A DNA stretch of 64,000 nucleotides from Salipiger thiooxidans (GTDB lineage: Bacteria; Pseudomonadota; Alphaproteobacteria; Rhodobacterales; Rhodobacteraceae). Both the position numbers and the translations under genes were made by a program. The notes beneath the pieces were generated by a model that saw only the letters and a list, made by a program, of their open reading frames with translations, ran no database searches and was not told the origin of the DNA. Position 1 is the first letter of the stretch; each line of letters begins with the position of its first letter. The DNA lies in NCBI RefSeq assembly GCF_900102075.1, contig NZ_FNAV01000008.1:1-64000 (forward strand), given 5' to 3'. Below are positions 1 to 64,000 of this stretch, piece after piece.

Positions 1-2
1 AA

Positions 3-413
3 AGATATAAAGGCCAGGAATTGCAAGACCGTATGGGCGCATTATTGTGGTTCCGCTCTCCCCTGGTTTTGGACTGGATCGAGAGGAACGCACCGGATGT
101 CAATGTAGCCGACAATTGGGGTCAGCTTGCTGCGCTTTCCAACCTCAATTGGACAAAGGCTGACACGTGGCTTACCCGGGGCCGACCGTTTAGTCTGATT
201 GCATTGGATGCACTCGATAAGTTTACACCACGGCCCAAGCATTCATCTATAGTTCGAGAACTAGAGCCGATGCTTCTCGGCAACCCGGATCGTCAGACCA
301 TCTTACAGGCCCTTCGATTGCAGATGCTTAACGACCCGGCACCACGAAGCGTCAAAAGGTGTAAATACCTGATCGAAAACGCTGACAAGCTTCGCATTTC
401 CAATGAAAGTTGA
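3..413 (+). CDS. Hypothetical protein, C-terminal part (5' end outside window)
   Basis: The frame is open from base 3, so the gene very likely begins before the window. A TTG at 21 or an ATG at 33 could start it internally, but neither has a ribosome binding site. About 130 residues are visible, rich in Trp, Leu and Asn, with the pattern LDWIERNAPDVNVADNWGQL, and the frame ends at a TGA. There is no signal peptide or membrane segment in the visible part. Base composition is clearly more AT-rich than everything downstream, which suggests a laterally acquired neighbour. I do not recognise the family and assign no function. Confidence 0.5.
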   Translation, partial: RYKGQELQDRMGALLWFRSPLVLDWIERNAPDVNVADNWGQLAALSNLNWTKADTWLTRGRPFSLIALDALDKFTPRPKHSSIVRELEPMLLGNPDRQTILQALRLQMLNDPAPRSVKRCKYLIENADKLRISNES

Positions 414-596
414 TCACCAAAGCCGCTGTTTGTCGTTCACGCAGCATAGGTCAATCCGGGCTCGCTGCCGACCTTCGCTGCTTAGGGCACGAACGACAGC
501 TCTTCCTTTGCACATGCGATCTGGGTCAGCGACCTGACTGGAAAGTCGCTTTTGCCTGAGACCTGACACCCTCGCCGGGCGCCCGCCGCCTGGGCC

Positions 597-1067
597 TCAG
601 CTCTCCTCGGCCTCGTCCAGCAGGTCCAGCGTCTCGGCCAGCGCGTCGATGAGCTCGGCCATGCGCCCTGCCCCGATGATCTTCTCGAGCCGCGCGTAGC
701 TCGCGGCGCTTTCGGGCGTCAGCCTTTCGATGAACGCGTTGCCGGCGGTGCTCAGCCGGATCATCGTGCGGCGCCCGTCGCTCGAATCGCGCGCCGTCTC
801 GATCAGCCCCCGGGCATTCAGGGTCTTGAGGATCCGCGACAGCGACGGCGCGAGGATGCAGGCCCGCTCGGCCACATCGCGGGCGTCGAGTTCTTCTGCC
901 TCCTGCAGCACCCGGAGCACCCGCCACTGCTGCTCGGTCACGTCATGGGCATGCAGCATCGGGCGGAATTCGTTCATGATCCGCTCGCGCAGGCGCAGCA
1001 GATTCATCGGAAGGTTCCGGCGCGTGTTGGACAGGTGGAACCCGTCCCTGATCGGTTTTTTCGGCAT
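597..1067 (-). CDS. hpaR: MarR-family repressor of homoprotocatechuate degradation, HpaR
   Basis: A 156-residue winged-helix regulator with the HpaR hallmark N-terminus (LSNTRRNLPMNLLRLRERIM). The MarR DNA-recognition segment follows (about residues 60-95, ending DSSDGRRTMIRLS, the wing). In enterobacteria HpaR represses the meta-cleavage hpa operon and is released by the aromatic acids. Here it is transcribed divergently from hpaFEDGHI across a 96-bp intergenic region holding an inverted-repeat operator, so autoregulation plus operon repression is the expected circuit. The ATG at 1067 gives the normal family length. An upstream in-frame extension is unlikely because it would cover the operator. 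Confidence 0.9.
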   Translation of the reverse strand: MPKKPIRDGFHLSNTRRNLPMNLLRLRERIMNEFRPMLHAHDVTEQQWRVLRVLQEAEELDARDVAERACILAPSLSRILKTLNARGLIETARDSSDGRRTMIRLSTAGNAFIERLTPESAASYARLEKIIGAGRMAELIDALAETLDLLDEAEES

Positions 1068-1111
1068 GGGCGTCCCGAGTGGTCTCTTCTGGATTCATGA
1101 AATCATCCTTC

Positions 1112-1140
1112 TTGACAAGCGTCCAGTTAATTAACATGTT
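1112..1140 (+). promoter_or_regulatory. Probable sigma70-type promoter of the hpa operon
   Basis: A perfect -35 hexamer TTGACA at 1112-1117 lies 17 bases before a weak -10-like CATGTT at 1135-1140. The -10 position lies inside the inverted repeat proposed as the HpaR operator, so bound repressor would block polymerase. The strong Shine-Dalgarno AGGAGGAG of hpaF (about 1147-1154) follows immediately. The -10 match is poor, so confidence is moderate. Confidence 0.5.
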
Positions 1141-1144
1141 CACT
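1128..1144 (+). promoter_or_regulatory. Candidate HpaR operator upstream of hpaF/hpaR
   Basis: The sequence TAATTAACATGTTCACT contains the imperfect inverted repeat TTAAC-AT-GTTCA. A reverse-oriented near copy (15 of 17 identical) lies at 10285-10301 before the TRAP transporter genes. MarR proteins bind AT-rich palindromes of this size, and this one sits between the divergent hpaR and hpaF genes. Assignment to HpaR is inferred from position and recurrence. Confidence 0.65.
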
Positions 1145-1163
1145 ATCAGGAGGAGACGAACCC

Positions 1164-1556
1164 ATGCCGCACATGCGCATCGAATACTCGCACGGGCTGA
1201 CCGTGCCCGAGGTCGAGAGCCTTTGCCGCGCCGTTCACGCGGCGATGGTCGGGGCCGGGATCTTCCCGCTTGCCGGGATCCGCGTCCGGGCCTTCCGCGC
1301 CGACGTGGCCATCGTCGCCGACGGTGACGCGAAGAACGATTTCGCCGCGCTGACGCTCTCGGTCGGCGCCGGACGCAGCACCGAGGCACTGCGGGCGGGC
1401 GGCGATCTGGTGTTTCGCGCCGCGCAGGGTGCGCTCGCCCACCGGCTTTGCGAGCCCCATTTCGCCCTGTCGCTCGAGATCCGCATCATCGACCCGGAGC
1501 TGAGCTGGAAGGACACCCCCATTCACGCCCGCCTGTCGGGACAGAAGAAGGACTGA
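1164..1556 (+). CDS. hpaF: 5-carboxymethyl-2-hydroxymuconate delta-isomerase
   Basis: A 130-residue cytosolic isomerase of the tautomerase superfamily. It converts 5-carboxymethyl-2-hydroxymuconate to 2-oxohept-3-ene-1,7-dioate (the OPET substrate) in the Hpa pathway. The mature protein begins with Pro directly after Met (MPHMRIEYS), the catalytic N-terminal proline of this family, which fixes the ATG at 1164. A strong AGGAGGAG lies just upstream. The family-typical LSLEIRIIDPELSWK segment is near the C-terminus. It is the first gene of the operon, 3 bases before hpaE. Length matches the family. Confidence 0.93.
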   Translation: MPHMRIEYSHGLTVPEVESLCRAVHAAMVGAGIFPLAGIRVRAFRADVAIVADGDAKNDFAALTLSVGAGRSTEALRAGGDLVFRAAQGALAHRLCEPHFALSLEIRIIDPELSWKDTPIHARLSGQKKD

Positions 1557-1559
1557 ACG

Positions 1560-3071
1560 ATGAGCGTTCTGCAGGACAACATCGCCAAGGCGCGCGGCTA
1601 CATGCAGCCGCTGGTCGACACCGGCGTTCTGAACCACATCGACGGCGCGACCGTGCCGGCGCGCTCGGGCGCGGTGATGGAGACGATCAGCCCCGTCGAC
1701 GGCAGCGTCCTGGCGCAGGTCGCGAAGAGCGGCGCCGAGGACATCGACGCCGCCGTCGCCGCCGCCAAGACCGCCTTCCCCGGCTGGTCGAAGATCCCCG
1801 GCGCCGAGCGCCGCAAGATCCTCATCAAGGTGGCGGAGGCCATCGAGGCCCGCGCCGAGGAGATCGCCTTCACCGAGTGCATGGACACCGGGCAGGCGCT
1901 GCGCTTCATGTCCAAGGCCGCGATCCGCGGCGCCGCCAACTTCCGCTTCTTCGCCGACCAGGCGCCGGGGGCCGAGGACGGCATGGTCAAGCGCACGCCG
2001 ACGCAGATGAACACCACCTCGCGCCGTCCCATCGGCCCGGTGGGGGTGATCACGCCGTGGAACACGCCCTTCATGCTCTCGACCTGGAAGATCGCGCCGG
2101 CGCTGGCCGCGGGCTGCACCGTGGTGCACAAGCCCGCCGAGTTCTCGCCGATGACCGCCAAGCTGCTGGTCGAGATCGCCGAAAGCGCCGGCCTGCCCAA
2201 GGGCGTGCTGAACGTGGTCAACGGGCTGGGCGAGACCGCCGGCAAGCGCCTGACCGAGCATCCCGACATCCGCGCCATCGCCTTTGTCGGCGAGTCGAAG
2301 ACCGGCTCGATGATCATGAAGCAGGGCGCGGACACGCTGAAGCGGGTGCATTTCGAGCTCGGCGGCAAGAACCCGGTCATCGTCTTCGACGACGCCGATC
2401 TCGACCGGGCCGTCGATGCGGCGGTGTTCATGATCTACTCGCTGAACGGCGAGCGCTGCACCTCCTCCTCGCGGCTGCTGGTGCAGGCCTCGGTCTATGA
2501 CGCGGTCACCGCCAAGGTCGCCGAGGCCGCGGCGCGGATCAGGATCGGCCACCCGCTCGACCCCGAGACGGTGGTGGGCCCCCTCATCCACCCGGTGCAC
2601 GAGCAGAAGGTCCTGAGCTACTTCGACACCGCCCGCGCCGAGGGTGCGACCATCGCCACCGGCGGCGAGAAGGTCGGCACCGAGGGCTGCTACGTCGCGC
2701 CCACGCTTTTCACCAATGCCACGGCGGACATGGCGATCTCGCAGGAAGAGATCTTCGGCCCGGTGCTCACCGCCATTTCCTTCGAGACCGAGGAAGAGGC
2801 GCTCGCCATCGCCAACGGCACCGACTACGGCCTCTCGGCCTATCTCTGGACCAACGATCTTGGCCGGGCGATGCGCATGACCGACGCGCTCGAGGCGGGG
2901 ATGATGTGGGTGAACTCCGAGAACATCCGCCACCTGCCGACCCCCTTCGGCGGCGTGAAGGCCAGCGGCATCGGCCGCGACGGCGGCGACTGGTCCTTCG
3001 ATTTCTACATGGAGACGGTGAACGTCAGCTTCCCCCGCACCGAGCACCGCATCCCGAAACTCGGCGGCTGA
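1560..3071 (+). CDS. hpaE: 5-carboxymethyl-2-hydroxymuconate semialdehyde dehydrogenase
   Basis: A 503-residue NAD-dependent aldehyde dehydrogenase that oxidises the ring-cleavage product of homoprotocatechuate to the dicarboxylic acid. The visible ALDH landmarks are the PWNTPFMLSTWKIAPALAAG cofactor segment near residue 165, the general-base Glu in FELGGKNP (about Glu266), the nucleophile in GERCTSS (Cys300) and EEIFGPV near residue 395. Length and landmarks are complete. The gene follows hpaF after 3 bases and precedes hpaD by 32 bases, where a GGAGGAG site marks the next start. Operon position separates it from generic betaine or succinate-semialdehyde dehydrogenases. Confidence 0.92.
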   Translation: MSVLQDNIAKARGYMQPLVDTGVLNHIDGATVPARSGAVMETISPVDGSVLAQVAKSGAEDIDAAVAAAKTAFPGWSKIPGAERRKILIKVAEAIEARAEEIAFTECMDTGQALRFMSKAAIRGAANFRFFADQAPGAEDGMVKRTPTQMNTTSRRPIGPVGVITPWNTPFMLSTWKIAPALAAGCTVVHKPAEFSPMTAKLLVEIAESAGLPKGVLNVVNGLGETAGKRLTEHPDIRAIAFVGESKTGSMIMKQGADTLKRVHFELGGKNPVIVFDDADLDRAVDAAVFMIYSLNGERCTSSSRLLVQASVYDAVTAKVAEAAARIRIGHPLDPETVVGPLIHPVHEQKVLSYFDTARAEGATIATGGEKVGTEGCYVAPTLFTNATADMAISQEEIFGPVLTAISFETEEEALAIANGTDYGLSAYLWTNDLGRAMRMTDALEAGMMWVNSENIRHLPTPFGGVKASGIGRDGGDWSFDFYMETVNVSFPRTEHRIPKLGG

Positions 3072-3103
3072 CGCCGCCCCTGTCTGCCTGGAGGAGACCA
3101 GAC

Positions 3104-4084
3104 ATGCCGATCCCCACCCCGAACCTCTACCCGCCCTTCAACATCGTGCGGCTGAGCCACGTCGTCTTCGGCGTCACCGACCTTGCGAAGTCGCGGCACT
3201 TCTACGTCGACACGCTGGGCCTGCAGGTGACCGACGAGAGCGAGGAGCGCATCTACCTGCGCGCCATGGAAGAGCGCGGCCACCACTGCATCGTGCTCGC
3301 GAAGGCCGAGAGCGCCAGCGCGCGCGCCCTGTCGTTCAAGGTCTACTCGGAAGAGTGCCTCGACAAGGCGCAGGCGTGGTTCGTCGAGAAGGGCCATGCC
3401 ACGGAATGGGTCGAGCGCCCGTTCCAGGGCCGCACGCTTGCCACCCACGACCATGACGGCATGCCCATCGAGTTCTACCATCGCATGGACCGCCTGCCAC
3501 CGATCCACCAGCAATACGCGCTCTACAAGGGCGTCAAGCCGCTGCGCATCGACCATTTCAACTGCTTCAGCCCCTCGGTCGACAAGTCCGTCGCCTTCTA
3601 CAACGAGCTCGGATTCCGGGTGACCGAGTACACCGAGGACGAGGAGAGCAAGCTGCTCTGGGCCGCGTGGACCCACCGCAAGGGCGGCGTGCACGACATC
3701 GCCTTCACCAACGGGCTGGGCCCGCGCCTGCACCACACCGCCTTCTGGGTGCCGACGCCGCTCAACATCATCGACCTCTGCGACCTGATGGCAACCACCG
3801 GCTACGTCGGCAACCTCGAGCGCGGGCCGGGGCGGCACGGGATCTCGAACGCCTTCTTCCTCTACATCCTCGACCCCGACGGCCACCGGATCGAGATCTA
3901 CTGCTCGGACTACCAGACCGTGGATCCCGACCTCGAGGCGATCAAGTGGGATCTCAAGGACCCGCAGCGCCAGACGCTCTGGGGGGCGCCTGCGCCCAAG
4001 TCGTGGTTCGAGCACGGCTCGGTCTTCGAGGGCGTGACGCCGCGCCCTGCAGAGCTGAACGCAACGCCCATCGTGGCACCCTGA
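3104..4084 (+). CDS. hpaD: 3,4-dihydroxyphenylacetate 2,3-dioxygenase (extradiol ring cleavage)
   Basis: A 326-residue vicinal-oxygen-chelate dioxygenase that cleaves the homoprotocatechuate ring. It has two tandem glyoxalase-like modules (about residues 17-130 and 150-275). The metal triad candidates are the His in LRIDHFNC, the first His of RLHHTAFW and the Glu in RIEIYCSDY near the C-terminus. The ATG at 3104 is preceded by GGAGGAG. The longer frame running from 2906 overlaps hpaE and lacks any signal. This type resembles the Mn/Fe HPCD and MndD enzymes rather than the class III (LigB-fold) HpaD of E. coli. Confidence 0.92.
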   Translation: MPIPTPNLYPPFNIVRLSHVVFGVTDLAKSRHFYVDTLGLQVTDESEERIYLRAMEERGHHCIVLAKAESASARALSFKVYSEECLDKAQAWFVEKGHATEWVERPFQGRTLATHDHDGMPIEFYHRMDRLPPIHQQYALYKGVKPLRIDHFNCFSPSVDKSVAFYNELGFRVTEYTEDEESKLLWAAWTHRKGGVHDIAFTNGLGPRLHHTAFWVPTPLNIIDLCDLMATTGYVGNLERGPGRHGISNAFFLYILDPDGHRIEIYCSDYQTVDPDLEAIKWDLKDPQRQTLWGAPAPKSWFEHGSVFEGVTPRPAELNATPIVAP

Positions 4085-4094
4085 GGAGCCGGAC

Positions 4095-4961
4095 ATGACC
4101 GAACGCATCGCCACCTTCCGCGCCGGCGGGCGCGACCGATACGGGCTCGTGACCGAGGGCGGGCTCGTCGATCTCACGCCCGAGTTCGGCGCCCGGTTCC
4201 CGACACTCCGCGAGGTGATCGAGGCCGGCGCGCTGGACGCGATGGTGCAGGCGGGCGCCGGGCGGGCGCCCTCATGGGCCGAGCAGGACGTCACCTTTCT
4301 GCCGCCGATCCCGCGCCCGGACCGGATCATCTGCGTCGGGGTGAACTTTCCCGACCGCAATGCCGAGTACAAGGACGGCAGCGCCCAGCCCGAGCACATG
4401 TCGCTGTTCCCGCGCTTCCCCTCGTCCTTCACCGGCCACGGCCAGCCGCTGATCCGCCCGCCCGAGAACGACACGCTGGACTACGAGGGCGAGATCGCCG
4501 TCGTCATCGGCAAAGGCGGCCGCCGCATCGCCGCCGAGGACGCCTATGACCACATCGCGGCCCTGACGCTCTGCAACGAGGGCACCATCCGCGACTGGGT
4601 GCGCCACGCCAAGTTCAACGTGACGCAGGGCAAGAACTGGGACCGCTCGGGCGCGCTCGGGCCGTGGCTGGTGCCGTTCCGCGACGCCGCGCAGCTCGAT
4701 GACGCCAGCATCGAGACCCGGGTCAACGGCGAGCTTCGCCAGAAGGACGCGCTGCGCAACATGATGTTCCCGATCCGCAAGGAGATCGCCTACATCTCGA
4801 CCTTCACCACGCTTGCCCCCGGCGACATCATCGTCACCGGCACGCCCTCGGGCGCCGGCGCGCGCTTCGATCCGCCGCGCTACCTCGTGCCCGGCGACGT
4901 GATCGAGGTCGAGGCCCCCGGCATCGGCATCCTGCGCAACACGGTGGCCGACGAATGCTGA
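4095..4961 (+). CDS. hpaG: Fumarylacetoacetase-fold decarboxylase of the Hpa pathway (OPET decarboxylase)
   Basis: A 288-residue protein with an FAH-family catalytic domain from about residue 75 to the end (IICVGVNFPDRNAEY, LDYEGEIAVVIGKGG, GTPSGAGA). In the pathway it decarboxylates 5-carboxymethyl-2-oxo-hex-3-ene-1,7-dioate to the hydratase substrate. Acidic metal ligands are visible in the DYEGEIAVV block. Unlike the E. coli HpaG, which is a two-domain fusion, this is a single FAH domain with an N-terminal cap. It overlaps hpaH by 7 bases, indicating translational coupling. The exact reaction is taken from operon context. Confidence 0.85.
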   Translation: MTERIATFRAGGRDRYGLVTEGGLVDLTPEFGARFPTLREVIEAGALDAMVQAGAGRAPSWAEQDVTFLPPIPRPDRIICVGVNFPDRNAEYKDGSAQPEHMSLFPRFPSSFTGHGQPLIRPPENDTLDYEGEIAVVIGKGGRRIAAEDAYDHIAALTLCNEGTIRDWVRHAKFNVTQGKNWDRSGALGPWLVPFRDAAQLDDASIETRVNGELRQKDALRNMMFPIRKEIAYISTFTTLAPGDIIVTGTPSGAGARFDPPRYLVPGDVIEVEAPGIGILRNTVADEC

Positions 4962-5755
4962 CGCCGGAACAGATCGAGACCGCCGCCGCGGCGCTGCTGG
5001 CCGCCGAGGAGACGCGCGAGCAGATCGGGCTGCTGTCCATTCAGCACCCGGGCATGACGCTCGACGATGCCTACGCGATCCAGTCGGCGCAGATGCGGCA
5101 GAAGCTGGCGGCGGGCCGCAGGGTCATCGGCTGGAAGATCGGCCTCACCTCGAAGGTCATGCAGGACGCGCTCGGGATCGACACGCCCGACAGCGGCGTG
5201 CTCTACGACGACATGCTGTTCCGGAGCGGCGAGGTCGTGCCCGAGGGCCGCTTCATCCAGCCGCGGGTCGAGGCCGAGATCGCCTTTGTCATGAAAGATG
5301 CCATCGGCGGCAACGTGACCCGCGACGAGGTGCTGGCCGCCACCGACCACGTGGCCCCGAGCCTCGAGATCCTCGACACCCGCATCCTGCGCAAGGACCC
5401 CGGGACCGGCCGCGCCCGCGTCATCGTCGACACCGTCTCGGACAATGCCGCCAACGCGGGCATCGTGCTGGGCACGCAGAGGAACGCGCCCCGCGCCTTC
5501 GACCTGCGCTGGACCGGCGCCATCCTGCGCGCCGGTGGCGAGGTGGTCGCGACCGGGCTCGGCGCCGCGGTGCTGGACGACCCGGTGATGGGCATCGTAT
5601 GGCTGGCACGGCGCATGCACCAGTATGGCCAGCGCATCGAGGCCGGGCAGGTCATCCTCTCGGGCTCGTTCATCGCGCCGATCGAGTGCCGCCCGGGCAC
5701 GCGGATCGACGCGGATTTCGGCCCCTTCGGCCAAGTATCGACGGAGTTCGCCTGA
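4955..5755 (+). CDS. hpaH: 2-oxo-hept-4-ene-1,7-dioate hydratase
   Basis: A 266-residue hydratase of the MhpD/HpaH (FAH-fold) family that adds water to 2-oxo-hept-4-ene-1,7-dioate before aldolase cleavage. Family landmarks are GWKIGLTSKVMQ near residue 52, the RVEAEIAFVM metal-binding block near 105 and APSLEILDTRI near 135. The ATG at 4955 lies inside the end of hpaG and its TGA overlaps the hpaI start by one base (TGATG). The length is normal for the family. Confidence 0.92.
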   Translation: MLTPEQIETAAAALLAAEETREQIGLLSIQHPGMTLDDAYAIQSAQMRQKLAAGRRVIGWKIGLTSKVMQDALGIDTPDSGVLYDDMLFRSGEVVPEGRFIQPRVEAEIAFVMKDAIGGNVTRDEVLAATDHVAPSLEILDTRILRKDPGTGRARVIVDTVSDNAANAGIVLGTQRNAPRAFDLRWTGAILRAGGEVVATGLGAAVLDDPVMGIVWLARRMHQYGQRIEAGQVILSGSFIAPIECRPGTRIDADFGPFGQVSTEFA

Positions 5756-6513
5756 TGCCCGCACCGCAAAACCGCTTCAAGAGCCGCCTCAGGGCCGGCG
5801 AGACGCAGATCGGCCTGTGGGTCGCGCTCGGCGATCCCTCGGTGGCAGAACTCTGTGCCCACGCCGGCTTCGACTGGCTGGTGATCGACGGCGAGCATGG
5901 CCCGAACGGGCTGCGCGACCTGCTGGCGCAGCTTCGCGCCGTGGGGCAGGCCTCGCACCCGGTGGTCCGGGTCAAGGACGACGACCGCGCCGGCATCAAG
6001 CAGGCGCTCGACATCGGCGCGCAGACCCTCCTTGTGCCCATCGTCGAGAGCGGCGAGCAGGCCGCCGAGATCGTGCGCTCGGTGCTCTACCCGCCGAAGG
6101 GCGCGCGCGGCGTCGGCGCGGCGCTGGCGCGGGCCTCCGGCTATGGGTCGATCCCCGACTACCTGCAGACCGCCGACGAGCAGATCTGCCTGCTGCTGCA
6201 GGTGGAAACCGTCAGGGGCATGGAGGCGCTCGACGACATTCTCGCCGTCGAGGGCGTGGACGGCATCTTCGTGGGCCCTGCCGATCTGGCCGCCGACATG
6301 GGCCACCGCGGCAACCCCGGCGCGCCCGAGGTGCAGGCGACGATCATCGACGCGCTGACCCGGATCCGCGCGGCGGGCCGGGCGGCGGGCATCCTGACGT
6401 CGGACAAGGCGCTGGCGCAGTCCTACATCGACATGGGCTGCGAGTTCGTCGCCGTGGGCTCGGACGCGGGCGCGCTCATGGGCGCGCTGAAGGCGCTTCG
6501 CGCGCAGTACTGA
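5755..6513 (+). CDS. hpaI: 4-hydroxy-2-oxoheptane-1,7-dioate aldolase
   Basis: A 252-residue class II (metal-dependent) aldolase of the HpcH/HpaI family, the last step of the pathway, giving pyruvate and succinate semialdehyde. Catalytic and metal-site residues are visible: His48 in DGEHGPN, Glu in LQVETVRG (about 150) and Asp in FVGPADLAADMG (about 175). The gly/arg-rich PPKGARGVGAA loop is also present. The ATG overlaps the hpaH stop by one base, fixing the start. This is the final gene of the hpa operon, 22 bases from the convergent LysR gene, with no clear terminator between. Confidence 0.93.
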   Translation: MPAPQNRFKSRLRAGETQIGLWVALGDPSVAELCAHAGFDWLVIDGEHGPNGLRDLLAQLRAVGQASHPVVRVKDDDRAGIKQALDIGAQTLLVPIVESGEQAAEIVRSVLYPPKGARGVGAALARASGYGSIPDYLQTADEQICLLLQVETVRGMEALDDILAVEGVDGIFVGPADLAADMGHRGNPGAPEVQATIIDALTRIRAAGRAAGILTSDKALAQSYIDMGCEFVAVGSDAGALMGALKALRAQY

Positions 6514-6535
6514 GCGTCACCGGGGGACCGCGCCG

Positions 6536-7468
6536 TCACTCGGAGCAGCTCTCCAGCACCAGCTCGCGCAGCCAGCGGTGCATGGCCGAGCGGTGGGTGC
6601 GGGCGGTCCAGACCGCGCTGATCTCGAACCGGCCCTTGAACGGGCTCGGCCCCATCACAAGGTCCGCCGCGATCCGCTCGCCAAGGCGGCGCGGCACCGT
6701 GGCAACAAGGCTCGAGCCCGCCAGAAGCTCGCGCAGCCCCGCCGGGCTCGGCACGATCAGCGCCGGGCGCAGCTTGTGGCCCGCGGCCTCGAGCTCATGC
6801 AGGTAGGCCGATTTCCAGCTCACCCCGTAATCGATCAGCAGGTGGTTGAGCGTAAGGTACTCCTCGACCGTCAGCGCCCTGCCCGCGTCCGGGTGCGAGG
6901 GATCCATCAGGCAGGCATATTCTTCGGAATGGATGCGCCGCGAGTGAAAGCCGGAATCCGTCCGCCCCAGCGGCCCGACCAGCAGGTCGGCATCGTGGTT
7001 CAAGAGCCGCAGGTGCCCGTCGCCAAGCGCGTTGATCACCCGGATCGACAGGTTCGGCGCCTCCTTGCGCAGCGCCGAGACGATGCGCGGGATCAGCAGG
7101 ATCCGCTCGTAGTAATTGCAGGCGATGGTCACGCTGAGATCCGATCCCGCCGGGTCGAAGACCTCGGGCTGGGCCATCAGGTCGAGCATGTCGAGCATCT
7201 GCCCCGCCTGCGCCAGCAGAGCCTCGCAGCGCCGCGTCGGCACCTGCCGCCCGGCCTCGCGCACAAACAGCGGATCATGGAAGCAGCGCCGCAGTTTCGA
7301 GATCGTGTAACTCACCCCCGACTGGTTCACGCCCAGATGCTCCGCCGCCGCGGTGAAGGAGCCCAGCCGGTGCACCAGCAGCAGCGTGTTGAGCGCCGCG
7401 AAGTCGAGGCTCCCCGCCTCGCCGCCGAGTCTGTCCATGCCGATCCCCATCAAATTTTCTGATACCAT
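6536..7468 (-). CDS. LysR-family transcriptional regulator, probable regulator of the P450 operon
   Basis: A regulator of about 310 residues with an N-terminal winged helix-turn-helix (SFTAAAEHLGVNQSGVSYTISKLR) and a C-terminal ligand-binding domain of the NodD/NahR-like subgroup (LLRNHDADLLVGPLG-like block, PSHPDAGRALTVEEYLTLNHL). It is divergently transcribed from the P450-ferredoxin-reductase genes, the standard layout for a LysR protein controlling its neighbour. Its effector is therefore likely the P450 substrate or product. The start is uncertain: ATG at 7468, or ATG at 7450, which gives a more typical N-terminus. No strong ribosome binding site decides it. Confidence 0.85.
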   Translation of the reverse strand: MVSENLMGIGMDRLGGEAGSLDFAALNTLLLVHRLGSFTAAAEHLGVNQSGVSYTISKLRRCFHDPLFVREAGRQVPTRRCEALLAQAGQMLDMLDLMAQPEVFDPAGSDLSVTIACNYYERILLIPRIVSALRKEAPNLSIRVINALGDGHLRLLNHDADLLVGPLGRTDSGFHSRRIHSEEYACLMDPSHPDAGRALTVEEYLTLNHLLIDYGVSWKSAYLHELEAAGHKLRPALIVPSPAGLRELLAGSSLVATVPRRLGERIAADLVMGPSPFKGRFEISAVWTARTHRSAMHRWLRELVLESCSE

Positions 7469-7548
7469 ATACAAAATGCATCTTATTGCTCAAGGGCGCA
7501 CGCGCTCGGTATCAGGAGGGCGAGGAGACATTTCGGGGAGGAGACACT

Positions 7549-8724
7549 ATGGCGGTCGCACCGCTTGACGATACCATTACGCTTGCGCAACTGACGGCGG
7601 ATCCCTACCCGCTCTACCAGCGCATGCGGCGCGAGACCCCGGTGCTGCGGGTCAAGGCGCTGGGGCGGACCTTCCTGACGCGCGCCGCGCTCACCAAGCA
7701 GGTCAAGGACGACCCCGAGACCTTCAGCAGCGACGATCCGAACACGCCGATGAAGCCCGCCTTCCGCGCCCATACGCTGATGCGCAAGGACGGCGCCGAG
7801 CACATGTCCGAGCGCAAGGCGATCATGCCGGCGCTGGCGCCCAAGCGCATCAACACCGACTGGGGCCCGCTCTACGAGCGCCTTGCCGAGGAGTACATCT
7901 CGCGCCTGCCGCGCGGCGAGACGGTCGATCTCTTCCGCGAACTCTGCGGCCCGCTGGCCGCGCGCATCCTTGCGCATATCCTCGGCATCCCAGAGGCCAC
8001 GGACGAGCAGATGCGGCGCTGGTCGCAGTGCCTCATCGATGGCGCCGGCAACTTCGGCTGGAAGCGCGAGCCCTTCGCCGCATCGGACGCCGCCAATGAC
8101 GAGATGGACGCGCTTTTCGACCGGCTGCGCGACGAGCGGATCGGCAACCCGGACGGCTCGGCGTTCTCGTCGATGCTGACCGCCGAGAACCCGATCCCGC
8201 TCAGCCAGATCTATTCCAACATCAAGATCGCCATCGGCGGCGGCATCAACGAGCCGCGCGACGCGCTGGCGACGGTGCTCTACGGGCTGCTCGACAACCC
8301 CGACCAGCTGGCCGAGGTCAAGGCGCAGGACGCCTGGGGCAAGGCCTTCGAAGAGGCCATCCGCTGGGTCGCCCCGATCCAGGTCAGCTCGCGCCTCGTC
8401 ACCGCCGACACCGAGCTTGGCGGCTTCGAGATCCCCAAGGGCGACACGGTGATGACGATCCAGGCCTCGGCCTGCCGCGACGAGGAGCTCTACGAGAACG
8501 GCGAGGACTTCTTCGTCTTCCGCGACAAGAACCCCCACCAGGCCTTCGGCAACGGCCCGCACCATTGCGCGGGCGCACATGTGGCGCGGCGCACCGTCGG
8601 GCGGATCATCCTGCCGATGCTCTTCGACCGGTTCCCGGACATGAAGCTCGACACGGCCGGGGACGTGGTCTGGAAGGGCTTCGGCTTCCGCGGCCCGATC
8701 AACCTGCCGGTCACGCTCAACTGA
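7549..8724 (+). CDS. Cytochrome P450, likely aromatic O-demethylase (GcoA/CYP255-like)
   Basis: A 391-residue soluble P450 with the haem loop FGNGPHHCAG (ligand Cys340) and the ExxR helix EEAIRW near 268. The oxygen-activation helix reads GGGINEPRD, so the usual acid-Thr pair is replaced by Asn234-Glu235-Pro236. From memory, guaiacol O-demethylase GcoA has a comparable EP in this helix and a similar C-terminus (GFRGP). I infer O-demethylation of a methoxylated phenylacetate such as homovanillate, giving the HpaD substrate. The ATG follows GGGGAGGAG. Ferredoxin and reductase genes follow directly, so this is a three-component class I system. The substrate is inference. Confidence 0.9.
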   Translation: MAVAPLDDTITLAQLTADPYPLYQRMRRETPVLRVKALGRTFLTRAALTKQVKDDPETFSSDDPNTPMKPAFRAHTLMRKDGAEHMSERKAIMPALAPKRINTDWGPLYERLAEEYISRLPRGETVDLFRELCGPLAARILAHILGIPEATDEQMRRWSQCLIDGAGNFGWKREPFAASDAANDEMDALFDRLRDERIGNPDGSAFSSMLTAENPIPLSQIYSNIKIAIGGGINEPRDALATVLYGLLDNPDQLAEVKAQDAWGKAFEEAIRWVAPIQVSSRLVTADTELGGFEIPKGDTVMTIQASACRDEELYENGEDFFVFRDKNPHQAFGNGPHHCAGAHVARRTVGRIILPMLFDRFPDMKLDTAGDVVWKGFGFRGPINLPVTLN

Positions 8725-8760
8725 CCGCAGCGACGGACATCACGAATGAGGAGGAATGCC

Positions 8761-9084
8761 ATGGTCCAGGTGACCTATGTCGCCCATGACGGGGCGGAAA
8801 CGACGATCGACGCGACCGAGGGCGACAGCGTCATGCAGGCGGCGGTGGCCAATGACGTCGACGGCATCGTCGGCGAATGCGGCGGCGCGATGATGTGCGC
8901 CACCTGCCATTGCTACGTGGACGAGGCGTGGGCCGAGCGCACCGGCCCCCGCGACGAGGGCGAGGACGACATGCTCGAGGGTGCCGCCTCCGAGATCACC
9001 GAACGCTCGCGCCTGTCCTGCCAGATCAAGCTTACCGCCGAACTCGACGGTCTGGTCGTGCACCTGCCCGAGGAACAGCTTTGA
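8761..9084 (+). CDS. [2Fe-2S] ferredoxin, putidaredoxin type, P450 electron donor
   Basis: A 107-residue adrenodoxin/putidaredoxin-type ferredoxin. Cluster ligands are Cys40, Cys46 and Cys49 (GECGGAMMCATC) plus the Cys in RLSCQI near residue 87, in the normal C-x5-C-x2-C-xn-C spacing. It carries electrons from the downstream reductase to the P450. The start ATG at 8761 has GAGGA just upstream. Its stop overlaps the TTG start of the reductase gene, so the two are translationally coupled. Confidence 0.95.
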   Translation: MVQVTYVAHDGAETTIDATEGDSVMQAAVANDVDGIVGECGGAMMCATCHCYVDEAWAERTGPRDEGEDDMLEGAASEITERSRLSCQIKLTAELDGLVVHLPEEQL

Positions 9085-10256
9085 GCCCGCAGCACATCGT
9101 GGTGGTGGGCGCCGGTCAGGGCGGGCTGCAGGCGACCATCAGCCTGCGGCATGCGGGTTATGCCGGGCGGCTCACCCTGATCGGCGCCGAGCCCGGCCTG
9201 CCCTACCAGCGCCCGCCGCTGTCCAAGGCCTACCTCAAGGAGGGCCGCGCCGAGGCGCTGATGCTGCGGCCGCAGAGCTTCTTCGAGAGCAAGGACATTG
9301 CCTACCTTCCGCAGACCACGGTCGAGGGCATCGACCGTGGCGCGGGCGAAATCGCGTTCCACGGCCCCGACGGCAAGGGGCGCCTGCCCTACGACCACCT
9401 CGTGCTCGCCACCGGCACACGCAACCTGCGCCCGCCCATCGAGGGGCTCGAGCACGCCTGCGACCTGCGCACCCTTGCCGACGCCGAGACCCTGCGCACC
9501 CGGCTGGGCACGCCGCGCCGCATCGCCGTGATCGGCGGCGGCTTCATCGGGCTCGAGTTCGCCGCGGTGGCGCGCGGGCTCGGTCACGAGGTCGCGGTGA
9601 TCGAGGCGGCGCCCCGGCTGATGGCGCGCTGCGTCTCGGCCCGGATGTCCGAACATTTCGCCGACCTGCACCGCGGCATGGGTACGGCGCTGCATCTCGG
9701 CACCCCGGCGGTGGCCGTCGATGCGGGCGGCGTGACGCTCGGGGACGGCAGCCATCTCGCGGCCGATTTCACGCTGCTTGCCGCCGGGGTCGTGCCCAAT
9801 GCAGAGCTGGCCGCCGAGGCCGGGCTCGAGGTCGAGAACGGCGTCCGGCTTTGCGGACGGCTCCTGACCAGCGATCCGCAGATCTCGGCGCTGGGGGACT
9901 GCGCCAGCTTCCCCGACCCGCGGGACGGCCAGCGCATCCGGCTCGAGAGTGTGCAGGCCGCCACCGACCACGCCCGCTTCATCGCGGCGCGCCTCAGCAA
10001 GGGCGGCGAAGATCACTACGCTGCCCTGCCGTGGTTCTGGTCGGACCAGGCGGACAGCAAGCTGCAGATCGCGGGGTTTGCCGGTCCCGGCACCTCGGAG
10101 GTGGTGATCTGCGACGGCGTCGTGGCCCGGCTCGACGACCGGGGCCTCGTCGCGGTGGAGACCGTCAACAACGCCGGCATTCACATGAAGAGCCGCCGCC
10201 TGCTGTCGGGAGGCACGCCGGCCGGACTGGACGACCTCGTGCAGATCGCCGCCTGA
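9081..10256 (+). CDS. FAD-dependent NAD(P)H:ferredoxin reductase (putidaredoxin reductase type)
   Basis: A 391-residue flavoprotein that passes electrons from NAD(P)H to the adjacent ferredoxin. The FAD Rossmann motif VVVGAGQGG is at the N-terminus, the PYQRPPLSK block near residue 35, the NAD motif VIGGGFIGLEFAA near 150 and the second FAD motif LGDCASF near 270. I choose TTG at 9081, which overlaps the ferredoxin stop (TTGA) and has GAGGA 6 bases upstream. An earlier in-frame start at 8877 lies inside the ferredoxin gene and encodes no reductase sequence. The length is typical. Confidence 0.93.
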   Translation: MSPQHIVVVGAGQGGLQATISLRHAGYAGRLTLIGAEPGLPYQRPPLSKAYLKEGRAEALMLRPQSFFESKDIAYLPQTTVEGIDRGAGEIAFHGPDGKGRLPYDHLVLATGTRNLRPPIEGLEHACDLRTLADAETLRTRLGTPRRIAVIGGGFIGLEFAAVARGLGHEVAVIEAAPRLMARCVSARMSEHFADLHRGMGTALHLGTPAVAVDAGGVTLGDGSHLAADFTLLAAGVVPNAELAAEAGLEVENGVRLCGRLLTSDPQISALGDCASFPDPRDGQRIRLESVQAATDHARFIAARLSKGGEDHYAALPWFWSDQADSKLQIAGFAGPGTSEVVICDGVVARLDDRGLVAVETVNNAGIHMKSRRLLSGGTPAGLDDLVQIAA

Positions 10257-10284
10257 GGCGGGATCCACGGGGCTGGGCCAATAC

Positions 10285-10301
10285 AGTTAACTTGTTAATT
10301 A
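10285..10301 (-). promoter_or_regulatory. Second candidate HpaR operator, before the TRAP genes
   Basis: Read on the minus strand the site is TAATTAACAAGTTAACT, matching the hpaF/hpaR site at 15 of 17 positions. It contains the perfect inverted repeat TTAAC-TT-GTTAA at 10287-10298. It lies 46 bases upstream of the dctP start in an otherwise GC-rich leader. The repetition suggests the TRAP transporter is co-regulated with the hpa operon. Confidence 0.6.
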
Positions 10302-10347
10302 TCGTCTCCCGTGGTAGGGAAGACTCATCTGAGGGAGGAGACCCAGA

Positions 10348-11328
10348 ATGAAACATCACCTGATCGCCGCTTCGGCGGGCGTGTCGCTGTGCCTTGCCAC
10401 GAGCGCGGGCGCCAACGAGCTGAAATACGCCAACTGGGCCTCGCCCATGCACACCATCGTCGCGGCACAGGTCGACCCTCTCGCCAAGGCGCTGGACGAG
10501 GGCACCGGCGGCGAGACCACGCTGCGCAGCTACAACGGCGGCGAGCTCGGCGCGGGCCCGGCGGACCAGTTCGTGCGCGTGCTTCAGGGCACCGCCGACA
10601 TGGGCTGGGGCGTGCATGGCTACACCTCCTCGCAGTTCCCAAAGAGCCTCGTGCTCGAGCTGCCGGGCGCACTGCCGCTCGACCAGCCGGGCTACGCCGC
10701 GCTCTGGCGCGCCTTTCCCGACGAGCTGGCGCAGGAATACCCGCGCACCGAGGTGATCGCGCTCTGGGCCTCCGAGCCCAACATCCTGATGATGCGCGAC
10801 AAGGAGGTGCACAGCCCCGCCGACCTCAAGGGCCTGAAGATGCGGGTCGCGGGCTCGATCTCGGCCGAGGCGATGGAAGCGCTCGGCGCAACCCCGGTGC
10901 AGATCCCGATGACGCAGGTCTACAACGGCCTGCAGACCGGCCTCATCGACGGCGTCATCTCGGGCGCCTCCGTGCTCTCGGACTTCAAGCTCAACGAGGT
11001 GGTCGGCAGCATCACCTCCGGGCCGAACTTCGGTCGCCTGACCTTCTACACCGTGATGTCGCAGGGCGCCTATGACGGGCTCTCGGACGAGGCCAGGGCC
11101 GCGCTCGACACGCTCAAGGGCGAGGAGATCTCGCGCATGACCGAAGAGGCCTGGGTCGCCACCGCCGACGAGGCGCTGGAGGCCGCGCGTCAGGCCGACG
11201 GCATCACCGTGCTCGACCTCGAGGGCGACGAGGCGCAGGCCTTCAACGACGCGCTGGCCTCGGTGACCGACGCCTACGTGGCCGAGGTCGGCGGCGAGGC
11301 GGCGCTGGCGGCGATCCGGGGCGAATGA
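10348..11328 (+). CDS. TRAP transporter substrate-binding protein, DctP family
   Basis: A 326-residue periplasmic binding protein with a Sec signal peptide (about residues 1-23, ending SAGA-NE) and the DctP fold. The carboxylate-binding Arg lies in LKGLKMRVAGS near residue 168 and the ligand block TQVYNGLQTGLIDGV near 190. TRAP systems import organic anions on a sodium gradient. The ATG follows GGGAGGAG, and the stop overlaps the dctQ start. Position after the P450 system and behind an hpa-type operator suggests an aromatic acid (phenylacetate-type) ligand; that is inference. Confidence 0.92.
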   Translation: MKHHLIAASAGVSLCLATSAGANELKYANWASPMHTIVAAQVDPLAKALDEGTGGETTLRSYNGGELGAGPADQFVRVLQGTADMGWGVHGYTSSQFPKSLVLELPGALPLDQPGYAALWRAFPDELAQEYPRTEVIALWASEPNILMMRDKEVHSPADLKGLKMRVAGSISAEAMEALGATPVQIPMTQVYNGLQTGLIDGVISGASVLSDFKLNEVVGSITSGPNFGRLTFYTVMSQGAYDGLSDEARAALDTLKGEEISRMTEEAWVATADEALEAARQADGITVLDLEGDEAQAFNDALASVTDAYVAEVGGEAALAAIRGE

Positions 11329-11825
11329 TGCTGGGCAGGGTGCACTGGCTGGCGGACAGGCTGATCGGCCTGTCCGCGATCGTCGGCACGCTCGGGCTGC
11401 TCTTCGTGGTGGCCGTGATCGTGTTCGACGTGGTGGGGCGCAACTTCGGCGCCCCGCTCTACGGCTCGCAGGACCTCATCACCATGACCATGGTGATCAT
11501 CGTCTTCGGCGGCATGTCGCTCTGCGACCGTGACGGCGGGCACATCGTCGTCGACATCTTCGAGAACACATTCTCGCCTCGGCTCAACCGTGTCATCGAC
11601 GTGGTCGCCGCGCTGCTGGGGGCGGTGATCTTCGTGCTCATCGCCTGGACCGTCTGGCAGAGCGCCCAGCTGAGCGTCCTGCTGAACCTCGCCACCAACC
11701 TGCTGCGCCTGCCCACCGCTCGGTTCCAGTACGCGCTCTGCATCTTCTCGCTGATCACCGCGCTGGGGATGCTGCTGCGGGCCGTGAGCCTGATGCTCGG
11801 CCACAAGGCTGCGGGGGCCGCATGA
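11325..11825 (+). CDS. TRAP transporter small permease, DctQ family
   Basis: A 166-residue inner-membrane protein with four predicted transmembrane helices (about residues 20-42, 52-70, 88-110 and 130-152). It carries the DctQ pattern FDVVGRNFGAPLYGSQDL and the charged CDRDGGHIVVDIF loop. It pairs with DctM to form the TRAP membrane unit. It starts in the dctP stop (ATGA) and overlaps the dctM start by 4 bases, so the three genes are coupled. Confidence 0.92.
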   Translation: MMLGRVHWLADRLIGLSAIVGTLGLLFVVAVIVFDVVGRNFGAPLYGSQDLITMTMVIIVFGGMSLCDRDGGHIVVDIFENTFSPRLNRVIDVVAALLGAVIFVLIAWTVWQSAQLSVLLNLATNLLRLPTARFQYALCIFSLITALGMLLRAVSLMLGHKAAGAA

Positions 11826-13120
11826 GCAGCGTCTTCGTCGGCTCCGTCGGACTGGCGCTGCTGCTGGTCCTCCTCCTGATGCGAATCCCCGTGGCCTTCG
11901 CGATGTTCGCGGTGGGCTTCATCGGCATCTGGATCCTCAACGGGCTGCAGGCCGCGACAGGCCTGCTGTCTTCCGAGACCTTCGCGCTCGCGTCCAATTC
12001 CGAGCTTATCGTCGTGCCGCTCTTCATCCTGATGGGCAACGTCGCCAGCGCCACCGGCATGAGCCGCAAGCTCTACGACGCGGCCTATGCCACAATCGGG
12101 CAGGTGCGCGGCGGGCTTGCCTCGGCCACGGTGATCGGCTGCGGCGGCTTCGCGGCGCTCTCGGGCTCGTCGGTGGCCTCGGCGCTGACCATGGGCCGCA
12201 CGGCACTGGCCGAGATGGACCGCTTCGCCTACAGCCCGCGGCTCTCGACCGGGGTCGTCGCGGCGGGCGGCACGCTGGGCATCCTGATCCCGCCCTCCAC
12301 CGGCTTCGTGATCTACGCCATCCTCACCGAGCAGAGCATCGGGCGGCTCTTCATGGCCGGCATCCTGCCGGGCATCCTGCTGCTCACGGCCTTCCTGCTG
12401 ACCATCGCACTGCTCTGTACGCTGAAGCCCGAACTCGGGCCCCGTGGTCCCAAGACCAACGCCCGCGAGAAGGGCCGCGCCTTCCTCGGCGCGGTACCGA
12501 TCCTGGCCATCGTGGTGATCACCATCGGCGGCATCTACAGCGGCATGTTCTCGCCCACCGAGGCCGCCGGCGTCGGCGCGGCGCTGGTCATCCTCATCGG
12601 CGCGGTCACCCGCACCCTGACCCTGCGGGTGTTCTGGGACGCCGCGCGCAGCTCCATCGTGACCACCGCCTCGGTCATGCTGATCCTGATCGCGGCGCAC
12701 ATGATCAACCCCTTCGTGGCGCTCAGCCACCTGCCCGCCGAGGTCAGCCGGCTGCTCGTCGCGCTCGACTTCGGGCCGTTCGGGACGCTGGTGGTGATCC
12801 TCGCGATCTACCTCGTGCTGGGCTGTTTCCTCGAGGGTCTGGCGATGCTCGTGCTCACCCTGCCGATCTTCATGCCGGTGGTGCTGCAGCTGGGCATCGA
12901 CCCGATCTGGTTCGGTGTGCTGGTGGTGCTGACGCTCGAGATGGGGCTGATCTCGCCGCCCGTGGGGATCAACGTCTTCATCGTGAAATCCGTCGCCCGC
13001 AATGTCGAGCTGCTCGACATCTTCCGCGGTGTGCTGCCGTTCTGGCTGGCGATGCTGCTGACGCTGGCGCTGCTTGTGGCGGTGCCGAGCCTGTCGCTCT
13101 GGCTGCCGAGCATGATGTGA
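11822..13120 (+). CDS. TRAP transporter large permease, DctM family
   Basis: A 432-residue, roughly 12-helix inner-membrane permease. DctM landmarks are LMRIPVAFAMFAVGFIG near the N-terminus, the VPLFILMGN block, GCGGFAALSGSSVASALTMG near residue 105, GTLGILIPPSTGFVIYAI near 150, FSPTEAAGVGA near 240 and LISPPVGINVFIVKS near 375. It is the transport channel of the DctPQM system. A GC-rich hairpin at 13130-13157 lies just past the stop. Length and landmarks are complete. Confidence 0.93.
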   Translation: MSSVFVGSVGLALLLVLLLMRIPVAFAMFAVGFIGIWILNGLQAATGLLSSETFALASNSELIVVPLFILMGNVASATGMSRKLYDAAYATIGQVRGGLASATVIGCGGFAALSGSSVASALTMGRTALAEMDRFAYSPRLSTGVVAAGGTLGILIPPSTGFVIYAILTEQSIGRLFMAGILPGILLLTAFLLTIALLCTLKPELGPRGPKTNAREKGRAFLGAVPILAIVVITIGGIYSGMFSPTEAAGVGAALVILIGAVTRTLTLRVFWDAARSSIVTTASVMLILIAAHMINPFVALSHLPAEVSRLLVALDFGPFGTLVVILAIYLVLGCFLEGLAMLVLTLPIFMPVVLQLGIDPIWFGVLVVLTLEMGLISPPVGINVFIVKSVARNVELLDIFRGVLPFWLAMLLTLALLVAVPSLSLWLPSMM

Positions 13121-13129
13121 CCGACGCTC

Positions 13130-13157
13130 CGGCGCGGCTCCCGCAAGGGCCGCGCCG
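13130..13157 (+). terminator. GC-rich hairpin after the TRAP operon
   Basis: A 9-bp perfect stem, CGGCGCGGC with GCCGCGCCG, surrounds a 10-base loop, 10 bases after the dctM stop. The following bases are only modestly T-rich, so it may act as an mRNA 3' end or a weak terminator rather than a classic intrinsic terminator. Confidence 0.45.
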
Positions 13158-13237
13158 AGGTCGTTCTTCGACCGCTGCGCGTGGTCCGCTCTCCGCTTCT
13201 TTCGGTCTGGAACCGCTCAGGCGCGCAAGCTCCCCGC

Positions 13238-13414
13238 TCAACCTACGTCCGGCCACCCCAGCGCCCGCGAAAGTCTCCGGGCCGAGGCGGTGGTCAGGCG
13301 GATGATGTGCCCGAGCTCGCGGACGCGGACGCGGAAGGCGGGCGCCACCACGTGCACCGAGGCCACCACCGAGCTGTCGATGGCAAAGACGGCAGGCACC
13401 CGCTCTGCGACTGC
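13238..13414 (-). pseudogene. IclR-family regulator, C-terminal remnant
   Basis: The last ~58 codons of an IclR-type effector domain survive on the minus strand (FAIDSSVVASVHVVAPAFRV, then RELGHIIRLTTASARRLSRALGW), the standard IclR C-terminus. Upstream of about 13414 the similarity stops abruptly and the sequence becomes the reverse complement of a LysR tail. There is no helix-turn-helix and no start. The breakpoint and the opposed LysR remnant suggest one deletion across a divergent regulator pair. Confidence 0.65.
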
Positions 13415-13420
13415 AGGGAC

Positions 13421-13785
13421 ATCACGCCGGCGGACCTGCACGGCGTGCCGCTGATCATGACCGGGCACCAGCGGCCGCAGCGGGCGGCGCTGGACCACAT
13501 GTTCGACAAGACCGGCGTCCGACCGCCGATCAAGATCGAGACCCACACCGACAGCTCGGCCTGCGCCTTCGTCGCTGGGGGGCCCGGCGTGTCGATCGTC
13601 AGCAGTCTCTTCGCCAACCTGATCCGCGATTTTCCCATTGTCCTGAGGCGGTTCGGCCCTCGCTCGACCCGGAGCTTCGGGCGGCTGCGGGACAGGGACG
13701 TGCCCCTGCCCCTCGCCGCCCGGCGCACCGGCGAGATCCTGATGCGCGAGCTCGTCTGCTCGCTGCTGCCGCCCGACGAGCTGCT
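13421..13785 (+). pseudogene. LysR-family regulator, C-terminal remnant
   Basis: About 120 residues matching the second half of a LysR effector domain are readable: ITPADLHGVPLIM, then RAALDHMFDKTGVRPPIKIE, then SACAFVAGGPGVSIVSSLFA, and the tail RDRDVPLPLAARRTGEILMREL. The DNA-binding domain and first effector subdomain are missing. The open frame runs on to 13888 with no similarity and overlaps the tetR gene on the other strand. No ribosome binding site or sensible start is present, so I call it a remnant. Confidence 0.7.
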
Positions 13786-13809
13786 GTCGAACGGTCGCTG
13801 GCGCCTGCC

Positions 13810-14364
13810 TCAGCTCCTGGGCCGCAGCCCGTCGAGGAACACGTCGAGCAGCAGCCCGGCGCGGTCGGGGTCGGCGCCGGGGCCGTAGTTGATGCCCAGA
13901 AGCACCCGCATCAGGTCCTCGCTGGTGACGTCCGCGCGCACCCGGCCCTCGGCCACGGCGCGGGCGTGCAGCGCCGCCACCGCACCACGCATCCGCTCCG
14001 ACTGTTCGGAGATGAAGCACGACTCGGGCTCGAACACCGGCGCCAGCGCCGCAACCATGCCGCGCTTGGTCGCCATCATGCGCAGCGCCTCGCGCATCCA
14101 CTCCTCGAGACTGTCCTCCTCGGCCCGGCGCTCTAGTATCTCGACCTCGCGGGCATAGACCGCCTGGAACAGCGCCTCGCGCGTCGGGAAGTGCCGGTAC
14201 AGCGTCCCGATCCCCAGCCCCGCCTTGCGGGCCACCGCCTCGAGACTGCCGCCGTCCCCGCGAAAGACCTCGGCCGCGGCGCTCAGAAGCAGCTCGCGGT
14301 TGCGCAGCGTATCGGCGCGCGGCTTCCGCGTTTTCGGCTGTTCGGCGCTCATTTCCTTTCCCAT
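13810..14364 (-). CDS. TetR-family repressor of the adjacent aldehyde oxidoreductase operon
   Basis: A 184-residue TetR protein (180 if ATG 14352 is used). The N-terminal helix-turn-helix (GGSLEAVARKAGLGIGTLYRHFPTREALFQAVY) spans about residues 38-70, followed by an all-helical ligand domain. It is divergent from the three-subunit molybdoenzyme genes. A perfect 17-bp palindrome lies 18-35 bases upstream, a likely autoregulatory operator. Target and ligand are inferred from position; an aldehyde or aromatic ligand would fit. Ribosome binding sites for both starts are weak. Confidence 0.88.
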   Translation of the reverse strand: MGKEMSAEQPKTRKPRADTLRNRELLLSAAAEVFRGDGGSLEAVARKAGLGIGTLYRHFPTREALFQAVYAREVEILERRAEEDSLEEWMREALRMMATKRGMVAALAPVFEPESCFISEQSERMRGAVAALHARAVAEGRVRADVTSEDLMRVLLGINYGPGADPDRAGLLLDVFLDGLRPRS

Positions 14365-14382
14365 ACCTCAACCTACTTGAAA

Positions 14383-14399
14383 ACGGAGGATGCCTCCGT
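14383..14399. promoter_or_regulatory. TetR operator palindrome within the aldehyde oxidoreductase promoter
   Basis: ACGGAGG-ATG-CCTCCGT is a perfect 7-bp inverted repeat with a 3-base spacer, in the 96-bp region between tetR and the molybdoenzyme operon. A TTGAAA -35-like hexamer at 14378-14383 and TTTTAA at 14401-14406 flank it at a 17-base spacing. A repressor here would occlude the promoter spacer. Confidence 0.7.
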
Positions 14400-14460
14400 A
14401 TTTTAAGGAACAGGCCCCCGGGGCCCAAGTTCCCGTCAGCTTACAGCCAAAGAGGGAAAG

Positions 14461-14964
14461 ATGACATCGACCCTGAACATCACGATCAACGGAGCGCCGC
14501 ACGAGATCGCGCTCGACGATCCCCGCGCCACGCTGCTGGACGTCCTGCGCGAGCGGCTCGGACTCACCGGAACCAAGAAGGGCTGCGACCGTGGCCAGTG
14601 CGGGGCCTGCACCGTGCTGATCGACGGGCGCCGGATGAACGCGTGCCTCGCCCTCGCGCTGTCCCACGACTGGGCGGAGGTCACCACCATCGAGGGGCTG
14701 GCCGAGGGCGACACGCTGCACCCGGTGCAGCAGGCCTTCATCGCCCATGACGGCTTTCAGTGCGGCTACTGCACCCCCGGCCAGATCATGTCCGCCGTGG
14801 GCCTGATCGCCGAGGGCGAGGCCGGGCTCGACCCCGAGCGCGTGCGCGAGGGCATGAGCGGCAACATCTGCCGCTGCGCCGCCTATGCCGGCATCACCGA
14901 CGCCGTGCTCGAGGCCACCCGAGCCTCCGGGACCCGGACCGAGGACGAAAGGACCGACGCATGA
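14461..14964 (+). CDS. Molybdenum aldehyde oxidoreductase, [2Fe-2S] subunit (PaoA/CoxS type)
   Basis: A 167-residue subunit carrying two [2Fe-2S] clusters. The plant-type ferredoxin site CDRGQCGACTVLIDGRRMNAC lies near residues 41-61. The second site CGYCTPGQIM and NICRCAAYAG lies near residues 101-145. It transfers electrons from the molybdenum site to FAD. Unlike E. coli PaoA it has no twin-arginine signal peptide, starting directly with the ferredoxin fold (MTSTLNITINGAPHEIAL). The enzyme is therefore probably cytoplasmic. It overlaps the next gene by 4 bases. Confidence 0.92.
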   Translation: MTSTLNITINGAPHEIALDDPRATLLDVLRERLGLTGTKKGCDRGQCGACTVLIDGRRMNACLALALSHDWAEVTTIEGLAEGDTLHPVQQAFIAHDGFQCGYCTPGQIMSAVGLIAEGEAGLDPERVREGMSGNICRCAAYAGITDAVLEATRASGTRTEDERTDA

Positions 14965-15998
14965 ACCGTTTCGACTATGCCCGCGCCGACAGTATCGGCG
15001 CCGCCATCGCCGCGGCGGGAACGCCGGGCGGCAGCTTCCTCGCCGGTGGCACCAACCTGCTCGACCTGATGAAGATCGGGGCGGCGACGCCGGAGCGGCT
15101 TATCGACATCTCGCGCCTGCCGCTCGACCGGATCGAGGACACCGACGGCGGGCTCCGCATCGGGGCCATGGTCCGCAACGCCGACATCGCCCGGCACCCC
15201 GAGGTGCTGGCGCGCTACCCGGCGCTGGCCGAGGCGCTGCTCTCGGGAGCGTCGGCGCAACTGCGCAACGCTGCAACCACCGGCGGCAACGTCATGCAGG
15301 CGACCCGCTGCAGCTATTTCCAGGACCCGCTGTCGCCCTGCAACCGGCGGGAGCCGGGTTCGGGTTGCGGCGCGCTTGGCGGGCGCACCCGCAACCACGC
15401 GGTGCTGGGCTGGGACGAGGGCTGCATCGCCGTGCACCCGTCAGACATGTGCGTGGCGCTCGCCGCCTATGACGCGGTGGTCGAGATCACCGGGCCCGAG
15501 GGCTCCCGCGACGTGCCGATGGCAACCTTCCACCCGCTGCCCGACGCCGCGGGCGCCGGCACCCCGGCGCTGGCCGAGGGCGAGATCGTCACCCACATCC
15601 GCCTGCCCGACCCGGGCGGCATGGCGCGCAATGCCCGCTACCTGAAGCTGCGCGAGCGGACCTCGTTTGCCTTCGCGCTGGTCTCGGCCGCCGCCGCGCT
15701 CGAGATCCGCGACGGCGTCATCGTCTCGGCCCGCCTCGCGCTCGGTGGCGTCGCTGCCCGCCCGTGGCGCTGCCACGAGGCCGAGGCGATGCTCGTGGGC
15801 ATGGTGCCCACGCGCGGCAGCTTCACCGTCGCCGCCGCGGAAGCGCTGACCGGTGCCACACCCTCGGGCGACAATGCCCACAAGATCGAGCTCGCGCGGC
15901 GCATCGCGGTCCGCGCGCTGGACCTCGCCGCGGCAGGGACGCCGGACCGGCTGCCCGCCCTGCCCGCCTCCGCCTTTGCAGGAGAAGACAATGGATGA
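14961..15998 (+). CDS. Molybdenum aldehyde oxidoreductase, FAD subunit with extra Fe-S loop (PaoB type)
   Basis: A 345-residue FAD-binding subunit of the xanthine oxidase family. The FAD motif LAGGTNLLDLMK is near residue 32 and the TTGGNVMQATRC block near 110. The loop RCSYFQDPLSPCNRREPGSGC holds three cysteines. In PaoB this loop, with one more Cys, binds an additional [4Fe-4S] cluster that is absent from ordinary xanthine dehydrogenases. This points to the PaoABC aldehyde oxidoreductase group, which oxidises aromatic aldehydes. The start overlaps the upstream stop (ATGA), and the end overlaps the large-subunit start by 8 bases. Confidence 0.92.
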   Translation: MNRFDYARADSIGAAIAAAGTPGGSFLAGGTNLLDLMKIGAATPERLIDISRLPLDRIEDTDGGLRIGAMVRNADIARHPEVLARYPALAEALLSGASAQLRNAATTGGNVMQATRCSYFQDPLSPCNRREPGSGCGALGGRTRNHAVLGWDEGCIAVHPSDMCVALAAYDAVVEITGPEGSRDVPMATFHPLPDAAGAGTPALAEGEIVTHIRLPDPGGMARNARYLKLRERTSFAFALVSAAAALEIRDGVIVSARLALGGVAARPWRCHEAEAMLVGMVPTRGSFTVAAAEALTGATPSGDNAHKIELARRIAVRALDLAAAGTPDRLPALPASAFAGEDNG

Positions 15999-18225
15999 CA
16001 TGCTGAACACTCAGGGCCACGTGCGGCTCGGCTCGAGCGCGGGCCAGCCGCTGACCCGCCGCGACGGCATCCTCAAGGTGACCGGCGCCGCGCCCTATGC
16101 CGCCGACGCGCGCCCCGAGGGCGTGCTGCACGCGGTCACTTTGGCCGCCGGGATCGCACGCGGTCGCGTGGCGCGCCTTAACAGCGCCGCCGCCGAGGCG
16201 CATCCGGGCGTCGTCAAGGTCTACACGCCCGCCAATACGCCCGCGCTGGCCGTGAGCCCGGACGAGAAGATCCACCCCTTCGTCTGGCGCATGGAGGTGC
16301 TGCAGGACGACCGCGTGCGCTATGCGGGCCAACCGATCGCGATGGTCGTGGCCGAAACGCTCGAGGCCGCGACCGAGGCCGCGCGGCTGCTGGCGCCGGA
16401 CTACGAAGCCGAGCCCCACCGGGTGACGCTCGACGATGCCGAGCCCTTCGACACCGAGACCACGGCGTTCGGACGGCCCGCCAACATGACCAAGGGCGAC
16501 CTCGCCACGGCGCGCGCCACCTCGTCCCGGCACGTCACCACGCAGGTCGACACCTCGGCGCAGTACCACAACGCCATGGAGCCCCACGCGATCACCGCCC
16601 AATGGGTCGGCGACCGGCTCGAGATCGACACGCCGAACCAGGCCATCGGGCTCTCGAAGCAGACCTTTTCCGCCTTCCTCGGCATCGCGCCCGAACAGAT
16701 CCTGCTGCGCAGCCCCTTTATCGGAGGCGGCTTCGGGTCCAAGGCGATCCTCTACGGGGCGCAGCTGCTGACCATCCTCGCGGCGCGCGATCTCGAGAGG
16801 CCGGTGAAGCTGGCGCTGCGGCGGGACCAGGTCTACGGCCCCACCGGGCATCGTGCCCCGACACGGCAAACCCTGCGCATCGACATGGATGACATGGGCC
16901 GCATCACCGCGCTCGACCACGATACGATCACGCTGACCTCGAGCTTCGACCAGTTCCTCGAGAGCGCCTCGAACGCGTCGCACAGCCTCTATGCGGCGCC
17001 GGTGCTGCGCACCACGCACCACGGCCGGCGCGCCGACGTGGGCACCCCCGGGCCGATGCGCGCGCCGGGCGAGGCACCGGGGTCGGCCGCGCTCGAGATC
17101 GCCATGGACGAGGCGGCCCGGGCGGCGGGGCTCGACCCGCTCGACTTCCGCCTGCTGAACCACGCCGACACCGACCCGGCGTCGGGCATGAGCTTCTCGT
17201 CCAAGGCGCTGCGCGAATGCTACGCCGAGGCCGCCGGGCGCTTTGGCTGGGCCGGGCGCCCGCAGGAGCCCCGGCAGATGCGCGAGGGGAGGCTGCTCAA
17301 GGGCTGGGGCATGGGCACGGCGCAGTTCCCCTGCCCGATGTTCCAGGCCGCGGCCCATGCCACGCTGCGCGCCGACGGCTCGGCTGTGGTCGAGACCTCG
17401 GCCGCCGACATGGGCCAGGGCGCGTGGACGGCACTGGCGCAGATCGCCGCCGACGGCTTGGGCATCGACATCGACAAGGTCGAGTTCCGCTCGGGCCATT
17501 CCGACCTGCCCGACGCGGGCGTCGCGGGCGGCTCCGGCCACACCGCCACTGCTGGCACCGCGCTCTTCAACGCGGGCTCGGACGCGGTGCGCCAGCTCGC
17601 CGATCTGGCCACGCAGGACCCCGCCTCGCCGCTCTTCGGCGCCGGAAACGCGGGCGTCACGGCGCGGTCGGGGCGGCTCTGGCGCAACGATGACGACCGC
17701 TCCGAGGCCTACGAGGACATCCTTGCCCGCGCCGGGCTCGAGCTCATCCGCGGCGAAGGCACCGGCGCGCGCGAGGGCGAGCCCACCCACGCGATGTTCT
17801 CGCACGGGGCGGTTTTCGCCGAGGTGCTGGTCGATCCCGATCTCGGGCAGGTGCGCGTGAGCCGCCTGATCGGCGCCTTCGCGGCGGGGCGGATCATCAA
17901 CCCCGCACTGGCCCGCAGCCAGCTTCTGGGCGGCATGATCTGGGGCATCGGCATGGCCCTGCAGGAAGAGGCGCTGCACGACACCCGTTCGGGACGGTTC
18001 GTGAACAACGACCTCGCGGGCTACCACGTGCCGGTCAACGCCGATGCGCCGATGGTCGAGGCGATCACCGTCCACGAGGATGACCCCTTCGTGAACGCGC
18101 TCGGCATCAAGGGCGTGGGCGAGATCGGCGTCACCGGCACCGTGGGCGCCATCGGCAACGCGGTCTGGCACGCCACCGGCGTCAGGCCGGGGCGCTTCCC
18201 GATCCACCCCGAAACGCTGATCTGA
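15991..18225 (+). CDS. Molybdenum aldehyde oxidoreductase, Mo-cofactor catalytic subunit (PaoC type)
   Basis: A 744-residue molybdopterin-binding subunit of the xanthine oxidase family, in the PaoC length class. Visible landmarks are RRDGILKVTGAAPYAAD at the start, the QYHNAMEPHA block near residue 190, RSPFIGGGFGSKA near 240, GPMRAPGEAPGSAALE near 352 and KGVGEIGVTG near 707. The last holds the catalytic Glu. It converts aldehydes to carboxylic acids with water as oxygen source. ATG 15991 has GGAG upstream and overlaps the FAD gene. A strong terminator follows. The aldehyde substrate is not shown by sequence. Confidence 0.92.
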   Translation: MDDMLNTQGHVRLGSSAGQPLTRRDGILKVTGAAPYAADARPEGVLHAVTLAAGIARGRVARLNSAAAEAHPGVVKVYTPANTPALAVSPDEKIHPFVWRMEVLQDDRVRYAGQPIAMVVAETLEAATEAARLLAPDYEAEPHRVTLDDAEPFDTETTAFGRPANMTKGDLATARATSSRHVTTQVDTSAQYHNAMEPHAITAQWVGDRLEIDTPNQAIGLSKQTFSAFLGIAPEQILLRSPFIGGGFGSKAILYGAQLLTILAARDLERPVKLALRRDQVYGPTGHRAPTRQTLRIDMDDMGRITALDHDTITLTSSFDQFLESASNASHSLYAAPVLRTTHHGRRADVGTPGPMRAPGEAPGSAALEIAMDEAARAAGLDPLDFRLLNHADTDPASGMSFSSKALRECYAEAAGRFGWAGRPQEPRQMREGRLLKGWGMGTAQFPCPMFQAAAHATLRADGSAVVETSAADMGQGAWTALAQIAADGLGIDIDKVEFRSGHSDLPDAGVAGGSGHTATAGTALFNAGSDAVRQLADLATQDPASPLFGAGNAGVTARSGRLWRNDDDRSEAYEDILARAGLELIRGEGTGAREGEPTHAMFSHGAVFAEVLVDPDLGQVRVSRLIGAFAAGRIINPALARSQLLGGMIWGIGMALQEEALHDTRSGRFVNNDLAGYHVPVNADAPMVEAITVHEDDPFVNALGIKGVGEIGVTGTVGAIGNAVWHATGVRPGRFPIHPETLI

Positions 18226-18247
18226 GGATGGATCCAGAACCAACAAC

Positions 18248-18285
18248 GAAGGGCCCGGCGGAACGCTCCGCCGGGCCCTTCTTCT
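18248..18285. terminator. Strong terminator between aldehyde oxidoreductase and EmrB genes
   Basis: A perfect 15-bp stem (GAAGGGCCCGGCGGA with TCCGCCGGGCCCTTC) encloses the 4-base loop ACGC and is followed by TTCT. A-rich bases flank the other side, so it can work for both converging operons. Confidence 0.85.
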
Positions 18286-18342
18286 GCCCGTGATCCTGTC
18301 CGGGACTTCACCCGTGGGCTTGTTCGCGACCCCGCCCGCCGG

Positions 18343-19899
18343 TCAGTGCGCGGCCGCACCCGCCCCGCTGCGCGGCGGCTTCATCGCCAGCGCCAGCACC
18401 GCGAGCCCCGCGAAGAGCACGGTGATCAGGGTGAAGACGTCGATGAAGGACATCACCGTCGCCTGCTGCGCCACCCGCCCCGCGAGCTGCGACAGCGCCC
18501 CGGTCTGGCCGTCGATGCCATTGGCCTCGAGATTGGCGGCCAGCATGTCGATCTGGCGCAGCGCCTCGGGGTTGGCCCAGTTCAGCGCCTCGTTGAGCCG
18601 CGCCGTGTGCAGCGCACCGCGGTCGGTCAGCAGCGTGTTGATCACCGCCAGACCCACGGCGCCACCGAGGTTGCGCATCAGGTTGTAGAACCCCGAGGCG
18701 CTCTTCATCTTGTCGGGCGGCAGCGTTCCGAGCGCGAGGTTGTTGATCGGCACCATGCAGATCATCAGCGACAGCCCCCGCAGCACCTGCGGCCAGAGCA
18801 ACTCGTTGAAATCCCAGTCGGCGGTCATGCCGGTGAGCATCCAGCTCGAGACCGCGAAGCCCACGAAGCCCATCAGCAGCATCACCCGCAGGTCCATCTT
18901 CGACGACAGGATCCCCGCCAGCGGCGCGCTCACGAACATCGCGAGACCCGAGACGAACACCGTCTGGCCGGTCATCAGGCTGTCGTAGCCGCGGATCGAG
19001 GACAGGTAGAGCGGGTAGAGATAGGTCATCCCGTAGAGCCCGATCCCCATCACGAAGCTGAACACCGAGCCCACCGCGAAGTTGGTGTTGGCGAAGGCCG
19101 AGAAGTCGACCACCGGGCTCTTGAGAGTGAAGGCGCGCCAGAAGGTGACGATGCCGCCCACCACCATGACCACGAAGAGCGCGGCGACGATCTCGTCCTG
19201 GAACCAGTCGTTGCCCGGGCCTTCCTCGAGCACGTATTCCATGGCGCCGAGGAAGCAGGCCAGCGCCCCGAGGCCGATCCAGTCGAAGCTGTCGAAGAGC
19301 TTCCACTCGGGCTTGTCGAAGTCGATCAGGGTGATGGCGCCGATGGTCACGAGGATGCCCGCCGGCACGTTGACGAGGAACAGCCAGTGCCAGCTCATGG
19401 CGTGGCTGAGATAGCCGCCGACGGTCGGGCCCACGGTGGGCGCCAGCGTTGCCACGAGGCCGATCATCGGCGAGACGATGGCGCGTTTCGAGGCCGGGAA
19501 GATGGTGAAGGCCGCGGCGAAGACCGCCGGGATCATGCCGCCGCCGAGGAACCCCTGCACCGCGCGCCACAGGATCATCTCGTTGATCGAGCCCGAGGTG
19601 GCGCAGAGGAAGGACGCGGCGGTGAAGCCCGCGGCCGACGCGGCGAAGAGGTAGCGCGTCGACATCATCCGGCCCAGCAGGCCGGAAAGCGGGATCATGA
19701 TGACCTCGGCGATCAGGTACGAGGTCTGCACCCACGAGATCTCGTCCGACGAGGCGCCGAGCCCGGCCTGGATCTCGGGCAGCGAGGCCGAGACGATCTG
19801 GATGTCGAGGATCGCCATGAACATCCCGAAGACCATGACGAAAAACGCCGCGACCCTGCGCGGCGTGAGTTCCGGTTCCTGTGGGGCGGCGGCGCTCAT
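18343..19899 (-). CDS. DHA2-family multidrug efflux permease, EmrB type
   Basis: A 518-residue major facilitator protein with about 14 transmembrane helices, the DHA2 drug:H+ antiporter layout. Landmarks are FMAILDIQIVSASLPEI (motif D1-like), WVQTSYLIAEVIMIPLSG, RAVQGFLGGGMIPAV and APTVGPTVGGYLS (motif C, antiporter signature). With the upstream HlyD/EmrA protein it would export hydrophobic or aromatic compounds. ATG 19899 overlaps the emrA stop by 4 bases. The operon is controlled by the divergent TetR gene. Confidence 0.93.
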   Translation of the reverse strand: MSAAAPQEPELTPRRVAAFFVMVFGMFMAILDIQIVSASLPEIQAGLGASSDEISWVQTSYLIAEVIMIPLSGLLGRMMSTRYLFAASAAGFTAASFLCATSGSINEMILWRAVQGFLGGGMIPAVFAAAFTIFPASKRAIVSPMIGLVATLAPTVGPTVGGYLSHAMSWHWLFLVNVPAGILVTIGAITLIDFDKPEWKLFDSFDWIGLGALACFLGAMEYVLEEGPGNDWFQDEIVAALFVVMVVGGIVTFWRAFTLKSPVVDFSAFANTNFAVGSVFSFVMGIGLYGMTYLYPLYLSSIRGYDSLMTGQTVFVSGLAMFVSAPLAGILSSKMDLRVMLLMGFVGFAVSSWMLTGMTADWDFNELLWPQVLRGLSLMICMVPINNLALGTLPPDKMKSASGFYNLMRNLGGAVGLAVINTLLTDRGALHTARLNEALNWANPEALRQIDMLAANLEANGIDGQTGALSQLAGRVAQQATVMSFIDVFTLITVLFAGLAVLALAMKPPRSGAGAAAH

Positions 19900-21065
19900 T
19901 GCAGCGCCTCCGCGACGTCCGTGCCCTCGGGCGCCGTGCGCTGGTCGATCTCGACCACCACGGAGAGGCCCGCGCGCAGGCCCGGGGTGCCGTCCGGCAG
20001 CTCGATGCGCACCGGCACGCGCTGCACGATCTTGGTGAAGTTGCCGGTGGCGTTGTCCGCCGGCAGCAGCGAGAACACCGAGCCCGTGGCCGGCGCGACC
20101 GAGACCACGCGGCCCTCGATCTCGTGGCCCTCCATGGCGTCGATGCTCACCCGGGCGGTCTCGCCCGCGACGATGCCGGGAAGCTGGGTTTCCTTGAAAT
20201 TGGCCTCGACATAGAGCCCGTGGTCGGGGACCACGGCGGCAAGCCGGGCACCGACGTTGACCAGTTCCCCGGCCTCGATGGCGATATTGGCCACGGTGCC
20301 GTCGAAGGGCGCGCGCAGCACGGTATGGTCGAGGTCGCGCTGCGCCTGCGCGATGCCGAGCTCGAGATCGCGGCGGCTGGACTCGGTCTCGGCCCGCTCT
20401 GCCCGCAGCACCTCGATCTCGGCCTGCGCGCCCTTGATCGCCGCCTGCGCCGCGGCGCGGTTGGCCTCGGCGGTCTCGAGCGCACCGTTGGCGTCGTCGA
20501 GATCGGCCTGCGAGGCGACCTTGCGGTCGGCCAGCCCCTTGACCCGCGCCTGGGTGATGCCGGCGGTGCGCAGCGTCGCCTCGGCGGCGGAAAGCTGGGC
20601 CTCGGCCTGCGTCACGCTGGCCTCGGCGGCGGTGATCTGCGCGTCGATGCGCGCCAGCGTGCGGTCGAGCGTCGGCAGCTTGGCCTGCGCGTGCTCCAGC
20701 GCGATGCGATAGTCGCCGTCCTCGATCCGCACCAGAACCTCGCCCAGCGTCACGTGCTGGTTCGCCTGCACCGGGATCTCGGCCACGTAGCCCTGCAGCT
20801 TGGACGAAACCAGCGACAGGTCCGCCTGCACGTAGGCATCGTCGGTCTCGACCATGAAACGCCCGTCCGTCCACCAGTGATACCCCTCGTAGCCGCCCGC
20901 CAGAAGCGCAACCAGCGCGATGCCGCCAACGATCCGCTTGCGGCGCCCGCCCTTCTTCGGCACCGGGGCGGCGGCGGTTTCGGGCGCGCGGGCCTGAGCC
21001 TGTGCGGGGGCCTCTGCGGCGGCCTGGTCGGAAGAAGGGGCGTCGATGCGGTCGTGGCGGGACAT
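19896..21065 (-). CDS. HlyD/EmrA-family periplasmic adaptor of the efflux system
   Basis: A 389-residue membrane-fusion protein. It has a short cytoplasmic tail, one transmembrane segment (about residues 41-60, IVGGIALVALLAGGYEGYHW) and a biotinyl/lipoyl-like domain split by a long alpha-helical coiled coil (about residues 110-240, rich in Ala, Glu and Gln). The C-terminal beta-barrel follows (VNVGARLAAVVPDHGLYVEANFKE). It bridges the inner-membrane EmrB and the outer membrane. I use ATG 21065 (MSRHDRI); the longer frame to 21155 would run through the operator. Confidence 0.92.
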   Translation of the reverse strand: MSRHDRIDAPSSDQAAAEAPAQAQARAPETAAAPVPKKGGRRKRIVGGIALVALLAGGYEGYHWWTDGRFMVETDDAYVQADLSLVSSKLQGYVAEIPVQANQHVTLGEVLVRIEDGDYRIALEHAQAKLPTLDRTLARIDAQITAAEASVTQAEAQLSAAEATLRTAGITQARVKGLADRKVASQADLDDANGALETAEANRAAAQAAIKGAQAEIEVLRAERAETESSRRDLELGIAQAQRDLDHTVLRAPFDGTVANIAIEAGELVNVGARLAAVVPDHGLYVEANFKETQLPGIVAGETARVSIDAMEGHEIEGRVVSVAPATGSVFSLLPADNATGNFTKIVQRVPVRIELPDGTPGLRAGLSVVVEIDQRTAPEGTDVAEALQ

Positions 21066-21112
21066 GATGTCGGTCTTTCGGTGCAGGGGGCGAATCCGGG
21101 GGCGACGAACGG

Positions 21113-21132
21113 ATCGAACCGGTCGGTTCGAT
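21113..21132. promoter_or_regulatory. TetR operator 1 in the emrA/tetR intergenic region
   Basis: ATCGAACC-GGTC-GGTTCGAT is a perfect 8-bp inverted repeat with a 4-base spacer, placed 48 bases upstream of the emrA start. An identical arrangement recurs 57 bases away beside the divergent tetR start. Confidence 0.85.
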
Positions 21133-21169
21133 TGCACGTAGGGCAGGCCCGACACGAAATCAAGTCTTC

Positions 21170-21189
21170 ATCGAACCACCCGGTTCGAT
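21170..21189. promoter_or_regulatory. TetR operator 2 in the emrA/tetR intergenic region
   Basis: ATCGAACC-ACCC-GGTTCGAT has the same half-sites and spacer length as operator 1 and ends 13 bases before the tetR start. Binding here would block tetR transcription, giving autorepression. Centre-to-centre distance to operator 1 is 57 bp, so two dimers could cover both promoters. Confidence 0.85.
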
Positions 21190-21202
21190 TATATGTCCTC
21201 CC

Positions 21203-21865
21203 ATGACAACCAAGACACATCCCGAGCCGGCTGAACTCTGCGCGCACAGACGCCGCCACGCCGCGGGCTCCGACCCCGAGAAACGCCGCCAGATCCTGGA
21301 CGGCGCCTGGAGCGTGTTTGTCGATCAGGGCTTCGACGCCGCGTCGATGAACAGCATCTGCAAGGCGGCGGGGGTCTCGAAGGGGACGCTCTATGTCTAC
21401 TTCGAGAACAAGGAGGATCTCTTCGTCGCGCTGGTCGAGGACAAGCGGAAGGCGTTCTTCCAGGGCATCTTCGAGCGGCTGGTCGATGCCGGGACCATCG
21501 AGGAACGGCTCTTTGCCTATGCCAGCGGTCTGGCGATCCAGCTCAATTCCGAGGACGTGATCCGGGCGCAGCGCATCGTCATCAGCGTGGTCGAGCGCAT
21601 GCCCGAGCTCGGCACCCGCTTCTACGACGCGGGCGCGCGGCATTTCCTGAGCTGTCTCCAGGACTTCCTGAAGCGCGAGACCGAGGCCGGCAACCTCGCG
21701 GTCACCGACCCCGAACTCGCCGCCGCGCAGTTCGTCGAGCTTTCGACCACCGGGACGTGGCGGGCGCGGCTGTTCGGCCGCCGCGACGAGGCGCCGACCG
21801 AGGACGAGATCGCCTACGTGGCGACCGAGGCGGTGCGGGTCTTCATGGCCGCCTACCGCGCCTGA
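21203..21865 (+). CDS. TetR-family repressor of the EmrAB efflux operon
   Basis: A 220-residue TetR regulator. Its helix-turn-helix (DAASMNSICKAAGVSKGTLYVYFENKEDLFVALVE) lies around residues 46-80. The C-terminal ligand domain resembles the AefR/AcrR-like group (RIVISVVERMPELGTRFYDAG). It is divergent from emrA, and two perfect palindromes of the same design fill the intergenic region. The drug or aromatic ligand is unknown. ATG 21203 is preceded by TCCTCCC on the plus strand rather than a Shine-Dalgarno, so translation may be weak or leaderless. Confidence 0.92.
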   Translation: MTTKTHPEPAELCAHRRRHAAGSDPEKRRQILDGAWSVFVDQGFDAASMNSICKAAGVSKGTLYVYFENKEDLFVALVEDKRKAFFQGIFERLVDAGTIEERLFAYASGLAIQLNSEDVIRAQRIVISVVERMPELGTRFYDAGARHFLSCLQDFLKRETEAGNLAVTDPELAAAQFVELSTTGTWRARLFGRRDEAPTEDEIAYVATEAVRVFMAAYRA

Positions 21866-21870
21866 GCCTC

Positions 21871-22341
21871 TCAGGCCGCGGCGGCAGCGCCCGCGATCAG
21901 CAGCACGCCATGCGCCACCAGCGCGGGCTTGGCGGAGCCTTCGAGTTCGATCGTCGACTGCAACTCGATCCGGGCGCCACTGCCCTTGGCGCTCGCCCCG
22001 ATCACCGCCTGCGCCAGCCGCACCCGGGAGCCCACCGGCACCGGTGCGGTGAAGCGCACCTTCTCGTAGCCGTAATTGAGCCCTGCCCCGCGGCTCTCGA
22101 TCCGGAAGAGCTGGCGCTGCATCCGGGGAATCAACGACAGCAGGAACAGCCCGTGCGCGATGGTCTTGCCGTTCGGCCGCTCGCGCGCGGCCCGCGTCAC
22201 ATCTACATGGATCCAGTGATCGTCGCCGGTAAGCTCGGCAAAGCCGTCGATTTGCTCCTGGGTGATCTCGAGCCACTCGGTGGCGCCCAGATTGGCGCCG
22301 GTATGGGTCGCAAAATCAATGGGTTCGTTCAGGATGAGCAT
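21871..22341 (-). CDS. MaoC-like (R)-specific enoyl-CoA hydratase
   Basis: A 156-residue hot-dog-fold hydratase. The hydratase-2 catalytic Asp and His are in FAELTGDDHWIHVD (about residues 35-48) and the core helix motif is GKTIAHGLFLLSLIP. The C-terminal half carries the strand block GYEKVRFTAPVPVGSRVR. It would hydrate an enoyl-CoA intermediate. It is divergent from the CoA-transferase and acyl-CoA dehydrogenase operon and shares a 154-bp AT-rich promoter region with it, so joint regulation is likely. The substrate chain is unknown. Confidence 0.88.
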   Translation of the reverse strand: MLILNEPIDFATHTGANLGATEWLEITQEQIDGFAELTGDDHWIHVDVTRAARERPNGKTIAHGLFLLSLIPRMQRQLFRIESRGAGLNYGYEKVRFTAPVPVGSRVRLAQAVIGASAKGSGARIELQSTIELEGSAKPALVAHGVLLIAGAAAAA

Positions 22342-22412
22342 GACGGTCTCCTCTGCTGCCCGGCCCCGGCAAGCGGTACGCCGCCGCCGGTCCGCTCCCC
22401 TCAAAGCTAATA

Positions 22413-22428
22413 AATCATAATTATCATT
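22413..22428. promoter_or_regulatory. AT-rich near-palindrome between maoC-like gene and acyl-CoA operon
   Basis: AATCATAA-TTATCATT is a 16-bp near-palindrome (7 of 8 positions paired) in an AT-rich island between two divergent genes. The half-site AATCATAA recurs exactly at 34253-34260, upstream of the gntR gene. It may be an operator for that regulator. Confidence 0.45.
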
Positions 22429-22495
22429 TTTAACTTGCGCAACCGCGAGCGGATCGGGATGCTTGGCGCAAGAAATATTCAGGAGGAGGTGCGCC

Positions 22496-23722
22496 ATGGC
22501 AGCCATGCTTGGCCATATCAAGGTGCTCGATTTCAGCCGCGTCTTTGCCGGGCCATGGGCCGCGCAGATGCTGGCGGATTTCGGTGCGGACGTCATCAAG
22601 GTCGAACATGTGAAGGGCGGCGACGACGTGCGCCGCATGGGCGTGCCGCATCTCGGACCCGACGGGGCGCCCACCGGCGAGACCTCGTCCTTCCTCGCGA
22701 TGAACCGGGGCAAGCGCTCGCTGGCGCTGGACCTGTCGAAGCCCGAGGGGCAGGAGGTCGCGCGCCGGCTCGTGGCCGAGGCGGACGTGCTGATCGAGAA
22801 CTTCAAGACCGGCACGCTGGCCCGCTTCGGGCTCGACTACGACAGCGTCGCCGCGATCAACCCTCGGCTGGTCTACTGCTCGATCACCGGCTTCGGCCAG
22901 ACCGGGCCGATGAAGCACCTGCCGGGCTACGACCCGATCTTCCAGGCGATGAGCGGGCTGCTCGCGATGACCGGCACCGCCGACGGCGAGCCCGGTGCCG
23001 GGCCCGCGCTGGTGGGCTACTCGATCTCGGACATCACCGCCGGGCAATACGCGGTCTCCGCCATTCTCGCGGCGCTCAACCACCGCGACGCGGGCGCGGG
23101 CCATGGCGCGGGGCAGTTCATCGACATCGCGCTTCTCGACACGCAGATCCACGCCGCCTCCCACATGGCGATGAATTACCTCTCCTCCGGGCGACTCCCG
23201 CGCCGCAACGGCACCGCCTCGCAGATCACCTGCCCGTGGCAGGCCTTCGACTGCGCCGACCGCCCGATCATGATCGCCATCGGCAACAACGCACAGTTCG
23301 CCCGCTTCTGCGACCACCTCGGGCTCGACGGCGTCGCCACGGATCCGCGCTTTGCCACCAACCTCGCCCGGGTCGAGAACGCCAGCGCGCTGATCCCGAT
23401 GATCGCCGCGAAGCTGGCCGAGAAGACCGCCGACACCTGCTATGACGAGCTCGAGGCCATCGGTATTCCCGCCGGGCCGCTGAACAGCTTCGAGGACGTG
23501 TTCCGCATGGAGCAGGTCGCCGAACGTGGCCTCCTGCGCGAGCTGCAGCACGAGACCGCGGGCCGGGTGCGCTACGTCGCCAACCCCGTGCGCTTCTCGG
23601 GCGGCGCGCCCGCAACCACGCCGCCGCCGCGCTTTGCCGAGCATACCGACGAGGTGCTGAAGGCACTGGGGCTGGAGCCCGACCAGATCGCGGCGCTGCG
23701 CCGCGCGGGGGTGGTCGCATGA
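22496..23722 (+). CDS. Class III (CaiB/BaiF) CoA-transferase, first copy
   Basis: A 408-residue family III CoA-transferase, which moves CoA between a donor thioester and a free carboxylic acid. The N-terminal motif is VLDFSRVFAGPWAAQMLADFGADVIKVE. The catalytic Asp region IDIALLDTQIHAA is near residues 210-222, and the C-terminal WCE/PAGPLNS-type block is seen as IPAGPLNSFEDVF. ATG 22496 follows AGGAGGAGG. It is the first gene of the plus-strand operon and overlaps the acyl-CoA dehydrogenase start. It probably activates the pathway substrate. Which acid is activated cannot be told from sequence. Confidence 0.9.
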   Translation: MAAMLGHIKVLDFSRVFAGPWAAQMLADFGADVIKVEHVKGGDDVRRMGVPHLGPDGAPTGETSSFLAMNRGKRSLALDLSKPEGQEVARRLVAEADVLIENFKTGTLARFGLDYDSVAAINPRLVYCSITGFGQTGPMKHLPGYDPIFQAMSGLLAMTGTADGEPGAGPALVGYSISDITAGQYAVSAILAALNHRDAGAGHGAGQFIDIALLDTQIHAASHMAMNYLSSGRLPRRNGTASQITCPWQAFDCADRPIMIAIGNNAQFARFCDHLGLDGVATDPRFATNLARVENASALIPMIAAKLAEKTADTCYDELEAIGIPAGPLNSFEDVFRMEQVAERGLLRELQHETAGRVRYVANPVRFSGGAPATTPPPRFAEHTDEVLKALGLEPDQIAALRRAGVVA

Positions 23723-24786
23723 TGGACGGCACCATGAACGAGGACTGGATCGAGAACGCCCGCATGATCGTCGAGAGCGCCCGCGCGGTGGTCCCGGCGG
23801 ATGGCAACCTCGCCCGGGTGCGCGCCGCGCGCTTCCAGGGGTGCGGCTTCGACCGCGCGGTGATGGCGCAGGCAGCCGAGCTCGGCTGGCCGCTGATGCG
23901 CGTCGCGGAGGATGCGGGCGGGCTCGGCCTTGGCCTGCGCGAGACCTGCGCGCTGATGGAGGTGCTGGGCGCCGGGCTGCTGCCCGAGCCGGTGCTGTCG
24001 ACCATCACGGCCGCGGCGCTGCTGCAGGAGGCCCTGCCCGAAGAGGCGATGACCGGCGAGGCGGTGATCGTCACCGCCTGGCAGGACGCCACCGGCGATC
24101 AGGGCTGGCAGGGCGGCGCTCGGGACGGCACGCTGCAGGGCACCAAGGTCCACGTTCCCGGGGCCGATGGGGCAGACCTCTTCGCCGTGCTCACCTGCGC
24201 GGGCGTGGCGATCGTGCCCCGCGATGCGCAGGGCGTGACGGTCGAAAGCGCCGAGACGCTCGACGGCTGCCGCCCCGGACGCGTGCGTCTCGACGGCGTC
24301 GCCGCAGAGATCCTGCCCTGCCCGCGGGCCGAGGCCGTGCTGCAGGACGCGCGGCTTGCTCACGCCGCCTACCTGCTCGGCCTCTCGGGCCGCGCGCTGG
24401 AGATCACGCTCGACTACCTGCGGGTGCGCGAGCAGTTCGGCCGACCCATCGGCAGCTTCCAGTCGCTGCAGCACCGGGCGACCGAGATGAAGATCTCGCT
24501 CGAGCTGTCGCGCGCCGCGATCTTCGCCACCGCGCGCCGCTTCGACGCCGGGGCCGACCCGCGGGCCCGCGCGCATGGCGCCGCCCGCTGCAAGCTCCGC
24601 GCCTCGGCGCTGGCGATGCTGGTCGCCCGCGAGGCGGTGCAGATGCACGGCGCCATGGGCATCACCGACGAGGCCGACATCGGCCTCTTCGTGCGCAAGG
24701 CCATGGCCGAGGCCAACACCTATGGAAGCCCGAGAGAGCAGCGCGCGACGCTGACAGGACTGCTGGCAGAGGAGCACGCGGCATGA
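23719..24786 (+). CDS. Acyl-CoA dehydrogenase, subunit-like short form
   Basis: A 355-residue flavoprotein of the acyl-CoA dehydrogenase fold. FAD and helix landmarks are LREQFGRPIGSFQSLQHR-like near residue 235 and AVQMHGAMGITDEADIGLFVRKA near 305. The segment equivalent to the MCAD catalytic Glu reads NTYGSPREQ, with no Glu. The middle beta domain is short. Such forms commonly pair with a second dehydrogenase as a heterotetramer. The gene is coupled to both neighbours by 4-base overlaps (ATGA), which supports co-assembly with the next product. The substrate is unknown. Confidence 0.85.
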   Translation: MMDGTMNEDWIENARMIVESARAVVPADGNLARVRAARFQGCGFDRAVMAQAAELGWPLMRVAEDAGGLGLGLRETCALMEVLGAGLLPEPVLSTITAAALLQEALPEEAMTGEAVIVTAWQDATGDQGWQGGARDGTLQGTKVHVPGADGADLFAVLTCAGVAIVPRDAQGVTVESAETLDGCRPGRVRLDGVAAEILPCPRAEAVLQDARLAHAAYLLGLSGRALEITLDYLRVREQFGRPIGSFQSLQHRATEMKISLELSRAAIFATARRFDAGADPRARAHGAARCKLRASALAMLVAREAVQMHGAMGITDEADIGLFVRKAMAEANTYGSPREQRATLTGLLAEEHAA

Positions 24787-25937
24787 CCGGACAGCCCGAC
24801 TACAACGCCATGAGCGACGACGATTTCCGCGCCATGGTCCGAAGCTTCGTCGAGGCGAGCTACCCCGACATCCCCCGCCATTCGCTGAGCCGCCTGCACT
24901 GGCACGAGGTGAAGCCATGGTATCTGATCCTGTCGCAGAAGGGCTGGATCTGCCCGACATGGCCGCGCGAGCATGGCGGCATGGGGCTCACCGCGGGCAA
25001 GCACCTCATCATGATCGAGGAATTCGAGCGCTACGGCTGCGCGCGGGTCAACGACATCGGGCCGGTCATGCTGGGGCCGCTGCTGCTCAGGCATGGGAGC
25101 GAGGAACAGAAGGCGCAGTTCCTGCCGCGCATCCTCTCGGGCGAGGACGTCTGGGCGCAGGGCTACAGCGAGCCGGGCGCGGGCTCGGACCTTGCCGCCG
25201 TGCGCTGCGAGGCGGTGCGCGACGGCGACGACTGGGTGATCAACGGCCAGAAGACCTGGTGCACGCTGGGCATGGACGCCAACTGGGTCTTCATCCTCGC
25301 CCGCACCGACAAGACGGTGAAGAAGCAGGCGGGCATCAGCTTCCTGCTGGTGCCGATGGACGCGCCCGGCGTGACCATCCGCAACATCGAGAACCTCGAG
25401 CTCGAGGCCGAGTTCTGCGAGGTCTTCTTCGACGACGTGCGGGTGCCCGCCGACCACATCGTGGGCCGGGTCAACGACGGCTGGTCGGTGGCCAAGGCGC
25501 TGCTCGGCCACGAGCGCGTGTTCATCGGCGCGCCGCGGCTTTCCGCCAGCGCGCTGGCGCGGCTCGGGCACATCGCCCGCCGCGCCGGGGTCTGGGACGA
25601 CCCGGTGTTCCGCGACCGCTACGTGACGCTGCAATGCGACGTCATGGACCTGACGGATCTCTTCGAGACCTATGTCGACCGGCTGCGCGACGGGCGCGAG
25701 ATCGGCGCCGACGTGGCGATGCTGAAGATCTTCCAGAGCGAGCTTTACCAGCGCATCTCGGAGCTGATGATGGAGGTCGCGGCCGAGGACTCGGGCCTGC
25801 GCGCCACGCCCGAGGGCGACCGGCAGCTGCACGCCGCCGCAACCTGGCTCTCGGCGCGGCCGACGACGATCTTCGGCGGCTCGACAGAGATCATGCGCAA
25901 CATGCTGGCCAAGGCGGTGCTCGAGCTTCCGAGCTGA
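24783..25937 (+). CDS. Acyl-CoA dehydrogenase, full-length partner
   Basis: A 384-residue acyl-CoA dehydrogenase. The FAD and substrate motifs are YSEPGAGSDLAAVRCEA near residue 123, INGQKTWCTLGMDANWVFILART near 153 and the C-terminal IFGGSTEIMRNMLAK near 362. It alpha,beta-desaturates an acyl-CoA and passes electrons to ETF. The MCAD-type Glu position reads IFGGS, so catalysis must use a Glu elsewhere or one from a partner. Coupled to the upstream short dehydrogenase by overlap, it ends 128 bases before the TAXI transporter gene. Confidence 0.9.
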   Translation: MTGQPDYNAMSDDDFRAMVRSFVEASYPDIPRHSLSRLHWHEVKPWYLILSQKGWICPTWPREHGGMGLTAGKHLIMIEEFERYGCARVNDIGPVMLGPLLLRHGSEEQKAQFLPRILSGEDVWAQGYSEPGAGSDLAAVRCEAVRDGDDWVINGQKTWCTLGMDANWVFILARTDKTVKKQAGISFLLVPMDAPGVTIRNIENLELEAEFCEVFFDDVRVPADHIVGRVNDGWSVAKALLGHERVFIGAPRLSASALARLGHIARRAGVWDDPVFRDRYVTLQCDVMDLTDLFETYVDRLRDGREIGADVAMLKIFQSELYQRISELMMEVAAEDSGLRATPEGDRQLHAAATWLSARPTTIFGGSTEIMRNMLAKAVLELPS

Positions 25938-25950
25938 GCCGCGTCACGCA

Positions 25951-25988
25951 AAAAGTCTAAAAGGTATAAGATTGACTTTTATACTTTT
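25951..25988. promoter_or_regulatory. Long inverted repeat upstream of the TAXI-TRAP genes (candidate GntR operator)
   Basis: AAAAGTCTAAAAG (25951-25963) and CTTTTATACTTTT (25976-25988) form 12 of 13 pairs across a 12-base spacer. Inside it, GTATAA at 25965-25970 and TTATAC form further pairs. The 8-mer GTCTAAAA recurs, inverted, upstream of gntR at 34267-34277 (GGTTTTAGACC). The AT content contrasts sharply with the surroundings, so an internal operon promoter is likely here. Confidence 0.6.
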
Positions 25989-26065
25989 GCACACTAGCCT
26001 GATCGAAATTCCGACGCCACCGACCAGGAGGCGGGGCGCCGGGTCGGTAATGCGAAAAGGGAGGA

Positions 26066-27202
26066 ATGGCTTTGTTGGGATCCGCATTCATCAGGGGCAC
26101 GGTCGCCGCCGTCGCCATCTTCGCCGGGCAGGCCGTCCTGGCCGACGAGGTGACGCTGCCGCGCACCATGGTCTGGACGTCCTACGACCTCGGCTCGACC
26201 GGCTACGTCGAGGCCTCGGCCATGGCCGACGCGCTCGACAAGAACTACGGCACCACCGTGCGCCTGACGCCCTCGGGCACCGGCATCGGCCGGATGCTGC
26301 CGCTCGCCAAGAAGCGCGCGACCTTCGGCTTCATGGGCAACGAGATCTTCTTCGCCTCCGAGGGCATGTTCGAATTCGCCGCCCGTGACTGGGGCCCGCA
26401 GGAGGTGCGCGTGTTGCTTGGCCGACCCGCCGCCGTCGGCCTGATCACCGGGCTCGACACCGACATCGAAAGCGTCGCGGACCTCAAGGGCCGCAAGGTG
26501 GGCTTCGTGCAGGCCAGCCCCTCGACCCTGATGAACACCGAGGCCGCGCTGGCCTTCGGCGATCTCACCGTCGACGACGTCGAGCAGGTGATCTACCCGG
26601 GATACGGCGCCATGGTGCAGGGCTTCATCGCGGGCGAGATCGACGCCGTTCCGGTCACCCCCACGGTGTCAGCCCTGCGCGAGGCCGAAGGCGGCCGCGG
26701 CGTGCGCTGGCTCGACATGCCGGGATCGGACAGCGCCGGCTGGGACCGCGTGCGCGCCTCGGCCACGATCTTCTCGCCCACGTCGATGACCGTCGGCGTC
26801 AGCATCTCCGAGGACGATCCCGCCGAGCTTCTGGGCTACCGCTACCCGCAGCTCACCACCTATGCCGACACCAGCGAGGACGAGGTCTACAACCTCGTGA
26901 AGGCGCTGGACGAGAGCTATGACCTCTTCAAGGACGCCAACGGCGTGATCGCGCGCTGGAACATGCAGGACGCGGGCAGTTCACCGGCCGGCGCGCCGTT
27001 CCACCCGGGCGCCATCAGGTACCTGCGCGAGATGGGCGTATGGGACGCCGAGGACGACGCCTGGAACGAGACCCGCATCGCCCGGCTCGAGGCGGTGAAG
27101 TCGGCCTGGGCCGCGGCCACCGAGAAGGCCGATGCCGAAAAGGTCTCGGACGACGACTGGCCGGCCTTCTGGGACAGCTACCGCAGCGACGCGCTGAACT
27201 GA
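26066..27202 (+). CDS. TAXI-family TRAP substrate-binding protein
   Basis: A 378-residue periplasmic binding protein of the TAXI (immunogenic protein) type. It has an N-terminal signal peptide (about residues 1-27, cleavage near VLA-DE). TAXI landmarks are SYDLGSTGYVEASAMADAL near residue 40, TPSGTGIGRMLPLAKKRATFGFMGNE near 70 and GFVQASPSTLMNTEAAL near 145. It feeds the fused permease encoded 145 bases downstream. A stable stem-loop lies between the two genes. The ligand is presumably the carboxylic acid degraded by this operon; that is inferred. Confidence 0.9.
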   Translation: MALLGSAFIRGTVAAVAIFAGQAVLADEVTLPRTMVWTSYDLGSTGYVEASAMADALDKNYGTTVRLTPSGTGIGRMLPLAKKRATFGFMGNEIFFASEGMFEFAARDWGPQEVRVLLGRPAAVGLITGLDTDIESVADLKGRKVGFVQASPSTLMNTEAALAFGDLTVDDVEQVIYPGYGAMVQGFIAGEIDAVPVTPTVSALREAEGGRGVRWLDMPGSDSAGWDRVRASATIFSPTSMTVGVSISEDDPAELLGYRYPQLTTYADTSEDEVYNLVKALDESYDLFKDANGVIARWNMQDAGSSPAGAPFHPGAIRYLREMGVWDAEDDAWNETRIARLEAVKSAWAAATEKADAEKVSDDDWPAFWDSYRSDALN

Positions 27203-27208
27203 CACGGC

Positions 27209-27257
27209 GGGGAGCCGCGCCCGGCCCGCGCTTCGCGCAACGGCGGCACGGCTCCCC
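27209..27257 (+). other. mRNA stem-loop between binding-protein and permease genes
   Basis: GGGGAGCCG (27209-27217) pairs perfectly with CGGCTCCCC (27249-27257), and a smaller GCGC/CGCGC hairpin sits in the 31-base loop. There is no T-tract. Such loops after binding-protein genes usually protect the upstream message, raising binding protein relative to permease. Confidence 0.55.
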
Positions 27258-27347
27258 CGGCAGATCTTCCGACCCCCGGCACGGGCGCAGGCCCCTGCCC
27301 GACCGGCGGCCGCCCCGCAGCTTCCTGACGACCGGAGCCCCTCCAGC

Positions 27348-29315
27348 ATGCAGCCTGAAATCACCATCGAGAGCGTGGGCGACACCAAGCCCTGGGCCCG
27401 TGAGGGCGTACGCCTGACCGGCGCCGCGTGGTTCGCCACGCTGGTCCTGTCCAGCGCCGGCCTCGCGATCATCCTCAACCAGATCTTCAACCTTCAGGTC
27501 TTCGGGTTCCGGCCGATCAGCACGTCCTACTACTACATCATCGTCGGGCTCTTCATGCCGGTCGCGTTCATCACCTCTCCCGCCCGCGAGGCCGACACGG
27601 AGCGGGTACGCTGGTACGACTGGGTGCTGGCGGCGGCGGCCTTCGGTGTCTGCATGTATTTCGCCGCGCATACCGACGAGATCCTCAACCGCGGCTGGGA
27701 ATTCCAGGCGCCGCTGCCCGTGGTGCTGCAGGCCGGCGCGCTGGTGCTGCTCTCGCTCGAGGCGGTGCGCCGCTGCGCCGGGCTGCCGCTCTTCATCATC
27801 TGCGCCATCTTCGCGGCCTTCCCGCTCTACACCGGCTACCTGCCGGGCTTCCTCTGGGGCGTGCAGATGACGCTGCCCGAAACCGTCCTGAGCCACTCGC
27901 TCGGTGTCGAGAGCATCATCGGCATCCCGATCCGGGTGATCGCCGACCTGCTCATCGGCTTCATCGTGTTCGGCGTGGCGCTCACCGTCTCGGGCGGCGG
28001 CACCTTCTTCATGGACCTCGCCTCGGCGCTGATGGGCCACGCCCGCGGCGGCCCGGCCAAGGTCGCGATCCTGTCCTCGGGCTTCTTCGGCTCGCTGTCG
28101 GGCAGCGTGATCTCGAACGTCATCTCCACCGGCTCGATGACCATCCCCACCATGAAGCGCTGCGGCTACCCGGCGGCCTATGCCGGCGCAGTGGAAAGCT
28201 GCGCCTCGACCGGGGGCGCGCTGATGCCGCCGGTGATGGGCTCGGTCGCCTTCGTCATGGCCTCGTTCATGAACGTGCCCTACGCCGAGATCATGGTCGC
28301 GGCCACCGTGCCCGCCCTGCTCTTCTACCTCGTGCTGCTGATCCAGACCGACTGCTACGCCGCCCGCAACGGGCTCAAGGGCCTGCCCCGCGACCAGCTT
28401 CCGAAGGTCTGGAAGGTGCTGCGCTCGGGCTGGGTCTACCTGATCAGCCTCGCGGTGCTGGTGGCGATGCTTCTGGCCACCAATGCCGAGGCCAAGGCGC
28501 CCTTCTACGTCACCGTGCTGCTGGTCCTCACCGCGCTCTTCCGGGCCCGCAAGGACAACATGCTCCGCCCCCTGCTCGACATGGTGATGGAGACCGGCGC
28601 CACCATCGGCATGCTGGTGGGCGTGCTCGCCGGGGTCGGCATGGTGGTCGGCGCGCTGGCGATTACCGGGGTCGGCAACGCCTTCAGCCGCGAGCTGCTG
28701 CAATACGCCGGCGGCAACCCCTACCTGCTGCTGGTCTTCGGCGCACTGACGAGCTTCATCCTCGGCATGGGGATGACGGTCTCGGCCTGCTACATCTTCC
28801 TTGCGGTGGTGCTTGCCCCCGCGCTGGTGCAGGGCGGATTCAGCCAGATGGCCAGCCACCTCTTCATCCTCTACTGGGCGATGCTCTCCTATATCACGCC
28901 GCCCGTGGCCATGGCCGCCGTCGCGGCCTCGTCGATCGCCAAGGCACCGGCCATGCGCACCGGGGTGACCGCGATGCGGCTCGGCGCCATCCTCTTCGTG
29001 CTGCCGTTCCTCTTCGTGCTGCAGCCGAGCCTGATCCTCGAGGGCGCACCCGGCGAGATCGTGCTCTCGGTCTCGACCGCGATCCTGTCGATCCTGATGC
29101 TGTCGGCGGCCTCCGAGCGCTACATCTACTTCGTCGGCCGCAGCGCCAGGGGCTGGGAGGCGCTGGTGCTGCTCGCGGGCGGGCTCTGCCTGCTGGTGCC
29201 GGGCCTCACGACCGACCTCGCAGGCCTTGCCGCCCTGGCGCTGGTGATGGGCACTGCCTTCCTCTCGAAATCCGACATGCGCCCCGCCGTGGCCACCGCG
29301 AAGGACAGCGAATGA
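27348..29315 (+). CDS. Fused TRAP permease (DctQM, TAXI type)
   Basis: A 655-residue inner-membrane protein with about 17 hydrophobic helices. The N-terminal four-helix DctQ-like part (about residues 1-165) is fused to the 12-helix DctM-like part. DctM motifs are SVLSSGFFGSLSGSVISNVISTG-like near residue 240, STGGALMPPVMGSVAFVMASF near 285 and AMLSYITPPVAMAAVAASSIAK near 510. It is a complete single-chain permease for the TAXI protein. GGAG lies upstream of ATG 27348. The stop overlaps the hydrolase start by 4 bases. Confidence 0.9.
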   Translation: MQPEITIESVGDTKPWAREGVRLTGAAWFATLVLSSAGLAIILNQIFNLQVFGFRPISTSYYYIIVGLFMPVAFITSPAREADTERVRWYDWVLAAAAFGVCMYFAAHTDEILNRGWEFQAPLPVVLQAGALVLLSLEAVRRCAGLPLFIICAIFAAFPLYTGYLPGFLWGVQMTLPETVLSHSLGVESIIGIPIRVIADLLIGFIVFGVALTVSGGGTFFMDLASALMGHARGGPAKVAILSSGFFGSLSGSVISNVISTGSMTIPTMKRCGYPAAYAGAVESCASTGGALMPPVMGSVAFVMASFMNVPYAEIMVAATVPALLFYLVLLIQTDCYAARNGLKGLPRDQLPKVWKVLRSGWVYLISLAVLVAMLLATNAEAKAPFYVTVLLVLTALFRARKDNMLRPLLDMVMETGATIGMLVGVLAGVGMVVGALAITGVGNAFSRELLQYAGGNPYLLLVFGALTSFILGMGMTVSACYIFLAVVLAPALVQGGFSQMASHLFILYWAMLSYITPPVAMAAVAASSIAKAPAMRTGVTAMRLGAILFVLPFLFVLQPSLILEGAPGEIVLSVSTAILSILMLSAASERYIYFVGRSARGWEALVLLAGGLCLLVPGLTTDLAGLAALALVMGTAFLSKSDMRPAVATAKDSE

Positions 29316-30130
29316 CCGACCACACGATCCCCCTGCCCGACGGCGGCACCCTCCACGCCCGCATCGAAGGACCGGACGGCGCGCCCTGGGTGGTGTTCTC
29401 GAACTCGGTGATGACCGACCTCACGGTCTGGGACGCGCAGGCCGCGGCGCTGTCCGGGGACTACCGGGTGTTGCGCTACGACCAGCGCGGCCACGGCCGG
29501 TCGAGCGTGTTCGAAGGCGCGATGGACTTCGACGGCTACGGCGCCGACCTGCTGGCGCTGCTCTTGGCCTGCGGCGTCCGCGACTGCGTCTTCGTCGGCC
29601 TGTCGATGGGCGCGCCCACCGGGCTTGCCGCCTTCGCGGCGCGACCGGATCTCTTCGCGGGCTTCGTCGTCGCCGATGGCGTGTCGAAAAGCGCCCCGGG
29701 CCGCGAGGCCTTCTGGACCGAGCGCCGCGACACCGCCCGCGCCGAGGGCATGGACCGCATCGCCCGTGAGACCGCCGCGCGCTGGATGCCCGGCGTCGCA
29801 GCGGAGGACCCGCGCGTCACGGCGCTGGTCGAGATGATCGCCGCCACCCCGGTCGAGGGCTTCGCCGCCGCGACCCACGCGCTGCAGAGCTACGACCACA
29901 GCGCCGCCCTCGCGGGCCTCACCGTGCCCTTCCTCGGCATCGCCGGCGAGAAGGACGGTGCCATGCCCGAGGCCATCCGCAAGCAGTTCGGCAGCCTGCC
30001 GCGCGCCAGCTTCGCCGAGATCCCCGGCGCCGGCCACGTGCCAAACTTCCAGACCCCCGACGCCTTCACGACCGCGCTGCGGACGTTCCTCGACGTCCAC
30101 GCGCCCGCCAAGACCAAGGAGACCCGCTGA
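29312..30130 (+). CDS. Alpha/beta hydrolase, 3-oxoadipate enol-lactonase (PcaD)-like
   Basis: A 272-residue cytosolic hydrolase with the nucleophile elbow VGLSMG (Ser98). The oxyanion/HG-region equivalent is VFSNSVMTD, and a C-terminal catalytic His lies in IPGAGHVPNFQTP (about 247). Acidic residues near 222 (GEKDGAMPEA) complete the triad. The closest family is PcaD, which hydrolyses enol-lactones, but classical pca genes are absent. Here it may open a lactone or cleave a ring intermediate of the CoA pathway. It overlaps the permease gene and abuts the next CoA-transferase (TGATG). Confidence 0.85.
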   Translation: MTDHTIPLPDGGTLHARIEGPDGAPWVVFSNSVMTDLTVWDAQAAALSGDYRVLRYDQRGHGRSSVFEGAMDFDGYGADLLALLLACGVRDCVFVGLSMGAPTGLAAFAARPDLFAGFVVADGVSKSAPGREAFWTERRDTARAEGMDRIARETAARWMPGVAAEDPRVTALVEMIAATPVEGFAAATHALQSYDHSAALAGLTVPFLGIAGEKDGAMPEAIRKQFGSLPRASFAEIPGAGHVPNFQTPDAFTTALRTFLDVHAPAKTKETR

Positions 30131-31323
30131 TGTCCGGTCCACTCTCGCATGTCCGTGTCCTCGACCTGAGCCGCATCATGGCCGGGCCGTGGTGCGGCCA
30201 GATCCTCGCCGACCTTGGTGCCGACGTGATCAAGGTCGAGCGGCTCGGCGCCGGGGACGACACCCGCCGCTGGGGTCCGCCGTTCCTCAGGGATCGCGAC
30301 GGCAACACCACCAAAGAGGCGGGCTACTACCTCTCGGTGAACCGCGGCAAGCGCTCGGTCGAGCTCGACCTCAAGAGCGAGGAAGGGCGCGCCGCGGTGC
30401 GCGCGCTCGCCGCCGAAAGCGACATCCTGCTCGAGAACTTCAAGACCGGCACGCTCGACCGCATGGGGCTGGGCTACGACGATCTCGCCAAGGTCAATCC
30501 GCGGCTGATCTACTGCTCGGTGACCGGCTTCGGGCTCACCGGGCCGCAGGCGGGCGATGCCGCCTATGACTTCATGATCCAGGGCATGGGCGGGCTGATG
30601 AGCGTCACCGGCGGCCCCGACGGCGAACCGGGCGGCGGTCCCCAGAAGGTGGGCGTGCCGATCATCGACATCATGACCGGCATGTACACCGCCATCGGCG
30701 CGCTGGCGGCGCTGGCCAACCGCGACCAGACCGGCAAGGGCGACCACATCGACCTCGCCATGCTCGACGTCTCGGTGGCGATGCTCGCCAACCAGGCGAT
30801 GAACTACCTCGTCTCGGGCCAGAAGCCGGTGCGGCGCGGCAACCGCCACCCCAACATCCAGCCGCAGAACGTCTACCCGGTGGCCGACGGCTACATCGTG
30901 CTTGCGGTGGGCAACGACGGCCAGTTCCGGAAATTCTGCGAGGTCATCGGCCTGCCCGCGCTGGCCGACGATCCCGCCTACGCCACCAACGCCGCGCGGG
31001 TCGAGAACCTCGACGCGCTCGAGGCACTGCTGATCGAGGCGCTGGCGGCGCGCACCATCACCGAATGGTGTGAGGCCTTCGCCGCCGCGGGCGTGCCATC
31101 GGGGCCGATCAACACGGTGGACCGGGTGTTCGAGGAGCCGCAGGTGCAACACCGCCGCATGCTGCGCGACATCCCGCACCCGCTTTCGGGCACGGTCAAG
31201 CAGGTCGTCAGCCCGCTCAACTTCCGCAACGCGCCGCTCTCCTTCGACAAGGCGCCGCCGTTGCTGGGACAACACACGCAAGAGGTGCTCGAGGCACTCG
31301 GACTGGGAGAGATGCAGGCATGA
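30130..31323 (+). CDS. Class III (CaiB/BaiF) CoA-transferase, second copy
   Basis: A 397-residue family III CoA-transferase, paralogous to the first copy. The N-terminus is VLDLSRIMAGPWCGQILADLGADVIKVE, and the catalytic Asp region is HIDLAMLDVSVAMLANQAMNYL near residues 205-225. GVPSGPINTVDRVFEEPQVQ lies near 325. Two transferases in one operon suggest activation of two acids, or substrate activation plus product release. ATG shares one base with the upstream stop, and the end overlaps the carboxymuconolactone decarboxylase-like gene by 4 bases. Confidence 0.9.
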   Translation: MSGPLSHVRVLDLSRIMAGPWCGQILADLGADVIKVERLGAGDDTRRWGPPFLRDRDGNTTKEAGYYLSVNRGKRSVELDLKSEEGRAAVRALAAESDILLENFKTGTLDRMGLGYDDLAKVNPRLIYCSVTGFGLTGPQAGDAAYDFMIQGMGGLMSVTGGPDGEPGGGPQKVGVPIIDIMTGMYTAIGALAALANRDQTGKGDHIDLAMLDVSVAMLANQAMNYLVSGQKPVRRGNRHPNIQPQNVYPVADGYIVLAVGNDGQFRKFCEVIGLPALADDPAYATNAARVENLDALEALLIEALAARTITEWCEAFAAAGVPSGPINTVDRVFEEPQVQHRRMLRDIPHPLSGTVKQVVSPLNFRNAPLSFDKAPPLLGQHTQEVLEALGLGEMQA

Positions 31324-31952
31324 AGAACGGAGTCGACACCAAAGCGGCGCCGGGGCGGATCAGTTTCCCCGCGCCCGAAACGATGAACACGGCGCAGCGC
31401 GAGGTCTACGAGCAGATCGTCTCGGGGCCGCGGCGCACGCTGGTCGGCCCGCTGCGCGCGGCGCTGCACAACCCGACTCTGGCGGACCGCTGGCAGCGGC
31501 TCGGGCAGGTGCTGCGCTTCGAGACCTCGCTGCCGACGCGGCTCTCGGAGCTGGCGATCCTCGTCACCGCACGGCGCTGGAACAGCCAGCTGGAATGGGC
31601 GATCCACGCGGGCGACGCCGACCGCGCCGGGCTTGACCCGGCGGTGGCCGAGGCGATCCGGGTCTGCGAGCCGCCGGACTTCGGCGACGACGCCGAGGGC
31701 CGCGAGATCTACGAGTTCGCGCGTCAGATCGTGCAGACCGGCGACGTCGATCCCGACAGCTATGCCGCCATCGTCGCCCGCTGGGGCGAGGTCGGCGCGG
31801 TCGAGCTGACCGCCGTGATCGGCTACTACACGCTGGTGGCGATGACCCTGAACGTGCACCGTATCCCGCTGCCCGAGGGCGTTTCGTGCTCGCTCCCCGG
31901 CGAGCACGGCGTGCTGGCCGAGATGCCCGGAGCGGTGGCGGCCAATGCCTGA
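31320..31952 (+). CDS. Carboxymuconolactone decarboxylase-family protein
   Basis: A 210-residue all-helical CMD/AhpD-family protein. The core block LSELAILVTARRWNSQLEWAIHAGDADRAGL (about residues 75-105) has the Glu-Trp...His arrangement of decarboxylase-like members and no CxxC, so it is not a peroxidase. A second helical repeat contains AVIGYYTLVAMTLNVHRIPLPEG. Its role is unclear: decarboxylation of a lactone-type intermediate would fit the PcaD-like neighbour. Coupled to both neighbours by 4- and 8-base overlaps. Confidence 0.85.
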   Translation: MKNGVDTKAAPGRISFPAPETMNTAQREVYEQIVSGPRRTLVGPLRAALHNPTLADRWQRLGQVLRFETSLPTRLSELAILVTARRWNSQLEWAIHAGDADRAGLDPAVAEAIRVCEPPDFGDDAEGREIYEFARQIVQTGDVDPDSYAAIVARWGEVGAVELTAVIGYYTLVAMTLNVHRIPLPEGVSCSLPGEHGVLAEMPGAVAANA

Positions 31953-32592
31953 CAGCCGCCTCGAAGGATCCGCCACGACGATGTTCTACGACCCCCGCAC
32001 CGAACACCACGGCCTGCCCCACAACCCGTGGATGGCGCTGATTGTACCCCGGCCCATCGGCTGGATCTCGACCGTCTCGGCCGAGGGCACGCCGAACCTC
32101 GCGCCCTACAGCGCCTTCAACACCGTGGCCGCGAACCCGCCGCACGTGATGTTCTCGAGCGACAGCGCCAAGGACAGCATCACCAACGCCGAGACGACGG
32201 GCCATTTCTGCGTCAACATCGCCACGTGGGAGCTGCGCGAGGCGATGAACCTCAGCTCGGCGCCCTACGCCCCCGATGTCGACGAGTTCGCCGCCGTGGG
32301 CCTGACCGCCGAGCCCTGCCGCAACATCCCAGGCGTGCGCGTGGCCGAAGCGCCGGTGTCGATCGAATGCCGGGTGGCGCAGATCGTGGGGCTTGCGCCC
32401 GCGACCGGGGCCACCTGCACCAACCGCATCGTCTTCGGCGAGGTCATGGGCATCCACATCGACCAGCGGGTGCTGCGGGACGGCAAGGTCGACCTCGCGC
32501 TACTGCAGCCGCTCGCGCGGCTGGGATACCGCGACTACACCGTGGTGCGCGAGTCCTTCGAGATGCTGCGCCCCGTGCTCGACCAGAACTGA
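31945..32592 (+). CDS. Flavin reductase-like FMN-binding protein
   Basis: A 215-residue protein (or 203 if ATG 31981, MFYDPRTEHHG, is used) with the flavin-reductase split-barrel domain. Landmarks are RPIGWISTVSAEGTPNLAPYSAFNTVAANPP near residues 32-62 and TGHFCVNIATWELREAMN near 90. Members bind FMN and act as flavin reductases or redox enzymes of unknown substrate. No cognate flavin monooxygenase is visible in the operon, which makes an independent role possible. The start at 31945 overlaps the upstream stop. Confidence 0.82.
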   Translation: MPDSRLEGSATTMFYDPRTEHHGLPHNPWMALIVPRPIGWISTVSAEGTPNLAPYSAFNTVAANPPHVMFSSDSAKDSITNAETTGHFCVNIATWELREAMNLSSAPYAPDVDEFAAVGLTAEPCRNIPGVRVAEAPVSIECRVAQIVGLAPATGATCTNRIVFGEVMGIHIDQRVLRDGKVDLALLQPLARLGYRDYTVVRESFEMLRPVLDQN

Positions 32593-32622
32593 CAGACGAC
32601 ACGACAGGCAGGAGACCCGCCG

Positions 32623-33390
32623 ATGAGCAGCTTTGAGACCCTCACCCTCGACGTCGCCGATTTCGTCGCGACCGTCACCATCGACCGCGCCCCGGTGAAT
32701 GCCCAGAACAACCGCTTCCGCGAGGAGCTGACCGAGGTGATCGACGCGCTCGGCGACCGGACCGACGTGCGTGTCATCGTGCTGACCGGCGCCGGCAAGG
32801 CGTTCTCGGCCGGGGCCGACCTCTCCGAGCGCCCGACCCAGGACCCGGGACACTACACCGCCCACAACCGCCGCGTCCGGGCGAGCTTCGACTGCCTGCT
32901 CGAATGCCCGAAGCCGATCATCGCGGCGGTCAACGGCGCCGCCATCGGCGCGGGCTGCGTCACGGCGCTTTGCTGTGACATCCTCGTGCTGTCGGAAAAG
33001 GGCTTCCTGCAGATGACCGAGGTGATGGTCGGGCTTGCCGGCGGCGTCGCGCATGTGCGCCGCCACTTCGGCGAGAGCGACGCGCGGATGATGATCTACA
33101 CCGCCCGCCGGGTCTATGGCCCGGACCTGCTGCGCATGAACGTGGCCAGCGCCTGCGTCGCCCCCGAAGAGCTGCTCGCCACCGCGCGGGGGATCGCGGC
33201 GGACATCGCCAGGGCCAGCCCCTCGGCGGTGCGCGCGGCGAAGAGGTCGTTCCAGATGACCGAGGGCGTGTCGGTCTACGAGGGCTACCGGTTCGAGCAG
33301 GGCCAGACCAAGGCGCTGTCGACCTCCGAGGACACCGCCGAGGCCATGGCCGCCTTCCGCGAGAAGCGCGCGCCGGTGTTCCGCAGCTGA
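32623..33390 (+). CDS. Enoyl-CoA hydratase/isomerase (crotonase family)
   Basis: A 255-residue crotonase-fold enzyme. The first oxyanion-hole block is AFSAGADLSERPTQ (about residues 60-73). The second is NGAAIGAGCVTALCCDILVLSEKGFLQMTEV (about 105-135), where canonical ECH has its two Glu residues; here one Glu (in MTEV) is evident. It acts on an enoyl-CoA. It is the last gene of the plus-strand operon, facing gntR across 54 bases. A strong GGAG precedes ATG 32623. It may be a hydratase, hydrolase or isomerase; sequence alone does not decide. Confidence 0.85.
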   Translation: MSSFETLTLDVADFVATVTIDRAPVNAQNNRFREELTEVIDALGDRTDVRVIVLTGAGKAFSAGADLSERPTQDPGHYTAHNRRVRASFDCLLECPKPIIAAVNGAAIGAGCVTALCCDILVLSEKGFLQMTEVMVGLAGGVAHVRRHFGESDARMMIYTARRVYGPDLLRMNVASACVAPEELLATARGIAADIARASPSAVRAAKRSFQMTEGVSVYEGYRFEQGQTKALSTSEDTAEAMAAFREKRAPVFRS

Positions 33391-33444
33391 GCCTTCACCG
33401 CCGTCCGGGGCGGCGGGCGGCGGGTGGGGCGCCCGTAACAGGGT

Positions 33445-34197
33445 TCAGCGCAGCTTGACCTCGATCTTCATCATGTCGCCGCGGTAGATGCCGTTGGCGA
33501 GCATGATGATGTCGCCATTCTGGTTCGCCACCACCCGCTGCACCCGCGCGATCGGGTCGCCGATCGAGATGTTGAGCTGCGAGGCGGTCTCGAGATCGGC
33601 CGAGCCGATGGTCACGATCTGGTTGGCGTTGGCCACGGTCTGGCCGGGAATGTCCGCCACCAGCCGCATCGCGGTGACCCTGGTGTAGTTCTCTTCGGGG
33701 ATGTGCTCGCAGATCCGCTCGTCGACGTAGACATCGGCCAGCAGGAAGGCCTGCCCGTCGCGGCTGTGCTTGCGGCGCAGGTGCCGGTAGGACGGCGCGG
33801 GGTTGCCGAGCTCGCCCTCGTGGCGGGGCAGCAGGACTCCGGTCTCGTCGCCGAGGATCTCGATGGTGGCATTGTCCCGCGCGATCAGCAGGCCGGTCCA
33901 GTCGGTCTTGACCTCGCACCACAGATCCCGCTTCGGGCGCTCGATCACGAAGGTGCCCTTGGCCCGGAAACGCTCGATCAGCCCTTCCTTCTCGAGGATA
34001 TCGAGCGACTGGCGGATGGTCATGGTGGCCACGCCGCACTGGTCGGCCAGCTCCTTCACGGTGGGGATCTTGCTGCCCACGTCCCACTCGCCGCTCTCGA
34101 TGCGCTGGCGGAACAGGCTCGCAAGCTGGATGTAGCGCGACACGTTGCTCTTCTGCAGAGCCTTGACTGTCGCGTTGTCGGGTCTCGTCGCGGCCAT
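33445..34197 (-). CDS. GntR-family (HutC subfamily) transcriptional regulator
   Basis: A 250-residue regulator with an N-terminal GntR winged helix (residues about 20-87: SLFRQRIESGEWDVGSKIPT, then ELADQCGVATMTIRQSLDIL). A C-terminal UTRA ligand domain follows (about 100-250). It is probably the local regulator of the acyl-CoA island, since AT-rich inverted repeats lie upstream of its own gene and of the TAXI genes. The effector may be an acyl-CoA or the free acid. A paralogue lacking the DNA-binding half lies at 37985-38470. ATG 34197 gives the family-typical N-terminus. Confidence 0.93.
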   Translation of the reverse strand: MAATRPDNATVKALQKSNVSRYIQLASLFRQRIESGEWDVGSKIPTVKELADQCGVATMTIRQSLDILEKEGLIERFRAKGTFVIERPKRDLWCEVKTDWTGLLIARDNATIEILGDETGVLLPRHEGELGNPAPSYRHLRRKHSRDGQAFLLADVYVDERICEHIPEENYTRVTAMRLVADIPGQTVANANQIVTIGSADLETASQLNISIGDPIARVQRVVANQNGDIIMLANGIYRGDMMKIEVKLR

Positions 34198-34252
34198 GAT
34201 GTGTCCTCGCTGGATTGCTCCCTCAAGGATAAGGCCGGCGCGGGCACCCTTC

Positions 34253-34283
34253 AATCATAAAAGCTAGGTTTTAGACCAATGAT
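34253..34283. promoter_or_regulatory. Candidate operator upstream of gntR
   Basis: An AT-rich stretch between the GST stop and the gntR start carries nested inverted repeats: TAAAA (34258-34262) with TTTTA (34269-34273), and ATCAT (34254-34258) with ATGAT (34279-34283). GGTTTTAGACC at 34267-34277 reads GGTCTAAAACC on the other strand. It shares GTCTAAAA with the TAXI-upstream repeat and AATCATAA with the 22.4-kb palindrome. This pattern fits autoregulation by GntR. Confidence 0.5.
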
Positions 34284-34326
34284 ATCGCGGCGGGTCGGGG
34301 CCCCTGCCCTCCCCGCCGCGCAGCCC

Positions 34327-34980
34327 TCAGAACCAGAGCTGGCCCGCGGTGACATCGCCGGCGCCGCCCTCGTCATCCATCACCATGGTCGCGGCGACCG
34401 AGGGCCGCGTGGCCTGCGCGGCCTCCCACGCGGCGAGCTGCGGCGCCCGCGCCCGCCAGCCGCAGTCGGGCCAGCGGAAATCGAGCTGCCCGAGCGCGCA
34501 GAGCACCGCCACGTGGCCAAGGCCGAAGGGCGTCTCCGCCAGCGCAGCGGCCTCGGCTTCCAGCAGGTCGAGCGAGGCGCGGACCTTGCTGCGCCAGCCG
34601 TCGGTGACCGCCTCCCAGGCGCCCGCCGGGCGGGTGAGTTCGGTGCGCCAGACCAGCAGGATGTCGGTGAGCCCGTCCCCCAGCGCCTGCCAGCGCAGCT
34701 GCGCCATGCGCGGCCCCGGCTCGGACGGCAGCAGACCGGTGCCTGCGCGCAGATCGAGGTATTCGCAGATCACCCGGCTGTCGAAAAGCGCCAGCCCCTC
34801 CCCGGTGACCAGCGTCGGGATCTTGCCGAGCGGATTGTCGGCCATCACCGCCGGGTGCGGCGTCATGTGCACCGCCACCACCGAGCGCACGCAATCCACC
34901 TGCCCGAGCAGGCCGGTCTCGTGCAGGACGATCATCACCTTGCGCACGAAGGGCGAGCGCGGCGACCAGTGCAGCTTCAT
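34327..34980 (-). CDS. Glutathione S-transferase family protein
   Basis: A 217-residue GST with an N-terminal thioredoxin-like domain (KLHWSPRSPFVRKVMIVLHE, residues 2-21). The glutathione-binding cis-Pro and Ser region is GKIPTLVTGEGLALFDSRVICEYLD (about 55-80), and an all-helical C-terminal domain follows. In catabolic operons GSTs may isomerise, cleave ethers or detoxify CoA-linked or unsaturated intermediates; the role here is unknown. ATG 34980 (MKLHW) matches the family start. A second ATG at 34995 overlaps the upstream stop. It is co-directional with the FadB-like gene. Confidence 0.88.
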   Translation of the reverse strand: MKLHWSPRSPFVRKVMIVLHETGLLGQVDCVRSVVAVHMTPHPAVMADNPLGKIPTLVTGEGLALFDSRVICEYLDLRAGTGLLPSEPGPRMAQLRWQALGDGLTDILLVWRTELTRPAGAWEAVTDGWRSKVRASLDLLEAEAAALAETPFGLGHVAVLCALGQLDFRWPDCGWRARAPQLAAWEAAQATRPSVAATMVMDDEGGAGDVTAGQLWF

Positions 34981-34998
34981 CCTTGCATCCCCCATCGG

Positions 34999-37098
34999 TC
35001 AGCCCTCCCGTCCGGTGTCGAGCCCGGCCAGCACCTCGGCCACCGGCCCGGCGCGGAACCCGTGGCCTACCGCCGCGGCCAGCGCCTTCAGGTCCGCCTC
35101 GAGCTCGGCGCGGCCCTCGGTCGCCGCCCAGTAGAGCGGCCCGCCGCGCCAGCGCGGGAAGCCGTAGCCATTGGCCAGCGCCACGTCCACGTCCGAGGCC
35201 CGCTGCGCGATGCCCTCGTCGAGCAGGCAGGCCGCCTCGTTGACGATGGCCGCGAGCAGCTGGCGCTGGATGGTCCCGGCGTCGAAGCTTTGCGGGCTCA
35301 CCCCGGCCTCGGCCCGGGCGGCGTCGATCAATGCCGCGACCTCGGGATCGGGCTCGGCGGCGCCGGAGCCGGAGCCGTAGGCATACCAGCCCTTGCCGGT
35401 CTTGCGTCCGAGCCGCCCGGCCTCGCAGAGCCGGTCGGGGATGGTGACGTAGCGCGCCTGCGGATCGCGGCTCGCCGCCTGCCGCTTGCGCATCGCCCAG
35501 GCGATGTCGAGCCCGGACATGTCCGACACCGCGAAGGGCCCCATGGCAAAGCCGAAGCCCGTGGCGGCCGCATCCACCTCTTCCGGCGCAGCCCCGTCGA
35601 GCACCAGAAGCTCGGCCCGGCGCCGATAGGCGGCGTAGATCCGGTTGCCGACGAAGCCCTCGCCCACGCGCGCCACCACCGGCTGCTTGCCGAGCCTGCC
35701 CGCAAGCTTGAGCCCGCTCGCCAGCACCGCGTCCGACGTGCGCGCCGCGCGCACCACCTCGAGCAGCTTCATCACATCGGCGGGGCTGAAGAAATGAAGG
35801 CCCAGCACGCGCTCGGGATGGGAGAGCCCCTGCACCATCTCGTCGATGTCGAGATAGGAGGTGTTGGTGGCGATGATCGCCTCTGCGGGCAGCGCCGCCT
35901 CGAGCCGGGCGAGCACGTCCTGCTTGACCGACATCTCCTCGAAGACCGCCTCGATCACCAGATCGCAGCCCGAAAGCGCGCCGTAGTCGACCGCACCCGA
36001 GAGCGCGGCGCGGCGCTGTTCGGCGCCGGAGGCCGACAGCCGGCCCCTGGCGACCTGCGCCCCGAGGCTGGCGTCGATGCCAGAGAGCGCCGTTGCCAGC
36101 GCCGCCTCGTCGCGTTCGATCAGCACCACCGACAGACCCGCCGCGAGCAGCGCGCGGACGATGCCCTGCCCCATGGTGCCACCGCCGATCACGCCCGCGG
36201 CCGAAACCCGGAGCGCCGCTGTCATGTCGAGCCCGTCGACCGAGCCCGCCGTGCGCTCGGCGAAGAAGAGGTAGCGCAGCGCGAAGGCGTCGTCGCTCAG
36301 CCGCAGGCGCTGGAACACCGCGCGCTCGTCGGCGAGCATGGTCCCGGCGTCTCCGTCCGAGGCCCGCACCAGCCGGATCGCCTCGGCGATGTTGGGCCGG
36401 CCCTTGCCACGCTTCAGCGCGGTGCGGGCGGCGGCGTCGATCGCGGCCTCGTCCTCGGGCGGCGGCGGCAGGGTGCGGGCGAGCCGCTTGGGCCGCGGCC
36501 CCTCGCGCAGGAAGGCCAGCGCGGCGGCCAGCAGGTCGCCTTCGGCCAGCCCGTCCACCAGCCCGAGCGTCAGCGCCTCGGTGGCGGGGATGCGGGCGGC
36601 GCGGCAGATCAGGTCGATGGCGCTTGCACGGCCGGTGAGGCGCGGCATCCGCTGGGTGCCCCCGGCGCCCGGGATGAAGCCCAGCGAGACCTCGGGCAGG
36701 CCCAGCCGGGCGTCAGGCGCGGCGATGCGGTAGTCGCAGCCCAGCGACAGCTCGAGCCCCCCGCCAAGCGCCACCCCGTGCAGCGCCGCGACCACCGGGA
36801 AGGGCGCGTCCTCGATGGCGGCTATGACGTCGGGCAGCTCGGGCCACGCCAGGGGCTTGCCGAACTCGCGCAGGTCCGAGCCCGCGACGAAGCAGCGCCC
36901 GGCGCCCATCAGCACGGCGCCCGCGGCCCCCGCCTCGCAGGCGGCAGCGATGCCGTCGGTGATGCCGCGGCGCACTGCGTGCGAGCCCGCATTGACCGGC
37001 GGGTTGTCGATGGTCAGCACCGCGATATCGCCCTGCATGGCGAAGCCGACCGTGCCCGGGGACGCCTCGGGCGTGTCCTGTGTCACATGGGTGTTCAT
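34999..37098 (-). CDS. FadB/FadJ-like bifunctional enoyl-CoA hydratase / 3-hydroxyacyl-CoA dehydrogenase
   Basis: A 699-residue fusion. The N-terminal crotonase domain (about residues 15-190) contains CFVAGSDLREFG, then HGVALGGGLELSLGCDYRIA, then PEVSLGFIPGAGGTQR, with both catalytic Glu positions plausible. The NAD Rossmann motif AAGVIGGGTMGQGIVRALL is near residue 305. The 3HCDH domain has LGLHFFSPADVMKLLEVV near 445 and GEGFVGNRIYAAYRRRAE near 490. It performs the hydration and NAD-dependent oxidation steps of beta-oxidation. ATG 37098 follows a GAAAGG site. No thiolase is seen in the window. Confidence 0.92.
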   Translation of the reverse strand: MNTHVTQDTPEASPGTVGFAMQGDIAVLTIDNPPVNAGSHAVRRGITDGIAAACEAGAAGAVLMGAGRCFVAGSDLREFGKPLAWPELPDVIAAIEDAPFPVVAALHGVALGGGLELSLGCDYRIAAPDARLGLPEVSLGFIPGAGGTQRMPRLTGRASAIDLICRAARIPATEALTLGLVDGLAEGDLLAAALAFLREGPRPKRLARTLPPPPEDEAAIDAAARTALKRGKGRPNIAEAIRLVRASDGDAGTMLADERAVFQRLRLSDDAFALRYLFFAERTAGSVDGLDMTAALRVSAAGVIGGGTMGQGIVRALLAAGLSVVLIERDEAALATALSGIDASLGAQVARGRLSASGAEQRRAALSGAVDYGALSGCDLVIEAVFEEMSVKQDVLARLEAALPAEAIIATNTSYLDIDEMVQGLSHPERVLGLHFFSPADVMKLLEVVRAARTSDAVLASGLKLAGRLGKQPVVARVGEGFVGNRIYAAYRRRAELLVLDGAAPEEVDAAATGFGFAMGPFAVSDMSGLDIAWAMRKRQAASRDPQARYVTIPDRLCEAGRLGRKTGKGWYAYGSGSGAAEPDPEVAALIDAARAEAGVSPQSFDAGTIQRQLLAAIVNEAACLLDEGIAQRASDVDVALANGYGFPRWRGGPLYWAATEGRAELEADLKALAAAVGHGFRAGPVAEVLAGLDTGREG

Positions 37099-37114
37099 GG
37101 CTGGCGACCTTTCG

Positions 37115-37948
37115 TCAGTCTTGGTTTCGTTCGGGCCCGGAGCCGTCGCGCAGGGCATGGATCCAGGGCAGCATCAGCGCCGCCACCTCGGCGGGCTTCT
37201 CGTCGGGAAGCGCGTGGCTCGCCCCGTCGACGGTGGCAAGCGTCACGCGGGGCGCGAATTCGCGCAGGTAGAAATCGCGGGCCCCGGCGGGCCGGAACGG
37301 GTCCTGAAGCCCCACCACGTCGAGCACCGGCGCCCGGCCCGAGGTCCACCAGCTGTCGCGCTCGGTGCGGGTGCGGGCGGCCCGCTGCGCCCCCACGAGC
37401 GCGCCGTTCCAGCCCTGCAGCCAGGGGCGCGGGTCGTGGCCCTCGGCGAAGAAGCCGAGCCGCAGCGCGGCAAGACGCTCGTCCTCGGGGGCGTCGGGGT
37501 CCATGGCGACCTCGATGGCGCGCGACAGCTGCGCCGGCCACTTGCCGCCGCCCGCCGCCAGAAGCACCAGCCCGTCGATCAGCTCGGGGCGGTCCTGGGC
37601 CACGGTGCGGGCGATCCAGCAGCCATAGGCGTGGCCCACGACGACGGCGCCGCCCGCGCCTTTCTCGGCGGCAAGCGCCGCGGCGGCGTCCCCGGCAAGG
37701 TCGTGGAAGTCGATGTCCTCGAGCGGGCCGGTGCTGTCGCCCATGCCGCGCGGCCAGGGCAGCACCACGCGCAGCCCGCCCGTCGCCAGCGCCTCGGCGA
37801 GGTGCCGGAAATCGTCGGGCCCGCGCCCGGTCGAGGCGATCAGGCAGAGCGTGGGCGCGGCCTCGCCCGAGGGCCCCAGCACCCGGTAGGCGATGCTGGC
37901 AGCACCGTTCTGCACCGTGCGGATCGTCTCTGTCATCGTGGTGGTCAT
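37115..37948 (-). CDS. Alpha/beta hydrolase-fold protein with Ala at the nucleophile position
   Basis: A 277-residue protein with the alpha/beta hydrolase core. Conserved elements are LIASTGRGPDDFRHLAEAL, WPRGMGDSTGPLEDI and the elbow VVVGHAYGCWIAR near residues 102-114. The nucleophile position G-x-Nuc-x-G is Ala107, not Ser, Asp or Cys. The acid (VVGLQDPF) and His (DGASHALPDEKP, about 242) regions look intact. It may be a non-hydrolytic member, as known for some oxygenase- or lyase-like relatives. It sits between the FadB-like gene (16 bases) and the UTRA gene (36 bases) in one operon. Confidence 0.82.
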   Translation of the reverse strand: MTTTMTETIRTVQNGAASIAYRVLGPSGEAAPTLCLIASTGRGPDDFRHLAEALATGGLRVVLPWPRGMGDSTGPLEDIDFHDLAGDAAAALAAEKGAGGAVVVGHAYGCWIARTVAQDRPELIDGLVLLAAGGGKWPAQLSRAIEVAMDPDAPEDERLAALRLGFFAEGHDPRPWLQGWNGALVGAQRAARTRTERDSWWTSGRAPVLDVVGLQDPFRPAGARDFYLREFAPRVTLATVDGASHALPDEKPAEVAALMLPWIHALRDGSGPERNQD

Positions 37949-37984
37949 CTCCGTCTCCTCACCGGCGGGTCGTCGCCCGCCCGG

Positions 37985-38470
37985 TCACTTCAGTTTCACC
38001 CGCAGCCGCGCCGCGTCGCCCCGGTAGATGCCGTCGGTCACGAGGAACCGCAGCCCGTCGCTGTCCACCGCCACCCGCACCACCCGCGCCATCGGCTCGC
38101 CGAGCCGCACCGACAGCTCCTGCGAGACCGTCAGATCGGCACCGATGACGGTGAGCTCCTGCTGGGCGTCTGCAACCTGCCGCCCCGGCAGTTCCGAGGC
38201 GATGCGCATGGCGGTCATCTGCGCCAGCGCGTCCGGCGGCAGCGCCGCGTAGGCGCGCTCGTCGATGTAGAGATCCGAGACCATGAAGGCCTCGCCGTCG
38301 CGCCAGTTGCGGCGCCGGATGCGGCGGTACGACTGCGCGGCCCGGCCCGGCCAGTCGCCGCTCTCGATGCGGCGGCGGAAGAGCCCGGCGAGCTGCAGGT
38401 AGCGCGACACTGCACTCTTGCGCAGTGCCGCGGCGGTGGCGGTCGGGCTGGCGGGGCTGGCGATGCTCAT
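37985..38470 (-). CDS. UTRA-domain protein: GntR/HutC paralogue lacking its DNA-binding domain
   Basis: A 161-residue paralogue of the GntR regulator at 33445-34197. The first ~40 residues match (SAVSRYLQLAGLFRRRIESGDW against SNVSRYIQLASLFRQRIESGEW). The next ~91 residues of the full protein, covering the recognition helices, wing and linker, are missing in frame. Similarity resumes at SYRRIRRRNWRDGEAF and runs to the end (TDGIYRGDAARLRVKLK). The reading frame, start and stop are intact, and it overlaps the dehydrogenase gene by 4 bases. It could be a ligand-binding partner, an antagonist of GntR, or a decaying gene. Confidence 0.85.
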   Translation of the reverse strand: MSIASPASPTATAAALRKSAVSRYLQLAGLFRRRIESGDWPGRAAQSYRRIRRRNWRDGEAFMVSDLYIDERAYAALPPDALAQMTAMRIASELPGRQVADAQQELTVIGADLTVSQELSVRLGEPMARVVRVAVDSDGLRFLVTDGIYRGDAARLRVKLK

Positions 38471-39429
38471 GTCATCACGCGCAGCGGCGCACCGCCGAGC
38501 CAGCCGCCGATATCCTCGACCGCGTCGCGGTAGTAGACGCGGTAGTTCTCTTCGGTGACATAGCCCATGTGCGGCGTCGCCTGCACGTTGTCCAGGCGTC
38601 GGAAGGGATGGTCCAATGGCAGCGGCTCGGTATCGAAGACATCGAGCACGGCGCCCCCGATGCGCCCCGCCTCGAGCAGCGAGATCAGCGCCGCCTCGTC
38701 GGCGAGCGGCCCGCGCGCGGTGTTCACGAACAGCGCGTCGGGCTTCATCCGCCCCAGCAGCTCGGCCGAGATGATGCCCCGGCTGCCGGGCACCAGTGCC
38801 AGCTGCACCGTGATCACGTCGCTGGTGGCAAAGAGCTCGGGCAGGTCGAGCGGCAGGACGTCGAGCTCGGCGGCGCGGTTGTCGAGGTCGGTGCGGGTCC
38901 AGCCCGCGACCTCCATCCCGAAGGCCTGCCCGAAGCGCGCCATGCGGCGGCCGAGCTTGCCGAGCCCCACGACGCCGAGCCGCCGGCCCTGAAGCGAGCG
39001 CCCGAGGCCGTTCTGCCAGGGTCCCCCGGCGCGGAAATTGGCGACCTCCTGCGGCAGGCGCCGCATGAACGCGAGGATCCCGGCCCAGGCCAGCTCTGCC
39101 GCCGGGTTGCCGGCCGAGCCGGTACCGCAGACGGTGATGCCGAGCGCCCGCGCGGCCTCGAGGTCGATGCTGCGGTTGCGGGCGCCGGTGGTGATCAGCA
39201 GCCGCAGGTTCGGCAGGCGCTTCAGCAGGCTTTCGGGAAAGGGCGTGCGCTCGCGCATTGCGACGATCACCGTGCAATCGGCAAGCGCCGCGGCCACCGC
39301 ATCCTCATCTCCGAGGTGCTCGGCATAACGGCGCAGGGTCACGCGGCCGTCGAGGCCGCTCCAGTCTGCGCAGGCGAAGGCCGCGTCCTGGTAATCGTCG
39401 AGAATGGCGCAGATGGGCAGGTCGGTCAT
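38467..39429 (-). CDS. NAD-dependent D-2-hydroxyacid dehydrogenase family protein
   Basis: A 320-residue dehydrogenase of the PGDH/glycerate dehydrogenase type. The N-terminal catalytic domain carries LLITTGARNRSIDLEAARALGI. The Rossmann fold has GVVGLGKLGRRMARFGQAFGM near residue 150, Arg in VNTARGPLADEAAL (about 240), Glu in VFDTEPLPLDHP (about 270) and the catalytic His in ATPHMGY (about 290). It interconverts a D-2-hydroxy acid and a 2-oxo acid. Its link to the acyl-CoA pathway is unclear. It lies 74 bases after the TTT receptor gene and overlaps the UTRA gene by 4 bases. Confidence 0.9.
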   Translation of the reverse strand: MTDLPICAILDDYQDAAFACADWSGLDGRVTLRRYAEHLGDEDAVAAALADCTVIVAMRERTPFPESLLKRLPNLRLLITTGARNRSIDLEAARALGITVCGTGSAGNPAAELAWAGILAFMRRLPQEVANFRAGGPWQNGLGRSLQGRRLGVVGLGKLGRRMARFGQAFGMEVAGWTRTDLDNRAAELDVLPLDLPELFATSDVITVQLALVPGSRGIISAELLGRMKPDALFVNTARGPLADEAALISLLEAGRIGGAVLDVFDTEPLPLDHPFRRLDNVQATPHMGYVTEENYRVYYRDAVEDIGGWLGGAPLRVMT

Positions 39430-39503
39430 GTCCGGAGCAATCCTTTGATCAGTGAACGGAAGACGGCAGAGCACCCCGACGCGGGGCGCTCCGCTCTCTG
39501 ATC

Positions 39504-40454
39504 TTATTGCGAGAGACCCTGCGATTCCGCGAGTGCCTTCCACATGTCGAGCTCGGAATCGACCTGCTCCGCAAAGCCCTCGGGCGTGGTGGCGTTCAGC
39601 GTCCAGTCGAGCGGCGTGACCTTGGCGATGAACTCCTCGTTCCTGAGCGCCGCGTTGACGTCGGCGTTGAGCTTCTCGACGATCGCCGGATCGGTGCCCG
39701 CGGGCACGAACATGCCGACCCACTGCTTGATCTCGAGATCCGGGTAGCCCAGCTCGGCGGTCGAGGGCACGTCGGGCTGCGCGTCGATGCGCGCGCTGCC
39801 GAGCACGGCCAGCGCCTTGATCTTGCCGCTGGTGAGGTTCTCGCCCGCCGAGCTGACCGACGAGCCGTAGATGTCGGTCTCGCCCGAGAGGATCGAGACC
39901 ACGGCGGGGCCGCCGCCCTTGAAATGCACCACGTCGACGTCGGCGCCGCTGTCGGCGATGAACTTCTCGATGGCGAAATGCGTGGTGGTCCCGAGGCCCG
40001 CGGTGGCGGCGAACTTGGGGCTCTCCTTGCTGGCGGCCACAAACTCGTCGAGCGTGTCGAAGTCCGAAGTCGCGTTGGTCACGAGGATGTAGGAGACGTG
40101 GCCGACGTTGGCGACCGGGATCAGGTCCTCGCGCGGGTCGAAGGGCAGGTCGGGCTGGATCGCGGGCGCCGTGACATAGGCCGAGGTGGTGACCAGCAGC
40201 GTCTGCCCGTCGGGCCTGGCCTGCGCCACCTGCGCGGTGCCCACCATCGAGCCGCCGCCCGGGCGGTTGTCTATCAGCACCGGCTGGCCCCAGGCCTTTT
40301 CGAGATAGGGCGCGAGATGGCGCATGAACACGTCGGTATTGCCTGACGGCGAATAGGGCACCACGACGGTGACGGGCCCGGCGGGGTAGTCGGCCGCAAA
40401 GAGCGGCTGGGCCAGTCCCAGCGCCATGGCGGCAGCGGTCAGCAGGGTCTTCAT
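39504..40454 (-). CDS. tctC: Tripartite tricarboxylate transporter receptor (TctC/Bug family)
   Basis: A 316-residue periplasmic binding protein with a Sec signal peptide (about residues 1-20, LAQPLFA-AD). Bug-family landmarks are VTVVVPYSPSGNTDVFMRHLAPYLEKAWGQ near residue 30 and DNRPGGGSMVGTAQVAQARPDG near 62. The TTATHFAIEK-like loop is near 145 and FKGGGPAVVSILSGETDIYGSSV near 175. It delivers an organic acid to TctAB. The receptor is encoded after tctA here, 26 bases downstream on the minus strand, rather than first. Confidence 0.92.
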   Translation of the reverse strand: MKTLLTAAAMALGLAQPLFAADYPAGPVTVVVPYSPSGNTDVFMRHLAPYLEKAWGQPVLIDNRPGGGSMVGTAQVAQARPDGQTLLVTTSAYVTAPAIQPDLPFDPREDLIPVANVGHVSYILVTNATSDFDTLDEFVAASKESPKFAATAGLGTTTHFAIEKFIADSGADVDVVHFKGGGPAVVSILSGETDIYGSSVSSAGENLTSGKIKALAVLGSARIDAQPDVPSTAELGYPDLEIKQWVGMFVPAGTDPAIVEKLNADVNAALRNEEFIAKVTPLDWTLNATTPEGFAEQVDSELDMWKALAESQGLSQ

Positions 40455-40480
40455 CTGTTTCCTCCTCGGTTGGGGTTGGG

Positions 40481-42025
40481 TCAGCCCTCGCGGGCCTCGT
40501 GGGTCGTGGCGCCGTCTCCCGCGGCGCGCGCGGCCCGTCGTCTGCGGATGATCTCGGCGCTCCAGACGCTCCAGATCAGGATCATCCCCGTCAGCGCCAT
40601 GATCACCGCGCTGATGGGGCGTTCGAAGAAGGTCAGGAATTCCCCCCGCGACAGCACCATGGCGCGGCGGAAATGCTCTTCCATGAGCGGGCCCAGCACG
40701 AAGCCCAGCAGCAGCGGCGCACCGGGGAAGCCGAAGATCCGCATCGCGTATCCCAGCGCCCCGAAGACCAGCACCATCCAGACGTTCAGCACCGTGAAGC
40801 CCGAGGTGTAGGCGCCGATGCAGATGAACATGAGCACCGCCGGATAGAGGATGTGGTAGGGGATGGTCAGCATCCGCACCCAGACCCCGATCAGCGGGAT
40901 GTTGAGCAGCAGCAGGATCAGGTTGCCGACCCAGAAGCTCATGATCAGGCCCCAGAAGAGCTCGGGCTGGGACGAAATCAGGTTCGGCCCCGGGGCCACG
41001 CCGTGGATCATCAGCACCCCCAGCATCAGCGCCATGGTGGCACTGCCGGGCACGCCCAGCGACAGGGTGGGGATGAAGGCGGTCTGGTCGGCGGCGTTGT
41101 TGGCGGATTCCGGCCCCATGATGCCCTCGATGGCGCCGTTACCGAAGCGCTCGGGCGTGCGCGAGACACGCTTCTCGATGGCATAGGACAGGAAGGCGGC
41201 GATCGACGGACCGGTGCCCGGCAGGGTGCCGAAGAACGACCCGATGGAGGCGCCGCGCAGCATCGGGAACCACGACCGGCGCATCTCGTCCCGCGACGGC
41301 TTGATGGCCTTGAGCCTGAGCGTCTCGGGGTCGATGTCGGCGGTGCGCACCCGGCGCACCGACATGATGATCTCCGCCACCCCGAAGACCCCCATGGCCA
41401 GCGCGATCAGGCTCACGCCCTCGAGCAGGCCCATGACGCCGAAGCTGAAGCGCACCGTGGCGCTCTGGCTGTCCATGCCCACGAGGCCGATGATGATGCC
41501 CAGCACCACCATCGACAGCCCCTTGACCGCCGAGCCCTCCGAGATCGTCGAGGCCGCGACCAGCCCCATCAGCATCAGCGCGAAATACTCCGCCGAGCCG
41601 AAGCGCAGCGCGTAGTCGGCGATCACCGGGGTGAAGAGCGTCAGCAGCACGATGCCGAAGGAGGCGCCGAAGAACGAGGCCACCGTGGTCATGAAGAGCG
41701 CCACGCCGCCCCGGCCCTGCCGTGCCATCGGGTAGCCGTCGAGGCAGGTCACCGCGTTGGCGGGCGTGCCGGGCAGGTTCAGGAGGATCGACGCGGTGGA
41801 ACCGCCGTAGGTCGTGCCATACCAGATCCCCGCCAGCATGATGAGCGCGGTGGTGGGCTCGAGATGGAAGGTCAGCGGGAACAGCATCGAGATCGCCGCC
41901 AGCACGCCGAGCCCGGGGATCACCCCCACCAGCGTGCCGAGGAAGGCGCCGAGAAAGCAGTAGAAGATGTTGGTGAGGCTGAGCGCGACGCTGAAGCCGA
42001 GACCGATGTTGGCAAGGAACTCCAT
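40481..42025 (-). CDS. tctA: Tripartite tricarboxylate transporter large permease TctA
   Basis: A 514-residue inner-membrane permease with about 12 helices. TctA hallmarks are GTLVGVIPGLGVLAAISMLFPLT, MLAGIWYGTTYGGSTASILLNLPGTPA near residue 65 and FFGTLPGTGPSIAAFLSYAIEKR near 255. A further one is GVPGSATMALMLGVLMIHGVAPGPNL near 325. It transports the TctC-bound organic anion by a cation gradient. The start shares one base with the tctB stop. Length and motifs are complete. Confidence 0.94.
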   Translation of the reverse strand: MEFLANIGLGFSVALSLTNIFYCFLGAFLGTLVGVIPGLGVLAAISMLFPLTFHLEPTTALIMLAGIWYGTTYGGSTASILLNLPGTPANAVTCLDGYPMARQGRGGVALFMTTVASFFGASFGIVLLTLFTPVIADYALRFGSAEYFALMLMGLVAASTISEGSAVKGLSMVVLGIIIGLVGMDSQSATVRFSFGVMGLLEGVSLIALAMGVFGVAEIIMSVRRVRTADIDPETLRLKAIKPSRDEMRRSWFPMLRGASIGSFFGTLPGTGPSIAAFLSYAIEKRVSRTPERFGNGAIEGIMGPESANNAADQTAFIPTLSLGVPGSATMALMLGVLMIHGVAPGPNLISSQPELFWGLIMSFWVGNLILLLLNIPLIGVWVRMLTIPYHILYPAVLMFICIGAYTSGFTVLNVWMVLVFGALGYAMRIFGFPGAPLLLGFVLGPLMEEHFRRAMVLSRGEFLTFFERPISAVIMALTGMILIWSVWSAEIIRRRRAARAAGDGATTHEAREG

Positions 42026-42474
42026 CAGAACGGCCACCGCACCAGCGAGATCGGCAGCCCGAGCCCGACGACGAAGACCAGCGGCGCCATCAGGCACAGC
42101 GCCAGCGTCAGCAGCGCGAGGCTGACCGGCTGCACCCGCAGCTCGGCCAGCGACGAGATCACCGTGATCGCAAGGATCGCCGGCACCAACCCGAAGGGCA
42201 CGATGACCAGCGCAAAGGCGGCGATGCCGCCCAGCACGAAGAGCGGCGAGAAGATGCGGATGTCCGGGCGGCTGCCGGGACGGCGCAGCGCCTGCAGCGA
42301 CAGCAGCACCCCGAGCCCGGCCAGCAGCACCCCGAGGATGGCGGGGAACATCCCCGGCCCCATCCTCTGCAGCGTGCCAAGCGGATACTGGCTGATCGAG
42401 ACGTAGCTGACCGCGGCGCCCGTGAGCACCAGACCAAGCCCTCCGACCAGATCGGTGTAATCGATCCTTGTCAT
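42025..42474 (-). CDS. tctB: Tripartite tricarboxylate transporter small permease TctB
   Basis: A 149-residue inner-membrane protein with four predicted helices (about residues 8-28, 40-62, 78-105 and 118-142). The N-terminal pattern is DLVGGLGLVLTGAAVSYVSISQYPLGTLQRMGPGMFP, typical of TctB. It is the first gene of the long minus-strand operon. The upstream 370-bp region is unusually AT-rich in part and probably holds the operon promoter. ATG 42474 is preceded by GGGGAA; the longer frame to 42552 has no start signal. Confidence 0.9.
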   Translation of the reverse strand: MTRIDYTDLVGGLGLVLTGAAVSYVSISQYPLGTLQRMGPGMFPAILGVLLAGLGVLLSLQALRRPGSRPDIRIFSPLFVLGGIAAFALVIVPFGLVPAILAITVISSLAELRVQPVSLALLTLALCLMAPLVFVVGLGLPISLVRWPF

Positions 42475-42844
42475 TGCGATTCCCCTCCCGTTGCGGCCGT
42501 CCTCCCGGCCCCCGTTGCCGGCCGTATCCCGGCGCAGCCGAAGGGCGCGCATCGCAAGATCGAAAACCGTTGCCCTATAAAACCTGTAAATATACCTTTA
42601 TGTCAAATATCCATTGCGCCAAAGGGCAATATATCTTACCTCGGAAAATATCCGCTTTTTATCAAAGCCATGCCGGAAATACGACGGAGATGCGGCGGGA
42701 CTTCAGGCGTTTCACCTGCCTCCCCCAGGACACCTACCGTGGCGAGGCCGTCCTTCCGAGCCCCCAATTCCCCGTCTTGAATCATTTTTATAGCTCATTA
42801 TGGTCAGAACCCGAGAGACCGCCTGTCGCGGTGACGAGGATCCC
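42475..42844. other. AT-rich divergent intergenic region between tctB and the AbrB-family gene
   Basis: 370 bases without a gene. An AT-rich block (about 42570-42665) includes CTATAAAACC at 42575-42584, similar to the candidate GntR half-sites. TTGCCC (42570-42575) can pair with GGGCAA (42623-42628). A second AT-rich patch (TTTTTATAGCTCATTATGG, about 42786-42803) lies just before the AbrB-family gene. I see no RNA gene and no intrinsic terminator. It presumably carries the promoters of both divergent units. Confidence 0.4.
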
Positions 42845-43909
42845 ATGCGCAAACACCTGCCGCTCCTGACGCTCTACGTCGTCGCCGCGCTCGCGGGGGT
42901 CCTGTTCAGCCGCGTCGGCACGCCGCTGCCGTGGATGATCGGGCCGCTGGTGATCACCGGAGCGCTGAGCGCCTCGGGGCTCGTCACCGTCGCCGTTCCC
43001 ATCCGCACCCGGCCCATCGGGCAGGTGACCATCGCGACCTTCGTGGGCGCGCATTTCACCCCCGACGCGCTGCATTCGCTGCTGCAGACCGCGCCGATGC
43101 TGCTGACGGTGAGCCTCTTCATCCTCGTCGCCGCCATTCTCGTGGCGCAGATCCAGCGCCGGGTCTACGGCACCAGCACAGTGACGGCGCTGCTGTCGGT
43201 GACGCCCACCTCGCCGGTCGAGGCCGGGGTGCTGGCCGAGCACATGGGCGTCAATCCCGGGCCCGTCGTGCTGGCCCAGACCGCGCGCATCGCGCTGGTG
43301 GTGACGGTGGTGCCGTTCCTGCTGCAGCTCGGCGCACCCCCCGGGGCCGCGCCGCTCGCGCCTGTGCTGCATCACGGCAGTCTGCCGGGGCTCGCGGTGA
43401 CGCTGGGCGGCGCGCTGCTCGGGCCGGTGCTGTTCCGGCTGCTGCGCTTCTCCAACCCGTTCTTCCTCGGCCCGCTGTTCCTTGCGGCGCTGTTCTCGTC
43501 CGTGGGCCTGCCAAGCTACGAGATCCCGGGCCCGCTGCTCGCCATCGCGCAGATCGTGCTCGGCACGTGGCTGGGCTCAAGCTTCCGCCGCGAGCTTCTG
43601 GAACAGCGCGGCGCGCTGATCGGCTCGGTACTGCTGTCCTCGTCACTGCTGCTCGGCGCCTGCGTGCTGGGCGCCTGGGGAATCTCGGCGCTGTTCGGCG
43701 CCCCCTTCCCGACGGTGATGCTGGGCATCGCGCCGGGCGGTGTGACCGAGATGGCGCTGACCGCGGGCGTGCTCGGGCAGGACGTGGCGCTGGTCACCGC
43801 CATGCACCTCACCCGGATCTTCGTCATCATGCCCAACCTCGGCTGGATCGCGCGCGTGACCCACCGGCTCGACGGGGCCCGGCGCGGGCGCCCCGAGCCC
43901 GGAGAATGA
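42845..43909 (+). CDS. AbrB-family membrane protein (putative transporter)
   Basis: A 354-residue inner-membrane protein made of two repeated membrane AbrB-duplication domains (about residues 10-160 and 185-345). There are about nine to eleven helices with the repeated pattern PLPWMIGPLVITG and FPTVMLGIAPGGVTEMALTAGVLGQDVALVTAMHLTRIF. E. coli AbrB affects aidB expression, but the molecular function of the family is unproven. ATG 42845 has GAGGA upstream; an earlier ATG at 42800 lacks one. It is divergent from the TTT operon and followed by a truncated CoA-transferase. Confidence 0.85.
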   Translation: MRKHLPLLTLYVVAALAGVLFSRVGTPLPWMIGPLVITGALSASGLVTVAVPIRTRPIGQVTIATFVGAHFTPDALHSLLQTAPMLLTVSLFILVAAILVAQIQRRVYGTSTVTALLSVTPTSPVEAGVLAEHMGVNPGPVVLAQTARIALVVTVVPFLLQLGAPPGAAPLAPVLHHGSLPGLAVTLGGALLGPVLFRLLRFSNPFFLGPLFLAALFSSVGLPSYEIPGPLLAIAQIVLGTWLGSSFRRELLEQRGALIGSVLLSSSLLLGACVLGAWGISALFGAPFPTVMLGIAPGGVTEMALTAGVLGQDVALVTAMHLTRIFVIMPNLGWIARVTHRLDGARRGRPEPGE

Positions 43910-43932
43910 CGCCCACGACACGGAGTCCCGCC

Positions 43933-44070
43933 ATGCCCAGAGCCTTCGACGGCCTGCGCGTCATCGACGCCCCCCACGTGCTTGCCGGGACCTTTGCCGC
44001 GTATCAGCTCGCGGTGCCGGGCGCCGAGGTCATCAAGATCGACCGCCCCGACGACCCCGGCCAGGTGCGC
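43933..44070 (+). pseudogene. CaiB/BaiF CoA-transferase, N-terminal remnant
   Basis: Only ~46 residues of a class III CoA-transferase remain: FDGLRVIDAPHVLAGTFAAY and GAEVIKIDRPDDPG, the family N-terminus. At about 44070 the sequence switches to the antisense of a sugar ABC ATPase gene, and the open frame runs on without similarity to 44325. Start and ribosome binding site look original. A deletion joined this gene head to head with the next remnant. Confidence 0.75.
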
Positions 44071-44330
44071 CGGCGGGTCAGCACGACCTTCTGCTGGTTT
44101 CCGCCCGAAAGCGCGGTCACCGGCGCATCGAGCGACGACGCCTTGAGGCGCACCTGCCTCGAGATGCCCGTGATCGGCTCGAGCGCCTTGGCGCTGCTGA
44201 AGCAACCGCGGCTCGAGACCTTCTGCGGCACGCAGAGCACCGCGCTCTCGAGGATGGTCTGCATCAGCGGCAGCGCCTCTTGCTTGCGGTCCCCGGGCGC
44301 AAGGCCAATGGGCACGATGAAATGAGCGTA
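44070..44330 (-). pseudogene. Sugar ABC transporter ATPase (RbsA/MglA type), internal remnant
   Basis: The minus strand encodes about 80 residues matching the second nucleotide-binding half of an RbsA-type ATPase: IGLAPGDRKQEALPLMQ, then ISRQVRLKASSLD, then the ABC signature LSGGNQQKVVL. The Walker A region upstream and the Walker B region downstream are both missing. The end is fused at about 44070 to the reverse complement of a CoA-transferase N-terminus. It cannot make a functional ATPase. Confidence 0.75.
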
Positions 44331-44556
44331 GGGGATCGAGACCACCTTCACCGGGTCGTGGCCTCGCCCGCGCACCGCAGCCGCAGGCCCCGTTGCGCGC
44401 GGCAAGCGGGCAAGTGGCTGAGCCCATGGGGAAATTTCCCAGGGACTCATATTCCGACTGAAAGAGTCAAATTTAAAACCTGACAATTGCTGTCAACTAT
44501 ATGGTTTCATTGGATTTTTTGTTGACGCCGCCGCGGTTTGCAGGTACTTCATCCTC

Positions 44557-44676
44557 AACAGCGACGCATCTATCGACCTAGCAAGGCAGCAACCCAGCTT
44601 TTCGCCAGGCAGCCACCCAGCAAGGCAGACAGACAGCGCAGCCAACGGACGAGGCGGATCCACGATCCGCCTTTTT
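44557..44676 (+). ncRNA. Candidate small RNA of ~120 nt
   Basis: In a 516-base stretch without a credible protein gene (44402-44917), a promoter-like TTGACG (44522-44527), 17-base spacer and TACTTC (44545-44550) precede a sequence ending in a strong intrinsic terminator at 44652-44676. The transcribed part contains a twice-repeated AGCAAGGCAG and two ACCCAGC copies, possible single-stranded seed elements. No ribosome binding site with a credible frame is seen. I recognise no known family, so this is a structural prediction only. Confidence 0.35.
44652..44676 (+). terminator. Intrinsic terminator
   Basis: AGGCGGATC pairs perfectly with GATCCGCCT across a 3-base loop (CAC) and runs into TTTTT. 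This is a textbook intrinsic terminator. No protein gene on the plus strand ends just before it, so it probably ends a non-coding transcript. Confidence 0.85.
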
Positions 44677-44917
44677 CCGTTTCCGGGACCCAAGTCCGGC
44701 CCGCCGCACGATCCCGCCGGAACTCCGGGCAGGATGCCACCTGAGCCGACAGGACGACGGTCTCCGAGGATGACCGCCCCCGGACCAGACGCCCGCCTCT
44801 CGAAGTACGCCACGAATTGCTGTTTAATGCCAGTTCCAGCCGACCGGACGGCGCCCCCCCGGAGCACCCCGCATGGCCCCCATAGAGTCCGGTCCCCCTC
44901 TCCGGGACCGTCAGCGC

Positions 44918-45847
44918 ATGACCGAGCCCCGCACCCCCCGCCGCACCGCGACCGCGCTGGCGCTGGTGGCGGCGGTGCTGATGGCCTGCACCGACCGGTC
45001 CGCGCCGGATCCGGAGGCGGTGGCCGACGGGCAGGACTGGAAATTCGCCGAGGAAGTGCCCGACGCCTACCGCGAGGCGTCGCTCAACATCGCCGACGGC
45101 GGGCTCTACAGCATCAACCCCGACGGCACCAACGACGCCCCCCTCACGGCCGGGGAGGCGCGCAAAAGGCTCACCGGGGAACGGCACCTGATCCTCGTGC
45201 ATGGCACGCTCTACGATCCGGTCGAGACCGGCTTTGCCAACCCCCATCTCACCATCTACCAGGTCGCGCGCCAGCAGGTCTCGGGGCGGGTGGCGCTGGC
45301 GGGCATCGGCTGGCGCTCGGGCGGGCACGGCATCGGGGGCTATCTCGACGCCTGGAAGGACGGGCGCGGCGGGCCCTACGGGCTGGCCTCCGAAAACGCC
45401 ATCGAGGCGGCGAGGCTCTTGGCCGAGGCCCTGCCGCCGCCGCCCGCCAGCTACGATTTCATCTGCCACAGCATCGGCTGCGACATCGTCCGCCGGCTGC
45501 TGCAGTCGGACGCGGTGCGCCCCGGCCACGTGCTGATGCTGAGCCCCGACACCGACTACGCCGAGATGGCCCGCTGGGCCGAGCGGACCGGCACGCCGGT
45601 GCTTCAGGTCACCGCCTCGACCGACGGCGTGCTCGGCTTCGGGCAATACGCCGAGCGCAACAGGGCCTTCGCCCCGCCACGCGAGCAGGGGCCGTACCGG
45701 TCGCTGCTGGTGGACGTGGCGCACTACGTCCCCGACCGCTCGCACTGGAGCCTCAACTACTGGAACCCGCGCCGCTACCTCGACCACATGGCGCCGCTCG
45801 AGATCCCGGCGCTGTGGAAGAGCTACCTCGCCTTCCTCGCGTTGTGA
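44918..45847 (+). CDS. Predicted lipoprotein with alpha/beta hydrolase fold
   Basis: A 309-residue protein. Residues 1-27 look like a lipoprotein signal (ALALVAAVLMAC-TD), with Met at -2 of the lipobox, which is unusual but tolerated. The hydrolase-like core has LILVHGTLYDP near residue 90, the elbow YDFICHSIGCDIVRRLL near 185 (Ser in HSIG) and LMLSPDTDYAEMA near 208. A possible His lies in DVAHYVPDRSHW near 280. It probably acts as an esterase or lipase at the cell envelope, or in protein interactions. The start is ATG 44918; a longer frame from 44873 would disrupt the signal peptide. Confidence 0.75.
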   Translation: MTEPRTPRRTATALALVAAVLMACTDRSAPDPEAVADGQDWKFAEEVPDAYREASLNIADGGLYSINPDGTNDAPLTAGEARKRLTGERHLILVHGTLYDPVETGFANPHLTIYQVARQQVSGRVALAGIGWRSGGHGIGGYLDAWKDGRGGPYGLASENAIEAARLLAEALPPPPASYDFICHSIGCDIVRRLLQSDAVRPGHVLMLSPDTDYAEMARWAERTGTPVLQVTASTDGVLGFGQYAERNRAFAPPREQGPYRSLLVDVAHYVPDRSHWSLNYWNPRRYLDHMAPLEIPALWKSYLAFLAL

Positions 45848-45877
45848 CGGGCGGGCATGGACCCGCCCGCCGCCGCG

Positions 45878-46696
45878 TCAGCGCGCCAGTCCCATGGCCG
45901 CCAGACGCTGTGCCGAGGGCAGGATCTGCGCCTTGTCGCGCAGCTCGAGGATGAGCCGCGCGCGGCCGTCGAGCGGCGCCACCGCATCGAAGACCGAGGC
46001 CCAGTTGATGGTGCCGAGCCCGATGCCCCAGTGCCGGTCGGCGTAGCCGTCCGCATCCTGCAGGTGCACGTGGCGCAGCCGCTCGCCGGCGCGGCGGATG
46101 TAGTAGTCGACCGGCGCAGCGCCATGGGTGCCGTGGGCATAGTGTGCGTGGCCGGTGTCGACCGATACCGCCACCGCGTCGCTCGAGAAGCTGTCGGCGA
46201 GCAGGCAGCGCGCATCGGTGTCCTTGTCCTCGATGTTCTCGATCACGAGGGTCACGCCCAGATCCTCGGCGCGGGTCACCGCCGGGGCGAGGGTCTCGTG
46301 CACCAGCGCCACCACCCGGTCGCGGGCGTCGGCGTAATTGTCGAGGTTGTTGTAATCCCACGTGGTGTAGGGGCTGTGGATCACCATCTGCGTGGCCCCC
46401 AGCGCCTCGCAGACCTCGAGCCCCTGCAGCAGGCGCTTCGTGACGATGGCGCGGATCTCGAAATCGAGGTTCGCAAGGCTCAGCCCCCAGAACGGCCCGT
46501 GGATCCCCAGCCGCCCCTCGTAGCCGTCGAGCAGCGCCCGGGCGCGGGCCACCAGCGGCTGCCAGTCGCCGCTGAGCACCTCGGCGGTGGTGAAATCCTG
46601 CAGCTCGAGGTCGCGCTGGTCGGCGAGCACCCAGTCGCGCAGCGTGTCGAGCGTGTCGAGCGGCATCGCCGCTCCGAGAAGGGGGAGAGAGGTCAT
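45878..46696 (-). CDS. Sugar phosphate isomerase/epimerase (AP endonuclease 2-fold) family
   Basis: A 272-residue TIM-barrel protein of the xylose isomerase-like superfamily. Metal-site candidates are the Glu in LVIENIEDKD (about 148), the Asp and His in SVDTGHAHYAHG (about 178) and the His-rich HVHLQDADG (about 207). These enzymes isomerise or epimerise sugars and sugar phosphates or dehydrate inositol derivatives. It is divergent from the dipeptide-type ABC operon that ends with a glycerophosphodiesterase, so it may act on a polyol or sugar released there. Start ATG 46696; no closer function can be assigned. Confidence 0.85.
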   Translation of the reverse strand: MTSLPLLGAAMPLDTLDTLRDWVLADQRDLELQDFTTAEVLSGDWQPLVARARALLDGYEGRLGIHGPFWGLSLANLDFEIRAIVTKRLLQGLEVCEALGATQMVIHSPYTTWDYNNLDNYADARDRVVALVHETLAPAVTRAEDLGVTLVIENIEDKDTDARCLLADSFSSDAVAVSVDTGHAHYAHGTHGAAPVDYYIRRAGERLRHVHLQDADGYADRHWGIGLGTINWASVFDAVAPLDGRARLILELRDKAQILPSAQRLAAMGLAR

Positions 46697-46792
46697 GTCG
46701 GCTGTCCTGAAGAGTCAATGTGTCCGTTGCCCGCTCGGCAGGCAACGCCGCCCCGCTCTAGGCAGGCCGCATGACGCGTTCATGACGGACAC

Positions 46793-46823
46793 GAGCAATT
46801 GTCGGCCACCTGAGCAATTGTCG
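46793..46823 (+). promoter_or_regulatory. Two direct repeats upstream of the first dipeptide ABC operon
   Basis: GAGCAATTGTCG occurs at 46793-46804 and again at 46812-46823, 19 bases apart, in the 267-base region between the divergent isomerase gene and the binding-protein gene. The core AGCAATTGTC also occurs inverted at 44482-44491, within TGACAATTGCTGTCA. The copies look like regulator binding sites. The rest of this region holds nothing else I can identify. Confidence 0.5.
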
Positions 46824-46963
46824 CATTAGCGTCGTCAAACGGTCGCTCAGCTGTCGTGAAGCGTCGCTTTATGGCCTTCATCGCGGATGCCGCCCCACCC
46901 TTTTGCATCCGTCGAGCCAGGATCACCACCCCGGTATCGGACCGGGACGACAGGAGACATGAC

Positions 46964-48607
46964 ATGATCATACTCAACCGCCGCCACGCGCTTGGCCTGA
47001 TCGCCGCAGGCACCGGCAGCGTCGCGATGCCCGGGCTGCTGCGCGCCCAGGGCGCCCGCCCCTCGATCACCATCGCCGTTCAGAAGATCACCAACAACAA
47101 CACGCTCGATCCGTGGAACGAGCAATCCAATGTCGGCGAGCGCGTCTTCTTCCCGAACCTCTGGGAAAGCCTCATCGGCCGCGACTGGATGGGCACCCAG
47201 GGCCCCGTCCCCTCGCTTGCCACGGACTGGAAACGCCTCGATGACAGGACCATGGAGCTGAAGCTTCGCGAGGGCGTCAGGTTCCACAACGGCGACGAGA
47301 TGACCGCCGAGGACGTGGCCTTCTCGTTCTCGCCCGAGCGTGTCTTCGCCGATACCCAGCCGGTCGGAGGCAAGACCATCTTCGCCGAGGACTACAAGCC
47401 CGCCACCGCCAAGGACCTGCCGCCGAACGTGCCCGGCATCGGCCGCCGCCTGTGGCCGGCGCTCGAGGGCGTCGAGATCGTCGACAAGTACACCGTACGC
47501 TTCCACAACGCGACGCCGGACGTGACGATGGAAGGCCGCCTTTATTCCTTCGGCAGCCAGATCGCCAGCCGCCGCGCCTGGGACGAGGCCGCCTCCTACG
47601 CCGAGTGGGCCGCCAAGCCCGTCACCACCGGCGCCTACATGGTCGAGGAACACCGCCCCGACGTTTCGCTGACCCTCGTCGCCTTCGACGACCACTGGGA
47701 AGGCCGCCCGCCGCTCGAGCGCATCACCTTCGTCGAGGTCCCCGAGGTCTCGAGCCGGGTCAACGGCCTGCTCTCGGGCGAATACGACTTCGCCTGCGAC
47801 CTGCCGCCGGACCAGATCGGCAACGTGCAGGGCCAGAGCGGTTTCGAGGTCCAGAGCTCGACCATCTGGAACCACCGCATCTCGGTGTTCAACACCCAGA
47901 ACGACATGCTCGCCGATCCGCTGGTGCGCCGCGCCATGACCCATTCGATCGACCGCGACGCCATCGTGCAGGCGCTCTGGGGCGGCATGACCAATGTCCC
48001 CGCCGGTCTGCAGTTCGAGAGCTTCCGCGCCTCGAACATGTTCGTCGAGGGTTGGGCCGCGCCCGAGTTCAACCCCGAGCTCGCCCGCGACCTGCTCAAG
48101 CAGGCCAACTACAAGGGCGACCCGATCCCCTATCGCCTGCTCAACAACTACTACACCAACCAGGTCTCGAACGGTCAGATCATGGTCGAGATGTGGAAGC
48201 AGGTCGGTCTCAACGTGCAGATCGAGATGAAGGAGAACTGGGGCCAGATCCACGACCCCGAGGGCATCAAGGGCGTGCGCGACTGGTCGGCCTCGAACAC
48301 CATCAACGACCCGATCACCCCGATGGTGGTGCAGTTCGGCCCCAACGGCGAAGTCCAGCAGAAGAAGGACTGGTCCAACGCCGAGCTCAACGAGCTGTCC
48401 GTCGTGATGGAGACCTCGACCGACCAGGCCAAGCGCAAGCAGGCGATCACGCGGATGCTCGAGATCGCCGAGCGCGAGGATCCGGCCTACCAGGTGCTGC
48501 ACCAGAACGCCGTCTTCACCGGCATGCGCTCGGACCTGAACTGGAAGGCCGCCCCCGCCTTCGCGATGGATTTCCGCGCCTCGAACTGGAACGCCTCGCA
48601 GGGGTAA
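46964..48607 (+). CDS. ABC transporter substrate-binding protein, dipeptide/oligopeptide (SBP_bac_5) family
   Basis: A 547-residue periplasmic binding protein of the DppA/OppA family. The N-terminus LNRRHALGLIAAGTGSVAMPGLLRAQG resembles a twin-arginine signal. Family landmarks are LREGVRFHNGDEMTAEDVAFSFS near residue 95, the PVTTGAYMVEEH block near 225, DPLVRRAMTHSIDRDAIV near 322 and a C-terminal YQVLHQNAVFTGMRSDLNW. It captures the substrate for the OppDFBC components encoded downstream. The substrate is not necessarily a peptide, because the operon ends with a glycerophosphodiesterase. ATG 46964 follows CAGGAG. Confidence 0.92.
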   Translation: MIILNRRHALGLIAAGTGSVAMPGLLRAQGARPSITIAVQKITNNNTLDPWNEQSNVGERVFFPNLWESLIGRDWMGTQGPVPSLATDWKRLDDRTMELKLREGVRFHNGDEMTAEDVAFSFSPERVFADTQPVGGKTIFAEDYKPATAKDLPPNVPGIGRRLWPALEGVEIVDKYTVRFHNATPDVTMEGRLYSFGSQIASRRAWDEAASYAEWAAKPVTTGAYMVEEHRPDVSLTLVAFDDHWEGRPPLERITFVEVPEVSSRVNGLLSGEYDFACDLPPDQIGNVQGQSGFEVQSSTIWNHRISVFNTQNDMLADPLVRRAMTHSIDRDAIVQALWGGMTNVPAGLQFESFRASNMFVEGWAAPEFNPELARDLLKQANYKGDPIPYRLLNNYYTNQVSNGQIMVEMWKQVGLNVQIEMKENWGQIHDPEGIKGVRDWSASNTINDPITPMVVQFGPNGEVQQKKDWSNAELNELSVVMETSTDQAKRKQAITRMLEIAEREDPAYQVLHQNAVFTGMRSDLNWKAAPAFAMDFRASNWNASQG

Positions 48608-48625
48608 GCCCCGCCTGACGCACAC

Positions 48626-48658
48626 CCCGGCGGATCCGCGCGATCCGCCGGGAATTTT
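48626..48658 (+). terminator. Stem-loop between binding-protein and ATPase genes (attenuator-like)
   Basis: CCCGGCGGATC (48626-48636) pairs perfectly with GATCCGCCGGG (48642-48652), followed by AATTTT. It has the form of an intrinsic terminator inside the operon. It would lower expression of the downstream transport genes relative to the binding protein, or stabilise the upstream message. Confidence 0.7.
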
Positions 48659-48732
48659 CGTTGCGGCCCGTTGTTGCCGGCCCGCCCGGTGGCGCCGGAC
48701 AGACCGCGACCAGCCCAACAACAGGAGATGTC

Positions 48733-49722
48733 ATGACCAAGCTCGTCGAGATCCGCGACCTGCGCGTCGCCTTCGACGGCGTGCCGGTGCTGCACGGGAT
48801 CGACCTCGACGTCGCCCCGGGCGAGGCGCTCGGCCTCGTGGGCGAAAGCGGCTGCGGCAAGTCGGTGACGTGGCTCGCGGCGCTGGGGCTGTTGCCCGAG
48901 AAGGCCCGCGTCAGCGGGTCGGTGGTGCTCGAGCACCGGACGCTCTCGAACGCGCCCCGCTCCGAGCTCGAACAGGTGCGCGGCGGGCGCATCGCGATGA
49001 TCTTTCAGGACCCGTCGAGCGCGCTCAACCCGGTGATCCGGATCGGCCGCCAGATCTGCGAGGCGCTGCGCCTGCACCGGGGGCTTTCGGGCAAGCCCGC
49101 GCAGGCCGAGGCGCTGCGGCTGATGGACATGGTCGGCATCCCCGACCCGCGCCGCCGCTTCAACCTCTACCCCCACGAGTTTTCCGGCGGCCAGTGCCAG
49201 CGCCTGATGATCGCCATGGCCCTGGCGGGCGAGCCCGACCTGCTGATCGCCGACGAGCCCACCACGGCGCTCGACGCCACGATCCAGGCCCAGATCCTCG
49301 ACCTGCTGGCGACACTCCGGCGCGAGACCGGCATGGCCACCGTCTTCATCAGCCACGACCTCGGCGCCGTGGCGCAGGTCTGCGAGCGGGTCTGCGTGAT
49401 GTACGCGGGCCGCATCGTCGAGGCCGGCCCTGTGGCGCAGCTCTTCGAGGCTCCGCGCCATCCCTACACCCGTGGGCTCTTCGATGCGATCCCGCGCATG
49501 GACGGGCCGCGAACCCGGCTCATCCCCATCGACGGCACCGTGCCCGACCCCCGCGCCCTGCCCGCCGGTTGCGCCTTTGCGCCGCGCTGCGCGCGCGCCC
49601 AGGTCTTCTGCCGGACCGAGCGTCCCGAGCTTCTGCCGCAGACCGACGGCCGGTTGCTGGCCTGCGCCTACCCGGTGCCGACAGCCCCCGCCGTCCCGCA
49701 ACGCGAAAGGGTTTCCCAATGA
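48733..49722 (+). CDS. ABC transporter ATPase, DppD/OppD type
   Basis: A 329-residue cytoplasmic ATPase. Walker A is GESGCGKS near residue 38, the Q-loop is [11 protein letters not shown], the signature is FSGGQCQR near 154 (Cys at the variable position) and Walker B is [12 protein letters not shown] near 172. The H-loop is FISHDL. The C-terminal oligopeptide domain with the four-cysteine pattern ([14 protein letters not shown]) may bind an Fe-S cluster, as in related DppD proteins. It pairs with the next ATPase, overlapping its start by 4 bases. Confidence 0.94.
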
Positions 49723-50702
49723 CGCCGATCCTCGAAGCGCGCGACCTCGTGCGCATCTACGAGACCCGCGAGGGTCTCTTCGGCAAGGTCACCCCGGTGC
49801 GCGCCGTCGATGGCGTGAGCCTTGCCGTCTCCCCGGGTGAAACGCTGGGCATCGTCGGCGAGAGCGGCTCGGGCAAGTCGACGCTGGGGCGGATGCTGCT
49901 TGGCGTCGATCCCGCGCAGGGTGGCGAGGTCCGCTTCGGCGGCGCCCCCATGCCCGAGCGCCGCACCCCCGCGTGGCGGGCGCTCCGGGCCAGGATGCAG
50001 ATGGTGTTCCAGGATCCGCTCTCGGCGCTCGACCGGCGGCTCACCATCGCCGACCAGATCCGCGAGCCGCTCGACATCCACCGCGTCGGCACCCCCGAGG
50101 AGCGCGCCTCCCGCGTCGCCTCGCTGATGCGCAACGTGGGTCTTCGCCCCGATCAGGCCGGACGCTACCCGCATGAGCTTTCGGGAGGCCAGCGCCAGCG
50201 GGTGGTGATCGCCCGCGCGCTCGCCACCGATCCCGCGCTGCTGGTCTGCGACGAGCCGGTCTCGGCGCTCGACGTCTCGATCCAGGCGCAGGTGGTGAAC
50301 CTGCTGCGCGACCTGCAGGAGACCACCGGCCTCGCCATGGTCTTCATCAGCCACGACCTCAAGGTGGTGCGCAACCTCTGCGACCGGGTGGCGGTCATGT
50401 ACCTTGGCCGCATCGTCGAGGAAGGCCCCGCCGAAGCGCTCTTCGCCCGCCCCCAGCACCCCTACACGCAGGCGCTGGTGTCCTCGGTGCCGGTGCCGGG
50501 CCGCCCTCTCGACAGCCGCATCATCCTGCAGGGCGAGCCGCCCAACCCCGCCGCGCGCCCCTCGGGCTGCGCCTTCCACTCGCGCTGTCCCGTGGCCGAG
50601 CCCATGTGCCGCGGCGCCGTCCCCGGCCTGCGGGTGACCGCCCCGGGCCGCGCCAGCGCCTGCCACCTCGTCGCGGGCGCCGCCCCCGCCTCCGCCGCCT
50701 GA
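49719..50702 (+). CDS. ABC transporter ATPase, DppF/OppF type
   Basis: A 327-residue partner ATPase. Walker A is GESGSGKS near residue 48, the Q-loop FQDPLSALDRR, the signature LSGGQRQR near 158 and Walker B LLVCDEPVSALD near 178. The H-loop is FISHDLKVV. The C-terminal oligopeptide domain includes CAFHSRCPVAEPMC. The start ATG overlaps the upstream stop. With OppD it powers import through the two permeases that follow. Confidence 0.94.
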   Translation: MTPILEARDLVRIYETREGLFGKVTPVRAVDGVSLAVSPGETLGIVGESGSGKSTLGRMLLGVDPAQGGEVRFGGAPMPERRTPAWRALRARMQMVFQDPLSALDRRLTIADQIREPLDIHRVGTPEERASRVASLMRNVGLRPDQAGRYPHELSGGQRQRVVIARALATDPALLVCDEPVSALDVSIQAQVVNLLRDLQETTGLAMVFISHDLKVVRNLCDRVAVMYLGRIVEEGPAEALFARPQHPYTQALVSSVPVPGRPLDSRIILQGEPPNPAARPSGCAFHSRCPVAEPMCRGAVPGLRVTAPGRASACHLVAGAAPASAA

Positions 50703-50712
50703 AGGAGCGACC

Positions 50713-51639
50713 ATGATCCGCTTTCTGTCCATCAGACTGCTGCGCGCCGTGGTCACCGTGCTTGCGGTGATGACCTTCGCCTTCGTTGTGCTGCGCATGT
50801 CCGGAGACCCGGCGCAGGTGCTGCTCGGACCCGACGTGCCGCAGAACGTCATCGACGATTTCCGCGCCGCGTGGGGGCTCGACCGGCCGCTGGCGCAACA
50901 GTACCTCTCGTATCTCGGCCAGATCGTCTCGGGCGATTTCGGCATCTCGATGCGCGACCGCTCGCCCGCCTTCGAGCTGGTGATGGAGCGCCTGCCCGCC
51001 ACCCTGCAACTGACCGTGCCGGCGCTGCTGCTGCAGCTCTGCATCGGCATCCCCGCGGGGATCTACGCGGCGCTCCACCGCGACAGCCTGATCGACCGCG
51101 GGGTGATCCTGCTGGCCGTCGCGGGCTTCACCATCCCGTCCTTCGTGCTGGGCCTCGTGCTGGTGCTGATCTTCGCCGTCACCTTCTCGATGCTGCCCTC
51201 GGGCGGCTTCGGCAGCGTCTGGCACGGCATCCTGCCCACCATCACCATCTCGATCGGCGGCATCGGCATCCTCGCGCGTTTCTCGCGCTCGGCGATGATC
51301 GAGGTCATGGGCCAGCCCTACATCCGCACAGCCTCGGCCAAGGGCGTGAGCTGGCGCCACGTGATCTCGCGCCACGCGCTGCCCAACGCCGCGGTGCCCA
51401 TCGTCACCATCGTGGGCTTCATGGTGGGCTCGCTGGTGGCGGGCGCGGTGGTCACCGAGACCATCTTCAGCTGGCCCGGCATCGGGCGCCTGCTCATCGT
51501 ATCGGTGAGCAACCGCGACCTTGCCGTGGTGCAGTGCATCCTGCTGATGATCGCCGCCGTCATGGTGGTGTCCAACCTGATCGTCGACCTGCTCTACGGC
51601 TGGCTCGACCCGCGCCTGCGCACGCAGCCCGCCCACTGA
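50713..51639 (+). CDS. ABC transporter permease, DppB/OppB type
   Basis: A 308-residue inner-membrane permease with six helices. It has the DppB N-terminal pattern RLLRAVVTVLAVMTFAFVVLRMSGDP and the periplasmic loop containing GLDRPLAQQYLSYLGQIVSGDFG. The cytoplasmic EAA-like coupling loop is IRTASAKGVSWRHVISRHALPNA near residue 205. It forms the translocation path with the next permease. It begins 10 bases after oppF with GGAG upstream. Confidence 0.93.
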   Translation: MIRFLSIRLLRAVVTVLAVMTFAFVVLRMSGDPAQVLLGPDVPQNVIDDFRAAWGLDRPLAQQYLSYLGQIVSGDFGISMRDRSPAFELVMERLPATLQLTVPALLLQLCIGIPAGIYAALHRDSLIDRGVILLAVAGFTIPSFVLGLVLVLIFAVTFSMLPSGGFGSVWHGILPTITISIGGIGILARFSRSAMIEVMGQPYIRTASAKGVSWRHVISRHALPNAAVPIVTIVGFMVGSLVAGAVVTETIFSWPGIGRLLIVSVSNRDLAVVQCILLMIAAVMVVSNLIVDLLYGWLDPRLRTQPAH

Positions 51640-51651
51640 CCGGAGGCCCCG

Positions 51652-52515
51652 ATGACCCTCGCCCTCGACGAGACCCGCCCCCGCCGTCCTGTCCTGTCGC
51701 GCCTTGCGGCGATCCCCGCCACCGTGGGCTTCGGCTTTCTCTGGCTCGGGTTCATGGCGGTCTGCGCGCTCTTTGCCGACCTGATCCGGCCCTATGACAT
51801 CACCCAGATGGACCTGATGGCACGCCTCGCACCGCCCGGCAGCCCCGGACACTGGCTGGGCACCGACGAGCTTGGCCGCGACGTGCTCTCGCGGCTGATC
51901 CAGTCGATCCGCGTGTCGCTGGTGATCGCTTTCGGCGCGACGATCCTCTCGGCGCTCTTCGGCACCACCCTGGGCTTTCTCGCCGCGCAGTTCCGTGGCT
52001 GGGTCGAGCATCTGGTGGTGATGCTCGCCGATTTCCAGGCCGCCCTGCCCTTCCTGATCATGTCGCTGGCGGTGCTGGCCTTCTTCGGCTCGTCCATGTG
52101 GCTGCTGGTCTGCCTCATGGGCTTCTACGGCTGGGAACGCTACGCCCGCATCGCCCGCGGCCTCGCCATCTCGGCCGGCGCGCAGGGCTACGCCGCGGCG
52201 GTGGTGCAGCTCGGCGCCACGCCGTCGCGGGTCTACCTGCGACACATCCTGCCCAACGTCGCCTCGACCCTCATCGTGTCGATGACCCTCACCTTCCCCG
52301 AGATCATCCTGATGGAATCCGGCCTCTCGTTCCTTGGCCTCGGCGTGCAGCCGCCCGAAAGCAGCCTCGGCAACATGGTGGGTTTCGGACGCGAATATCT
52401 CACCACCGCCCCCTGGGTCATGCTTGCACCAGCGGTGGTCATCATGCTCACCACCCTCTCGATCAGCCTCGTCGGCGACTGGCTGCGCGACAGGCTCGAC
52501 CCCACGATCCGCTGA
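51652..52515 (+). CDS. ABC transporter permease, DppC/OppC type
   Basis: A 287-residue inner-membrane permease. Landmarks are GHWLGTDELGRDVLSRLIQSIRVSL near residue 65, the six-helix core and a coupling loop around YAAAVVQLGATPSRVYLRHILPN near 182. The LSFLGLGVQPPESSLGNMVG block is near 225. It pairs with the upstream permease. It starts 12 bases after it with GGAGG upstream and is followed after 14 bases by the phosphodiesterase gene. Confidence 0.93.
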   Translation: MTLALDETRPRRPVLSRLAAIPATVGFGFLWLGFMAVCALFADLIRPYDITQMDLMARLAPPGSPGHWLGTDELGRDVLSRLIQSIRVSLVIAFGATILSALFGTTLGFLAAQFRGWVEHLVVMLADFQAALPFLIMSLAVLAFFGSSMWLLVCLMGFYGWERYARIARGLAISAGAQGYAAAVVQLGATPSRVYLRHILPNVASTLIVSMTLTFPEIILMESGLSFLGLGVQPPESSLGNMVGFGREYLTTAPWVMLAPAVVIMLTTLSISLVGDWLRDRLDPTIR

Positions 52516-52529
52516 AAGGACCCCATCCC

Positions 52530-53273
52530 ATGACCAAGATCACCGGCCATCGCGGCGCCCGCAACCTCTGGGCCGAGAACTCGCTCACCGGCTTTGCCGA
52601 GGTGGTGACGCTGGGCGTCGACGCGGTGGAATTCGACGTTCACCTGACCGACGCGGGCGAACTCGTGGTGATCCACGACGCCACGCTCGAGCGCACCACC
52701 CACGGCACCGGCGAGGTCCGCGCCCTGTCGCCCGAGGCCCGGGCCGCGACCCGGCTGAAGGACAGCACCGACGCGATCCCGACGCTCGACGAAGTGCTGG
52801 CGGTGCTGGCGCCCGCGGATGGCATCGACCTGCATGTCGAGATCAAGCTCGACGCGCAACGCAGCCCCTACCCCGGCATCGCCGAGGCCGTGGCCGACCG
52901 GCTGCGCGCCCACGGGCTCGAGCAGCGCGCCGTCCTCACCTCCTTCGACCCCGGCATCCTCAGCGACTGCCGCCTGCACGCGCCGCAGGTGCGCCGTCTG
53001 GTTTCCGCCGATGCGGACTGGGTCGGCCGGCAGGGCGGGCTCGAAGGCTTCGTCGCCGCCGTGTCCGACCTGGCCGAGATCGTGGCGCTGCGCCACGATT
53101 TCCTCGCCGCCAACTGGGACGAGGTCTGCCGGCTCTGGCCGCGCGAGCGGCTCTGCGCCTGGACGGTGAACGACGCCGAAACGATGCGGGCCTGGCTCGA
53201 CCGCGGCGTCGGCCACCTCACCACCGACGCGCCCGACGTGGCGCTGGCCCTGCGCAAGGGGGTGCCCGCGTGA
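52530..53273 (+). CDS. Glycerophosphodiester phosphodiesterase (UgpQ-like, cytosolic)
   Basis: A 247-residue TIM-barrel GDPD. The catalytic His-Arg is in GHRGARNLWAENSLTGF (residues 6-22). The metal ligands Glu and Asp are in VEFDVHLTDAGELVVIHD (about 37-54), with the second His in IHDATLERTT, and the C-terminal pattern is AWTVNDAETMRAWLDRGVGHLTTDAP. No signal peptide, so it acts in the cytosol. It hydrolyses glycerophosphodiesters to an alcohol and glycerol 3-phosphate. Placed directly after the permease genes, it suggests the ABC system imports glycerophosphodiesters or related phosphodiesters. It overlaps the HAD gene (GTGA). Confidence 0.92.
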   Translation: MTKITGHRGARNLWAENSLTGFAEVVTLGVDAVEFDVHLTDAGELVVIHDATLERTTHGTGEVRALSPEARAATRLKDSTDAIPTLDEVLAVLAPADGIDLHVEIKLDAQRSPYPGIAEAVADRLRAHGLEQRAVLTSFDPGILSDCRLHAPQVRRLVSADADWVGRQGGLEGFVAAVSDLAEIVALRHDFLAANWDEVCRLWPRERLCAWTVNDAETMRAWLDRGVGHLTTDAPDVALALRKGVPA

Positions 53274-53968
53274 ACGTGCTGACGCTTCCAGAAGCAGGGA
53301 CCGCCGCGCCGCTGCCCAGGGGGCTGGTGATCTTCGACTGCGACGGCGTGCTGATCGACAGCGAGCTCATCGCCTCGCGCCTGATGGCCGAGGCGCTGCG
53401 CGCCGCCGGGGCCGAGATCACCGCCCACGACGCGCATGTGCGCTTCACCGGCGGCTCGCGTGGCGAGATGCTGCGGATCTGCCGCGAGGACTACGGGCTC
53501 CACGATCCCGAACCCGCACTCGCGGGCTGGGAGGACCGGCTCTTCGCCGCCTTCCGCGCCGAGCTGAAGGCGGTGCCGGGGATCGAGGCGCTGGTCGCCG
53601 GGCTCGACCGTCCCGCCTGCGTCGCCTCGAACAGCCGCATCGCGCGGCTCGAGAACTCGCTTGGGCTGCTGCCGCTGCACGCGATGTTCGGCGGCCATGT
53701 CTACTCCGCCGAGATGGTCGCCCGCCCGAAGCCCGCGCCGGATCTCGTCGAGCACTGCCTCGCCCGCATGGGCGTGCCGGCGCAGGAGGCGGTGATGATC
53801 GACGACAGCCCGCACGGCATCGAGGCCGCCCGCGCCGCCGGGGTCGCCGCCATCGGCTTCGTCACCCCCGGCGACCCGCGCGACGGCCGCGCCGAACTGC
53901 TCCTTGCTGCCGGGGCCGTTGCGGTGGTCCAAGGCGCCCCGGCCCTCGCGGCACTGCTCGAGGCCTGA
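53270..53968 (+). CDS. HAD-superfamily phosphatase (phosphoglycolate phosphatase/beta-PGM-like)
   Basis: A 232-residue HAD hydrolase. Motif I is FDCDGVLIDSE (nucleophile Asp near residue 21), motif II is CVASNSR near 122, motif III Lys is in RPKPAPDL near 150 and motif IV is MIDDSPHGIEAARAAG near 174. The cap domain is inserted after motif I. It may dephosphorylate the glycerol phosphate or sugar phosphate released by the upstream phosphodiesterase. The start is GTG 53270 overlapping the upstream stop; no ATG gives a complete motif I. Confidence 0.9.
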   Translation: MNVLTLPEAGTAAPLPRGLVIFDCDGVLIDSELIASRLMAEALRAAGAEITAHDAHVRFTGGSRGEMLRICREDYGLHDPEPALAGWEDRLFAAFRAELKAVPGIEALVAGLDRPACVASNSRIARLENSLGLLPLHAMFGGHVYSAEMVARPKPAPDLVEHCLARMGVPAQEAVMIDDSPHGIEAARAAGVAAIGFVTPGDPRDGRAELLLAAGAVAVVQGAPALAALLEA

Positions 53969-53998
53969 AGGCCGGGCGGGCGGGCCGTGAAACTGCGG

Positions 53999-54043
53999 CC
54001 CTGCGCGATGCCAGCCCGGTTCCCCGCGCTGCGTCGCGCAGGG
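53999..54043 (+). other. Perfect 10-bp inverted repeat after the HAD gene
   Basis: CCCTGCGCGA (53999-54008) and TCGCGCAGGG (54034-54043) pair perfectly across 25 bases, 30 bases after the HAD stop. No T-tract follows. It may end or stabilise the ABC-GDPD-HAD message. Confidence 0.45.
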
Positions 54044-54044
54044 C

Positions 54045-54320
54045 ATGGTGGTGCTGGCCCTCACCACCGCCCCCGCCTCGATGGGACCGTGGGTTGGCAA
54101 CATCCGCGTCGTCGACCCCTCCCGCCATCCCGGCGAGCGCCGCCTCGACCGCATTTGGGTGCTGGTCGGAGCCATCGCCGCGCTGTCGCACAAGGGCGTG
54201 GGCATCCGCCCCGAGCAGCGTTTCGGCAATCGCAACCGGAGCGCGGCAAAGGGAATTTCCATTCCCGCCAGGCTGGTGGCAGAGTTGCGGGAGATCACAA
54301 ACCTGCCCGAGGACTTCTGA
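54045..54320 (+). pseudogene. Ldh2-family (malate/lactate-type) dehydrogenase, C-terminal remnant
   Basis: A 91-codon frame ends with GIRPEQRFGNRNRSAAKGISIP and ARLVAELREI. This matches the usual C-terminal pattern of Ldh2-type NAD(P) dehydrogenases (GxRxxNRxxAxxxGIxIPxxLxxEL). The preceding segment (VVLALTTAPASMG, ALSHKGVG) is compressed and lacks the rest of the ~340-residue enzyme. There is no convincing ribosome binding site. I interpret the stretch 53969-54322 as a remnant rather than a small gene; the family call rests on a short match. Confidence 0.45.
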
Positions 54321-54322
54321 CC

Positions 54323-55480
54323 ATGCCCGAGATCGTCATCATAGGAGCCGGCATCTCCGGTGCCGCCGCCGCCTGCCGCCTTGCCCGCGCCGGCCACGAC
54401 GTGCTGCTGCTCGACCGCTACGCCCCGGCCGCGATGGCCTCGGGCTGGACGCTCGCCGGGGTGCGCTGCTCGGGCCGCCACCCGGCCGAGCTGCCGCTGG
54501 CGCAGGCCGCGGTGACCGAGTGGCAGACCCTGCACGAGGATCTCGGCGCCGACCTCTTCTACCGCCGCGAGGGCAACCTGCGGCTCGCCCGCACGCCCGA
54601 CGAGGTGGCGGTGATCCGCGACATGGTCGCCGACCAGACCGCCGCCGGGCTCGAGCTCAGCTTCATCGAGGGCAAGGACGTGCAGGAGATCGCGCCCGCC
54701 GTCTCGCCCTCGGTGCTGGCCGCCAGCTGGTGCCCGGGCGACGGCCATGCCGACCCGCACGCCTCGGTCGCGGCCTTCATCGAGGCTGCCGTCCGCGCCG
54801 GAGCGCAGACCAGCTGGGGCGAGGAGGTGACCGGCCTCGACGTCGAGCACGGCAGGATCACCGGCGTGACCACCACCACCCGCAGCATTCCCTGCGAGCG
54901 GGTCATCCTTGCCGCCGGCGTCTTCGCCGACAAGCTGCTCGCCCCCCTCGGCCTGTCGCTGCCCTACCTGCTGCGCGTGGTCACCGTGGTGCGCTCCGAG
55001 CCGCTGCCCGAGCGCATCCTTGCGCCGGTCATCGGCGTCGCCAACGCCGACTGCGCCGGGCGGCAGGAGATCGGAGGCCAGTGGCGCGCCAGCACCGGCG
55101 TGGGCCCGTGGGACGGCAATTACGACGACAGCACCGGCAAGCCCGAGATCCGCCCGACGCTCGCCTCGGTGCGCGACGTGATCGACCGCTTCGGCACGGT
55201 GATCCCCGCCTTCAGCTCGGCCCGCATCCAGTCCGTATGGACCGGGATCATCGACACCACCCCCGACGCCCTGCCGGTGCTCGACACGCCGCAGGCGGTC
55301 GAGGGCCTGGCGGTGGGCGCGGGCTTCTCGGGCCACGGCTTCTGCCTCGGCCCCGTCACCGGCCGCATCCTCGCGGCCCTCGCCACGGGCGACCCCGTGG
55401 ACCACGACCTCGCGCCCTTCCGTCTCGCCCGCTTCGAGGGCTGGAACGGCCGGGCCGAGGCGCTGACCCTGCACGGCTGA
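54323..55480 (+). CDS. FAD-dependent amino-acid/amine oxidoreductase (DAO family)
   Basis: A 385-residue flavoprotein with the FAD Rossmann motif IVIIGAGISGAAAACRLARAGHDVLLLDR at the N-terminus. The DAO-type substrate domain includes SWCPGDGHADPHASVAAFIEAAVRAGA near 135, and the C-terminal FAD-sealing motif is GLAVGAGFSGHGFCLGPVTGRILAALATG near 330. It resembles sarcosine/glycine oxidase and dimethylglycine dehydrogenase-like beta subunits and would oxidatively deaminate or demethylate an amine or amino acid. It lies 2 bases after the Ldh2 remnant. A possible partner for the second ABC importer, but on the opposite strand. Confidence 0.88.
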   Translation: MPEIVIIGAGISGAAAACRLARAGHDVLLLDRYAPAAMASGWTLAGVRCSGRHPAELPLAQAAVTEWQTLHEDLGADLFYRREGNLRLARTPDEVAVIRDMVADQTAAGLELSFIEGKDVQEIAPAVSPSVLAASWCPGDGHADPHASVAAFIEAAVRAGAQTSWGEEVTGLDVEHGRITGVTTTTRSIPCERVILAAGVFADKLLAPLGLSLPYLLRVVTVVRSEPLPERILAPVIGVANADCAGRQEIGGQWRASTGVGPWDGNYDDSTGKPEIRPTLASVRDVIDRFGTVIPAFSSARIQSVWTGIIDTTPDALPVLDTPQAVEGLAVGAGFSGHGFCLGPVTGRILAALATGDPVDHDLAPFRLARFEGWNGRAEALTLHG

Positions 55481-55590
55481 CGCCGGACGGGACCTCTTGA
55501 CCGGACGGTGACCCGCGTTCGCCGCGCACGAAACCGGGCGGCCACGGGCCGGCCCGGACAAAGGACCCATGCGCAATGGCCTGACGAACT

Positions 55591-55700
55591 GGCGTGAAGT
55601 CCGGCGGCACCTTCACCGATGTCTGCCTGTTCGAGGACACCCGCCGAGGGCTGGCGTTCCGGAAGGTCTCCGCGACCTCGGACGCCCCCCCTGCCCCGTC
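55591..55700 (+). pseudogene. Hydantoinase A (HyuA)/oxoprolinase, N-terminal remnant
   Basis: About 36 codons read GVKSGGTFTDVCLFEDTRRG followed by LAFRKVSATSDAPP. This is the conserved nucleotide-binding start of HyuA/5-oxoprolinase proteins (normally DVGGTFTD; here KSGGTFTD). Similarity ends just before the convergent enolase-family gene begins its stop at 55713, and no start or downstream domain is present. It indicates that a hydantoinase operon once stood here. The rest of 55481-55712 shows nothing else. Confidence 0.65.
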
Positions 55701-55712
55701 AACCTGGCGCGA

Positions 55713-56864
55713 TCACTCCAGCGTTTCGAGGAACCACGGCGCGATCGCCGCCGCGTCGATCTCGACGCCCAGCCCCGGCGCCTCGCTCGGGCGCAGGTGG
55801 CCATCCCTGACCCGCGCCTCGGCGGGGTCGGCCACGAAGGCGTTCCAGCCGTCGTGGTGGCGGAAATAGGGGTAAAGCTCCATGATCGCGAAATTGGGCA
55901 GGGTCGCCCCCACCTGCAGCGCCGCCTCGGTGCTCAGCGGCGTGGCGCAGACATGCGGTGCGCAGAGCATCCCGAAGGCCTCGGCCATGGCGGCGATCTT
56001 CTTGGTCTCGAGCAGGCCGCCGGTGTTGCCCGGATCGGGCTGCACGATGCTCACCGCGCGCGCCTCGAAGAGCGGCCGGAAGCCCTCGCGCGTGTAGTGA
56101 CGCTCGCCCCCGGCGACCGGCATCGGCACGGCGCGCGCGACCTCGGCCAGCCCCGCGGTGTCGGCGGGGTCCACGGGTTCCTCGACGAAATAGATGTCGA
56201 ACTCGGCGAAGCGCTCGCAGAGCCGGATCGCCTCGGGGGCGATGACCCCGCCCGACAGATCCAGCATCAGGTCCACGTCCGGCCCCACCGCCTTGCGCAC
56301 CGCCCGCACCCGCGCCACCGCGAGATCCGCCGCCTCGCGGGTGATCTGCCGGTGGCTGACGTGGCGCATGTTGCGCCCCACCATCTGACCCAGCGGGTAG
56401 AATTTCAGCGCGGTGTAGCCGTCCTTCAGCGGGCGCTCGGTGGCGCGGGCGAAGTCGTCGGGCTCCTGCGAGGCCTCGTACCAGCCGTTGGCGTAGCAGC
56501 GCATCTCGTCGCGCACCGGCCCGCCCATCAGCCGCGACACCGGCACGCCCAGCTCCTTGCCGAGCAGGTCCCACATCGCCATCTCCAGCGCGCTGGCGGC
56601 GGCATGCACGATGGTGCCGCCGTTCTTGCCCCAGAAGGTGTGATCGTGGCAGTCGGCGAGGAAGGCCTCGATGGCCCCCGCCTCGCGCCCCAGCAGCAGC
56701 GGCGCGAGATCGCGGATCATGCCGGCGGCGGCAGCGGCGCCACGGCCATAGGCCACCCCGGCCTCGCCCCAGCCCTCGAGGCCCGCGTCGGTGCGCAGCC
56801 GCAAGAGGATCGGCTGCAGCTTGCCGGACTGGCCGCGGTAGATGTCGATGGCGGTGATCTTCAT
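55713..56864 (-). CDS. Mandelate racemase/muconate lactonizing-family enzyme (galactonate dehydratase-like)
   Basis: A 383-residue enolase-superfamily protein. The N-terminal capping domain ends near residue 125. The barrel carries metal ligands Asp in LMLDLSGG (about 200), Glu in YFVEEPVD (about 226) and Glu in VAGGERHYTREGF (about 253). The His base is in CAPHVCATPL (about 303) and there is a late Glu in IMELYPYFR (about 330). The Lys segment reads ALKFYPLGQM. This pattern favours an acid-sugar dehydratase, but racemisation of an amino-acid derivative is also possible given the adjacent DadA-like gene. It lies 29 bases after dadA. Confidence 0.88.
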   Translation of the reverse strand: MKITAIDIYRGQSGKLQPILLRLRTDAGLEGWGEAGVAYGRGAAAAAGMIRDLAPLLLGREAGAIEAFLADCHDHTFWGKNGGTIVHAAASALEMAMWDLLGKELGVPVSRLMGGPVRDEMRCYANGWYEASQEPDDFARATERPLKDGYTALKFYPLGQMVGRNMRHVSHRQITREAADLAVARVRAVRKAVGPDVDLMLDLSGGVIAPEAIRLCERFAEFDIYFVEEPVDPADTAGLAEVARAVPMPVAGGERHYTREGFRPLFEARAVSIVQPDPGNTGGLLETKKIAAMAEAFGMLCAPHVCATPLSTEAALQVGATLPNFAIMELYPYFRHHDGWNAFVADPAEARVRDGHLRPSEAPGLGVEIDAAAIAPWFLETLE

Positions 56865-56893
56865 GGGTCTCTCTCCGGTCTGTCGTGTCAGGC

Positions 56894-58156
56894 TCAGAAG
56901 CGGCTGGCGCGGAACGGCCGCAGCTCGGGCGGCGCCTCGCGCCCCGCCAGCAGGTCGGCGGCGAGCGAGGCCGTGCGCGGGGCGCCGCTCAGGCCCCAGT
57001 GGCTGTGGCCGAAGGCCAGCACCGCGTTGGCGGCGCGCGGGGCGCGGTCGATGACCGGCAGGCTGTCGGGCAGCGACGGGCGGTTGCCCATCCAGCGGCT
57101 GCTCACCGGCCCCAGCGCGCCCTCACGGAACATCTGCCGCGCGCCCCGTGCCAGCGCCTCGGCGCGGCGCCAGTTGGGGGCGGTGCCGGGGCTGTCGAGC
57201 TCGACCGTGCCGGTGACCTGCAGCCCCATCTCCATGCCGGTGGCACCAAAGCCCCGGGTGCCGTTCATGATCTTGTGGTTGAGCCGCACGTCGCTTTCAC
57301 CGAAGACCACGTGGTAGCCGCGCTCGGCCACCAGCGGCAGCCGTGCGCCGAGCTCGGCCGCAAGCCCCCCCGAGCCGATGCCCGCACAGAGCGCCACGCC
57401 CCCCGCCGCCACCTGCCCGTCGCCGGTGCGCAGGGCAACGACGCGGCCGTCGCGCAGCTCGAAGCCCAGCACTTCGCTGCGCAGGAAGCGCCCGCCGCCG
57501 CGCTGGAAGATCCCGAAGAGCGTGTCCACCAGCCGCTTCGGGTTCACCGTGTGGCCGTTGCCGGGCAGCTTCAGCCCGCGCCGGAAGATGCCCGCGAGGT
57601 CGGGCTCGATCTCGCGGATCCGCCCCGCGTCCAGCTCCTCGGACGGAACCCCGAGCGCCTCGCGGATGGCGGCAGCGGCAAGCTCTCCCCTGCCCTGCTG
57701 GTCGCCTTCATAGAGGTAGAGGTAGCCATCCTCGCGCAGGAGCCCCGCCGCCAGCTCGGGGCCGAGGGCGGCGCGGTAGGCGTCGAGACAGCCCGCGTGC
57801 AGGAACCGCATGCCCCGCGCCGAGGCGGTGGCCGCCGCCGCGCGGCTGCCGAGGATCCAGCGCAGGATCCACGGCACCGAGCGCAGCGCCCAGGACGGGC
57901 TCACCGTCACCGGGCCATCGGGGTCGAGGTACCACCTGGGGATCTTGCGCAGGATGCCGGGCATGGCGAAGGGGGTGCAGGTGTTGGGGCCGATGGCCCC
58001 GCCGTTGCCGTAGGAGCAGCCCGCCGCCGGGCCCTCGCGGTCGACCAGCAGCACCGGCGCCCCGCGCCGTTGCAGCTCGAGCGCGGTCATCACGCCGACG
58101 ATCCCCGCCCCGATCACGATCATCGGGGCCGCGGCGGACGGTGTCGTTTCGGTCAT
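56894..58156 (-). CDS. D-amino-acid dehydrogenase (DadA)-like FAD protein
   Basis: A 420-residue flavoprotein. The FAD motif MIVIGAGIVGVMTALELQRRGAPVLLVDR is near residue 12 and the DadA-type block AAGCSYGNGGAIGPNTCTPFAMPG near 45. SSRWMGNRPSLPDSLPVIDRAP lies near 345, and the C-terminal seal is AFGHSHWGLSGAPRTASLAADLLAG. DadA proteins oxidise D-amino acids to 2-oxo acids at the membrane and donate electrons to the quinone pool. Co-transcription with a dipeptide-type importer suggests that D-amino acids or D-amino-acid-containing compounds are imported. Start ATG 58156. Confidence 0.9.
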   Translation of the reverse strand: MTETTPSAAAPMIVIGAGIVGVMTALELQRRGAPVLLVDREGPAAGCSYGNGGAIGPNTCTPFAMPGILRKIPRWYLDPDGPVTVSPSWALRSVPWILRWILGSRAAAATASARGMRFLHAGCLDAYRAALGPELAAGLLREDGYLYLYEGDQQGRGELAAAAIREALGVPSEELDAGRIREIEPDLAGIFRRGLKLPGNGHTVNPKRLVDTLFGIFQRGGGRFLRSEVLGFELRDGRVVALRTGDGQVAAGGVALCAGIGSGGLAAELGARLPLVAERGYHVVFGESDVRLNHKIMNGTRGFGATGMEMGLQVTGTVELDSPGTAPNWRRAEALARGARQMFREGALGPVSSRWMGNRPSLPDSLPVIDRAPRAANAVLAFGHSHWGLSGAPRTASLAADLLAGREAPPELRPFRASRF

Positions 58157-58256
58157 CTTGCGGGACTTTCCGGATAGGTCGCGCCCGGCTCGTGGCCACG
58201 GCGCCGGTCGAGGGACGCGCCGCTCCGGGCGCGCGCCCCTCGGGATCCTCGGATCC

Positions 58257-59819
58257 TTACTCGGTGAAGTGGGTGGCCTCGGTCACCACCGGGCCCAGCG
58301 ACATCGCACCCTTGAGCTCGTATCCCCAGTCGAGCGCCGCCTTGCGAACCCAGACCTGCGCGACCTCGGCCATCGGCACGGCGCAGACCTCCTTGACGAT
58401 CAGCTCCTGCGCTTCCTTCCAGAGGGCCAGCTGCTTGACCGGATCGGTCTCGACCCGCGCCGCCTCGATCTGATCGTCGGCGACCGAGCAATGGCTGAAG
58501 TTGGTCACCTGCCCGGGCGCACCGATGGCGCTGTCGGAGTGGAAGAACTGCGTCAGGTAGACGTCCGCCACCGGGAAGCGCGCGGCGCCGTACTGCACCA
58601 GCGGGCTCAGGTCCTGGCGGATCATCTGGTGCCAGGTCGCGTGCTCCACCGGCTCGAGCTCGAGCGTGATGCCGGCCTCTTCGAACAGCGACTGCAGCAA
58701 CAGCGCGTTGCTCTCGAGGCTGTTGAGCTGGCTCGCCAGCATCTTCACGGTCAGCCCGTCGCCGTAGCCCGCCTCTTCCAGCAACGCCTTGCTGGCCTCG
58801 GGGTCGTACTCGTACATCCCCACGTCCTCGCTGAACCCGAGGTTGTTGGACGGGATCACCGACTTGCCCGGGCGGGTGAACTCGGGGCCGCGGTACTGCA
58901 CGAAGATGTCGGGGTTGACCGCATGGGCCACCGCCTGCCGCACCTTGATGTCGTCGAAGGGCGCCTGCGTCACGTTGATGTTGAGCAGCGACAGCTCGGC
59001 CGGGTCGAAGATGTCGACCGCCGCGCCCTCGATGGCGCTGGAGCGCGCCAGCCACTGCTTGTCGGCAAGGCCCTTCGAGGCGTCGATCTCGCCCGAGACG
59101 AAGGCAAGGTCGCGGGCCGAGGACGAGGTCAGGAAGCGGTAGACCACGGACTCGAGCTGCGGCGCACCGCGGAAGTAGTCGGCATGGCCCTTGAAGGTGG
59201 CGCTGACGCCGGGCTCGACGCTGTCCAGCTCGAACGGGCCGAAGCCGATCGGGTTGCGGGCAAAGCTCTCGCCGCGCTCCTCATAGGCCGCCTTCGAGAC
59301 GATGAAGCCGCCGGCGTAGTTGGCGAGGATGCCGAGCACGCTCGGGATCTGGTTCTTGAGCGTGACCTTGACGGTGTAGGGATCGACCGCCTCGACAGAG
59401 TCCACGGCGGCGTAGTCGCCCGAAAAGGCCGAGGTGTCGGGGTTCATCGCCTTCTCGATGCTGAACACGACGTCATCGGCGGTCACCTCGCCATAGCCGC
59501 CCTGCCACTGCACACCCTGCCGCAGGTGGAAGGTCCACTCGAGCTTGTCGTCGGTCGACTCCCAGCTCTCGGCAAGGTCCGGCTCGATGCCTGCGGGGTC
59601 GGTGCTGCCCGGCTGGAAGCGCACGAGCCCGCCAAAGACCCACGCGGCCAGCGTCCGGTCCGAGGTCGAGCTGGCGAAATGCGGGTCGAGGCTACCGATG
59701 TCGGCGGCGTCGGCGCCCAGCGTCAGGGTGGTCTGCTGTGCCAGCGCCGGCACCGCGGTGAGCGCGGTCGCCGCCAGAAGCCCGGCGGCAAGGCCGGTGC
59801 GCATCAGTTTCGTGATCAT
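58257..59819 (-). CDS. ABC transporter substrate-binding protein, dipeptide family, second system
   Basis: A 520-residue SBP_bac_5 protein with a Sec signal peptide (about residues 1-27, VPALA-QQ). Landmarks are LRQGVQWQGGYGEVTADDVVFSIEKAM near residue 105, NPIGFGPFELDSV near 190, DIKVRQAVAHAVNPDIFVQ near 290 and a C-terminal half with EICAVPMAEV-like sequence. It is the receptor for the fused-ATPase importer encoded upstream on the same strand. It is encoded after the membrane and ATPase genes, 98 bases downstream, and before dadA. Confidence 0.92.
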   Translation of the reverse strand: MITKLMRTGLAAGLLAATALTAVPALAQQTTLTLGADAADIGSLDPHFASSTSDRTLAAWVFGGLVRFQPGSTDPAGIEPDLAESWESTDDKLEWTFHLRQGVQWQGGYGEVTADDVVFSIEKAMNPDTSAFSGDYAAVDSVEAVDPYTVKVTLKNQIPSVLGILANYAGGFIVSKAAYEERGESFARNPIGFGPFELDSVEPGVSATFKGHADYFRGAPQLESVVYRFLTSSSARDLAFVSGEIDASKGLADKQWLARSSAIEGAAVDIFDPAELSLLNINVTQAPFDDIKVRQAVAHAVNPDIFVQYRGPEFTRPGKSVIPSNNLGFSEDVGMYEYDPEASKALLEEAGYGDGLTVKMLASQLNSLESNALLLQSLFEEAGITLELEPVEHATWHQMIRQDLSPLVQYGAARFPVADVYLTQFFHSDSAIGAPGQVTNFSHCSVADDQIEAARVETDPVKQLALWKEAQELIVKEVCAVPMAEVAQVWVRKAALDWGYELKGAMSLGPVVTEATHFTE

Positions 59820-59917
59820 GGTCAATCCTCTCTGTTGAAGGGTCGCGCGCCCCGGCTGTCCCGGGAACTGGCTGGTTGTTATGCTCTTGTGTCTCTGCCT
59901 TTGCGCTCCAGGGTCCG

Positions 59918-61699
59918 TCAGGCCTCGCAGCGCACGAAGTGGTCGCTCCCCAGCCGACCCCATTGCGCGGGCGGCGACTGGAAGCCCACCGGCTTGATCG
60001 GGCTCGAGGGCTTGTCCTCGGTCAGGATCGGCCTGCGCGAGCCGCGCTGGTCCGGGTGGGTGATCGGGATCGCCGACAGCAGCCGCCGGGTGTAGGGGTG
60101 GCCGGGCTGGCGGATGACCTCGGGGGTGGGACCGATCTCGACGATCTCGCCGAAATACATCACCGCCACACGGTCGCAGATCCGCTCGACCGCCGACATG
60201 TCGTGGCTGACGAACAGGTAGGACACGCCCAGCTCTTCCTGCAGCCCGATCATCAGGTCGATGATCTGCCCCTTGATCGACACGTCCAGCGCCGACACCG
60301 CCTCGTCGGCGATGATGAGCTCGGGCTCCATGGCCAGCGCCCGGGCGATGCAGATGCGCTGGCGCTGCCCGCCCGAGAACTCGTGCGGCAGGCTGCCGGC
60401 ACGGGCGGGGTCGAGCCCCACCTTCTCCATCAGCCACGCCATGCGCTCCTGCGCCTCGGCGCCCTTCGCGAGGCCATGCACCAGCATCGGCTCGAGGATC
60501 GCCGACCCCACCGACTGGCGCGCGTCGAGCGAACCGTAGGGGTCCTGGAAGATCATCTGCACCTTGCGCCGCATCGCCGCGAGGCTGGCCTTGTCGCGAT
60601 AGTCGATCCGCTGGCCCGCGACCCGGATTTCGCCGCCCTGCCGGGGCGCGAGGTCGATGATCGCCTTGCCGATGGTCGACTTGCCCGACCCGGACTCGCC
60701 CACGAGCCCCAGCGTCTCGCCCCGCGCGATGCTGAGCGACACTTTCTCGACCGCGTGGACATTGCCCTGCACCCGGCCGAGAAGCCCGCCGTGCACCGGG
60801 AAGCGCACCTTCAGGTCGCGCACCTCGAGCACCGTGGCCCCTGCCCCACAGGCCTCGGCCGCCGCGGGCAGCGCGCCGCCGGGCAGCGGCTCGGGCGCGG
60901 GACGCGCCTCGGGCCGGGCGCCGGCCAGCGTCGGCGCAGCGCGGATCAGGTCGGCGGTGTAGGGATCGCGCGGGTTGCTGAAGACGTCGTGCACGGCCCC
61001 GTGCTCAATCACCTTGCCGTGGCGCATCACCAACACCTCGTCGGCGACCTCGGCCACCACTCCCATGTCGTGGGTGATGAAGAGCACCGCCGCGCCGGTC
61101 TCCTGCTGCAGGTCCTTGAGCAGCTGCAGCGTCTGCGCCTGCACCGTCACATCAAGCGCCGTGGTCGGCTCGTCGGCGATGATCAGCGACGGGCTGCAGG
61201 CCAGCGCCATGGCGATCATGATGCGCTGCCGCATCCCGCCCGAGAAGGTGTGCGGGTACTGCCGCAGGCGCTTTTCGGGCGCCGGGATCCGCACCTTGCG
61301 CATCATCTCCAGCACCGCCTCCTCGAGCTCGGCGCCGCTCAGCCCGCGGTGCAGCCGGATCACCTCGGCGAGCTGGTCCCCGACCCGCTGCACCGGGTTG
61401 AGCGAGGTCATCGGCTCCTGGAAGATCATGCTGATCTCGCCGCCGCGGATCCGGCACATGTCGCGCTCGGAGAGCCCCAGCAGGTTGCGCCCTCCAAACA
61501 AGATCTCGCCCGTCGCGCGCCCGATGCCCTGCGGCAGCAGCCCCATGATCGCAAGCGAGGTCACGCTCTTGCCCGAGCCGCTCTCGCCCACCAGCGCCAG
61601 CGTGCCGCCGCGCGGGATGTCGAAGCTCAGGCCGTGCACGACCTCCTTGCCGCTGAACGAGACCCGCAGGTCCCGGACGGAAATCGCCGCATCAGTCAT
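59918..61699 (-). CDS. ABC transporter ATPase with two fused nucleotide-binding domains (GsiA/DppDF type)
   Basis: A 593-residue double ATPase. The first half has Walker A GESGSGKS near residue 40, signature FSGGMRQR near 158 and Walker [13 protein letters not shown] near 176. The second half has Walker A GESGSGKS near 345, signature FSGGQRQR near 453 and Walker B LIIADEAVSALD near 473; note Ala where most ATPases have Pro. It replaces separate DppD and DppF subunits, as in the glutathione importer GsiA. The start shares one base with the upstream permease stop. Confidence 0.94.
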   Translation of the reverse strand: MTDAAISVRDLRVSFSGKEVVHGLSFDIPRGGTLALVGESGSGKSVTSLAIMGLLPQGIGRATGEILFGGRNLLGLSERDMCRIRGGEISMIFQEPMTSLNPVQRVGDQLAEVIRLHRGLSGAELEEAVLEMMRKVRIPAPEKRLRQYPHTFSGGMRQRIMIAMALACSPSLIIADEPTTALDVTVQAQTLQLLKDLQQETGAAVLFITHDMGVVAEVADEVLVMRHGKVIEHGAVHDVFSNPRDPYTADLIRAAPTLAGARPEARPAPEPLPGGALPAAAEACGAGATVLEVRDLKVRFPVHGGLLGRVQGNVHAVEKVSLSIARGETLGLVGESGSGKSTIGKAIIDLAPRQGGEIRVAGQRIDYRDKASLAAMRRKVQMIFQDPYGSLDARQSVGSAILEPMLVHGLAKGAEAQERMAWLMEKVGLDPARAGSLPHEFSGGQRQRICIARALAMEPELIIADEAVSALDVSIKGQIIDLMIGLQEELGVSYLFVSHDMSAVERICDRVAVMYFGEIVEIGPTPEVIRQPGHPYTRRLLSAIPITHPDQRGSRRPILTEDKPSSPIKPVGFQSPPAQWGRLGSDHFVRCEA

Positions 61700-62577
61700 C
61701 ACGAGGCATCCTTCAGCCGCGGGTCGACCACGTCGCGCAGGCCGTCGCCGATCAGGTTGAAGGCCAGCACCAGCAGCAGGATCGCGATGCTGGGCGCGAG
61801 CGCGAGGTGGAACGAGCTGAGGATGTTGTCGTAGCCCTCGCGCACCATGCCGCCCCAGGTGGGGGTCGGCGGCGCCAGCCCGAGGCCGATGAAGGCCAGC
61901 GACGCCTCGGTCCGTACCGCGGTCGCCATCCACAGCGAGGACATCACCATGACCTCGGGCAGGATCGCCGGCATGATGTGGCGGAACAGGATGCGCGGCC
62001 CCGAGAAGCCGAGCGCCCGGCAGGCCTGCGCGTATTCCCGGTCGCGCTGCGTCATGACCCCGGCGCGGGCGATGCGGGCGAAAGCCGGCGTCGCGGTGAA
62101 CGCGATGGCGATGATGATGTTGCCCATCGTCGCCCCGATCAGCGCCACCAGCGCCAGCCCGAGGATCAGCGCCGGGAAGGCAAGGATCACGTCCATCACC
62201 TGCATCAGCACGATATCGGTGCGCCCGCCGAGGAAGCCCGCGATCATGCCGAGGAAGGTGCCCACGATCATCGCCACCACGATGGCGAAGATGCCGATGG
62301 TCAGCGAGTAGCGCGCGCCGTAGAGCAGCCGCGCCCAGATGTCCCGCCCGTACTGGTCGGTGCCCAGCAGGTGGCCGTCTCCCGGGGGCGAGAGCTGGTG
62401 CAGGATGTTCTGCTTCGAGGGCGAATACTCGGTCAGCCACGGCGCGAAGATCGCCGCCAGCACCAGCGCCACCACGATCACGAGGCCGATCCAGGTCGAG
62501 AGGTTGAGCCGCCGCAGCAGCCCCAGGCGCGCACGGCGCTTCGCGGGCGCGGCGGGCGGGTGTGCCATATCGGTCAT
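61699..62577 (-). CDS. ABC transporter permease, DppC type, second system
   Basis: A 292-residue inner-membrane permease. The N-terminal cytoplasmic tail is rich in Ala, Arg and Pro. The LLGTDQYGRDIWARLLYGARYSL block is near residue 70, the coupling loop YAQACRALGFSGPRILFRHIMPA near 185 and EASLAFIGLGLAPPTPTWGGMV near 228. It pairs with the DppB-type permease encoded just before it, whose stop overlaps this start by 4 bases. A second Met four codons in (MAHPP) could also start it. Confidence 0.93.
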   Translation of the reverse strand: MTDMAHPPAAPAKRRARLGLLRRLNLSTWIGLVIVVALVLAAIFAPWLTEYSPSKQNILHQLSPPGDGHLLGTDQYGRDIWARLLYGARYSLTIGIFAIVVAMIVGTFLGMIAGFLGGRTDIVLMQVMDVILAFPALILGLALVALIGATMGNIIIAIAFTATPAFARIARAGVMTQRDREYAQACRALGFSGPRILFRHIMPAILPEVMVMSSLWMATAVRTEASLAFIGLGLAPPTPTWGGMVREGYDNILSSFHLALAPSIAILLLVLAFNLIGDGLRDVVDPRLKDAS

Positions 62578-63515
62578 TTGTACTGGATCCTCGGGTCGAG
62601 AAGGCCATAGGTCAGGTCGGTGGCAAGGTTCACCACCACGACCATCAGCGTGTAGACGACGATCATGCCCTGCAGCAGCGTGTAGTCCCGCTGGGTGAGC
62701 GCGGTCAGGATCAGCTTGCCGAGCCCGGGGCGCGAGAACACGATCTCGGTCAGCACCGAGTTGCCGATCAGGATGCCGAGGTAGAGCCCCACCACCGTGG
62801 TGATCGGGATCAGGCAATTGCCAAGCGCATGGGTCCAGACCACCCGCGACGGCGACACGCCCTTGGCCCTCGCGGTGCGCACGAAGTCCTGGCTCAGCAC
62901 CTCGAGCATGGCCGAGCGGGTGACCCGGGTGATGTAGGCCATCATGATGAGCGCCAGCGCCAGCGTCGGCAGCGCCATCTGCCGCAGCCGCTCGGTCAGG
63001 GTCTCGGCATTGCCCGCCGAGATCACCGGGAACCAGCCGAAGTGGATGGCGAAAACCATCATCAGGATGATCGCCGCCACGAAGGCGGGCAGCGACAGCC
63101 CGATGAGCGACACCAGCCGCATCAGGTAGTCGGGGATGCGGTTGCGCCGCACCGCCGCCCAGACCCCCGCCGGCACCCCCAGCACGGTGCCGAGTACCAG
63201 CGCCGCGAAGGTCAACTCCAGCGTGTATGGCAGCACGTTGAGGATCTCCGACGTGACCGGCCGCCCGGTCACCATCGAATTGCCGAGGTCGCCCTGCAGG
63301 GCGCGGCCGAGAAAGCTCGCGTATTGCACGAGGATCGGATCGTTGAGCCCCAGCCGGTCGCGCAAGGCGGCCACGCTGTCGGGGCTGGCCTGATCCCCGA
63401 GGATCACCAGCGCCGGGTCGCCGGGCAGGATCCGCACGACCAGGAAGACCAGCGTCAGCACGCAGATGAGCGTGATGAGCGCGAACCCCAGTCGCTTCAG
63501 GATGAAAGTCAGCAT
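62574..63515 (-). CDS. ABC transporter permease, DppB type, second system
   Basis: A 313-residue six-helix permease. It shows the start LTFILKRLGFALITLICVLTLVFLVVRILPGDP and the periplasmic RDRLGLNDPILVQYASFLGRALQGDLGNS region. The coupling loop FVRTARAKGVSPSRVVWTHALGN is near residue 210. It is the first gene of the minus-strand importer operon, divergent from the IclR regulator across 211 bases, so IclR control is likely. Confidence 0.93.
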   Translation of the reverse strand: MLTFILKRLGFALITLICVLTLVFLVVRILPGDPALVILGDQASPDSVAALRDRLGLNDPILVQYASFLGRALQGDLGNSMVTGRPVTSEILNVLPYTLELTFAALVLGTVLGVPAGVWAAVRRNRIPDYLMRLVSLIGLSLPAFVAAIILMMVFAIHFGWFPVISAGNAETLTERLRQMALPTLALALIMMAYITRVTRSAMLEVLSQDFVRTARAKGVSPSRVVWTHALGNCLIPITTVVGLYLGILIGNSVLTEIVFSRPGLGKLILTALTQRDYTLLQGMIVVYTLMVVVVNLATDLTYGLLDPRIQYK

Positions 63516-63683
63516 GTCGTTCCCTGTCGTCGTCTCCGTCCCGGTTGTCCGGGCCGGACCGCATGCGTCCTCAGGCCCCCCTGCCCCTGTGCCGGGGCTT
63601 CGGGCGGCGACGCCGCGTCAGGGGTGATCGAACGCAATTGACTCACCCACGTCAACAAATTCTTATAAAGATAATTGGATGGG

Positions 63684-63704
63684 CCGATAAATTCCGGTTA
63701 TCGG
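63684..63704 (+). promoter_or_regulatory. Inverted repeat upstream of the IclR gene
   Basis: CCGATAA (63684-63690) and TTATCGG (63698-63704) form a perfect 7-bp inverted repeat across a 7-base spacer, 23 bases before the iclR-type start. A nested TTCCG/CGGAA repeat overlaps it. GCAATTGAC at 63633-63641 in the same region resembles the AGCAATTGTC repeats at 46.8 kb. The repeat may be the autoregulatory site of the IclR protein. Confidence 0.5.
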
Positions 63705-63726
63705 AACTCATGGAGGGCATCTGGTC

Positions 63727-64000
63727 ATGAAAGACGCGCGGTCGTCTTCCAACGCCGAACGCGCGCTCGAGATTCTGCTGATCCTCGGCGATGCCACCGC
63801 CGAAGGTTTCAGCCTTGCGCAGATCTCCGAGCGGCTGGGCTGTGCCAAGTCGGTGGCCCACCGCAGCCTCAGCGCGTTGCGGGCCAAGGGCTTTGCCGAG
63901 ACCGCCGGGCGCTACGGCCACTACCGGCTCGGGCCCTCGATCCCGGCGCTCACCAAGCGCCAGGACCGGCTCGAGCCGCAGGCCCGCAAGCTGCGCCCCG
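63727..64000 (+). CDS. IclR-family transcriptional regulator (3' end outside window)
   Basis: The first 91 residues of an IclR regulator are visible. The N-terminal winged helix-turn-helix SNAERALEILLILGDATAEG, then LAQISERLGCAKSVAHRSLSALRAKGF (residues about 8-55), and the wing TAGRYGHYRLGPSI are complete. The effector domain lies past the window end. It is divergent from the second dipeptide-type importer operon and probably controls it. GGAGG at 63713-63717 supports ATG 63727. Confidence 0.9.
   Translation, partial: MKDARSSSNAERALEILLILGDATAEGFSLAQISERLGCAKSVAHRSLSALRAKGFAETAGRYGHYRLGPSIPALTKRQDRLEPQARKLRP

Follow-up and report, generated by a model that had tools for sequence, protein, structure and literature searches.

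A VirH2-type P450–TRAP module adjoining an hpa operon in Salipiger thiooxidans, with a predicted HpaR operator upstream of the importer genes

VirH2 of the Agrobacterium Ti plasmid takes off the methoxyl group of ferulate that lies meta to the side chain. Among P450s with solved structures, 6g71, which we take to be CYP1232A24 of Arthrobacter, is said to make 3,4-dihydroxyphenylacetate (homoprotocatechuate) from homovanillate, a finding attributed to Klenk in 2019, and GcoA is presumably CYP255A, a guaiacol O-demethylase. Structure 2jbr is assumed here to be the C1-C2 p-hydroxyphenylacetate hydroxylase of Acinetobacter. Two papers describe the conversion of ferulate to caffeate by VirH2 (PMC6683767, PMC4285021), and a third describes GcoA as working in a two-component system with GcoB (PMC6021390). 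HpaR footprints fall on TTAA-N4-TTAA (PMC7180172), and the Rhodococcus VanAB tested in PMC9867520 did not degrade homovanillate.

We analysed 64,000 nucleotides of Salipiger thiooxidans DNA (the window), in which hpaR, hpaFEDGHI, lysR and P450-ferredoxin-reductase-dctPQM follow one another. All named genes were found where the first-pass annotation had put them. The hpa part comprises the following features:

597–1067, minus strand: hpaR, MarR-family repressor of the homoprotocatechuate operon (TIGR02337, 149.1 bits vs. cut-off 121.2)
1131–1142, no strand assigned: HpaR-type operator TTAACATGTTCA, one mismatch, between hpaR and hpaF, 22 bp upstream of hpaF (sequence match)
1164–1556, plus strand: hpaF, 5-carboxymethyl-2-hydroxymuconate isomerase (Pfam PF02962, 123.9 vs. 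26.5)
1560–3071, plus strand: hpaE, CHMS dehydrogenase (TIGR02299, 747.2 bits vs. cut-off 638.35)
3104–4084, plus strand: hpaD, homoprotocatechuate 2,3-dioxygenase (TIGR02295, 415.9 bits vs. cut-off 321.4)
4095–4961, plus strand: hpaG-like FAH-family decarboxylase/isomerase, single domain (TIGR02303, 157.5 bits, below 276.4)
4955–5755, plus strand: hpaH, 2-oxo-hept-4-ene-1,7-dioate hydratase (TIGR02312, 353.8 bits vs. cut-off 351.5)
5755–6513, plus strand: hpaI, 4-hydroxy-2-oxoheptanedioate aldolase (TIGR02311, 354.0 bits, slightly below 368.8; best family)

HpaD, HpaE and HpaH score above curated cut-offs, and HpaF, HpaI and the HpaG-like protein are encoded in the same run; HpaF is below the NCBIfam NF011605 cut-off (71.7 vs. 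215). The regulator HpaR is accompanied by the TTAA-N4-TTAA-type operator at the hpa promoter (1131–1142, one mismatch), which has a counterpart in the corresponding position at 16 of the 20 hpa loci of relatives. The lower meta pathway, earlier called complete, is present as hpaFEDGHI, with the qualification that the locus has just one HpaG-like gene; its 288-aa product is one domain that best matches the C-terminal half of HpaG (under the cut-off), and a bifunctional two-domain HpaG was not found there. In relatives the hpaG-like ORFs are mostly single-domain too (283–310 aa in most of 20 loci). On these matches, hpaFEDGHI is a homoprotocatechuate meta-cleavage operon of the ordinary, HpaR-repressed kind. 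It shares HpaR, HpaE, HpaD, HpaF, HpaH, HpaI and the operator type with the operon of the E. coli W type, but differs from it in the absence of any HpaB match genome-wide, a VOC-type (TIGR02295) HpaD and the single-domain HpaG.

The P450 module comprises:

6536–7438, minus strand: lysR, regulator of the P450 module (PF00126, PF03466)
7449–7463, no strand assigned: LysR-type box ATCAAATTTTCTGAT in the lysR-P450 gap, lone copy in the window at up to 2 mismatches
7549–8724, plus strand: cytochrome P450, 391 aa, VirH2-type methoxyphenol O-demethylase by similarity (identity, tree, pocket columns)
8761–9084, plus strand: [2Fe-2S] ferredoxin (PF00111, 36.1 bits)
9081–10256, plus strand: NAD(P)H ferredoxin reductase (PF07992, PF14759)
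10287–10298, no strand assigned: HpaR-type operator TTAACTTGTTAA, without mismatch, between fdR and dctP, 50 bp upstream of dctP (exact sequence match)
10348–11328, plus strand: dctP, TRAP solute-binding protein (PF03480, 137.9 bits)
11325–11825, plus strand: dctQ, TRAP small permease (PF04290, 72.5 bits)
11822–13120, plus strand: dctM, TRAP large permease (PF06808, 332.1 bits)

LysR, the P450, the ferredoxin, its reductase and DctP, DctQ and DctM all passed their Pfam cut-offs, the last three making up the full set of TRAP transporter subunits. Solved relatives of DctP reach no more than 104 bits, which is too remote to assign a ligand. For lysR, the ATG at 7438 was rated a likelier start than the TTG at 7474; its product is 62–67% identical to those of the seven nearest named orthologous modules, and visual inspection showed a comparable box between lysR and the P450 gene in relatives' loci L150–L157. 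The hpa block and the P450 module converge (hpaI ends at 6513, lysR at 6536), which the first-pass annotation had not mentioned. Given this orientation, the hpa operon and the P450 module are separate transcription units, and their regulators differ, hpaR for the former and lysR for the latter. The single-locus reading proposed earlier stands for gene content and only in part for interpretation. A promoter scan of positions 500–13300 returned a sole promoter-like match, at 3794 on the minus strand (0.8 expected), and none near dctP, which counts against the explanation favoured below.

The explanation that we lean towards is one of two adjoining units, an ordinary hpa operon and a VirH2-type P450–TRAP module whose importer has gained an HpaR operator. 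The closest relative of known function of the P450 is the second P450 of the virH-like pair of pTi (65.5% identity over 391 aligned residues), which we take to be VirH2, the Ti record labelling both genes merely 'cytochrome P450'; from this kinship we infer a VirH2-type enzyme. The two share a clade in the tree (97/96 for the 19-row clade, 96/97 for the 33-row clade) and the I-helix NEPRD motif, and 17 pocket columns are identical save for Val here instead of Ala at GcoA-295, with the GcoA-169 and -293 columns being gaps in both proteins. The heme-ligand motif FGNGPHHCAG is present, and the 14 changes specific to the window all lie outside the pocket columns. The surroundings differ: the 6.2-kb Ti stretch has another P450, virK and a virA-like gene alongside and no annotated ferredoxin, reductase or TRAP gene, whereas the P450 studied here is part of a LysR-TRAP module that supplies redox partners of its own. 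As the best solved relatives are 6g71 (254 bits) and then GcoA (about 176–178 bits), the earlier assignment to the aromatic O-demethylase type is borne out together with the Ti-plasmid kinship. CYP1232A24 also has the NEPRD motif, yet carries M/G/M/V at GcoA columns 75/294/295/296 as opposed to F/Q/V/S here; this different pocket and its separate clade rule against a homovanillate O-demethylase of the CYP1232A24 type, although 6g71 sits on a long branch and its exact placement is unsure. GcoA shares the EP of the I helix and the Phe75 and Phe395 equivalents, but separate ferredoxin (PF00111) and reductase (PF07992, PF14759) genes, instead of a single GcoB-type reductase, rule against a GcoAB two-component system.

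The LysR-P450-ferredoxin-reductase-TRAP module occurs in Roseivivax, Poseidonocella, Salipiger, Alloyangia and Paracoccus, and P450 relatives also occur on plasmids in the latter two genera (P450 alone compared). Near 80 fetched named P450 relatives (54–84% identity; 64 of the 80 stretches full length), hpaD, hpaF, hpaH, hpaI and hpaR were found in no case, so the proposed dedicated hpa-P450 unit found no support. HpaD gave no match in six of the seven closest genomes of a 341-genome set (E <= 1e-60). Of 80 and 41 P450 loci, 25 and 14, respectively, have ferulate/protocatechuate-type genes nearby, against none of 20 hpaD loci; within the window, queries for them gave nothing past weak paralogue-like matches, and the genome encodes a VanA-type protein. 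As a counterpoint, no more than roughly one in three P450 loci has such genes nearby.

The exact operator TTAACTTGTTAA before dctP is a single copy in 5.87 Mb, the genome total at up to one mismatch being six; the window holds two such sites vs. 0.02 expected. No operator at up to one mismatch was found in 14 orthologous loci (12 genomes), and 121 related P450 loci (2.40 Mb) contained no exact and 10 one-mismatch operators. Shuffling the fdR-dctP gap 20,000 times produced the exact operator in no case and a one-mismatch version in 12. In three relatives (L130, L131 and L138), such sites precede TRAP genes adjoining hpa. In the promoter region of the P450 gene, a LysR-type box is present but no HpaR site. 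Thus, as far as operator sequences can tell, it is the importer and not the P450 that seems to have been captured by the HpaR regulon, with dctPQM behind a predicted site at 10287–10298. The suggested tie of the TRAP importer to the hpa pathway is plausible for the same reason.

Under the two-unit explanation, the module's usual role would be import and O-demethylation of 4-hydroxy-3-methoxy aromatics, e.g., ferulate or vanillate, to catechols and formaldehyde, as VirH2 and the neighbours suggest. In this genome the units lie tail-to-tail, and the importer genes would have newly acquired the HpaR operator; owing to this operator, HpaR inducers would be expected to raise dctPQM along with hpaFEDGHI, while the P450 would remain under LysR. 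The importer most likely also brings an arylacetate into the hpa pathway. The analysis places a P450-importer module found in marine and soil bacteria in the VirH2 family, so that a catabolic, not vir-linked, role of the family becomes directly testable. A single new operator apparently recruited a transporter into an adjoining catabolic regulon, a concrete case of adjacent operons fusing functionally. As a further counterpoint, an HpaR-controlled importer fits best with a cargo degraded via hpa, which favours homovanillate or 4-hydroxyphenylacetate over ferulate.

A less probable but possible reading is that homovanillate, or some other methoxylated phenylacetate, enters through DctPQM and is demethylated by the P450 to homoprotocatechuate, which hpaDEFGHI degrades. 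The operator on the importer fits it, ferulate's 4-hydroxy-3-methoxyphenyl pattern also occurs in homovanillate, the sister-clade CYP1232A24 reportedly performs this reaction, a P450 within an hpa cluster occurs elsewhere (L090), and the genome's VanA-type protein need not cover homovanillate, given the Rhodococcus VanAB result. Yet the P450 is paired with hpaD in none of the 80 relatives, its promoter lacks an HpaR site, and it groups with the VirH2-type clade, outside of which the L090 P450 also falls; its pocket columns are indistinct from those of orthologues, and of the orthologues' genomes that were checked most lack HpaD. Phylogeny, pocket columns and neighbours point to the VirH2/ferulate-vanillate side and so disfavour homovanillate as the compound for which the P450 is specialised, although it may be an additional substrate for an enzyme of the VirH2 type. 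Tentatively, a VirH2-type module could have been captured by the hpa operon as an early-stage proteobacterial pathway, homovanillate being imported under HpaR, demethylated by the P450 and degraded via HpaD, with rewiring reaching the importer ahead of the P450.

Mere adjacency, with an unused palindrome before dctP and a P450–TRAP module unrelated to hpa, appears improbable. Since the module is found elsewhere without hpa and some P450 relatives are plasmid-borne, a chance arrival beside hpa is possible, in line with the separate regulators and convergent transcription; the genome-wide uniqueness of the palindrome directly before dctP, the gap shuffles and the TRAP-side sites of the three relatives argue against it.

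That the window has no HpaBC, as first noted, holds, and the suggested genome search extended this, as the HpaB family profile PF03241 gave zero matches in the whole draft genome. HpaB is, however, missing from 92 of 97 genomes with an over-cut-off HpaD, and contig C32, outside the window, encodes a homologue of the p-hydroxyphenylacetate 3-hydroxylase component C2 (NF045920, 690.1 vs. 650 bits; 540 bits against 2jbr). The notion of a P450 in place of the hydroxylase is therefore unsupported, and adjacency of P450 and hpa, or HpaBC absence, is poor evidence for a pathway. Unlike in the Acinetobacter enzyme, the C1 reductase partner is below the NF045919 cut-off (256.4 vs. 340, covering only positions 2–165 of 309). 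The C2 homologue would allow the P450 to act on a para-methoxy compound, e.g., 4-methoxyphenylacetate to 4-hydroxyphenylacetate, with a C1-C2 hydroxylase elsewhere forming homoprotocatechuate, but this is very improbable, as VirH2 removes a meta methoxyl and the C32 gene, with no HpaR-type site at up to 2 mismatches in the 16 kb read, belongs to a separate cluster that includes an extradiol-dioxygenase-like gene.

The window starts at base 1 of contig C49, a contig end in the 5.87-Mb draft genome, and carries the hpa operon for homoprotocatechuate meta-cleavage next to the P450 module.

Genes of the hpa operon and the P450 module in the window
597-1067, minus strand: hpaR, divergent from hpaFEDGHI
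1164-6513, plus strand: hpaFEDGHI (NCBIfam and Pfam)
6536-7438, minus strand: lysR, divergent from the P450 gene; an upstream TTG start would lengthen it to 7474
7549-13120, plus strand: P450, ferredoxin, ferredoxin reductase (fdR) and dctPQM genes (NCBIfam and Pfam)

These assignments are backed by NCBIfam and Pfam models, except for HpaI, whose score is marginally below its NCBIfam cut-off, and HpaG, for which one domain only was found, at a score below the cut-off. The hpa operon is ordinary. As hpaI and lysR are convergent (22 bases separate their stops), the operon and the module do not share a promoter. The promoter and terminator scan gave no excess of matches, the RNA fold of the fdR-dctP gap was unremarkable (z 0.89), and a search for the DctP ligand through solved relatives gave a best match of 104 bits that named no ligand. 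Our comparisons suggest that the P450 and its TRAP importer constitute a VirH2-type O-demethylase module, found elsewhere without hpa. In this genome the two units lie side by side, and the importer has apparently come under HpaR control through a predicted operator.

Reading the intergenic DNA by eye, we found TTAACTTGTTAA between fdR and dctP, and a sequence nearly identical to it between hpaR and hpaF. Since the motif was spotted by eye, the shuffle figures are descriptive: 20,000 dinucleotide shuffles of the fdR-dctP gap yielded no exact site and 12 at one mismatch. Both the comparison of hpa loci and the footprint paper, consulted after the motif had been discovered, agree with it. According to that paper (PMC7180172), HpaR footprints at the hpa promoter of Yersinia pseudotuberculosis cover TTAA-N4-TTAA palindromes that are said to resemble those of E. 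coli W, and of which one overlaps the -10 element; the HpaR site at another promoter is a different, imperfect repeat. Among 20 hpa loci of relatives (L130-L149), 16 have a site at no more than one mismatch immediately in front of hpaF, 11 of them an exact one; it lies 408-492 bases ahead of the hpaE match. It is missing there from L137, L142, L144 and L146, the last of which has a one-mismatch site farther upstream. At the same tolerance the window holds two sites vs. 0.02 expected, and the whole genome six; the exact one is at dctP only, and the four outside the window have one mismatch each. The backward-read pattern gave 31 matches in the genome. No site at up to one mismatch was found in 14 orthologous loci of about 20 kb each (12 distinct genomes), and 121 related P450 loci (2.40 Mb) contained none exact and 10 at one mismatch. 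The looser TTAA-N4-TTAA pattern was found nine times in these 121 loci, and in the window at the dctP site alone. Where TRAP genes lie near hpa, L130 and L138 have exact sites and L131 has two one-mismatch sites, all 5-56 bp ahead of the predicted start of dctP; none lies near a further dctM-like gene of L138. The lysR-P450 gap carries a LysR-type box, seen by eye in orthologues too; no second copy was found in the window.

The P450, at 54% identity or above, is encoded in at least 42 of 341 genomes of the order, source genome included, a lower bound with up to five candidates scored per genome. The seven closest other genomes (P450 at 78-82%) all keep lysR, P450, ferredoxin, reductase and TRAP genes. 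None has hpaD within the 20 kb fetched around the P450, two have weak hpaE-like aldehyde dehydrogenases nearby, and six lack an HpaD match at E ≤ 1e-60. Scanning species genomes turned up 132 relatives; stretches were fetched for the best 80 of them (54-84%), 64 at full length with 10 kb on each side. Some of these genomes recur among the loci of the 341-genome set (for example, L152 = L045, L154 = L046). In none of these 80 stretches did we find hpaD, hpaF, hpaH, hpaI or hpaR, and the weak matches to hpaE (two) and hpaG (four), at 31-36% identity, look like paralogues. Every module gene was present in nine of the 80 by a loose criterion, and dctM at 70% identity or above in nine. The module is probably mobile, because P450 genes at 77-80% identity are also carried on plasmids of Alloyangia pacifica, Paracoccus aestuarii and P. 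liaowanqingii. Across the 341 genomes, HpaD accompanied the P450 in 24/42 vs. 73/299 without it (p 3e-5); the correlation was gone when genomes carrying a second P450 group were left out (11/29 vs. 86/312, p 0.28). These distributions argue that the module is independent of hpa, and the dedicated hpa-P450 unit proposed in the first-pass annotation did not hold among the relatives fetched or the closest genomes. Our literature search found no paper on the combination of an hpa operon with a P450-TRAP module.

To which family the P450 belongs was examined next to its solved relatives, the best being 6g71 (254 bits), which we take to be CYP1232A24, followed by the guaiacol O-demethylase GcoA (about 176-178 bits). 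CYP1232A24 is said, in 2019 work by Klenk, to convert homovanillate to 3,4-dihydroxyphenylacetate. The Ti plasmid NC_002377 has two tandem P450 genes, then a virK-family gene and a virA-like gene. This order fits virH1-virH2; the name VirH2 is our own assignment, as the record names neither gene. The window P450 is 65.5% identical over 391 residues to the second Ti P450 vs. 26.2% to the first. A review describes the virH region as two P450-like genes, each product converting ferulate to caffeate (PMC4285021), and VirH2 has been described as an O-demethylase acting from ferulic to caffeic acid (PMC6683767). A tree of 49 rows puts the window P450 together with VirH2 in a 19-row clade (97/96) nested in a 33-row clade (96/97), whereas CYP1232A24, the P450 of an hpa cluster (L090) and five roseobacter rows of the second group (L095-L099) form a separate 11-row clade (97/93); the branches of 6g71 and GcoA are long and their placement was flagged as doubtful by the tool. 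The pocket residues compared include Val241, Gly245, Phe75, Phe169, Phe395 and Thr296, named for GcoA in PMC6021390. In the pocket columns the window P450 equals VirH2 save for Val in place of Ala at column 295, a Val shared by 3/8 close orthologues shown; several of these columns set it apart from CYP1232A24 and L090. The remaining columns are other GcoA pocket positions or neighbours of pocket residues. At the Phe169 column every row shown other than GcoA has a gap, and none of 14 window-specific changes (vs. at least eight of nine orthologues) falls at a pocket column. On the tree clade and pocket columns, we rejected orthology to CYP1232A24 as the main reading.

Genes resembling feruloyl-CoA synthetase, enoyl-CoA hydratase or the protocatechuate branch were found in the stretches fetched for 25/80 named loci (the relatives) and 14/41 P450 loci of the 341-genome set, and in 0/20 hpaD loci (cut-offs of 40% identity, half the query length and E 1e-15). 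The synthetase and hydratase names derive from generic Pfam/NCBIfam models plus context. The 41 loci are those used as P450-I (L043-L083) out of 57; the other 16 were set aside as other P450s (36-48% identity), and among them L090 has hpaD, L087 and L090 have hpaG, hpaH and hpaI matches, and one has a pcaH match. In L049 (P450 at 78%) the module adjoins pobA, which passes its cut-off, a gene for a protocatechuate dioxygenase beta subunit and a pcaB-like gene (below cut-off). In the source genome, the nearest synthetase-like protein is 40% identical and on a different contig, and a VanA-type Rieske protein is also encoded. Co-occurrence with protocatechuate dioxygenase says little, since this enzyme is common (207/341 genomes) and present in the source genome. 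An amidohydrolase (L051 10588-11502; also L163-L168 and others) accompanies the VirH2-type P450 in 13/80 named loci, at 89-94% identity to the L051 copy in 12 and 82% in L197; all 13 have a feruloyl-CoA-synthetase-like or hydratase-like gene.

Joint degradation of homovanillate by the P450 module and the hpa pathway, as first proposed, keeps some weight because the two halves would meet at this compound. Yet the ancestry of the P450, its pocket columns and the neighbours of its relatives point to something else, and we consider the proposal rather unlikely. A look among the genome's further P450s for a homovanillate enzyme yielded no candidate: of seven regions fetched, five gave tblastn matches of 23-27% to the window P450, and L239 and L240, the two top-scoring PF00067 matches, gave none. 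The second P450 group, defined by a 34-40% identity band across the 341 genomes, co-occurs with HpaD in 48/58 genomes vs. 49/283 without the group (odds ratio 23, p 1e-21). None of the six loci inspected (L094-L099) has hpaD adjacent to the P450 or carries an HpaR-type site at up to one mismatch. This group is a better candidate for a P450 supplying homoprotocatechuate.

The idea that the P450 stands in for a missing HpaBC was rejected. The absence of HpaB noted for the window extends to the draft genome, where no match was found, and is uninformative, because 92 of the 97 genomes with HpaD over cut-off (100 at E ≤ 1e-60) lack over-cut-off HpaB. HpaB passes in 20/341 genomes (22 at E ≤ 0.001), in five together with HpaD. 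Contig C32 moreover encodes a homologue of the C2 oxygenase of p-hydroxyphenylacetate hydroxylase (2jbr, 540 bits), over the NCBIfam cut-off (690.1 vs. 650). This enzyme may act on another phenol, as its reductase partner is short and below cut-off, it lies in its own cluster with a hydrolase and an extradiol-dioxygenase-like protein (under cut-offs), and 16 kb of C32 hold no HpaR-type site at up to two mismatches. There (L255, G000:C32:1-16000), genes for the C2-type phenol hydroxylase, flavin reductase, extradiol-dioxygenase-like, hydrolase and SnoaL-like proteins form one run, with a resolvase-type recombinase gene some kb away. Among 29 PF08028 matches in the genome, three were examined individually as 4-hydroxyphenylacetate hydroxylase candidates; the two besides the C32 protein, both acyl-CoA-dehydrogenase-like, look like ordinary acyl-CoA dehydrogenases.

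In the hpa cluster of L090 (G325:C8:1-12000), a ferredoxin gene and the P450 that groups with CYP1232A24 in the tree lie between hpaR and hpaF, and a PLP-dependent decarboxylase between hpaD and hpaG; in L087, the hpaG, hpaH and hpaI-like genes are several kb from a 44% P450. A PLP-dependent decarboxylase cluster occurs in 9/20 of L130-L149 and a second, LigB-type dioxygenase cluster, HpaD_Fe, in 7/20; from each cluster, one or two members were scanned. These genes hint that aromatic amines or amino acids may enter the pathway. The best match to this decarboxylase in the source genome is 28%. Downstream of dctPQM, 13181-13885 (plus strand) is a LysR-type regulator remnant that matches the substrate-binding domain in its later part alone (PF03466 positions 87-206 of 209), and at 13810-18225 a TetR-family regulator is divergent from a three-subunit molybdenum hydroxylase of the xanthine dehydrogenase/aldehyde oxidase type.
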